From positions 1 to 28,317 of the IMG/VR virus record IMGVR_UViG_3300010354_000458: a DNA stretch of 28,317 bases. One strand, given 5' to 3'. A program made the translations under genes and the position numbers. Numbering within the stretch: position 1 is the first letter of the stretch; each line of letters starts with the position of its first letter. This document shows positions 1 through 28,317 of the stretch, piece by piece. Origin of the DNA: a virus. A model generated the notes under the pieces. That model was given only the letters and a program-made list of their open reading frames with translations. It searched no databases and had not been told where the DNA came from.

Positions 1-108
1 CAGCAGCACCTGAAGACAATCCTGAAGCAGCAATGGGTGCAGGTAAGCCAGCGCCAGCAGCACCTGAAGACAATCCTGAAGCAGCAATGGGTGCAGGTAA
101 GCCAGCAC
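1..108 (+). repeat. 54-bp tandem repeat, two copies visible
   Basis: Bases 1-54 and 55-108 are nearly identical and in frame, coding an 18-residue unit (AAPEDNPEAAMGAGKPAP). The array may continue beyond the window. Such units are prone to copy-number change. Confidence 0.85.
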
Positions 109-656
109 CAGAACCAGCGCAAGCATCTGGTCCAGTAGATGACCCAGCAGATAATTTTGTTCCTGACGAACCTAATCCGGTTGCTGCGGCAGCACCAGCA
201 GCGGCGCCAGCAGCTAATCCATCTACCGGAGTTAATGCTCAGGGACAAAATGTAACAATTAATAATCCAGACGGCAGTAAAACTAATCCAGAAACTGGAA
301 CAACTACAGCAGCAGCACCGACAACAGGACAAGCAGCACAACCGGCTGGAAAATGGCCTACAACACCTGCTGAAATTAAAGCATTCCAAAAAGCTAATGG
401 ATTAACAGCAGATGGATTAATTGGCAACAAAACTATGGCTGCACTACAAGCTCAAGGTATTGCGCCACCAGCAGGATTTAGGCCGGTTGGTAATAGGGCA
501 CCAGCAGGTCAAGGTGCTAGACCAGCAGCTCCTGCGGCAAGACCGTTACCTGGAAGAGCGGTACCAGGCGGCGGCAATATAGCTGACACCCCAATGGCGG
601 AATCTACTGGTTATTCTGAAATACAAAGAATTATGAGCATCGTAAATTATAGATAA
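3..656 (+). CDS. Ala/Pro-rich protein with peptidoglycan-binding domain (5' end missing)
   Basis: The reading frame is open from the window edge, so the N-terminus is missing and the ATG at 33 is only an internal Met inside a repeat. The visible part starts with two copies of an 18-residue unit rich in Ala, Pro and Gly. A long low-complexity Ala/Pro stretch follows. A compact domain near residues 108-140 of the ATG-33 numbering (TPAEIKAFQKANGLTADGL, then GNKTMAALQ) matches the PG_binding_1 fold, which binds peptidoglycan. The tail ends in ESTGYSEIQRIMSIVNYR. By family knowledge it is probably a virion or cell-wall-associated protein; no catalytic domain is visible. A strong terminator follows at 694-726. 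Confidence 0.75.
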   Translation, partial: AAPEDNPEAAMGAGKPAPAAPEDNPEAAMGAGKPAPEPAQASGPVDDPADNFVPDEPNPVAAAAPAAAPAANPSTGVNAQGQNVTINNPDGSKTNPETGTTTAAAPTTGQAAQPAGKWPTTPAEIKAFQKANGLTADGLIGNKTMAALQAQGIAPPAGFRPVGNRAPAGQGARPAAPAARPLPGRAVPGGGNIADTPMAESTGYSEIQRIMSIVNYR

Positions 657-693
657 TCATAATTAGAGCAAGATTCTTCTTGCAGAACTAAAT

Positions 694-726
694 AAAAACG
701 CATACAATAACATGTATGCGTTTTTT
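694..726 (+). terminator. Intrinsic terminator before gp32
   Basis: A 12-bp stem (694-705 with 714-725, AAAAACGCATAC/GTATGCGTTTTT) encloses an 8-base loop and ends in a run of T. The A-rich 5' arm means it could also work on the other strand. It separates the structural gene from the replication block. Confidence 0.85.
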
Positions 727-787
727 GTTTGATAGGTTTCGAACAAATAAAGGCAAAAAAATACAAAGGCTAATAAAGGAGAATATT

Positions 788-1762
788 ATGGCAACTTTGG
801 CTGAAATTCGTGCAAAACTAAAGGCATCTGAACAACGTGGTTCAGGAGAGCGTACAGGCGGTGATAATTCGATTTATCCGTTCTGGAATCTAAAAGAAGG
901 CAGCGAGTCTGTACTTCGATTTTTACCCGATGGAAACACTGACAACACATTTTTCTGGGTTGAACGTGCTATGATCAAGCTACCATTCGGTGGCATCAAG
1001 GGTGAAGCAGAATCAAAACAAACTATTGTTCAAGTACCATGCGTTGAAATGTATGGTGATACTTGCCCGATCCTCTCAGAGGTGCGTGGTTGGTTCAAAG
1101 ATCCTAGTCTTGAAGACATGGGTCGTAAATATTGGAAGAAGCGTAGTTACATTTTCCAAGGTTTCGTTGTAGAAGACGGCCTAAAGGAAACTGAACACCC
1201 TGAAAATCCAATCCGCCGATTTATTATCGGTCCTCAAATTTTCCAACTAATTCGTTCTGCTCTTGTAGACCCAGAGTTAGAAGATCTGCCAACAGACTTT
1301 GTACACGGACTCGACTTCCGTATGAAGAAAGGTTCAAAAGGTGGATATGCTGACTATTCAACTTCTTCTTGGAGTCGTCGTGAAAGACCGCTAAACGATG
1401 AAGAACAAGCTGCTGTTAAGAATCATGGCCTGTTTAATCTTAACGACTTCTTGCCTAAAAAGCCAAGCGAAGTCGAATTAAAGGTTATGAAAGAAATGTT
1501 TGAAGCAAGTGTCAACGGTGAACCATTTGATATGGAACGTTGGGGTCAATACTTCAAACCAGCAGGTATGAGTCAAGTAACAGGAGATCCTGTAAAAGCA
1601 ACAGCGAAATCTTCTTCAGATGATGAATATGATGACGAACCTGCACCTAAGGCTGCACCTAAGGCTGCACCTGCACCTAAAGAAGAATCAGCTACTGCTA
1701 AACCTAATGACAGCAGAGCCCAAGATATCTTGGCAATGATTCGTAATCGTCAAAAGCAATAA
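788..1762 (+). CDS. 32: Single-stranded DNA-binding protein (T4 gp32-like)
   Basis: This 324-residue protein matches T4-type gp32, which coats single-stranded DNA during replication and recombination. The N-terminus (MATLAEIRAKLKASEQ) resembles the cooperative binding region. The core carries YPFWNLKEGSESVLRFLPDG and aromatic-rich stretches typical of the OB-fold. An acidic Asp/Glu tail near residues 275-290 precedes an Ala/Pro/Lys linker, as in the protein-contact tail of the family. Length is close to T4 gp32 (301). The start at 788 is chosen because AGGAG lies 6 bases upstream; an in-frame ATG at 716 lies inside the terminator. It leads the uvsX-uvsY-uvsW cluster. Confidence 0.93.
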   Translation: MATLAEIRAKLKASEQRGSGERTGGDNSIYPFWNLKEGSESVLRFLPDGNTDNTFFWVERAMIKLPFGGIKGEAESKQTIVQVPCVEMYGDTCPILSEVRGWFKDPSLEDMGRKYWKKRSYIFQGFVVEDGLKETEHPENPIRRFIIGPQIFQLIRSALVDPELEDLPTDFVHGLDFRMKKGSKGGYADYSTSSWSRRERPLNDEEQAAVKNHGLFNLNDFLPKKPSEVELKVMKEMFEASVNGEPFDMERWGQYFKPAGMSQVTGDPVKATAKSSSDDEYDDEPAPKAAPKAAPAPKEESATAKPNDSRAQDILAMIRNRQKQ

Positions 1763-1767
1763 CAAGG

Positions 1768-1800
1768 CCTGGGCCTCTGTGACTTAGTCACACGCCCTGG
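1768..1800 (+). promoter_or_regulatory. Imperfect hairpin after gp32
   Basis: Just after the gp32 stop, GGGC (1771-1774) pairs with GCCC (1794-1797) and GTGAC (1779-1783) pairs with GTCAC (1787-1791) around a TTA loop, with two further C-G pairs at the base. No T-run follows, so it is more likely an mRNA processing or stability element than a terminator. Confidence 0.4.
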
Positions 1801-1828
1801 TTCTCACCCCATTATTTAGGAGAATATT

Positions 1829-2026
1829 ATGGCAGGATATAAATTAACAAAATTAGATAAAGTAAACGAATCTATTACTATTAATCGGTATGATAATGGA
1901 TTTATGGTTGAAGTTGGCGGTCGTGACAGCGACAATGACTGGAAAACCTGTAAAACTCTTTGTAGCACAGAAGAAGAAATGATTGCTGTAGTTAAAGAGT
2001 GGAATGCTAAAGAATTGGATAGTTAA
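1829..2026 (+). CDS. Small hypothetical protein between gp32 and uvsX
   Basis: A 65-residue acidic protein (MAGYKLTKLDKVNESITINR...) ending in a Lys/Glu-rich helix. I do not recognise the family. Its translation start is remarkable: the 17 bases at 1818-1834 (AGGAGAATATTATGGCA) are identical to those at 777-793 before gp32, so the two genes probably share translational control. The stop lies directly before the uvsX ATG, suggesting coupling. Confidence 0.75.
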   Translation: MAGYKLTKLDKVNESITINRYDNGFMVEVGGRDSDNDWKTCKTLCSTEEEMIAVVKEWNAKELDS

Positions 2027-2027
2027 T

Positions 2028-3086
2028 ATGGCAACTAAACCTTTCGATCTATCAAAATTTAGAAAAACACTAACAAAATCTATCGATGGCCTTAGTGTAG
2101 GATTTACAGACCCCACGGACTGGATCTCAACAGGTAATTATGCATTAAATTATCTCATCAGCGGAGATTTTCGTAGAGGAATTCCGTTAGGTAAAGTAAC
2201 TGTATTTGCTGGTGAGTCAGGTGCCGGCAAAAGTTATATTTGTTCTGGTAACATTGTAAAAAATGCACAAGAACAAGGAATTTATGTTGTCTTAATCGAC
2301 AGTGAAAACGCACTAGACGAAGAATGGCTTAAGGCATTAGGTGTAGATACTAGTGAACAAAAGTTGTTAAAAATCAATATGGCAATGATTGACGATGTTG
2401 CCAAGACAATTAACGAATTTGTCAAAGAATACAAAGAAATGCCCGAAGAAAGCCGACCCAAAGTTTTATTTGTCATAGACAGTCTTGGTATGTTGCTGAC
2501 TCCAACCGATGTTAATCAATTTGAAGCGGGCGACCTGAAAGGCGACATGGGTCGTAAACCTAAAGCATTGACAGCGCTTGTTCGTAATTGCGTTAATATG
2601 TTCGGCGCACTTAATATTGGACTAGTTGCTACTAATCATACATATGCAAGTCAAGATATGTTTGATCCTGACGACAAAATTTCTGGTGGTCAAGGTTTTA
2701 TCTATGCATCAAGTATTGTTGTTGCTATGAAAAAACTAAAACTAAAAGAAGACGAGGACGGTAACAAGACATCTGAAGTAAATGGTATTCGTGCTAGTTG
2801 TAAAATTATGAAAACACGTTATGCTAAACCTTTTGAAGGTGTTCAAGTTAAGATTCCCTATGAAACTGGTATGAATCCTTATAGTGGTCTTATTGATTTG
2901 TTTGAAAAAGAGGGCTTGCTTAAACAAGAAGGCAATAGACTCAAGTGGATTGATCCAGAAACTGGTGAAGAGTTCAAATTCTACCGAAAAGAATGGAAAG
3001 ATGATAAATTAGATATGATAATGGAAAAATTTCATATCAAACCTACAACTACCGTTCCTGAGGAGAATGAAGAACATGTTGAATGA
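2028..3086 (+). CDS. uvsX: RecA-like recombinase UvsX
   Basis: A 352-residue RecA/Rad51-family recombinase that forms filaments on single-stranded DNA and drives strand invasion for recombination-dependent replication. The Walker A motif GESGAGKS is at residues 62-69. A Walker B-like VLFVIDSLGML and the loop region with GDMGRKPKALTALVRN follow, then SGGQGFIYASS. Length is slightly under T4 UvsX (391). The ATG at 2028 is chosen because it follows the previous stop directly; an upstream in-frame ATG at 2004 overlaps that gene. Its partner UvsY is two genes downstream and gp32 is upstream, a classical T4 functional set. Confidence 0.95.
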   Translation: MATKPFDLSKFRKTLTKSIDGLSVGFTDPTDWISTGNYALNYLISGDFRRGIPLGKVTVFAGESGAGKSYICSGNIVKNAQEQGIYVVLIDSENALDEEWLKALGVDTSEQKLLKINMAMIDDVAKTINEFVKEYKEMPEESRPKVLFVIDSLGMLLTPTDVNQFEAGDLKGDMGRKPKALTALVRNCVNMFGALNIGLVATNHTYASQDMFDPDDKISGGQGFIYASSIVVAMKKLKLKEDEDGNKTSEVNGIRASCKIMKTRYAKPFEGVQVKIPYETGMNPYSGLIDLFEKEGLLKQEGNRLKWIDPETGEEFKFYRKEWKDDKLDMIMEKFHIKPTTTVPEENEEHVE

Positions 3087-3318
3087 AACACAAATCGGAG
3101 ACATCTGGTTAAACTTTGTTGAATATTTAGACAAAAAACAATTAGAAACTGTTGCTGAAAGGTATATTGACCTATTGGCAGACTTTGGAGTCAGTGACCG
3201 CACACTACAAAATGCCACAGGTGTTGATGAAATACTCGACCAAGCAATTGCCTATTATCTAAATGAAGATGAAGACGCTGAACCAGAAGACGAAGACTAC
3301 AGAGAATTGGATTTTTAA
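3076..3318 (+). CDS. Small acidic hypothetical protein between uvsX and uvsY
   Basis: An 80-residue protein (MLNETQIGDIWLNFVEYLDK...) with a very acidic C-terminus (NEDEDAEPEDEDYRELDF). The ATG at 3076 is preferred over 3067: AGGAG at 3061-3065 lies 10 bases from 3076 but only 1 from 3067. It overlaps the end of uvsX by 11 bases and the start of uvsY by 1 base, so it is probably translationally coupled to both. The function is unknown; an accessory role in recombination is only an inference from position. Confidence 0.75.
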   Translation: MLNETQIGDIWLNFVEYLDKKQLETVAERYIDLLADFGVSDRTLQNATGVDEILDQAIAYYLNEDEDAEPEDEDYRELDF

Positions 3319-3773
3319 TGACCTGGTACACTAAAATTGCCAAGGATATTTCACATATACCCGATGCTATTGAGTATTTCAAAGACGAACTTGATTCTGC
3401 TAGAACAGAATGCCGGTTGACAGGAAATATTGAACGTGCAGCGGCAAATATGCCAGGTATTGTAGAACAGCGATTTAGCCAACTACAAGAAATTGAGGCA
3501 ATTTTAGAATATTTGAACATTGAGCTTCGGAGATTAAAAAGTCAGCACTTTAGAAAGTATCTTGAGAACTATCAAAGAGCATTGAGTTCAAGAGATTGTG
3601 AAAAATTTGTTGAAGGAGAAGCTGACGTTGTTGACTTTGAAAAAATTATCAATGAATTTGCCTTGCTTAGGAATAGATGGTTAGGTATTACCAAAGCATT
3701 AGACCAGAAACAGTGGCAAATTACAAATATTGTTAAATTAAGAGTTGCTGGTATGGAGGATGCCACTCTGTAA
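3318..3773 (+). CDS. uvsY: UvsY-like recombination mediator
   Basis: A 151-residue, mostly helical, charged protein. In T4-type phages UvsY helps load UvsX onto gp32-covered single-stranded DNA. The segment ILEYLNIELRRLKSQHFRKY and a later LLRNRWLGITKALDQKQWQI match my memory of UvsY proteins in aquatic T4-like phages. T4 UvsY is 137 residues. Position one gene after uvsX and before uvsW supports the call. The stop of the preceding gene overlaps the start (TAATG). A terminator follows at 3796-3828. Confidence 0.75.
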   Translation: MTWYTKIAKDISHIPDAIEYFKDELDSARTECRLTGNIERAAANMPGIVEQRFSQLQEIEAILEYLNIELRRLKSQHFRKYLENYQRALSSRDCEKFVEGEADVVDFEKIINEFALLRNRWLGITKALDQKQWQITNIVKLRVAGMEDATL

Positions 3774-3795
3774 ATCATTTATCCAAATTGCACTT

Positions 3796-3828
3796 AATAG
3801 GCCTTAAATATTTATAGGCCTATTTTTT
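3796..3828 (+). terminator. Intrinsic terminator after uvsY
   Basis: A 9-bp stem (3796-3804 AATAGGCCT with 3816-3824 AGGCCTATT) with an 11-base loop is followed by a T-run (3823-3828). It ends the gp32-uvsX-uvsY unit. Confidence 0.85.
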
Positions 3829-3837
3829 ATTACACTC

Positions 3838-3866
3838 TTGACTTTTTACAAAAAAATCTGTAAACT
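3838..3866 (+). promoter_or_regulatory. Sigma70-type promoter at the start of the 3874 gene
   Basis: TTGACT (3838-3843), a 17-base spacer and TAAACT (3861-3866) form a promoter directly after the terminator. The expected transcription start falls at about 3873-3874, the first base of the ATG, and no ribosome-binding site is seen, so the message may be leaderless. Confidence 0.6.
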
Positions 3867-3873
3867 AACTGTT

Positions 3874-5064
3874 ATGACAACTGTTGATAACTTATTGATC
3901 GAAATTTTAAACTCTTCCAATAAAGAGTTTGAAAAAACAATGCTGTCTCGAGATTTAAAAATTTTAAAAAGCCTTGGTAAATCAATTTTAGGTAATTTTT
4001 TTATCACAGAAAATCAATCAAGACTGCTGGTTAAAATTCTTAAAGAAAATTGCGGAAAAATTAGTAATTTTTCTGAAAAAATTAAGGCCTCAGTAGATGA
4101 GCCAAGTTGGTCAAAGCCTTTTAGGAAAATTAATGTGATTAAAAAATTTTATATTTCAAATAATAATGATCACACCCAAGTGTTAAATTTAGAATTTACA
4201 TACTCTGGGCAAATTAGGAGAATTTTGACCGAAAATTCTAAGAAAATTGAAAATTTACAAAGTTTGTATAACGGTAAAATTTATCAGGCTGACTTAACTG
4301 AAAAAAATATTGTCTTATTGTATGAACTGGTAAAACCATATGATTTTGAAATTCAAGAAACTATCATTAATTTCTATAATACCATAAAATCCTGGTCAAA
4401 AACTGAAATTTTTGACCAATTTTTAATCAGTAACATTGCTAACCAAAACTTTCAAAAATCTATTACAAACGATCTTAGTATTAGTGCTCCGTTAGACGAC
4501 GAGCTATTGTTTGATCGAAGTGTTCGATATCAGTATTTTCTTAAAAAAGAGAAAAAATCACCAGAAACATTAACTGAAAAAATAGCTTTTAGAGAAGATG
4601 CTAAAATATGGATTGATAAAAATCAAATCTCACTAGAAGAAATTTTTTATTCACTTAAAAAATTAAAAAGATTACCGGTACTCATTGTGTTTGATGCAAA
4701 TAATGAAAAAAACTGTTTCGAAGAGTTAAAAAATTTGCATAACAGCCTCATAAAAAATGAAATTTTTAACAATATTGGAATTTATTTTAGATTACCAAAC
4801 AACGACATAGGAACACAATTTAACAAACTAATTGCAGAAAACAATTACAATTGCAACCTTAATCTAGAGACAAAAGTTGTAGGTGTACAGAATGGAAAAA
4901 TACCTAAATTTTTCATAAAAAATGAATGGAAGCCTATGTCTGTTATTAGTATAGGAAATTCTTTAAGACATACTAAAACTGCGGTATACGCCAACTATTG
5001 TGATTTAATTATTACATATACTGATCAACAACCTATTATTGAAAATACAACGCTATGGGAGTAA
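3874..5064 (+). CDS. Hypothetical protein upstream of uvsW
   Basis: A 396-residue protein rich in Lys, Asn, Ile and Phe, with the strongest A+T bias in the window. The ATG at 3874 (MTTVDNLLIEILNSSNKEFE) is preferred; a TTG at 3838 is the -35 box of the promoter. No catalytic motif is evident. The C-terminal part has alternating hydrophobic strands (LPVLIVFDAN, NIGIYFRLPNN, CDLIITYTDQQPI) spaced like a Rossmann-type fold, but I cannot assign a family. It overlaps uvsW by 10 bases, so the two are probably expressed together, which hints at a replication or recombination role. Confidence 0.8.
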   Translation: MTTVDNLLIEILNSSNKEFEKTMLSRDLKILKSLGKSILGNFFITENQSRLLVKILKENCGKISNFSEKIKASVDEPSWSKPFRKINVIKKFYISNNNDHTQVLNLEFTYSGQIRRILTENSKKIENLQSLYNGKIYQADLTEKNIVLLYELVKPYDFEIQETIINFYNTIKSWSKTEIFDQFLISNIANQNFQKSITNDLSISAPLDDELLFDRSVRYQYFLKKEKKSPETLTEKIAFREDAKIWIDKNQISLEEIFYSLKKLKRLPVLIVFDANNEKNCFEELKNLHNSLIKNEIFNNIGIYFRLPNNDIGTQFNKLIAENNYNCNLNLETKVVGVQNGKIPKFFIKNEWKPMSVISIGNSLRHTKTAVYANYCDLIITYTDQQPIIENTTLWE

Positions 5065-6524
5065 AATTAATTATTAGGGATGAAGTAAACATTAAATTTG
5101 AGGGTCTCCCATTAGACGCTCGTAAAAAACTTGTCTCTACTTTTAAATACGAAGATCCGACTGCTAGATATCGTCCAGCATATAAATTAGGACGGTGGGA
5201 CGGATCTATTAGTCTGTTTGGCCTCGGCGGCAATGGCTATTTAAATCAATTAGAAAGATGTTTTGAAGTACTAGGGAATCTTGGTATTAGCATAGATGAT
5301 CTTGAAGATCATAGAACTCCTATAAAAATTGAGTTTCAATCAGTAACAAACAATTACTGGGCAGATCAAGGAAAAGTATGGCCAAAAGGACATAGATTTG
5401 AAGGTCAACCTATTACGTTACGAGATGATCAAGTTGAAGTTATAAATCGATTTTTTACTAACACTCAAGCTCTGCAAGAAGTAGCAACAGGCGCTGGAAA
5501 AACAATCATGACAGCAACGCTAGCCCATTGTGCAGAAAAGTATGGTAGAACTGTTACGATTGTTCCTAATAAAGATCTAGTTACACAAACAGAAGAAGAT
5601 TTTGTTAACGTTGGTTTAGACGTTGGAGTCTATTTTGGTGATCGAAAAATGATTGGCCATACACATACTATTTGTACATGGCAAAGTTTAAATGTGTTAG
5701 ATAAGAAATCTAAAAACTGGGATTTAGAAGAAGCACTATCACTGGCAGAATTTTTACACGGTGTCCAAACTGTTATTGTTGACGAAGTACATATGGCTAA
5801 AGCAGATGTGCTAAAAAATCTGTTAACACATAACTTTTCAGGAACACCTATTAGATGGGGATTAACTGGTACTATACCTAAGAATGCGTTTGAGGCAGAG
5901 CCTATTTTTGCCAGCATAGGACCGGTAATTGGTGGTATTGCTGCACACGAATTACAGGACATGGGAATATTATCCGGGTGTCATGTTAATGTACTGCAAC
6001 TATTAGATTTACCTGAATTTAAATCTTATGCAGATGAATTAAAATATCTTGTTACAAACAAAGAAAGAATAGGGTACATTAGTAAACTAATTACAAAACT
6101 TGGTCAATCTGGCAATACTTTAGTTCTAGTTAATAGAATTGACACTGGAAATTTATTAATAGAGCAAATAACAGATAGTGTATTTGTTAGTGGCGAAGTT
6201 AAAGCAAAAGATAGAAAAGAAGAATATGATGAAGTTAAAATTTCAGACAACAAGATTATTGTGGCGACTTATGGTGTGGCCGCTGTGGGTATTAATATCC
6301 CTCGTATTTTTAATTTGGTTCTTCTGGAGCCCGGAAAAAGCTTTACAAGGGTTATACAATCGATTGGGCGAGGCATTAGAAAAGCTGAAGATAAAGACCA
6401 CGTAGAAATTTGGGACATTACTAGCACTTGCAAATATGCTAAACGTCATCTAACTGAGCGAAAAAAATACTATAAGGAAGCCAAGTACCCGTTTACTATA
6501 GAAAAGGTTGATTGGCAAAAATAA
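5055..6524 (+). CDS. uvsW: ATP-dependent helicase UvsW (SF2)
   Basis: A 489-residue superfamily 2 helicase close in length to T4 UvsW (503), which processes R-loops and branched DNA and helps switch from origin-dependent to recombination-dependent replication. Motifs in order: an N-terminal DNA-binding domain, RDDQ Q-motif near 123, Walker A ATGAGKT at 144-150, DEVH box in TVIVDEVHMAK, LTGT motif III, and a C-terminal helicase domain with ATYGVAAVGINIP and the arginine finger motif QSIGRGIRK. All key residues are present. It overlaps the upstream gene and slightly overlaps the likely alternative start of the next gene. Confidence 0.95.
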   Translation: MGVKLIIRDEVNIKFEGLPLDARKKLVSTFKYEDPTARYRPAYKLGRWDGSISLFGLGGNGYLNQLERCFEVLGNLGISIDDLEDHRTPIKIEFQSVTNNYWADQGKVWPKGHRFEGQPITLRDDQVEVINRFFTNTQALQEVATGAGKTIMTATLAHCAEKYGRTVTIVPNKDLVTQTEEDFVNVGLDVGVYFGDRKMIGHTHTICTWQSLNVLDKKSKNWDLEEALSLAEFLHGVQTVIVDEVHMAKADVLKNLLTHNFSGTPIRWGLTGTIPKNAFEAEPIFASIGPVIGGIAAHELQDMGILSGCHVNVLQLLDLPEFKSYADELKYLVTNKERIGYISKLITKLGQSGNTLVLVNRIDTGNLLIEQITDSVFVSGEVKAKDRKEEYDEVKISDNKIIVATYGVAAVGINIPRIFNLVLLEPGKSFTRVIQSIGRGIRKAEDKDHVEIWDITSTCKYAKRHLTERKKYYKEAKYPFTIEKVDWQK

Positions 6525-6526
6525 CT

Positions 6527-7033
6527 ATGCAAATACTAACATTAAATAATGAAACATTCTCGTTAAACAATTTACCAGATGAGGTAGATGAGAACACAAG
6601 ATTCGCCGTTTTAGACAATAGCAATCCTGCAGAACCTGATTTTTTCTTTGTTCCGCTAATTTTCTTAGAATCATTTAATGCACCTGCGATGGTTCTAAAA
6701 ATTGGAGATGACGAAGTAACAATGCCTATTGATTGGTCAATCGCGGTTGGCGATAGTCAAAGTGCAAGCGATATAGAAATTCTACCTCTTACAAGTTTAA
6801 ACGATAGAGGCTTTGAAGCATTAGTGTTTAATCCATTAAGTAGTTTTAGAGTCGAATTCAAAAAAATAGAAATTATCAATTTTTATAATGATGTAAAATG
6901 GTATTTTCCTAAGATGAAAACCGGACAACTATTAGCAGTGCCGACTAGAACTGGAGATAAACCTGATTGTGTTTATTTTGTAAAAGAAATAAATCGACAA
7001 AGTGAAATTATTCAGTTACATAAAATTTTATGA
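6527..7033 (+). CDS. Hypothetical phage protein after uvsW
   Basis: A 168-residue protein (MQILTLNNETFSLNNLPDEV...) predicted to be mostly beta-strand, with a conserved-looking end (VKWYFPKMKTGQLLAVP, then VYFVKEINRQSEII). A TTG at 6512, inside the end of uvsW, is an alternative start; the ATG at 6527 lies right after the uvsW stop. I do not recognise a function. It ends in a 4-base ATGA overlap with the next gene, so it is part of the same tightly coupled unit. Confidence 0.75.
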   Translation: MQILTLNNETFSLNNLPDEVDENTRFAVLDNSNPAEPDFFFVPLIFLESFNAPAMVLKIGDDEVTMPIDWSIAVGDSQSASDIEILPLTSLNDRGFEALVFNPLSSFRVEFKKIEIINFYNDVKWYFPKMKTGQLLAVPTRTGDKPDCVYFVKEINRQSEIIQLHKIL

Positions 7034-7290
7034 CTAGTAGATTAAAGCCAGGAGCTACTTATATCTATGAAAATGCAGATGGAGTTATCTATGCAAGAGA
7101 ATTTGGGGCCAATCATTCGGAAAGATTTGAAATTGGACGCACGTATGCAAGAAACGAGCTTGATGTTAAATTAGAACAACAAAAATTATGGGAAGACATT
7201 CTTAGGCATGCAAAAACCAATCCCTCTTTACAAAAAGCTGTGGATAATGTTATACTTGTATACAAACTAATCAAAGAAGATTATGAGTGA
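7030..7290 (+). CDS. Small hypothetical protein
   Basis: An 86-residue protein (MTSRLKPGATYIYENADGVIYAREF...) starting in an ATGA overlap with the gene before and overlapping the next by 8 bases. The N-terminal half looks like a small beta-domain and the C-terminal half is helical. The function is unknown. Conserved packing implies co-expression with uvsW. Confidence 0.75.
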   Translation: MTSRLKPGATYIYENADGVIYAREFGANHSERFEIGRTYARNELDVKLEQQKLWEDILRHAKTNPSLQKAVDNVILVYKLIKEDYE

Positions 7291-7759
7291 AAAAGTTGAA
7301 CTAAAAGAAAAATTGCAAGCAGTAGACGAAAACATTCGTGAACTATGGGATGCCATGGATGCTGACAATCAAAAAGCATTAAAAAACGAATTTTTTATTT
7401 TAAATCGATATATTAGTAGTGCTAAAACTGGCAACAGAGAAGTTCAAGAACATTTTGTTCTAACAGTTAATGAATACTTTAATAAAAACTGGAACTTGTT
7501 ACAAAAACATCCTAAGCTATTATGGTTATTGCTGTGTATGTGTAGTTACGATAAAAAAACACAATTTTTTCATGAGTGGATAGGACATAAAAGAAAAGGC
7601 ACCGGCGGCAAGAAAGTTAAATTTTTAGAAGAGCTCTATCCCAATAAGAAAAAAGACGAAATAGAGCTTTTAGCAGAAATAAGCAGTGACAAAGACATAA
7701 AAGACTTAGCTAGAAAATATGGCTACGACGAAGCTACTATTGCTAAAAAATTAAAATGA
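7283..7759 (+). CDS. Possible clamp-loader small subunit (gp62-like)
   Basis: A 158-residue helical protein. The order of features (an N-terminal NEFF segment, a Phe/Leu-rich helical middle with HPKLLWLLLCM, then FHEWIGHKRKGTGGKK and a C-terminal helix DIKDLARKYGYDEATI) is loosely collinear with T4 gp62, the A subunit of the sliding-clamp loader. The similarity is from memory and weak in places, so the call is tentative. Gp44, its usual partner, is not in the window. The alternative is an unassigned phage protein. It overlaps the next gene by ATGA. Confidence 0.4.
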   Translation: MSEKVELKEKLQAVDENIRELWDAMDADNQKALKNEFFILNRYISSAKTGNREVQEHFVLTVNEYFNKNWNLLQKHPKLLWLLLCMCSYDKKTQFFHEWIGHKRKGTGGKKVKFLEELYPNKKKDEIELLAEISSDKDIKDLARKYGYDEATIAKKLK

Positions 7760-8451
7760 TTAATTTAATGGTCGATAAACCTTACAAATGTCAATATTGT
7801 AATACTGGCTTCTCTAAAGAGAAAACATTAACAGTGCATGTCTGTGAGCAAAAACGCAGAGCCTTAGCACAGTCTGAAAGACACGTTGTATTAGGGTTTG
7901 ACACTTACAATAGATTTTACAAGTTAACACAAAATTCAAAAGTTGACAAAACTTATGAAGATTTCCGTAAAAGTTCTTATTATAATGCATTTGTCAAGTT
8001 CGGTAGTTTTGTTAGTAATGTAAACCCATTGTATCCAGATAAATTTATTGACTTTGTTATAACTAGCGGAGTAAAATTAGATCAATGGTGCAGAGACGAG
8101 CTATATGACAAATATGTTGTTGACTTAGTTAAAAGAGAAACAGTAGAGACTGCATTAGAAAGAACAATAAAGCATATGATCACATGGGGTGAACAAAATA
8201 ATGCTATTTGGAATCACTACTTTTTATATGTTAGTCTTAACAGAGCAGCATATGACATTAAAGACGGAAAAATAAGCCCCTGGGTAGTGTTGAATTCTAA
8301 CAGTGGAAAATCTATGCTTAAAAATTTTAACGACGAGCATTTGTCTGCAATAACAGCTATTATGGACGTACCTTTCTGGATGAATAAATTTAAAAAATTA
8401 CCTGCTGATGTAGAATTAGTTAAACAAGTTGTTAGAGAGTCTAATATATAA
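7756..8451 (+). CDS. Hypothetical protein with N-terminal zinc-finger-like motif
   Basis: A 231-residue protein. Near the N-terminus CQYC followed after 15 residues by HVC (within KCQYCNTGFSKEKTLTVHVC) resembles a C2H2/C2HC zinc finger, a common DNA- or RNA-binding unit. The rest is helical and Trp/Tyr-rich (FVKFGSFVSNVNPLYPDKFI). I recall homologues as unnamed proteins in aquatic T4-like phages, but no function. An alternative ATG is at 7768. It starts in an ATGA overlap and its final base overlaps the start of the DnaE-like gene. Confidence 0.75.
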   Translation: MINLMVDKPYKCQYCNTGFSKEKTLTVHVCEQKRRALAQSERHVVLGFDTYNRFYKLTQNSKVDKTYEDFRKSSYYNAFVKFGSFVSNVNPLYPDKFIDFVITSGVKLDQWCRDELYDKYVVDLVKRETVETALERTIKHMITWGEQNNAIWNHYFLYVSLNRAAYDIKDGKISPWVVLNSNSGKSMLKNFNDEHLSAITAIMDVPFWMNKFKKLPADVELVKQVVRESNI

Positions 8452-9029
8452 TGCCTGATATTGATATTGATTTTCCAGATAGATCATCTGCTCTTAAAAA
8501 TTTTCAACACGTTGCTGCGGCTATTGTTGAAGATCATACTGTTAAAAAACATAACACTGGAATTTATGTTACATCTATACCACATAATCCGTTTACAGGC
8601 ATAAGTACAATCGACTACAAAGAAGCAGAAGATAGAGGTTATTTTAAAATAGACTTTTTAAATGTTAGTGTCTATGAAGGTGTAAGAAATCAAGAACATC
8701 TTAAACAATTAATGGAGACTGAACCGCTATGGGAATTACTTTTGGACGACCAATTCACAAGTCTGTTATTTCATTTGAACGGCCATGGTGCAATTCTGAG
8801 AAAGACCTGCCCTACTTCCGTGGAACAATTAGCTGCCGTCCTAGCTATGATCCGCCCCGGGAAGAGACACCTGATTGGGAAGACATGGACGGAGATAATG
8901 CAGGAGATTTGGATTCCGCCAGAGACTGGTGAATATCATTTCAAAAAATCACATGCTATAGCATATGCACATGTAGTCATAGTACAAATGAATCTTATTT
9001 GCGAGTCGATTAGTTACGAGTACAGTTAA
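8451..9029 (+). CDS. Miniature DnaE-like protein (Pol III alpha motifs)
   Basis: A 192-residue protein that keeps, in order, the signature motifs of the catalytic core of bacterial DNA polymerase III alpha: PDIDIDF (residues 2-8, the two catalytic Asp of DnaE), HNTGIYV (34-40, like the HAAGVVI segment), KIDFL (66-70, like KFDFL with the third Asp), LLFHLNG (105-111, like VFQLES), LAMIRPG (131-137, like LFRPGP) and FKKSHAIAYA (164-173, like FNKSHAAAYA). In E. coli DnaE these span several hundred residues, so most of the palm insertions, fingers and the whole PHP, beta-binding and OB regions are absent. The ATG sits exactly at the first motif. Whether it polymerises DNA is unknown. It is convergent with the next gene (4-base overlap). 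Confidence 0.75.
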   Translation: MPDIDIDFPDRSSALKNFQHVAAAIVEDHTVKKHNTGIYVTSIPHNPFTGISTIDYKEAEDRGYFKIDFLNVSVYEGVRNQEHLKQLMETEPLWELLLDDQFTSLLFHLNGHGAILRKTCPTSVEQLAAVLAMIRPGKRHLIGKTWTEIMQEIWIPPETGEYHFKKSHAIAYAHVVIVQMNLICESISYEYS

Positions 9030-9400
9030 CGAACTTTACGCACTAACTGCACCGATTTTCTCTTAACCCGTTTAATAGTTAAATTCATTAAATTTACTAC
9101 TGGTCCTAAAATAATGTTAGTGTCTTTGCTATTAAAGGTTTTGATAGCATAAGAATAAGGTTGCAGTTGCTGCCTACAAAAAATATTGATAGGAAATTGT
9201 CTATTACTTTCCCACCACCAAGTTTCTCCTATATCTAAAAATATAGTTTTCTCTTCCGGAGTCTTGATAGCATTTAGATCGTAAAAACTAGTTACGTATT
9301 GATCTTGGTTTATTATTATTCCCACATATTCATTTTCGCCATAGGAAATAACACTTATAAAAGGGAATTTTTCTTCTATATTGTCTCTTAATTTTGCCAT
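9026..9400 (-). CDS. Hypothetical protein on the opposite strand
   Basis: A 124-residue protein (MAKLRDNIEEKFPFISVISYGENEYVG...) with a beta-rich first half containing FLDIGETWWWESNRQFPINIF and a basic C-terminus (LTIKRVKRKSVQLVRKVR). Function not recognised. It is the only - strand gene in the left 16 kb. It converges on the DnaE-like gene and is divergent from the virion protein gene with only 26 bases between their starts. No clear ribosome site is visible. Confidence 0.65.
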   Translation of the reverse strand: MAKLRDNIEEKFPFISVISYGENEYVGIIINQDQYVTSFYDLNAIKTPEEKTIFLDIGETWWWESNRQFPINIFCRQQLQPYSYAIKTFNSKDTNIILGPVVNLMNLTIKRVKRKSVQLVRKVR

Positions 9401-9405
9401 AAATA
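9398..9405 (+). promoter_or_regulatory. T4-type late promoter box
   Basis: CATAAATA matches the T4 late promoter box TATAAATA in 7 of 8 positions. It lies 21 bases before the virion protein ATG at 9427, with an AAAGGG ribosome site between, as expected for a late structural gene. Confidence 0.6.
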
Positions 9406-9426
9406 GTAAAAAGGGCCCTGCATCTC

Positions 9427-10527
9427 ATGCAAAAAATTTCAAGTTATTTATATCCAAACAGGATCGAGCTATTAGCTGATTTGGCGGGTTATTCAACGGA
9501 GTTTACTAACGTGTACCAAAGAACTGTCAAGCTATATAACGGCATCGATAATACCATAGAATTTGATATTAAAAATGCTGATCAAAAAAGAATAAATCTT
9601 ACAACATTATCAAATATTGAATTAAATGTAATGGATGCTAGCGGTCAGGCTTTACCTAACAGCCCATATACTGTAACACCATTTAATCAGACAACACTAA
9701 AAGGACTTGCTAGTGTTACAATTCCAGAAGATGATCTAACAGATCTAACAGATCAATTTTTAAAATTTAGTGTAACCGCAGTAAAAGACGGAAAAGACGT
9801 AATGCTATATGGAGACAGTAGATTTGGAGCAACCGGCACTATTGAATTAATCGGTAATGCTATGCCTGTATTTCGAGATCCCAGAATATTTAAAACATTT
9901 ACTGCTGAAATTGATTTAAAAGGTATTCCAACTTATCATTCAAGTGCTATTCCTGCTACATTTTACGAAGCTGTACCAACAGAAGAACTTAGCTTTAGTG
10001 TTTCATTAAAAGGATTTACTGGTAGTGTATGGCTTGAAGCTACTAAACAAAATACAATTAATTTAGAAGCATTTAAAGGCGCACAAATAATTAATTCTAC
10101 TACATTAAGTAATTTTACCGGCATCTGGAGTCCTACAGTTAACGGTTCTACAGATATTCCAGTGGGTGAGTACAAATATTTTAGAATTTCTTATTCAACC
10201 CCATATTCAAACGGTATTGGATCTAGTTATTCTGTAACACTTAATAACGGATCGTACAACGTATCTATTAGAGCAGGCGGCACTGGTTATGCACCAGGAA
10301 GCCAAATTAAAGTTTTAGGTAGTGTTATCGGTGGCGTTGACGGAATCAATGATTTGATCATTACAATTACATCAGTTGATGCAAGTTCAGGAATAGTTCC
10401 GTCTAGCTATGCTATTAGCTCAGTTAATACTATCAGTTGGACTGGAGTAGCAGCCGCAGGATCAGCTACATATATTGTTTCTGGAACTAATATCACCGGA
10501 ACAGTTGACAAAGTAGAGGTAGATTAA
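9427..10527 (+). CDS. Virion structural protein (baseplate or tail-associated)
   Basis: A 366-residue, Ser/Thr/Gly-rich beta protein. The N-terminal 130 residues (TVKLYNGIDNTIEFDIKNAD...) resemble an upper-baseplate/BppU-like beta-sandwich. Near residues 285-310 it has the motif GGTGYAPGSQIKVLGSVIGG, a unit I know from many aquatic T4-like phage structural proteins. No enzyme motif is present. The upstream late-type box supports a virion role. It is inserted between replication genes, so its expression must differ from that of its neighbours. Confidence 0.7.
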   Translation: MQKISSYLYPNRIELLADLAGYSTEFTNVYQRTVKLYNGIDNTIEFDIKNADQKRINLTTLSNIELNVMDASGQALPNSPYTVTPFNQTTLKGLASVTIPEDDLTDLTDQFLKFSVTAVKDGKDVMLYGDSRFGATGTIELIGNAMPVFRDPRIFKTFTAEIDLKGIPTYHSSAIPATFYEAVPTEELSFSVSLKGFTGSVWLEATKQNTINLEAFKGAQIINSTTLSNFTGIWSPTVNGSTDIPVGEYKYFRISYSTPYSNGIGSSYSVTLNNGSYNVSIRAGGTGYAPGSQIKVLGSVIGGVDGINDLIITITSVDASSGIVPSSYAISSVNTISWTGVAAAGSATYIVSGTNITGTVDKVEVD

Positions 10528-10539
10528 GTATTATAAGGC

Positions 10540-11550
10540 ATGAGCCTTATCTCTGACACATTATTATCTCACCTTCCACACAAAAGGAAGAAAACTCCTA
10601 GCGGTTGGATAAGTTTCAATGCTCCCTGTTGCGGAGATAAAAGACAACGTGGCGGGTTCATTATAAATTCAGGTGACGCTGTTTCTTATCATTGTTTTAA
10701 TTGCGGATATAAAGCCAGCTGGCAACCAGGCCGGCAGATAAGTCAAAAATTAAGTAAACTATTAAGGCTACTTAATGTCCCCGATGATATAATCAATCAA
10801 CTTAGACTAGAAGCATTGCGCTTAGATGAAAATTCTACAACAGAAATTCGTAGTGTTATTCCTAAATTTGAAGAACGAGCATTACCAATGGATGCTAAAA
10901 GTCTCGAAGAATGGAGTACTTGGATTGAGCTACAAGGTTGGGAAAATACTGATCAAGACCTAATAAACGCATTTTGTTATTTAAGAAATATTAGACATAT
11001 AGATCCGTACAGCTATCCGTTTTATTGGACTAATAAAATTGGTTTTAAAAATAGGATTATAATTCCGTTTTACAAAGATAATAAAATTGTTGGGTGGACT
11101 GCTAGAGCTACTAATGATGCTAAGCCTAAGTTTATTAGTGAACAACAGCCAGGATATGTGTTTAATTTAGATAGGCAAACTGCTAATAAAGAATTTGTTA
11201 TTGTATGTGAAGGACCGTTTGATGCAATAAGCATTGACGGCTGTGCAGTACTTGGTGCTGAAATTAAAGATAGTCAAAATTGGTTATTAAAACAATTAGG
11301 TAAAGAAATCATATGGGTACCTGACAGAGATCACGAAGGGCCAAGAACAGTTGAACAAGCAATAGAATATGGTTGGTCGGTTAGTATGCCTAATTGGCCT
11401 GAAGGTATTAAAGATATCAATGACGCAGTTGTGAAACTTGGACGGTTATCAACTTTATGGCTAATTACAAGTGCTAAAGAATCTAATTCTCTCAAGATTC
11501 AATTACAGGCAAAAAAATGGTTTAGGAGTAATAATGAAGAAAATAATTAA
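10540..11550 (+). CDS. 61: DNA primase (T4 gp61-like)
   Basis: A 336-residue DnaG-type primase, close to T4 gp61 (342), making RNA primers for lagging-strand synthesis together with the gp41 helicase. The N-terminal zinc-binding site is C30-C31 with C52 and C55 (APCCGDK ... YHCFNCGYK). The TOPRIM catalytic core shows the acidic FVIVCEGPFDAISIDG and WVPDRDHEG segments that bind metal ions. TAAGG lies 7 bases before the start. The helicase gene is three genes downstream. Confidence 0.93.
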   Translation: MSLISDTLLSHLPHKRKKTPSGWISFNAPCCGDKRQRGGFIINSGDAVSYHCFNCGYKASWQPGRQISQKLSKLLRLLNVPDDIINQLRLEALRLDENSTTEIRSVIPKFEERALPMDAKSLEEWSTWIELQGWENTDQDLINAFCYLRNIRHIDPYSYPFYWTNKIGFKNRIIIPFYKDNKIVGWTARATNDAKPKFISEQQPGYVFNLDRQTANKEFVIVCEGPFDAISIDGCAVLGAEIKDSQNWLLKQLGKEIIWVPDRDHEGPRTVEQAIEYGWSVSMPNWPEGIKDINDAVVKLGRLSTLWLITSAKESNSLKIQLQAKKWFRSNNEENN

Positions 11551-11647
11551 TTTTTTGCTGACCCCTTGGCGTCGTTGGCAAGAACATAAAAAATTTAAGA
11601 AACGATTAGAAGAACTTAGAAAACGAGATCCTTTCATATACAAATGA
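11534..11647 (+). CDS. 37-residue basic small protein
   Basis: This short gene has an AGGAG site 5 bases before its ATG. Its product starts MKKIINFLLTPWRRWQEHKK and ends in LRKRDPFIYK: a short hydrophobic start followed by a strongly basic helix. It overlaps the primase end by 17 bases and the carbamoyltransferase start by ATGA, so it is well embedded. I recall similar small proteins ending in DPFIYK in aquatic T4-like phages. The function is unknown; it may be an amphipathic membrane- or nucleic-acid-binding peptide. Confidence 0.75.
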   Translation: MKKIINFLLTPWRRWQEHKKFKKRLEELRKRDPFIYK

Positions 11648-13119
11648 TTACCTGGGGAATATCAGCAAACAGTCACGATGCAGCATTAGCTGTATTCCTT
11701 GACGAAAAACTAGCTTTTGCTAGTCATAGCGAACGTTTTAGTAGAAAAAAGAACGACAAAGATTTATGCAAAGAATTAATTAGCTATGCAAAGGAAAATT
11801 TTTATGGTCTTCCAGATCAAGTTTATTGGTATGAAAATCCGTACTTAAAAACTGTAAGACAATTATATGCAGGACAAGGCTGGAAGTGGTCTGATAACAA
11901 TATTAAAAAATATCTTAAGGACTACGGAATTATTAGTGATATAAAATATAATCAACATCATCATAGCCATGCAGCACTAGGATATCATACTAGCGGTTTT
12001 AGTGATGCCTGTGTTATTGTTATAGATGCTATTGGCGAATTTGAAACTCTTACCGTATGGAAAGGCCAAGGCCTTAAATTAAAAAAGGTCTATAGTAAAT
12101 GGTTCCCAAATAGTATAGGATTGTTCTACAGTGCTATTACACAACGCATTGGTCTTAAACCTTTAGAAGATGAATATATCTTAATGGGTATGGCTGCATA
12201 CGGAGATCCTGATAAATTTTATCCTAAAATGCTACACGATTTTGTTGGCAAATATTACGACTTTTCGTTTGCTAGGAATTTACACAGAGGATGTTTAGAT
12301 TGGGCTCCAGAATTAACTGTACAGGACAGTTTTGACATTGCTGCTACTACACAATTAATATATGAACGATATTTTCAAGAAGTATTAAAGCTAGGAAAAA
12401 AGCTAGTAAATTCTAGTAATCTAGTAGTAATGGGCGGATGTGCATTAAATTGTCTAGGTAACAGAATCACCGGTGAGTACTTTGATAAGACATGGATATA
12501 TCCTAATCCCGGTGATGCTGGTAGTGCAATTGGCGCAGTATTAGCTAAGAAACCTAACTGGCGTGATCATACCGACTGGTCAAATCCTTATTTAGGCTAT
12601 GACATGGGGTATAAAGAAGATAACAGCACTATTGTAAAATATCTACAGACTAATTCTATTTGTGGGCTTGCAAGAGGGCGTGCAGAATTTGGTCCTAGGG
12701 CGTTAGGTAATCGCAGTTTACTAGCAGACCCACGCGGATCTAAAATAAAGGATACAGTAAATGCAATCAAGCAACGACAAGAATTTAGACCCTTTGCTCC
12801 AGCAATTTTGGAAGAGTTGGTTAATGATTACTTTGATATGCCTAACGGCTGGAATAATAGTAGGTATATGCAAGTCATCGCTCGTTGTAAGCATCCTGAC
12901 CTATTTCCTGCTATCGTCCATAGGGACGGTACTAGTCGTGTACAAACTGTACCACAAGACGGATCACCATTTAGGAAATTATTAGAACTTTGGTACAAAG
13001 AAACAGGATGTCCAATGTTATTAAACACTAGCCTTAATATCAAAGGCCAGCCAATGGTTAACGATTTAAATGACGCAAGAGAATTTGAACGGAAATATAA
13101 TGTTGTTGTTTTTACGTAA
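11644..13119 (+). CDS. Carbamoyltransferase (NodU/CmcH family)
   Basis: A 491-residue NodU/CmcH/TobZ-type O-carbamoyltransferase. The family activates carbamoyl phosphate with ATP and transfers the carbamoyl group to a hydroxyl. Seen motifs: HHHSHA (105-110) in the N-terminal Kae1-like domain, VVMGGCALN, the highly conserved GRAEFGPRALGNRSLLADPR, FRPFAPAIL and the C-terminal LLNTSLNIKGQPMV. All expected catalytic segments appear intact, though the family is often slightly longer. Phage members have been linked, as I recall, to carbamoylation of 5-hydroxymethylcytosine in DNA; a sugar or other small molecule is an alternative substrate. It lies between primase and helicase genes. Confidence 0.9.
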   Translation: MITWGISANSHDAALAVFLDEKLAFASHSERFSRKKNDKDLCKELISYAKENFYGLPDQVYWYENPYLKTVRQLYAGQGWKWSDNNIKKYLKDYGIISDIKYNQHHHSHAALGYHTSGFSDACVIVIDAIGEFETLTVWKGQGLKLKKVYSKWFPNSIGLFYSAITQRIGLKPLEDEYILMGMAAYGDPDKFYPKMLHDFVGKYYDFSFARNLHRGCLDWAPELTVQDSFDIAATTQLIYERYFQEVLKLGKKLVNSSNLVVMGGCALNCLGNRITGEYFDKTWIYPNPGDAGSAIGAVLAKKPNWRDHTDWSNPYLGYDMGYKEDNSTIVKYLQTNSICGLARGRAEFGPRALGNRSLLADPRGSKIKDTVNAIKQRQEFRPFAPAILEELVNDYFDMPNGWNNSRYMQVIARCKHPDLFPAIVHRDGTSRVQTVPQDGSPFRKLLELWYKETGCPMLLNTSLNIKGQPMVNDLNDAREFERKYNVVVFT

Positions 13120-13132
13120 AAGATAGTATAAT
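13103..13132 (+). promoter_or_regulatory. Possible promoter before gp41
   Basis: TATAAT (13127-13132) is preceded by a weak TTGTTG (13103-13108, 18-base spacer). The expected start is at about 13139, next to the ATG at 13140, and no ribosome site is seen. This suggests a leaderless or nearly leaderless transcript. Confidence 0.4.
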
Positions 13133-13139
13133 AAACTCT

Positions 13140-14573
13140 ATGACTAAACAAAATGCAGATTATGGTTATGAAATACAAAAGTTATATTTAGAAATGCTTC
13201 TAAATAATGCAGAAACTTTTGTCAGATGCCAAAGTATATTTGATCACACACTATTTGATAGGAAGCTACAAACTGCTGCCAAATACATAAACGACTATGT
13301 AGACACTAATCGTGTTATGCCTACATATGACATGGTTAATGCCAGTACTAACAGTGACTTTAAAAATCCTGGTGATTTACAAGAAAATCATTATGATTGG
13401 CTGTTAAACGAGTTTGAAACATTTATAAGACATAAAGGTCTAGAACGTGCTATTTTAGAGTCAGCAGATTTACTTGAAAAAGGCGAATATGGCCCAGTTG
13501 AAGAGCTAGTTAAAAAAGCTGTTCAAGTTGGTATTAACAAGGACATGGGTACAGATTATTGGAGTGATCCTCGTGGCCGATTGATGAAGATTAAAGATAA
13601 AAATGGTCAAGTATCTACTGGATGGAAATCAGTAGATGACAAGTTATTCGGCGGTATGAACAGAGGAGAACTCAATATTTTTGCTGCTGCTAGTGGTGGC
13701 GGAAAGAGTTTGTTCTTAGCTAACCTAGGAGTAAACTGGGCACTACAAGGGTTGAATGTTATCTACTTGACATTTGAACTTAGTGAAGAGCTAGTGTCGA
13801 TGCGTGTTGATGCAATGGTAACTGGAATACCTACTAGAGAGATTTTTAAAAGCATTGACGATGTTGAAATGAAAGTTAAAATGATTGGCAAAAAATCAGG
13901 CAGCTTTCAAGTCAAGTACATGCCCAGTGGTAAAAATGCCAATGACATTCGTGCTTATCTAAAAGAGTATGAAATCAAACTGGGTAAAAAGCCTGACGTT
14001 CTGTTAGTAGATTATCTAGATCTTATGATGCCTATCAGTAGAAAGATTAGTGCAGAAAACTTGTTTATTAAAGATAAGTTTGTATCAGAAGAATTACGCA
14101 ATTTAGCCATGGAACGTAACTGTATATTTGTTACAGCCAGCCAGTTAAATCGTGGTGCTGTTGAAGAAGTTGAATTTGATCACAGTCATATTTCAGGCGG
14201 ATTGAGTAAAATTCAAACTGCTGATAACGTGTTTGGTATCTTTACTAGCCGTGCTATGCGTGAACGTGGCAGATATCAAATACAATTAATGAAAACTCGT
14301 TCATCAAGTGGTGTTGGACAAAAAATTGACCTTGAATTTAACCTTGATAGTTTACGTATCTCAGATCTTGATGAACAAGAAGGTTATGGTAATAGTTCTA
14401 CTCCTAGTGCAGGAACTAGTTTACTTAACCAAATTAAAAATAGACAAACAGTTGATCCTAATACAGGAGAAATTAATCCTATGACAGGAGCAGCAGTACC
14501 AAAAGTCAAAGCAGAAGTACAGAGTACTAAATTAAGAGAACTGCTTAACAACTTGCCTAATGACGATTTGTAA
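13140..14573 (+). CDS. 41: Replicative DNA helicase (T4 gp41-like)
   Basis: A 477-residue DnaB/RecA-fold hexameric helicase, matching T4 gp41 (475) in length; it unwinds the fork and works with gp61 primase. The N-terminal domain (1-140) is helical. The motor domain has GWKSVDDKLFGGMNRGEL, Walker A AASGGGKSL (183-191), YLTFELSEELVSMR, a Walker B-like VLLVDYLDLM and the DnaB-type TASQLNRGAVEE and SGGLSKIQTADNVFGI motifs. The Pro/Thr-rich C-terminal tail may bind partner proteins. Confidence 0.95.
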   Translation: MTKQNADYGYEIQKLYLEMLLNNAETFVRCQSIFDHTLFDRKLQTAAKYINDYVDTNRVMPTYDMVNASTNSDFKNPGDLQENHYDWLLNEFETFIRHKGLERAILESADLLEKGEYGPVEELVKKAVQVGINKDMGTDYWSDPRGRLMKIKDKNGQVSTGWKSVDDKLFGGMNRGELNIFAAASGGGKSLFLANLGVNWALQGLNVIYLTFELSEELVSMRVDAMVTGIPTREIFKSIDDVEMKVKMIGKKSGSFQVKYMPSGKNANDIRAYLKEYEIKLGKKPDVLLVDYLDLMMPISRKISAENLFIKDKFVSEELRNLAMERNCIFVTASQLNRGAVEEVEFDHSHISGGLSKIQTADNVFGIFTSRAMRERGRYQIQLMKTRSSSGVGQKIDLEFNLDSLRISDLDEQEGYGNSSTPSAGTSLLNQIKNRQTVDPNTGEINPMTGAAVPKVKAEVQSTKLRELLNNLPNDDL

Positions 14574-14580
14574 TAACTTT

Positions 14581-14588
14581 TATAAATA
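14581..14588 (+). promoter_or_regulatory. T4-type late promoter (perfect TATAAATA)
   Basis: TATAAATA at 14581-14588 matches the T4 late box exactly and lies 27 bases before the preferred ATG at 14616. It marks the switch from replication genes to late-type genes. Confidence 0.75.
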
Positions 14589-14615
14589 ACTACGTAGTTT
14601 ATGAAAGGCTATAAC

Positions 14616-15059
14616 ATGGAACTCTATCATGTTAAAAATCTACAAGACCCCCTTACAAAAGTAATTAAAGACGACCCGGTTAGACCGCATATACCTCTAG
14701 AACAACGTATTAACGATGATGCTGAACTGTTGATTCTTAAATCTGGAGATCAAGTACTGGCAGCTACCTGCTGGCAATGGCTCAGCGATGTGCCCAAAGA
14801 TGAACAAGATCTGATTAGGCTGAATAAATCTCACGAAGTAGCAGTTTTCTACACCATCTGGAGTTACAGTCCTGGCGCAGGCGCACAATTGTTACGAGAG
14901 GCAGCTGAATGGATTAAACACGAACATTCATCAGTAAAAACTATAGTTACACTTAGTCCACAAACAGAAATGGCCCGTAAATTTCATTTAAAAAATGGTG
15001 CTAGAATACGCAGGGAAAACCCTACCAGTGTAAATTACGAATACTACCATAAAGAATGA
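14616..15059 (+). CDS. GNAT-like acetyltransferase-related protein
   Basis: A 147-residue protein with features of the GNAT acetyl-CoA fold: a central strand, a GAGAQLLREAAEWI segment in the position of the CoA-binding loop and helix, and TLSPQTEMARKFHLKNGA like the final helix and strand. The ATG at 14616 is chosen because GAAAGG lies 8 bases upstream; the ATG at 14601 has no such site. The protein substrate is unknown. It has its own late promoter, so it may act late in infection or be packaged. Confidence 0.65.
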   Translation: MELYHVKNLQDPLTKVIKDDPVRPHIPLEQRINDDAELLILKSGDQVLAATCWQWLSDVPKDEQDLIRLNKSHEVAVFYTIWSYSPGAGAQLLREAAEWIKHEHSSVKTIVTLSPQTEMARKFHLKNGARIRRENPTSVNYEYYHKE

Positions 15060-15070
15060 TTTTTTGATTT

Positions 15071-15078
15071 GGTAAATA
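15071..15078 (+). promoter_or_regulatory. Weak late-promoter-like box
   Basis: GGTAAATA matches the late box in 6 of 8 positions and lies 6 bases before the ATG at 15085. No ribosome site is visible between. The assignment rests on the pattern seen at neighbouring genes. Confidence 0.35.
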
Positions 15079-15084
15079 CAAATT

Positions 15085-16512
15085 ATGAAAGTCAAAGAGC
15101 TTACAGAACGAACTGGTACATACAAGCCTTACGAAGATCCTAACGCCAAGGGTCCTAATGGGGAAGCATTGTTAGTTGATCTTCGGGGTCGAGTAGGTTA
15201 TTGGAAACAGCAAGGTCGTGCTAGAAATTTCATTGCCTATGACCCTAAGGCTCAACAGTCAACCACAGTAGATCAGCCTGAGCCAGACGCACTAACTGCC
15301 ATGCAGGGAACCCCTATGAGTGATCCAGGCAGTCCCGAAGCACAAAAAGCTCTTACTAGAACTTTACTAAGTTTATTACCGGGCATTGGTACAGCATTAG
15401 ATGTTGAAGATGCTATTGCTGCTGCCAAAAAAGGTGAGTTAGGTGATGCGGCAACAGCCAGTGTGTTTGCCGCATTGGGCCTTATACCCGTTGTTGGTGC
15501 ACCGGGTAGAGCAGCTCTAAAAGCTGCTAAAGAATTTGTTCAAAATACGCCCGGCTTTTTACAAAGAGCCAAAGGCATTAAACCAGCGCCTGCTAGAGTT
15601 GACCCGCCGCTTGATCCAGCACCGGGATCAGTGGCAGCACATAGGGCACAAATTGATAAAGCATATCCACCTCCTGCTACTGGATCCTCTGGTAGAGTTG
15701 AACCTCAATTAGGTAATACTGCTACTACTGGTGCCAACAGATTAGATCCTAGAGTTGACCCGCCGCCCATCAAACCAGAAGCAGATCCAGCAAGAATTGC
15801 CACATTAGCTGGAGTTACTACAGCAGCAGGCACAGCAGGTAAATTAGCCGGCAAGGGCGACGAAGTAAGTGATATAGCTAGAGTAGCTAATGCATCAGAC
15901 ACGACAGCAGATGCTGGCCGAGCCGCTAGAGCTGCTGATGATGTACCTACTGCAACAGTAGCTAAAACAGCTGATGAAGTTCCGGCGGCTGCGAGTGCGG
16001 CCAGAACAGCTGGTAAAGGTGATGATGTAGCAGACGCCAGTCGAGCAACTAACAAAGTAGATGATGCGGCTGCTGCTGGCAAGCGCAGTGATGATATCAA
16101 AGGTGCGGCTCCGGTAGCAGCCGCTGGAGGAAGATTGGCCAGCAAAGCAGACAATGTAGCCGATGCTGGCAAACTTACACGAGCACAACGAGCTGCTATT
16201 GCCGGTGGCGCAGCAGCTGGGGCCGCTGGAATAGGCTATTTGGCCAATAAACCTAATTCAGCAGCTGACTCTACTGGTCAAGCAGCCATGCCCGCAGATA
16301 AACCTAATCTAGACACATTGTCATTTGGTCAGGCATTTGCTCAAGCACGCCGACTGGCAGCACAACAGGGCCGTGCTGGACAGGGTCAATTTACCTGGAG
16401 AGGCAAACAATATCAGACCAACATCGAAGGCGAGCCCTATGTAGCAGCAGACCAACAGATTAAAATTAACGAATCTGATCTGTTGTTTAGAATCAAAAGC
16501 CTTATAAAATAA
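15085..16512 (+). CDS. Ala-rich virion-type protein with pre-toxin-like hydrophobic segment
   Basis: A 475-residue protein in several parts. The N-terminal 70 residues are polar. Residues about 90-150 hold LLSLLPGIGTALDVEDAI and ASVFAALGLIPVVGAPGR, a Gly/Ala hydrophobic hairpin like the pre-toxin segments before toxin domains in polymorphic toxins and in some injected phage proteins. A long Ala/Asp/Lys stretch follows with repeated ADDV/GKGDDVADA-like units and another hydrophobic patch (IAGGAAAGAAGIGYLAN). The end is a small conserved-looking domain (GQFTWRGKQYQTNIEGEPY) and the tail INESDLLFRIKSLIK. No catalytic residues are apparent. It may be an ejected virion protein. Confidence 0.65.
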   Translation: MKVKELTERTGTYKPYEDPNAKGPNGEALLVDLRGRVGYWKQQGRARNFIAYDPKAQQSTTVDQPEPDALTAMQGTPMSDPGSPEAQKALTRTLLSLLPGIGTALDVEDAIAAAKKGELGDAATASVFAALGLIPVVGAPGRAALKAAKEFVQNTPGFLQRAKGIKPAPARVDPPLDPAPGSVAAHRAQIDKAYPPPATGSSGRVEPQLGNTATTGANRLDPRVDPPPIKPEADPARIATLAGVTTAAGTAGKLAGKGDEVSDIARVANASDTTADAGRAARAADDVPTATVAKTADEVPAAASAARTAGKGDDVADASRATNKVDDAAAAGKRSDDIKGAAPVAAAGGRLASKADNVADAGKLTRAQRAAIAGGAAAGAAGIGYLANKPNSAADSTGQAAMPADKPNLDTLSFGQAFAQARRLAAQQGRAGQGQFTWRGKQYQTNIEGEPYVAADQQIKINESDLLFRIKSLIK

Positions 16513-16524
16513 ACAAAAAGCCTA

Positions 16525-16532
16525 ATAAATAA
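16525..16532 (+). promoter_or_regulatory. Late-promoter-like box before 16537 gene
   Basis: AATAAATA (7 of 8 to TATAAATA) lies 4 bases before the ATG at 16537. If it acts as a late promoter the message would be almost leaderless. No ribosome site is seen. Confidence 0.4.
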
Positions 16533-16536
16533 ACAT

Positions 16537-16965
16537 ATGGATGATCAGCACAATGTCCGTATGTTTCAACAGTTGTTAGACAATTGTTACAGCAGTCATG
16601 GTTGGGCAATACCCAGTCATATTACTCATTATCAAGCTAGAATACTAGCACAGATGATTGATCAACCTCGTTGGCGTCCTGAGCCCAGTTACGCCGAACG
16701 TTACTTTCAAATACGCACTCCTTCAGAAGCTATAGAACTAGGCGATGTCTGTTGGTTTACTCGTGCAGTATTTCCTGAACTGGGCACAGGCAGAGGCATA
16801 ACGCCCACTTACTATGCACAGTTGGGAGCCAGCTGTTATGAACGTGCATTAAAGTACAGCCAACTGCCTACTATAGCTGTACTAGCTCGACACTTTGAAT
16901 TTCTAGCTGAAGCTGCCTATACCGCAGTTAGATTAAACGGCGAATTTCGCAGCATGTGGGATTAA
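16537..16965 (+). CDS. Hypothetical phage protein
   Basis: A 142-residue, mostly helical protein rich in Tyr, His and Arg (MDDQHNVRMFQQLLDNCYSS...). Several conserved-looking segments (ELGDVCWFTRAVFPELGTGRGITPTYY) suggest a folded domain, but I do not recognise the family. It converges on the SGNH hydrolase gene with a 4-base overlap of the 3' ends. Confidence 0.65.
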   Translation: MDDQHNVRMFQQLLDNCYSSHGWAIPSHITHYQARILAQMIDQPRWRPEPSYAERYFQIRTPSEAIELGDVCWFTRAVFPELGTGRGITPTYYAQLGASCYERALKYSQLPTIAVLARHFEFLAEAAYTAVRLNGEFRSMWD

Positions 16966-17585
16966 AGAAATTTATTAACATGTTCGGCCCATGCAGTTTG
17001 GCCTTGAGCAGTAGTATGTCCGGATTCCATTCGGCCGTAGCCCAACTCGTCGCAATAACGAGCCATGCTATGATCAGGGGGTAACAGCCAATTGTTAGGT
17101 AAGTAACCAGAAGCAGTCAGCAGTTCTGGTTTAGTCCATAGGGAATTAAAATTTAAAAATTTTATATTCTTGTAACGGCAAAGATCCTGTAGAATCATTA
17201 GATTATGATAAAAAGATTGGTATTGCAACTTTTGACTGTACATGTGGTTATAGTAAATAGTTCTAAAAGTTTCTATATTTTCTACAGGGTCTCCATTGTC
17301 AAAAATACCAACACCATGTGCAGTTATTCGAAAATATCGACCCGATTCTGAAGGAAATTCATACCTATCTAGAGTAGACCACCCTATGATTAAATGCGTG
17401 ATATTAGTTGTTTCTGTGCTGTAAAGGTATTCGATAGTTGTACGAAAAATACGTTGATTACTGCTGCCCCCAATGGCTAGATTCGTTACATCCAGTCCCC
17501 AAGAAGCCAGTTTAGAAGGCCAAAGATCTTCACGGCTGGGGTAGGTTTTTCCACCAGTCCAACTGTCGCCATTTACCAATATCAT
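16962..17585 (-). CDS. SGNH/GDSL-type hydrolase
   Basis: A 207-residue protein with an SGNH-hydrolase arrangement: block I VNGDSWTGG with the likely nucleophile Ser8, block II Gly in LAIGGSSNQ, an Asn/Asp-containing IGWSTLDR at block III, and a C-terminal catalytic His in SGHTTAQGQTAWAEH. The family cleaves ester or acetyl groups on sugars and lipids. In a phage it may modify host surface glycans or decorate the tail, but no virion domain is visible. AAGGA lies 8 bases upstream of the start at 17585. Confidence 0.75.
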   Translation of the reverse strand: MILVNGDSWTGGKTYPSREDLWPSKLASWGLDVTNLAIGGSSNQRIFRTTIEYLYSTETTNITHLIIGWSTLDRYEFPSESGRYFRITAHGVGIFDNGDPVENIETFRTIYYNHMYSQKLQYQSFYHNLMILQDLCRYKNIKFLNFNSLWTKPELLTASGYLPNNWLLPPDHSMARYCDELGYGRMESGHTTAQGQTAWAEHVNKFL

Positions 17586-17601
17586 AACTTTTCCTTTTTG
17601 G

Positions 17602-17609
17602 TATTTAGC
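17602..17609 (-). promoter_or_regulatory. Late-promoter-like box for the SGNH gene
   Basis: On the - strand GCTAAATA (6 of 8 to TATAAATA) lies about 16 bases before the start at 17585, with an AAGGA ribosome site between. Together with the box at 17684 it makes this 110-base gap a divergent late promoter region. Confidence 0.4.
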
Positions 17610-17683
17610 GGGGCACCAGTAGATCCAAGACCGCGAAGCGGACAGCGGTAAACGCGATTTTTAGCGTTCCGATGACCAAACCC

Positions 17684-17691
17684 CATAAATA
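17684..17691 (+). promoter_or_regulatory. T4-type late promoter box before the Gly-rich protein
   Basis: CATAAATA (7 of 8) lies only 4 bases before the ATG at 17696. The expected RNA start falls at or just past this ATG, which favours either a leaderless message or the downstream GTG start at 17720. Confidence 0.5.
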
Positions 17692-17695
17692 CTAG

Positions 17696-18319
17696 ATGGG
17701 AATCATAACAAAAGGTATAGTGGCCAAAGGCATAATAGGCGGAACTCCTGTTAATGCAGCACAGTTTGACAGTGTGGGCTCGGGCTCATTCACTGTGCCC
17801 GCAGGCATAACAGCAGTGACCATGCAGATATGGGGTGCTGGCGGCGGCAGTGGCGGGGGCGGCTTTATTGAAGGCGGTGGTGGAGGAGGAGGCGGTGGCT
17901 ACGTCAGCAAGCTACTGACAGTGACTCCGGGACAGGTGATTACTTTTATTGTAGGTACTGGCGGTGCTGCTGGCGGTTACAATGGAGTTGGACAGACTGT
18001 GGGCACAGCAGGCGGCAACAGTTCAACCAGTGGACCAAGTGCTAGTATGATTGCTGGAGGTGGACAGGGCGGTGGAGATGGCACAGGCGGTGCAGGTGGT
18101 ACAGCATCAGGCGGCGATGTCAATACTGTAGGACAATCTGGTTTTGGCAGTTTCCAAGGTGTCAACAGCTATAAAGGTGGACTGGCTGGTAACAGTCCAA
18201 ACGCACAGGCCAACAGTACTACATCACCGTTTAACGGTATACAGCCGGGTGGTGGGCAAGGTGGCGGTATTGACTTTACTGGCAAGGGCGGTGACGGTCG
18301 AGTTAGATTTACATGGTAA
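17696..18319 (+). CDS. Gly-rich tail fibre tip or adhesin-like protein
   Basis: A 207-residue protein. The pattern [24 protein letters not shown] followed by many Gly runs, then [14 protein letters not shown], matches the glycine-rich domain found at the ends of phage tail fibres and related adhesins, where it forms the receptor-binding tip. The end [13 protein letters not shown] is typical of the domain. Two starts are possible: ATG 17696, or GTG 17720 with AAAGG 4 bases upstream, which fits the late box better. It converges with the lipoprotein gene. Confidence 0.75.
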
Positions 18320-18470
18320 CAGTAGATCGCTGCTGGTAAACACAGTTATTATAAGCCTGTGTGTACTTGGTTAACTGCTGACTCGCACAGTATTTCCTAG
18401 CTGCGATTAAACTGGGATTGGCACAGCCCAGAATGCTGACTGCTATAAACATGAGTATGATGGTTTTCAT
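18309..18470 (-). CDS. Small lipoprotein (53 residues)
   Basis: The product starts [20 protein letters not shown], a lipoprotein signal with lipobox ILGC and lipidated Cys16, giving a mature peptide of about 38 residues with two further Cys. A longer in-frame ORF reaches 18572 but lacks a sensible start; the perfect late box at 18478-18485 supports the start at 18470. Possible roles are an outer spanin for lysis or an envelope protein; no inner spanin partner is seen here, so this is open. The 3' end overlaps the fibre gene. Confidence 0.65.
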
Positions 18471-18477
18471 AGTATAA

Positions 18478-18485
18478 TATTTATA
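18478..18485 (-). promoter_or_regulatory. T4-type late promoter (perfect TATAAATA) for the lipoprotein
   Basis: The - strand reads TATAAATA exactly, 7 bases before the ATG at 18470. The expected RNA start is within 0-2 bases of the ATG, so the message would be nearly leaderless. Confidence 0.65.
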
Positions 18486-18673
18486 GCTAGAAATGGGTCC
18501 TGTGCCCAAAAAAAATTGCCGCGCAAAAAAAACGGGTGAAGTACTTTGGCTTTCAGCCTGGTGATTTTGCACCGGTATACCGTTTTTTTAGAGTGGAAAA
18601 AATTGAATGCGCTGTTGTATTTTTACAACAGTTTTTATAATATATACCCCCCACCCCCATCGCCACCACAACC
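18486..18673. other. Non-coding gap with facing terminators
   Basis: No gene is seen in this stretch. It is A/T-tract-rich, with a short palindrome CGGTATACCG followed by T7 at 18573-18589 and the + strand terminator at 18612-18636. It ends in a C-rich stretch (18647-18665) just left of the - strand terminator. It appears to insulate the late + strand block from the early - strand block. Confidence 0.6.
18612..18636 (+). terminator. Intrinsic terminator at the end of the late block
   Basis: An 8-bp stem CTGTTGTA/TACAACAG (18612-18619 with 18624-18631) with a TTTT loop is followed by T5. It stops + strand transcripts that read past the Gly-rich fibre gene. Confidence 0.8.
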
Positions 18674-18723
18674 AAAAAAAATCCCCTGACCACCGGGAGC
18701 GAATCGGCTTTCGGTCAGGGGAT
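18674..18723 (-). terminator. Intrinsic terminator of the ATPase transcript
   Basis: On the - strand an 11-bp stem (18681-18691 with 18713-18723) is followed directly by T8 (A-run 18674-18681 on the + strand). The loop contains an inner 3-bp stem presenting AUUCGCUCC. This fixes the strand of the hairpin array next to it as -. Confidence 0.88.
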
Positions 18724-18862
18724 CCAACATGGGGAGGAACTGCCTCCCCTCAGGGTTTGACCAGGAGCGAATTGGTCAAACCTTAGACTAGTTACCGGGA
18801 GCGAATCGTTGGCTAGTCTATGTGCAGGGCCGCAGCTCTTTGGGGCTGCTAGCCCGTACAGC
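18681..18862 (-). ncRNA. Five-hairpin 3'UTR element with three identical ATTCGCTCC loops
   Basis: Directly after the ATPase stop codon the - strand RNA can form five tandem hairpins: 18827-18855, 18784-18820, 18754-18782, 18731-18749 and the terminator 18681-18723. In three of them the loop is exactly the same 9 bases (18798-18806, 18764-18772, 18696-18704), read as AUUCGCUCC on the RNA, although the stems differ completely in sequence. Conserved loops on unrelated stems point to selection on the loop. The loop is complementary over 8 bases to GGAGCGAA, the ribosome-site leader of five nearby genes. A trans-acting riboregulator is the inference; a decoy for a protein is the alternative. Confidence 0.65.
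18696..18806. repeat. Three copies of loop motif GGAGCGAAT
   Basis: Exact copies at 18696-18704, 18764-18772 and 18798-18806, each at the apex of a hairpin and each closed by a base pair. The first eight bases recur as the ribosome-site leader of genes starting at 19711, 20318, 20675, 21459 and 22980 on the - strand. Confidence 0.9.
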
Positions 18863-19711
18863 TTAACGCATACAAGTAACCTCTGCATGTCCTTGCCACT
18901 TAGCAGGGAATGCCTGCTTCAAGTCTGCAAGCTTGAGCACCATACGCAAGCTCAGCTCACGCAGTCGACGCTTGTTGGCATCTACAAAGTTGACCAGCTC
19001 AGCCGCACCCGCTTCACCAAACTCATACTTGTCAAGCATGCCATGATCTCGGATCACTTGCTTGATGCGCAGGATCTTCTCACGCTCTGTGTCAATGGTA
19101 AGGTCCAAGTAATGGCAACGGCTTTCCAATGCTTCCAAATGGTCACGCAGTTTCTTAGAGCGCACGTTGTCGAACTTGATGTTGGTAATAAAGATGCAGC
19201 CACCTTTGAACTCAAACGAGCCCGGAATGCCTTCTTGGCGAAGCAGTCGGCTGTCAGTGTTCCAATGGATCATACGCTTGTTGCCACTGTCCAGAGCAGC
19301 CTTCAAGATGTTAAGGCTAAGGTCATCAAGCAGAACACTGTCGCAGTCATCGAACACAAGAATGTTCTTGGGATCTGAGAACGCAAACAGTTTGGCATAC
19401 AAGCCCAGCGCTGACATAGCACCCTTAACCACTTCGTACTTCTTCAGCTTCTCGTTCTGTGCTACATTGGCAAACACATCGTGTCGGCTCAGCTGGCTTT
19501 CAACGCCGTAGCTCTTGCCCACACCCGGAGGGCCCGAAACAATCATAGCACGGATCTTGCCTGCTTTGACTGCACGAGTCATGTCATCAAGAACTTCGAA
19601 ACGACCCTTGAGTCGCTCCATAATTTGTTCATCAGTTTCACGCAGAACCTTGTTAACAGGCTCTTGTGCGAGGCTGAGAACGGATCCTTTGTCTTTGGCA
19701 ATACGCGGCAT
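18863..19711 (-). CDS. AAA+ ATPase
   Basis: A 282-residue AAA+ ATPase. Walker A GPPGVGKS is at residues 60-67, Walker B with NILVFDDCDSVL near 115-126, followed by a sensor-like IFITNIKFD and an RxxH-rich lid region with SLRMVLKLADLKQAF. Such proteins in phages remodel protein or DNA complexes; the exact job is unknown. The start at 19711 is chosen because AAGGAGCGAAAC precedes it; the longer frame to 19768 runs into the promoter. A consensus promoter lies at 19740-19768. The 3'UTR carries the hairpin array, and its loops are complementary to this gene's own ribosome site. Confidence 0.9.
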   Translation of the reverse strand: MPRIAKDKGSVLSLAQEPVNKVLRETDEQIMERLKGRFEVLDDMTRAVKAGKIRAMIVSGPPGVGKSYGVESQLSRHDVFANVAQNEKLKKYEVVKGAMSALGLYAKLFAFSDPKNILVFDDCDSVLLDDLSLNILKAALDSGNKRMIHWNTDSRLLRQEGIPGSFEFKGGCIFITNIKFDNVRSKKLRDHLEALESRCHYLDLTIDTEREKILRIKQVIRDHGMLDKYEFGEAGAAELVNFVDANKRRLRELSLRMVLKLADLKQAFPAKWQGHAEVTCMR

Positions 19712-19739
19712 GTTTCGCTCCTTGTGTGTCAAAAAAGTA

Positions 19740-19768
19740 ATTATACAGTCAGTGTCTGTGTCTGTCAA
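19740..19768 (-). promoter_or_regulatory. Consensus sigma70 promoter for the ATPase gene
   Basis: TTGACA (19763-19768), 17 bases, TATAAT (19740-19745): a perfect match on both boxes and spacing. Leader about 22 bases, with AAGGAGCGAA before the start. Confidence 0.85.
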
Positions 19769-19772
19769 CGGC

Positions 19773-19973
19773 TTATGGAATCACTTCGTAGTGTATCAGC
19801 GCCAATCCTATGGTCACTACCACAGCCAACCCAATCAATCCTAGTGTGCCGCCCATGTGCCAAAGGCCAATACCTGCAAAGCCTAAGGCCATGATGATCA
19901 GCACCTTGCTGAAGAAGATCAGTAGGAAGATAGCTAGGACTATCAACACCACTGCAAAGAATAGTCCTAGCAT
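19773..19973 (-). CDS. Small membrane protein
   Basis: A 66-residue, very hydrophobic protein with two or three predicted membrane segments (FFAVVLIVLAIFLLIFFS, VLIIMALGFAGIGLW, LGLIGLAVVVTIGLALI). Ribosome site AAGGA is 7 bases upstream. It follows the 20318 gene by 9 bases and is probably in its operon. A role in the host membrane, such as superinfection exclusion or holin-like activity, is possible but unsupported. Confidence 0.7.
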   Translation of the reverse strand: MLGLFFAVVLIVLAIFLLIFFSKVLIIMALGFAGIGLWHMGGTLGLIGLAVVVTIGLALIHYEVIP

Positions 19974-19982
19974 GTCTAGTCC

Positions 19983-20318
19983 TTAGTCCAAACGGCTACC
20001 AGCGTAGGCTTCGAAGCCATACTTGCGGAACACATTGGCCGCGGCCTCAGCACCCGCTTCCAGCACGCTCAAGCTCTGCACAGGCACCTTGGCAGGATTC
20101 CACAGCTGGAAGGCCTTGGTGTAGTCCTGGCGCACACCTGCTGCCTTCAGCATCTTGCCCAGCTTGGTGTTGCCTTTGACGCCGTAGATGTTGGTCCAAG
20201 CAAAGCCACAGCAGTCACGGTCACCGTGTTGGGCCAGGAAGTTTCTAGCGGCACGGTTGGCTTCGGACTGAGCTTCGAACACGATTGCGTTGACTTGCTC
20301 TTGGGTGAATGCTTGCAT
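19983..20318 (-). CDS. Hypothetical phage protein
   Basis: A 111-residue protein (MQAFTQEQVNAIVFEAQSEA...) with an Ala-rich helix, a middle segment DRDCCGFAWTNIYGVKGNTK and a C-terminal AGAEAAANVFRKYGFEAYAG. Such proteins occur in the early regions of many phages; I know of no function. It has an exact GGAGCGAA leader and its own promoter, and is followed by the membrane protein gene. Confidence 0.75.
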   Translation of the reverse strand: MQAFTQEQVNAIVFEAQSEANRAARNFLAQHGDRDCCGFAWTNIYGVKGNTKLGKMLKAAGVRQDYTKAFQLWNPAKVPVQSLSVLEAGAEAAANVFRKYGFEAYAGSRLD

Positions 20319-20351
20319 AGTTTCGCTCCTATTGCGTTGTTGATGTAGTCT

Positions 20352-20380
20352 ATTATAGAGTCTTTAGGCTGTGGCGTCAA
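20352..20380 (-). promoter_or_regulatory. Sigma70 promoter
   Basis: TTGACG (20375-20380), 17 bases, TATAAT (20352-20357). The -35 box lies inside the 3' end of the gene upstream. Confidence 0.8.
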
Positions 20381-20675
20381 CCAATTCCCCGTACTCTAGT
20401 GTGGGCTCTGGGAAGGTGATCTTGCCTTCGTAGTCCAGTTGGCTACGCTCAAACTCTGAGAGGTAGTCGTCGTTCTGTACGGTCCAACCAATCACATACT
20501 CTTCGGCGAAGTCGTTCTTGTAGCCGATGTTGGCTGCGGCAACCACAGCGTCCAGGTCCTGGTTCAGAGGCACGCCTGTGATCTTGTAGGAGCTACCGCC
20601 CTTGAACTTCCAGTAGGGCTGTTCCGCAGAACCATAGTTTTCCATGTATTGGGTTTCGACTACAATCATTGCCAT
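20364..20675 (-). CDS. Hypothetical phage protein
   Basis: A 103-residue protein starting MAMIVVETQYMENYGSAEQP and continuing WKFKGGSSYKITG. The beginning, with ETQYMENYG, is a motif I recall from uncharacterised proteins of many phages. It seems to be an alpha/beta fold without visible catalytic residues. It has the exact GGAGCGAA leader and its own promoter at 20709-20737. Confidence 0.75.
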   Translation of the reverse strand: MAMIVVETQYMENYGSAEQPYWKFKGGSSYKITGVPLNQDLDAVVAAANIGYKNDFAEEYVIGWTVQNDDYLSEFERSQLDYEGKITFPEPTLEYGELVDATA

Positions 20676-20708
20676 TTGGTTCGCTCCGTGTTGTTTAACT
20701 TAGCCTCT

Positions 20709-20737
20709 AGTATAGCACTTTTGGATAGCCCTGTCAA
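20709..20737 (-). promoter_or_regulatory. Sigma70 promoter with hairpin around the -35 box
   Basis: TTGACA (20732-20737), 17 bases, TATACT (20709-20714). On the - strand ATAGCCCT and AGGGCTAT form 8-bp arms with the TTGAC in the 9-base loop. Confidence 0.85.
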
Positions 20738-20745
20738 CCGTAGGG

Positions 20746-20940
20746 CTATTCTTCAAACTCTGCATCAACGATGCCGCAGGCTACAAACTCCAGCTCTGCC
20801 CAAGCTTCATCCACAGTGTCAAAGCCCACAGCATCGTAGGAACCGTCGTAGAGTTTGACATAGAATATGCCGTTGCCTGGGCTGGCTTCAGTGTCAATGC
20901 CTATTTCACCGTATGAGGTTGCACGAATCATAGTGTCCAT
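20746..20940 (-). CDS. Small acidic hypothetical protein
   Basis: A 64-residue protein (MDTMIRATSYGEIGIDTEAS...) with the segment GIFYVKLYDGSYDAVGFDTVDEA and an acidic end. AAGGAGCAATC precedes the ATG. It follows the 21141 gene by 9 bases and has no promoter of its own, so the two form an operon. Function unknown. Confidence 0.75.
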   Translation of the reverse strand: MDTMIRATSYGEIGIDTEASPGNGIFYVKLYDGSYDAVGFDTVDEAWAELEFVACGIVDAEFEE

Positions 20941-20949
20941 GATTGCTCC

Positions 20950-21141
20950 TTAGATTAGACCAACGATGCGGAAGTACTCGTCATGCGACAGATAGAAGTC
21001 AGTCTTGGGATCCCAATACTTGCCCTCTTTGGGATCATAGTACAGGACCTGTCCGTTGAAGTTCATAGGACCCTCCAAGCCCTTGCGGGGCTCAAAACCT
21101 TGCATGACATCTTCGAACTTGCCCAGGACCTTGTAACCCAT
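20950..21141 (-). CDS. Small hypothetical protein
   Basis: A 63-residue protein (MGYKVLGKFEDVMQGFEPRK...) with LYYDPKEGKYWDPKTDFYL. Ribosome site CGGAGCAGACG. First gene of a two-gene operon with its own promoter. Function unknown. Confidence 0.75.
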   Translation of the reverse strand: MGYKVLGKFEDVMQGFEPRKGLEGPMNFNGQVLYYDPKEGKYWDPKTDFYLSHDEYFRIVGLI

Positions 21142-21171
21142 CGTCTGCTCCGTTTTGTTTACTATGTGTCT

Positions 21172-21200
21172 AGTATACGATCAAACAGAAGCCAAGTCAA
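21172..21200 (-). promoter_or_regulatory. Sigma70 promoter
   Basis: TTGACT (21195-21200), 17 bases, TATACT (21172-21177). It overlaps the 3' end of the upstream gene, whose last codons encode the -35 box. Confidence 0.8.
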
Positions 21201-21459
21201 CCGTAGGGTCTTTCTGCATCTTCTCAATCAACTGCTTCTCCTGCTTCTTAGTAGCACGGACCATGTCGTCGATGAAGATCTTCTGCATCCGCTTGGGCAA
21301 ATGAGGCAGCATCTCAACGACCATGCTCTGCAGATAGCCTGCTTCAAATGCGTGGCTGTTATGGCCATTGAAGCCTGGATAGTTCTTGCCGGCTGCTTCG
21401 CTGAAAGCACGGAGAACAATCTTCATAGTGTCCTGGTTTTCGCTAGTGAACATTCCCAT
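21181..21459 (-). CDS. Hypothetical phage protein
   Basis: A 92-residue helical protein (MGMFTSENQDTMKIVLRAFS...) with a Lys/Glu-rich C-terminal half (RMQKIFIDDMVRATKKQEKQ). The start at 21459 is set by AGGAGCGAAAG just upstream; the longer frame to 21504 runs into the promoter. Exact GGAGCGAA leader. Function unknown. Confidence 0.75.
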   Translation of the reverse strand: MGMFTSENQDTMKIVLRAFSEAAGKNYPGFNGHNSHAFEAGYLQSMVVEMLPHLPKRMQKIFIDDMVRATKKQEKQLIEKMQKDPTVDLASV

Positions 21460-21491
21460 CTTTCGCTCCTGTTTTGTTACGCTATGAACAT

Positions 21492-21520
21492 AGTATAGCA
21501 CCAAACAAAGACCCTGTCAA
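21492..21520 (-). promoter_or_regulatory. Sigma70 promoter
   Basis: TTGACA (21515-21520), 17 bases, TATACT (21492-21497). The leader begins with CTATG-TT-CATAG, a small inverted repeat at the expected RNA start. Confidence 0.85.
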
Positions 21521-21531
21521 CCGAAAGGGCA

Positions 21532-21921
21532 TTACACCCTTTCTGCGTACAGATCCACAGACTCCGAATAGTAGCCGTTCGACTCACCCAACCAACGAAC
21601 GTCCACATAGCCCTTGCGGGTAGCGAACTTGTAGAAGGTCCAGGTGTAGGACTCCGGATACTCGGGCTCCGGACCGTCAGCGTTGGAGACTTCTTCAGCG
21701 ATCAACAACGGCTCACCTACCAGGTCCTGCAGGTCGCCTACGATGTCTTCGATACGAACATGCTCGCAACAATCCTGGTGGTGAGCGAACATAAAGCGAG
21801 CACCATCAGCAGCCACCAACACCATCTCGCCGTCGCCCACAGCGCCTTCTACGCGAACAAAGGTACGACCCAGCATACACTTCAGTCCGTATTCCATGTC
21901 AACGATATTGTGGTAGTCCAT
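21532..21921 (-). CDS. Hypothetical protein with HHQDCCE motif
   Basis: A 129-residue protein (MDYHNIVDMEYGLKCMLGRT...). The segments FMFAHHQDCCEHVRIEDIVG and TWTFYKFATRKGYVDVRWLG with GESNGYYSESV are a known conserved but uncharacterised phage/bacterial family (I believe DUF7448). The His/Asp/Cys cluster could bind a metal. The start at 21921 follows AAGGAGCTGACA. Own promoter at 21952-21980. Confidence 0.8.
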   Translation of the reverse strand: MDYHNIVDMEYGLKCMLGRTFVRVEGAVGDGEMVLVAADGARFMFAHHQDCCEHVRIEDIVGDLQDLVGEPLLIAEEVSNADGPEPEYPESYTWTFYKFATRKGYVDVRWLGESNGYYSESVDLYAERV

Positions 21922-21951
21922 TGTCAGCTCCTTGTTTCTTACTATGCCCAT

Positions 21952-21980
21952 AGTATAGCAGATTTGGATAACCCTGTCAA
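21952..21980 (-). promoter_or_regulatory. Sigma70 promoter with hairpin around the -35 box
   Basis: TTGACA (21975-21980), 17 bases, TATACT (21952-21957). ATAGCCCT and AGGGTTAT pair around TTGAC, with one G-U pair. The leader starts with CTATG-GG-CATAG. Confidence 0.85.
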
Positions 21981-21991
21981 CCGTAGGGCTA

Positions 21992-22351
21992 TTAGCTGCC
22001 CCAACGGTAGCTGGGATGCCACATGTCGTAGTGGCTGCGATACAGATCGCTGTCACGGGGAGCCATCCTAGCCATGGCATACCTTTGTTGCTTCTCCATC
22101 TCGTAGAGAGCCCGGCGTTGAGCTTCTGCCATTGCTTCAGTGTGCTTCCTAGCGATCAAGATCCGCTCTTGCTCTAGAACGGCAGCAGCACCACCTCGGC
22201 AGTAGGCAAGATGGTAGTCAACAGCTTCTTCTCGTGTAAGGTCTTGCTTGGTAGCAAAGCCGGGCCACGACTCAATCTTGGTACGGAACTCCCATGCTGC
22301 CATATGGCTGCGGAATGTCATAGAACCTAGTGTGCCTGTGATCTTAACCAT
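21992..22351 (-). CDS. Hypothetical phage protein
   Basis: A 119-residue protein (MVKITGTLGSMTFRSHMAAW...) with a long charged helix rich in Ala, Glu, Arg and Met (EAMAEAQRRALYEMEKQQRY) and a Tyr/Trp/His-rich end. AAGGAGCAGCAA precedes the ATG. Function unknown. Own promoter. Confidence 0.75.
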   Translation of the reverse strand: MVKITGTLGSMTFRSHMAAWEFRTKIESWPGFATKQDLTREEAVDYHLAYCRGGAAAVLEQERILIARKHTEAMAEAQRRALYEMEKQQRYAMARMAPRDSDLYRSHYDMWHPSYRWGS

Positions 22352-22381
22352 TTGCTGCTCCTTTTTGCTTACTATGACTCT

Positions 22382-22410
22382 AGTATAGCACTTTTGGACA
22401 GCCCTGTCAA
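22382..22410 (-). promoter_or_regulatory. Sigma70 promoter
   Basis: TTGACA (22405-22410), 17 bases, TATACT (22382-22387); spacer and leader are like the other promoters of this arm. Confidence 0.85.
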
Positions 22411-22416
22411 CTGTTG

Positions 22417-22578
22417 TTATTCTGCCACAGGAGTCAACAAGGTTTGATCGTAGATTTCTAGGAGATCGACATCGCCCAACAGGGGCAGTTCTTCTTCTGT
22501 GACTTGGAACTTCTGCATGAGCTCTTGTTCATCAAATGCAAAGAGAATATACTCGACCATCAGTTCACGCAGGGTCAT
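22417..22578 (-). CDS. Small acidic hypothetical protein
   Basis: A 53-residue protein (MTLRELMVEYILFAFDEQEL...). The start at 22578 follows AAAGGA at 7 bases. It overlaps the previous gene's 3' end by 14 bases, so the three genes 22980-22744-22578 form one operon. Function unknown. Confidence 0.7.
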   Translation of the reverse strand: MTLRELMVEYILFAFDEQELMQKFQVTEEELPLLGDVDLLEIYDQTLLTPVAE

Positions 22579-22744
22579 ACAATTTCCTTTCAACTGCATC
22601 GATAAAGGTTTCTTCCATGCGCTCAGCAGAGCGATTGAGGATCTGTGCCATAGTTCGTTGGACCTTGATCCTCTGCATCAACGACAAGGGCTTCTCTAGC
22701 TCTTTGAGAGCCCTTTGGCAGTATTCGAATTCTGTAGGAGTCAT
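22565..22744 (-). CDS. Small hypothetical helical protein
   Basis: A 59-residue protein (MTPTEFEYCQRALKELEKPL...) with a long amphipathic helix. Start at 22744 because AAGGAG lies 10 bases upstream; a GTG at 22753 is too close to that site. Its ATG overlaps the stop of the upstream gene (TGATG). Function unknown. Confidence 0.7.
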   Translation of the reverse strand: MTPTEFEYCQRALKELEKPLSLMQRIKVQRTMAQILNRSAERMEETFIDAVERKLYDPA

Positions 22745-22980
22745 CAGTACCACTCCTTGTGGTTGCCAGACGCTTCGTTGTCGCGATAGCCTGCGGTGTA
22801 GGCAGTGATCTCCTCAGCAGTCATGCACTCAAGAGGAATGCGCGGGCTCTGCATTGTGGCACCCGCATAGAAGTGAGGATTGAAGGGACGATTGTAGTAA
22901 GAATCAGCCGATCCACGATCGTAAGGTCCACCGTGGCGCTGATCGTAGCCTACATCCATTTCAGTGTAATTCAACAGCAT
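22744..22980 (-). CDS. Small hypothetical protein, Tyr/His/Gly-rich
   Basis: A 78-residue protein (MLLNYTEMDVGYDQRHGGPY...) with a low-complexity polar first half and a helix AEEITAYTAGYRDNE near the end. Exact GGAGCGAA leader and its own promoter. First gene of a three-gene operon. Function unknown. Confidence 0.7.
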   Translation of the reverse strand: MLLNYTEMDVGYDQRHGGPYDRGSADSYYNRPFNPHFYAGATMQSPRIPLECMTAEEITAYTAGYRDNEASGNHKEWY

Positions 22981-23009
22981 TGTTTCGCTCCTTGCTTGTT
23001 TATGTGTCT

Positions 23010-23038
23010 ATTGTAGTGTCTTTGGCTTATCGTGTCAA
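23010..23038 (-). promoter_or_regulatory. Sigma70 promoter
   Basis: TTGACA (23033-23038), 17 bases, TACAAT (23010-23015). It overlaps the 3' end of the 36-residue gene upstream. Confidence 0.8.
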
Positions 23039-23137
23039 GTCTGGCATGAACACCATGAGTAGCATAAAAGCCACAAACAAGACGCAGGTTAGGACTTCTT
23101 CTACCTTTTGCTTGGGTGTGAGATCTTTGAATTCCAT
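23027..23137 (-). CDS. 36-residue single-span membrane protein
   Basis: The product has a charged start (MEFKDLTPKQKVEEV) and one hydrophobic segment (LFVAFMLLMVFM) near the end. AAGGAGCGG lies 3-5 bases before the ATG. It follows the 23338 gene by 9 bases and is probably in its operon. Too small for family assignment; it may act at the host membrane. Confidence 0.65.
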   Translation of the reverse strand: MEFKDLTPKQKVEEVLTCVLFVAFMLLMVFMPDLTR

Positions 23138-23146
23138 AACCGCTCC

Positions 23147-23338
23147 TTAGATGGTTTTGATGCCTTCTACATTGAACCCGCTGTTCTTAGCACGCTCTAG
23201 AACTGCGGCATTAACGCCACGACCTTCGCGCCGTAGCAGATCTAGAATCAACTGCTTCTCCCAGTCTGCTACAGGCAGCTTGGCCAGCACCCGCGCCTTG
23301 ATCTCAGCAATGGTGTCCATCTCAAAGGTGTTAAGCAT
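23147..23338 (-). CDS. Small hypothetical protein
   Basis: A 63-residue protein (MLNTFEMDTIAEIKARVLAK...) with two helices and the segment LILDLLRREGRGVNAAVLER. The start at 23338 follows AAGGAGCTGACA; the longer frame to 23452 overlaps the next real gene. The stop of the 23498 gene lies 11 bases upstream, so they are co-transcribed. Confidence 0.75.
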   Translation of the reverse strand: MLNTFEMDTIAEIKARVLAKLPVADWEKQLILDLLRREGRGVNAAVLERAKNSGFNVEGIKTI

Positions 23339-23348
23339 TGTCAGCTCC

Positions 23349-23498
23349 TTAGGGTTTGGTACGGTTGGTAAGGTAGTAGCGACCGTTCTCAATCTTGCCG
23401 CACATGACCAGTCGCAGAGGGAAACCGTACTCTGCCATGATCTCGCGTACACGAGCGAAACGGTTCTTCTTTACAGTTCGGAATTGCTTTTTCATCAT
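23349..23498 (-). CDS. 49-residue basic small protein
   Basis: The product starts MMKKQFRTVKKNRFARVREI and continues MAEYGFPLRLVMCGKIENGR: an Arg/Lys-rich first half and a short beta-like second half. The initiating ATGATG lies only 7 bases after the -10 box TATACT at 23505-23510, with no ribosome site, so the message is probably leaderless. It could bind nucleic acid, judging only from its charge. Confidence 0.65.
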   Translation of the reverse strand: MMKKQFRTVKKNRFARVREIMAEYGFPLRLVMCGKIENGRYYLTNRTKP

Positions 23499-23504
23499 GT
23501 TTGT

Positions 23505-23533
23505 AGTATAGCACCAAACAAAGACCCTGTCAA
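23505..23533 (-). promoter_or_regulatory. Sigma70 promoter, leaderless gene
   Basis: TTGACA (23528-23533), 17 bases, TATACT (23505-23510). The expected RNA start coincides with the ATG at 23498. Confidence 0.85.
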
Positions 23534-23547
23534 CCGAACGGGTATTA

Positions 23548-23624
23548 TGGCCTGCCCTAGAGGACTCGAACCTCTGACCTACGGCTTAGAAGGCCGTTGT
23601 TCTATCCAGCTGAACTAAGGGCAG
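23548..23624 (-). tRNA. tRNA-Arg (anticodon TCT)
   Basis: A full cloverleaf with 7-bp acceptor CTGCCCT/AGGGCAG, anticodon loop CTTCTAA, T-loop TTCGAGT and encoded CCA. It reads AGA/AGG codons, common in the AT-rich genes of the left half. Confidence 0.93.
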
Positions 23625-23628
23625 ATCT

Positions 23629-23706
<78 letters not shown>

Positions 23707-23713
23707 TAAAACT

Positions 23714-23798
23714 TGGTGCCCGGGACCGGACTCGAACCGGTACACCTTTCGGCGAGGGATTTTAAGTCCCTTGTGTCTACCTATTTCACCACCCGGGC
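23714..23798 (-). tRNA. tRNA-Leu (anticodon TAA)
   Basis: Acceptor GCCCGGG/CCCGGGC, anticodon loop CTTAAAA, a class II variable arm (CGCCGAAAGGTG), T-loop TTCGAGT and encoded CCA. It reads TTA/TTG, the preferred Leu codons of the AT-rich core genes. Confidence 0.93.
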
Positions 23799-23805
23799 GT
23801 GTGTG

Positions 23806-23988
23806 TTACAATTCTTCTATGACTTCATAGTCACCATCTGCGGTCTCTCTGTAGATAGTAGCAGCTTCTGCTCCTTCATTAACAGTCTTCTTTGCCAACT
23901 GCTTTGCTTCTTTAAGACTTTTAGTAGTGTCCACAAGTTCGTCGTGGCCGTCGAAAGTTGCCCAAACTTCGTAAAGTTCCCAGGTCAT
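23806..23988 (-). CDS. Small acidic hypothetical protein
   Basis: A 60-residue protein (MTWELYEVWATFDGHDELVD...) with the helix SLKEAKQLAKKTVNEGAEAA and strand DGDYEVIEEL. It lies between tRNA-Leu and the hairpin at 24015. No clear ribosome site or own promoter is seen. Composition is gene-like. Function unknown. Confidence 0.6.
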   Translation of the reverse strand: MTWELYEVWATFDGHDELVDTTKSLKEAKQLAKKTVNEGAEAATIYRETADGDYEVIEEL

Positions 23989-24014
23989 AGTAGGTGTTGT
24001 TTTGTGTTGTAGTT

Positions 24015-24035
24015 GCCCGGGAATTGCACCCGGGC
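24015..24035 (-). other. Isolated hairpin resembling a tRNA T-arm
   Basis: GCCCGGG (24029-24035 on the - strand sense) pairs with CCCGGGC across the 7-base loop TGCAATT. Size and sequence resemble a T-arm (a true one would have TTCAATT), but no acceptor, D or anticodon arm is nearby. It may be a tRNA remnant or an mRNA-processing hairpin; no T-run follows. Confidence 0.45.
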
Positions 24036-24051
24036 TGTCTATTTACCTTGC

Positions 24052-24468
24052 TTAGAAAGGTGCGTCTTCAATATCGGCCATTGCAGCCGCCTTGGCACGT
24101 GCTTCTGCAAGTGCCTGAGCCTCACGGCTCTTAACAGTGTCCTTAGGGGCCTTTGCAGCCTTAGGAGCTTTGGTGGCCTTGACAGCGGGGCCGGCCTTGG
24201 CCTTAGTCGCTGTAGCCTTAGGAGCCTTGTCTTCCAAGTACTCCGCGATTGCAGCCTGAGCAGCAGCATCGCTAAACTCATCCATAGTCTGGATAGCCTT
24301 GATACCATCGAACTTGCTGACACTGCGACCAATGTCAACTAGACGAATGTCTTCGTGTCCGTGCTTGGCCAGCACCTTGGTTCGCATAATGTCATTAGCG
24401 AATCGAACCTTGTACTCGCCATCAAGTTTGGAAACGCCAAACACGTTAAAAGTTTTATCAGTAGCCAT
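24052..24468 (-). CDS. Hypothetical protein with Ala/Lys/Pro-rich histone-like tail
   Basis: A 138-residue protein. The first 85 residues form a small alpha/beta domain (FNVFGVSKLDGEYKVRFAND). Then comes a tail of AKAPK-like units (ATKAPKAAKAPKD) resembling histone H1 or Lys/Ala-rich tails of bacterial DNA-binding proteins, and an acidic end (MADIEDAPF). It could bind DNA or RNA. Ribosome site GAGAGG. A consensus promoter with a palindrome in its spacer precedes it. Confidence 0.75.
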   Translation of the reverse strand: MATDKTFNVFGVSKLDGEYKVRFANDIMRTKVLAKHGHEDIRLVDIGRSVSKFDGIKAIQTMDEFSDAAAQAAIAEYLEDKAPKATATKAKAGPAVKATKAPKAAKAPKDTVKSREAQALAEARAKAAAMADIEDAPF

Positions 24469-24526
24469 TGTGTGTGCCTCTCTATGTGTTTAAAAGTGCC
24501 TCAGAACCATTCTTCAGCATGTTCAA

Positions 24527-24555
24527 ATTATATGCTCAATTGAGCTGTGTGTCAA
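24527..24555 (-). promoter_or_regulatory. Consensus sigma70 promoter with palindromic spacer
   Basis: TTGACA (24550-24555), 17 bases, TATAAT (24527-24532). The spacer contains the perfect 12-bp palindrome GCTCAATTGAGC (24534-24545), a likely operator. It overlaps the 3' end of the upstream gene. Confidence 0.85.
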
Positions 24556-24832
24556 CCGTTTTTTTGCCTTTTGGCAAACTTTTTTTAACCAAAAAACTCG
24601 AGCGAATCTTAGGGTTATTGTCCGTGCCAAACTCCTTGTCCACATAGAATTGGATAAGGCTACGTTGGATCATAGTCAGTAGGTCTCCGTGATCTTCATT
24701 GACAATGAACCTTACAGGGCAATGTCCCCAAGTCCTGCGTTTGTTAAATTCCGAGAACCAGCGTCTATGATCCTTATTACTAGGATCGAACACTACATAA
24801 GGACGACCAAAGAGCGCAAGTTTATTTGCCAT
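24536..24832 (-). CDS. Hypothetical phage protein
   Basis: A 98-residue protein (MANKLALFGRPYVVFDPSNK...) with DHRRWFSEFNKRRTWGHCPV and a basic C-terminus. Ribosome site CAGGG. The start overlaps the 45-residue gene's end by 11 bases. The last codons encode part of the promoter of the next gene. Function unknown. Confidence 0.75.
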   Translation of the reverse strand: MANKLALFGRPYVVFDPSNKDHRRWFSEFNKRRTWGHCPVRFIVNEDHGDLLTMIQRSLIQFYVDKEFGTDNNPKIRSSFLVKKSLPKGKKTVDTQLN

Positions 24833-24959
24833 TGCCCTGCACCCACTGTCGAATTACTGCTTCTAGCGCAGCAAATTCATAGATAGGGCCTTTCGGCCGC
24901 ACCCGTTCCTTAGTTCGTTTGTCGTGTTCTTGATTAAGTTCTCTATTAGTTTTCTTCAT
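24822..24959 (-). CDS. 45-residue hypothetical protein
   Basis: The product starts MKKTNRELNQEHDKRTKERV and ends in FAALEAVIRQWVQGNGK: a very charged helix then a hydrophobic one. It overlaps the upstream gene by 14 bases and the downstream gene by 11, so it is part of an operon running from 25669. Function unknown. Confidence 0.65.
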   Translation of the reverse strand: MKKTNRELNQEHDKRTKERVRPKGPIYEFAALEAVIRQWVQGNGK

Positions 24960-25515
24960 TTTCTTCTTCCCATTGTGCCATGTTCTCAGAAATACACATC
25001 ATTTCGTCTAGGTCTTCTGGCAGCATATCGCGAACTTGCTCGCTAGTCATACCACTGAGTTCCCAGTATTGGTCACCATCCTCGTCACTCCACTTGCCGG
25101 CATAGGCCATGCCGGGTTCGTAGTAGAATGCAGTAACTGAGAAGCCATCTTCAACCAGTGCTTCATAGACTCCAGTAGGTGGAGACCATGCTGAGTCAAA
25201 GCCAAAGGTCACACCCGCAGGATCGAACTCTACCGTGTCGTAGGCCTCAACATCCCACTTGGTACCCCAACGGCTTACACAGAAGTCATACCAGTTCTTG
25301 ACGCCATACTTCTTGAGATTCTCTTGTTCTTTGAGCTCCAGTGCCTTTTGCTCATCACCGTTGCCTAGAAAGCCCGCAACTGTTTCAGTTAGGTCCTGCG
25401 GCACAGGAATCGCAAAGTCCAAGAACCGCTTGGCATTCACAGCCTCAACCAGGGCTCGCAGTTTCTCGGGATCACTGTGCGTGATAGACACAGAGTTATT
25501 GCACCAATTAGGCAT
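24946..25515 (-). CDS. Api92-like protein (DUF1281, ferredoxin-like fold)
   Basis: A 189-residue protein starting MPNWCNNSVSITHSDPEKLR. The MPNWC start, the KWDVEAYDTVEF segment and FGFDSAWSPPTGVYEAL are hallmarks of the Api92/YubB-like family, found in phages and plasmids, with a ferredoxin-like domain and unknown function. Length is typical and the protein is very acidic at the end. Ribosome site AGGAGAAG. It overlaps the 25669 gene by 8 bases. Confidence 0.88.
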   Translation of the reverse strand: MPNWCNNSVSITHSDPEKLRALVEAVNAKRFLDFAIPVPQDLTETVAGFLGNGDEQKALELKEQENLKKYGVKNWYDFCVSRWGTKWDVEAYDTVEFDPAGVTFGFDSAWSPPTGVYEALVEDGFSVTAFYYEPGMAYAGKWSDEDGDQYWELSGMTSEQVRDMLPEDLDEMMCISENMAQWEEENEEN

Positions 25516-25669
25516 TCTGCTTCTCCTCAGGTAAGTATTGTTTCATTGCGTTGACTTCACAGTAGACCAAGAGCTCTTGGATCGCAGTAAGATCGCCATT
25601 ACGAACATCCTCTACGATCTGATCCAAGACCTTGTCTACCAAGTTGATGTATTCCATGTCTGCTTGCAC
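25508..25669 (-). CDS. 53-residue protein, likely GTG start
   Basis: The body is MEYINLVDKVLDQIVEDVRN then GDLTAIQELLVYCEVNAMKQ, a helical pattern (two helices, ending in YLPEE) that I recall from small proteins of many phages. GTG at 25669 is 5 bases after AAGGAG; the in-frame ATG at 25657 (49 residues) is too far from that site. It overlaps the Api92-like gene by 8 bases. Confidence 0.7.
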   Translation of the reverse strand: MQADMEYINLVDKVLDQIVEDVRNGDLTAIQELLVYCEVNAMKQYLPEEKQNA

Positions 25670-25678
25670 AGTTGCTCC

Positions 25679-25930
25679 TTAGGAAAATTCGTAGAACTTC
25701 ACACGGCTGTCGATGCTCATCAGCTCTCGCGCAGCCGCAGACAAAAACTTGTGACGCTTCTGGACTTCGGAACGAGGAAGTTCGCCGTCCATAGTCAAGT
25801 TCTCCGGGCTAAGGTCTGCGTCCAGACTGTCTGCGATCTTCTGGTTGTCTTTGCCAATAACCAGAGGCTGACCGCCAAACAGTTTTCCCCAGCTGTTCTT
25901 ACGATCTACATAGGCTTGCAAGTTCTTCAT
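25679..25930 (-). CDS. Hypothetical phage protein
   Basis: An 83-residue protein (MKNLQAYVDRKNSWGKLFGG...) with LVIGKDNQKIADSLDADLSP and a basic helix SEVQKRHKFLSAAARELMSI. AAGGAGCGT precedes the ATG. Own promoter at 25960-25988; the downstream genes to 24822 probably share it. Function unknown. Confidence 0.75.
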   Translation of the reverse strand: MKNLQAYVDRKNSWGKLFGGQPLVIGKDNQKIADSLDADLSPENLTMDGELPRSEVQKRHKFLSAAARELMSIDSRVKFYEFS

Positions 25931-25959
25931 TTACGCTCCTTGTGTGTCAGTGTTTGTGT

Positions 25960-25988
25960 AGTATAGCACCAAAATCAACGCTTGTCAA
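25960..25988 (-). promoter_or_regulatory. Sigma70 promoter
   Basis: TTGACA (25983-25988), 17 bases, TATACT (25960-25965). It overlaps the 3' end of the upstream gene. Confidence 0.85.
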
Positions 25989-26184
25989 TCAGCGCCTTAA
26001 TAACCCTATCCGCGTCCTGGGTATCTTCTATGTCGTCAAAGGTAGCCGCAGTCATCATTTCAAAGACTACACGAGCATCGTGCCCAAAGACCCTAAGAAT
26101 AGTATTGACTTCATCCATAGACTGTGCGGCCCACATAAGGTCTGCGATCTTGTGCTGTGCAGAGTTTTGCAGTTTCAGTTCCAT
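25975..26184 (-). CDS. Small hypothetical protein
   Basis: A 69-residue helical protein (MELKLQNSAQHKIADLMWAA...) with the acidic stretch DDIEDTQDADR. AAGGAG lies 8 bases upstream of the ATG. It follows the 26326 gene by 1 base and is probably co-transcribed. Function unknown. Confidence 0.75.
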   Translation of the reverse strand: MELKLQNSAQHKIADLMWAAQSMDEVNTILRVFGHDARVVFEMMTAATFDDIEDTQDADRVIKALIDKR

Positions 26185-26185
26185 A

Positions 26186-26326
26186 TCATTGCTCCTTGTT
26201 GTTGCGGTGCTTGGGTTGACGCTGGTAGCGTGTCTTCAGCTCTACACGCTTCTGCTTGAACGGAGTGTTCGCGCAGAACAGAATGTAGTGCTGCCTTGTT
26301 TTGCGGGGTGTAGTTTGCTTATTCAT
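26186..26326 (-). CDS. 46-residue very basic protein, leaderless-looking
   Basis: The product starts MNKQTTPRKTRQHYILFCAN and is rich in Arg, Lys and Gln to its end (RYQRQPKHRNNKEQ), suggesting nucleic-acid binding. The ATG is 7 bases after TATAAT at 26333-26338, with no ribosome site, so the message should be leaderless. A longer in-frame frame to 26542 passes through the promoter and structured region and is rejected. Confidence 0.6.
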   Translation of the reverse strand: MNKQTTPRKTRQHYILFCANTPFKQKRVELKTRYQRQPKHRNNKEQ

Positions 26327-26332
26327 AGTGCT

Positions 26333-26361
26333 ATTATATAGCCAAACAGTGTCCCAGTCAA
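26333..26361 (-). promoter_or_regulatory. Sigma70 promoter, leaderless gene
   Basis: TTGACT (26356-26361), 17 bases, TATAAT (26333-26338). The expected RNA start is at the ATG (26326). Confidence 0.85.
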
Positions 26362-26409
26362 CTGTAGGGTCTTTGTGTTGTTGTATTAATACAACGGTCG
26401 AGTGCGGGG

Positions 26410-26467
26410 GCGGGCCCAGGTTGCAGGGTACAAGTCCTATGGAGAGTACCCAGGCGATAGGGCCCGC
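26410..26467. ncRNA. Structured element between genes 26326 and 26688
   Basis: An outer 8-bp stem (26410-26417 with 26460-26467) and an inner 6-bp stem GGGTAC/GTACCC (26426-26431 with 26446-26451) frame an 8-by-8 internal loop, with TCC/GGA closing a small apical loop. A palindrome GTTGTATTAATACAAC lies at 26378-26393. There is no T-run, so it is not a simple terminator. The strand is uncertain; it would be the 3'UTR of the 26688 gene on the - strand. Confidence 0.45.
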
Positions 26468-26472
26468 GAAAC

Positions 26473-26688
26473 TTACGAATTGACGGTGTTGTGAGGACTG
26501 TACAAGTCTTGGATCAGACGCTCTTGTGCGTCTACATCCCACTCGTCAAAGGGCTTGCAGCCTTGATCCGCAATCCAGGCTAGAACAATCTCTTTAGGAC
26601 AGTTCAACTCACGGGCAATCTGTCCTGCGTTCTTGCCCTCAATGTAGAGTTGCTCAATGTCGTAGGCTAGTTCTGCCATCTTGCTCAT
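26473..26688 (-). CDS. Small helix-turn-helix-type protein
   Basis: A 71-residue protein (MSKMAELAYDIEQLYIEGKN...) with AGQIARELNCPKEIVLAWIA, a sequence with the spacing of a helix-turn-helix of the resolvase/HTH_23 type, so it may bind DNA and regulate transcription. The ATG lies in an ATGA overlap with the gene before. A target could be the palindromic promoter sites of this arm (inference). Confidence 0.7.
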   Translation of the reverse strand: MSKMAELAYDIEQLYIEGKNAGQIARELNCPKEIVLAWIADQGCKPFDEWDVDAQERLIQDLYSPHNTVNS

Positions 26689-27161
26689 GCGTCCACCTCT
26701 TCCTTAATTTCAAATGCTTCTTCAAGCGTCACCCAACCACCCTCGCAGGCGTAATACTCAACAAACCAAGTTGCCTGACCGTTGATGTTGCGTAGGATGT
26801 AGTTGTATTCCTCACGCTGAACGTTCTTAACATAGTCCTCAAAGTCTTTGAAACTGTGCTTGACCAAATCCTCGCCACGGTCACGTGCGTAGAACAGGCA
26901 CATGTGCTCAGTCTCTTCGCGATACTTGACATACTCGGGCGAGCCGTACTGGCCTGGATTGTCAAAACTGTGCTTCTCGCCAATCTCAGTGCTCAGCGAG
27001 CTCAAGGCACCCAGCTGGATTAGTTGTTTGAGCTTGAAGGGATTAGAGTAGTGTTCCTGCAGAATTTTGCCGTTGTGCTCGAGGTAGCCGTCCCAGTGGC
27101 AGTAGACCTGCTCAACTGTACCGTCTGCGAATTCCAATGCAATAGTGCTTCGTGTTGCCAT
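26685..27161 (-). CDS. Conserved phage protein (MATRSTIA family)
   Basis: A 158-residue protein starting MATRSTIALEFADGTVEQVY with CHWDGYLEHNGKILQEHY next. I recall this start and the CHWDGY motif from a widespread uncharacterised family in phages and bacteria. The second half is alpha/beta with an acidic end. AGGAGC precedes the ATG. Own promoter at 27191-27219; in operon with the helix-turn-helix gene. Confidence 0.85.
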   Translation of the reverse strand: MATRSTIALEFADGTVEQVYCHWDGYLEHNGKILQEHYSNPFKLKQLIQLGALSSLSTEIGEKHSFDNPGQYGSPEYVKYREETEHMCLFYARDRGEDLVKHSFKDFEDYVKNVQREEYNYILRNINGQATWFVEYYACEGGWVTLEEAFEIKEEVDA

Positions 27162-27190
27162 TGTGTGCTCCTGTGTGTGTTTAAGCCTTA

Positions 27191-27219
27191 ATTATAGCAC
27201 CTTTCGGTACCCTAGTCAA
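27191..27219 (-). promoter_or_regulatory. Sigma70 promoter with hairpin around the -35 box
   Basis: TTGACT (27214-27219), 17 bases, TATAAT (27191-27196). ACCCT and AGGGT pair around the -35 box. The leader starts with TTAAG-GC-TTAA. Confidence 0.85.
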
Positions 27220-27227
27220 CCGTAGGG

Positions 27228-27458
27228 TTAATACTCTGCTTTCAATGTGCCGTCTATGCTTTGATAGACAAAAACCTTGCACTCGTCCTCAAACTCGCCA
27301 GGATACTTGCACTGATAGCAGAACTGTCCGCCGTTAGTCATGCCCAAGAATTTGGCTTCTGTGAAGCTGTCCTCTTTGTAGCCTGCTCTGCGAATCAGTT
27401 TGGTTAAGCCCTGTGGGCTCAACTCTATAAGGGTTTTGATTATGTCAGCTGTGATCAT
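27228..27458 (-). CDS. Small hypothetical protein with CxxC
   Basis: A 76-residue protein (MITADIIKTLIELSPQGLTK...) with GGQFCYQCKYPGEFEDECKV, where the Cys pair and a later Cys could bind a metal. AAGGAGCGACC precedes the ATG. Own promoter. Function unknown. Confidence 0.75.
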   Translation of the reverse strand: MITADIIKTLIELSPQGLTKLIRRAGYKEDSFTEAKFLGMTNGGQFCYQCKYPGEFEDECKVFVYQSIDGTLKAEY

Positions 27459-27487
27459 GGTCGCTCCTTACTTCTTACTATGCTTCT

Positions 27488-27516
27488 ATTGTATAGCCAA
27501 ACGCTGGTCCTGTCAA
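27488..27516 (-). promoter_or_regulatory. Sigma70 promoter
   Basis: TTGACA (27511-27516), 17 bases, TACAAT (27488-27493). It overlaps the 3' end of the upstream membrane protein gene. Confidence 0.8.
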
Positions 27517-27734
27517 CCAAAAGCCCTAAATAGCCCTATGGTGCATACGGTCATTGCCACAACGTTTACAACCAGCTGTGGCTTATTTGCCACACGCAAG
27601 CTCCACGCTAGGAATGCTACAGTGCCCACAGCAAATGCCGCAATATTATATCCGTCTATAGCTAGGGCGTTAAGCAGGTGCCCTGCTATAATAAACACAG
27701 CACCCGCCCACTGTAGCATGTCATTTAAACGCAT
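27513..27734 (-). CDS. Small membrane protein with about three spans
   Basis: A 73-residue hydrophobic protein with segments WAGAVFIIAGHLLNALAI, IAAFAVGTVAFLAWSL and LVVNVVAMTVCTIGLF. The ATG overlaps the stop of the upstream gene (TAATG); AAGG lies 10 bases before it. Likely host inner-membrane location; function unknown. Confidence 0.7.
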   Translation of the reverse strand: MRLNDMLQWAGAVFIIAGHLLNALAIDGYNIAAFAVGTVAFLAWSLRVANKPQLVVNVVAMTVCTIGLFRAFG

Positions 27735-28189
27735 TACGCAGTTGCCTTAATTCCAAAATGTTCGCGTACCTCGTCCGCAATACTATAAGCGTCATAGCTA
27801 GCACGCCCCTCGTCCTGCATACCCCATTCGCTGCCGCATACACTCTCAGCAGCCTCAGCACTAAAACCGTGTGCTATAAGCAGCTCGCGCAGCCGCTCGT
27901 CAAAGCCGTGCTCCCAATAAAACTCTCCCATTACTCTAGTAACGTCGTCGTCGCTGTGTATGTTACGCAACAGCAAACTACCCATTGTCTGTGCGCTCTC
28001 GTCGTTAGTAAGTCCCTCCATATTCCAGCACACAGCTAAATCGCCGTCGCCCCAATACTCACCATCCTCGCATTGTGTACTAACAAACATATTAATGCTC
28101 TCTACTAGTACTCCGCAATGCACCTCATTAACGTCAATGCTAAAGTTAATGCCCTCTTCGCTACGCACAAAATTTACGCTGTCAAACAT
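27734..28189 (-). CDS. Acidic hypothetical phage protein
   Basis: A 151-residue, strongly acidic protein (MFDSVNFVRSEEGINFSIDV...) with GDGDLAVCWNMEGLTNDESA and a helical C-terminal half. The start at 28189 follows AGGAGCAAAA; the longer frame to 28249 lies in the promoter. Acidic small phage proteins can mimic DNA, but there is no direct evidence here. Own promoter with a large inverted repeat. Confidence 0.75.
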   Translation of the reverse strand: MFDSVNFVRSEEGINFSIDVNEVHCGVLVESINMFVSTQCEDGEYWGDGDLAVCWNMEGLTNDESAQTMGSLLLRNIHSDDDVTRVMGEFYWEHGFDERLRELLIAHGFSAEAAESVCGSEWGMQDEGRASYDAYSIADEVREHFGIKATA

Positions 28190-28220
28190 TTTTGCTCCTG
28201 TGTTGTTACTGTATGCTGCT

Positions 28221-28249
28221 AGTATAGCACAGCAAGCCCAATCTGTCAA
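28221..28249 (-). promoter_or_regulatory. Sigma70 promoter
   Basis: TTGACA (28244-28249), 17 bases, TATACT (28221-28226). The boxes are interleaved with the inverted repeat at 28225-28261. Confidence 0.85.
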
Positions 28250-28261
28250 CTTGCTGTGCTA
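28225..28261. repeat. 12-bp perfect inverted repeat at the promoter
   Basis: TAGCACAGCAAG (28225-28236) and CTTGCTGTGCTA (28250-28261) are separated by 13 bases holding the -35 box. It could be an operator or a transcript-end hairpin of the next gene upstream. Confidence 0.8.
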
Positions 28262-28317
28262 ATAACCCTACACTTTACTCAAGTACGCAGTTGTTAATAC
28301 GCAAGTATGTAACACCG

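What the first reader, a model, noticed from the sequence alone, without database searches (positions are those of the whole stretch)
8451..9029. Miniature DnaE: Pol III alpha active-site motifs compressed into 192 residues
Six motif blocks of the DnaE catalytic core occur in the right order: PDIDIDF, HNTGIYV, KIDFL, LLFHLNG, LAMIRPG and FKKSHAIAYA, including all three metal-binding Asp positions (D5, D7, D68). The protein starts exactly at the first motif and has no PHP, beta-binding or OB domain. It may be a minimal nucleotidyltransferase, a primer-related enzyme, or a reduced protein that binds host clamp or polymerase partners. Its position next to uvsW and upstream of primase and helicase genes fits a replication role.
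Basis: partly seen in the sequence, partly recalled or inferred. Interest (0 to 1): 0.8.

Follow-up and report, generated by a model that had tools for sequence, protein, structure and literature searches.

The report
Half of a two-gene phage polymerase
The 192-residue protein is not a complete miniature polymerase but the metal-binding half of a bacterial-type DNA polymerase III core that some very large phages encode as two small proteins from separate genes; the split was predicted in print in 2021 and I found no report that it has been tested at the bench.

Summary
The ORF at 8451-9029 is real, and the DnaE motifs are there in order. One correction: by E. coli numbering the metal-binding Asp residues are D3, D5 and D68 (D401, D403, D555). 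D7 is D405, an extra Asp that is invariant in DnaE.

The protein is a clear member of phrog_11778 (E 2.5e-66). Its predicted fold (pLDDT 91) matches only Pol III alpha/PolC, over nearly its whole length. It carries the catalytic strands and a shortened fingers module ending in the steric-gate His (H168). The thumb is gone, and so is the N-terminal palm with the GRGS motif.

That missing piece is a separate ~170-residue gene (phrog_11127). It ends where this protein starts (E. coli residue 392 versus 399/400). All 14 isolate genomes examined carry one copy of each half, 11-224 kb apart, alongside a family B polymerase. All 111 distinct C-half sequences keep the catalytic residues.

So it is most likely one of two subunits of a split, thumb-less C-family polymerase in RaK2/PA5oct/Atu_ph07-type phages. 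Iyer et al. 2021 (PMC7824862) described this system, so the finding is a new member of a known kind. The partner gene is not in this 28 kb fragment. Activity and exact role remain untested.

The parts
8451..9029 (+). C-terminal subunit of a split, thumb-less Pol III alpha core (192 aa; phrog_11778)
8454..8474 (+). PDIDIDF strand: D3 and D5 = E. coli D401/D403 metal ligands; D7 = D405
   Evidence: invariant D3/D5/D7 in 111 distinct homologues; strand E4-8 in the model
8550..8561 (+). H34-G37 (HNTG), counterpart of E. coli H511 region; D7-to-H34 is 27 residues against 106 in E. coli, so the thumb is missing
8646..8660 (+). KIDFL: K66 = K553, D68 = D555 (third metal ligand)
   Evidence: K66 and D68 invariant in 111; strand E67-71
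8847..8861 (+). MIRPG fingers block; R135-P136 = E. coli R639-P640
   Evidence: R135/P136 invariant; HMM colinearity with Mtb DnaE1
8940..8969 (+). FKKSHAIAYA, fingers O-helix; H168 = steric-gate H760, Y172 = Y764
   Evidence: H168 and Y172 invariant in 111; steric gate per PMC8485763
7756..8451 (+). upstream gene, phrog_11058, weak C2H2 zinc-finger signature; conserved neighbour, possible partner (inference)
9026..9400 (-). convergent gene phrog_11637, 3' ends overlap by 4 bp; conserved next to the C-half (weak match in Slicko01)
5055..6524 (+). UvsW-type helicase (context)
   Evidence: phrog_16, E 7e-70
10540..11550 (+). DnaG/gp61-type primase (context)
   Evidence: phrog_47, E 9e-46
13140..14573 (+). 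DnaB/gp41-type helicase (context)
   Evidence: phrog_19, E 2.6e-69

Best explanation
The protein is the C-terminal, metal-ion- and template-binding subunit of a two-gene, thumb-less C-family (Pol III alpha-like) polymerase core of RaK2/PA5oct/Atu_ph07-type large phages. The partner, a ~170-residue protein from a distant gene, supplies the N-terminal palm helices and the GRGS triphosphate loop. The two chains are expected to assemble into one Pol-beta-type nucleotidyltransferase site: GRGS from the partner; D3/D5/D68, K66, R135 and steric-gate H168 from this protein. That site would add dNTPs to a primer. With no thumb, (HhH)2, OB, PHP or clamp-binding region, it should be weakly processive unless recruited by other phage replication or recombination proteins, so a secondary role beside the phage's family B replicase (gap filling, repair or recombination-primed synthesis) is most likely. 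Shown here: homology, breakpoint, conservation, co-occurrence, predicted folds of each half. Inferred: assembly, catalysis, recruitment and biological role.
For: Family profile E 2.5e-66 and phrog_405 match. AlphaFold model pLDDT 91, pTM 0.76; the 15 PDB entries at the head of the structural comparison are all Pol III alpha or PolC, Z 9.8-6.3, 177-190 residues aligned, best unrelated row Z 4.0. Partner half: profile aligns to E. coli DnaE residues 273-392, PF07733 above cut-off over roughly positions 13-96 of 260, model matches Pol III alpha (E. coli 278-393) with Z up to 10.8, best unrelated row 2.1. The breakpoint is complementary: partner ends at E. coli 392, this protein starts at 399/400. 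Both halves once each in 14/14 isolate genomes; PolB in all of them. D3, D5, D7, H34, G37, K66, D68, R135, P136, H168, Y172 invariant in 111 distinct C-halves; GRGS in all 54 distinct N-halves. Distances of the two halves correlate, r 0.95, 13 genomes. Prior prediction: PMC7824862.
Against: No activity or complex has been measured, and the complex could not be predicted with the tools here. The partner is not in this 28 kb fragment, so pairing in this particular phage is inferred from relatives. E. coli residues 393-399 (NPERVSM), the thumb and most of the fingers are missing, which could abolish ordinary primer extension. The viral-contig sequences were partly recruited by the Asp motif itself, so the bias-free conservation test rests on the isolate genomes. 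The mirror-tree correlation is also what plain vertical inheritance gives.
Confidence: 0.8

Rival explanations
1. The two halves form an active nucleotidyltransferase that is not an ordinary DNA polymerase, for example a terminal transferase, a short-patch filler or a primer-end modifier.
For: Loss of thumb, (HhH)2, OB and clamp-binding regions with a fully kept catalytic set; a family B replicase is present in all examined genomes, so bulk synthesis does not need it.
Against: The steric-gate His and fingers O-helix, which contact the incoming dNTP, are invariant.
Confidence: 0.13
2. It is a catalytically idle decoy that mimics host Pol III alpha and binds the host clamp, epsilon or template to block host replication.
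For: Small size; belongs to a host-type polymerase family.
Against: No clamp-binding, tau-binding or PHP region is present; catalytic residues are invariant in 111 homologues and selection is purifying; an equally conserved GRGS partner accompanies it in all complete genomes examined.
Confidence: 0.04
3. It is a self-sufficient miniature polymerase or nucleotidyltransferase working as a single 192-residue chain.
For: It carries the metal ligands and fingers motifs in a well-predicted fold.
Against: It lacks the GS motif and N-terminal palm helices, which sit in a co-occurring separate gene.
Confidence: 0.03

Closest known systems
Split minimal Pol III alpha of 'group 2.2' jumbo phages (Iyer et al. 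2021, PMC7824862); phrog_11778 + phrog_11127
   Same: Same two-protein arrangement, same phage group (Atu_ph07 and related phages), same family B polymerase and UvsW/DnaB/primase background.
   Different: Only in detail: new member from an uncultured viral contig; here the breakpoint, thumb loss, steric-gate and Asp assignments and co-occurrence are spelled out, and the pair is also found in a circular 141 kb genome (Slicko01), below the usual 200 kb jumbo size.
Bacterial DNA polymerase III alpha (DnaE1/DnaE2/DnaE3, PolC)
   Same: Catalytic Asp triad, D405 (DnaE type, not PolC), K553, R639, steric-gate H760, palm sheet and fingers order.
   Different: One long chain there (E. coli DnaE 1160 residues); here two chains, no PHP, thumb, (HhH)2, OB or C-terminal domain.
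'Truncated' Pol III alpha of phage CBB (CBB_328, PMC5259590) and gp316 of Atu_ph07 (PMC6102473)
   Same: These are the N-half partner of the present protein's family (identified here by size, description and position).
   Different: The N-half was recognised by those authors as Pol III alpha; the C-half was not mentioned as such in the passages read.

Membership tests
phrog_11778 / C-terminal subunit of the split phage Pol III alpha | profile match over nearly the whole length | tested here: met
   E 2.5e-66, residues 3-186 to profile 8-194 of 197
phrog_11778 / C-terminal subunit of the split phage Pol III alpha | starts at the DxDxD strand, no N-terminal palm | tested here: met
phrog_11778 / C-terminal subunit of the split phage Pol III alpha | GRGS partner gene in the same genome | tested here: inconclusive
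   absent from this 28 kb fragment; present in 14/14 isolate genomes and in the two large contigs G004 and G006, whose C-halves are about 70% identical
phrog_11778 / C-terminal subunit of the split phage Pol III alpha | family B polymerase in the same genome | not tested
   the window is a 28 kb fragment and was not searched with PF00136; 16/16 relatives have it
complete C-family DNA polymerase (DnaE/PolC) | catalytic Asp triad D401/D403/D555 | tested here: met
   D3, D5, D68
complete C-family DNA polymerase (DnaE/PolC) | GS motif and N-terminal palm in the same chain | tested here: not met
complete C-family DNA polymerase (DnaE/PolC) | thumb between the two catalytic strands | tested here: not met
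   27 residues from D7 to H34 against 106 in E. coli; model has no thumb
complete C-family DNA polymerase (DnaE/PolC) | PHP and (HhH)2 domains, near universal in the family | tested here: not met
   no Pfam match, protein too short; universality from PMC3919608
complete C-family DNA polymerase (DnaE/PolC) | template-directed DNA synthesis | not testable with these tools
   needs a biochemical assay of the two purified halves

The most novel reading that the evidence does not exclude
The two-gene, thumb-less core is an active second replicative or repair polymerase that works next to the phage family B replicase, regulated by assembly of its two chains. It may represent the smallest functional C-family polymerase, possibly close to an ancestral form from before the PHP, thumb and OB additions.
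Probability: 0.12. Interest if true: 0.75.

Novelty: new member of a known kind. Interest (0 to 1): 0.4.

Why it matters
A replicative-type active site divided between two separately encoded small proteins, with the thumb and all accessory domains removed, would define how little of a C-family polymerase is needed for catalysis and give a ~360-residue two-part system that is easy to assay. It would also help explain why some of the largest known phages keep a bacterial-type polymerase core beside a T4-type replicase. The general fact was predicted in 2021; what is missing is biochemistry.

Tried and rejected
Full-length DnaE elsewhere in these genomes: the phrog_405 search (11 records) and PF07733 search (16 records) found only the two halves above cut-off. 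Fused N+C version: the longest C-half ORF (from its start) among all loci is 216 aa and no N-half is fused to one; the one long hit (L157, 859 aa) is a long DnaE-like ORF of its own. Cellular origin of a standalone C-half: the genome-contig scan gave only weak partial matches (25-35% identity, mostly within residues 20-142), as full-length bacterial DnaE would, and no phage-type full-length match. N-half inside the window: none. Upstream zinc-finger gene as the missing palm half: it belongs to a different family, phrog_11058. Chimeric contig, suggested by the GC shift: the one right-half protein tested has its best matches in PA5oct-type phages, so not supported. Later bench work on the split enzyme: none found in the held library.

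Full report
Observation. ORF 8451-9029 encodes 192 residues and starts in a TAATG overlap with the upstream gene. The protein is a near full-length member of phrog_11778, annotated 'DNA polymerase' (E 2.5e-66), and also matches the long phage Pol III family phrog_405 (E 1.4e-9). Pfam alone gives only sub-threshold finger-domain hits, so profile families and structure were needed.

Residue assignment. Numbering E. coli DnaE from its gene puts PDFDVDF at 400-406, KFDFLG at 553-558, FRPG at 638-641 and FNKSHSAAYA at 756-765. The published metal ligands D401, D403 and D555 (PMC3919608) therefore correspond to D3, D5 and D68 here. D7 corresponds to D405, which the same paper reports as invariant in DnaE but Asn in PolC, so the family is of DnaE type. 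H168 corresponds to H760, the proposed steric gate (PMC8485763). In 111 distinct C-half sequences D3, D5, D7, H34, G37, K66, D68, R135, P136, H168 and Y172 never vary. Because many viral contigs were recruited with the Asp motif, the bias-free part of this test is the isolate genomes retrieved by whole-protein search, which agree.

Fold. The AlphaFold model of the window protein (43-sequence alignment) has pLDDT 91 and pTM 0.76, with catalytic strands 4-8 and 67-71 and a helical fingers part ending in a long C-terminal helix. Foldseek ranks only Pol III alpha/PolC at the top. VIA-align gives Z 9.8-6.3 over 177-190 residues for 15 entries of these enzymes, and the best unrelated row is Z 4.0. 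D7 to H34 spans 27 residues here against 106 in E. coli, so the thumb is absent; P136 to F164 spans 28 against 116, so the fingers are strongly shortened.

The missing half. phrog_405 also lit up a second, ~170-residue gene in the isolate relatives first searched. It is phrog_11127 (E 3e-85), aligns to E. coli DnaE 273-392 including GRGS, and passes the Pfam DNA_pol3_alpha cut-off over roughly the first third of that model. Its model matches Pol III alpha (E. coli 278-393) with Z up to 10.8. It ends at E. coli residue 392 and this protein starts at 399/400, so the two chains tile the core with only about seven residues missing. All 54 distinct N-halves keep GRGS. In isolation the N-half model is least certain around GRGS and the C-terminus, as expected if the other half completes it (inference).

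Distribution and neighbourhood. All 14 isolate genomes examined have exactly one copy of each half, 11-224 kb apart, including a circular 141 kb Alishewanella phage. All also carry a family B polymerase. Distances of the two halves correlate (r 0.95, 13 genomes), which vertical inheritance alone would also give. The C-half usually lies downstream of uvsX/uvsY/uvsW and upstream of primase and DnaB, next to phrog_11058 and a convergent phrog_11637 gene. The N-half lies close to the clamp loader gene in RaK2, PBECO4 and Paride, while in Slicko01 the C-half does. In XacN1 and RAS14 the phrog_11058 gene is nearer the N-half, which ties the three genes together loosely. The window lacks the N-half, but the window is a 28 kb fragment.

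Literature. Iyer et al. [quoted passage not shown] They suggested it may cooperate with the family B enzyme. The CBB paper (PMC5259590) had noted a 172-residue truncated alpha subunit, which by size and position is the N-half, and the Atu_ph07 paper lists gp316 (PMC6102473). I found no experimental follow-up in the held library.

Conclusion. The finding is correct in observation and right in suspecting a replication enzyme. It is most likely one of two subunits rather than a complete miniature enzyme, and it belongs to a published but untested system. Catalysis by the assembled pair is likely from residue conservation; the biological role is inferred.

Noticed in passing
window 9026-9400 (-): phrog_11637, unknown function, convergent to the C-half with a 4 bp overlap of 3' ends; found in all 16 relatives searched (only weakly in Slicko01) and usually abutting the C-half.
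   Followed up: partly
window 7756-8451 (+): phrog_11058, 231 aa with a weak C2H2 zinc-finger signature, in 15 of 16 relatives; next to the C-half in most, nearer the N-half in XacN1 and RAS14. Candidate DNA-binding partner.
   Followed up: partly
window 11644-13119 (+): NodU-like carbamoyltransferase (phrog_1601, E 1.6e-95) inserted between primase and DnaB helicase genes, which are adjacent in several isolate relatives.
   Followed up: no
window 14000-28317: GC rises from about 0.33 to about 0.49, skew changes sign near 18 kb and ORFs become short and mixed-strand; three tRNA genes at 23548-23798. The one right-half protein tested (18866-19768) has its best matches in PA5oct-type phages, so a chimera is not supported.
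   Followed up: partly
window 3838-5064 (+): 408 aa ORF without a clear PHROG family between uvsY and uvsW; in RaK2 and PBECO4 a gene annotated as a polymerase exonuclease subunit sits at this place.
   Followed up: no
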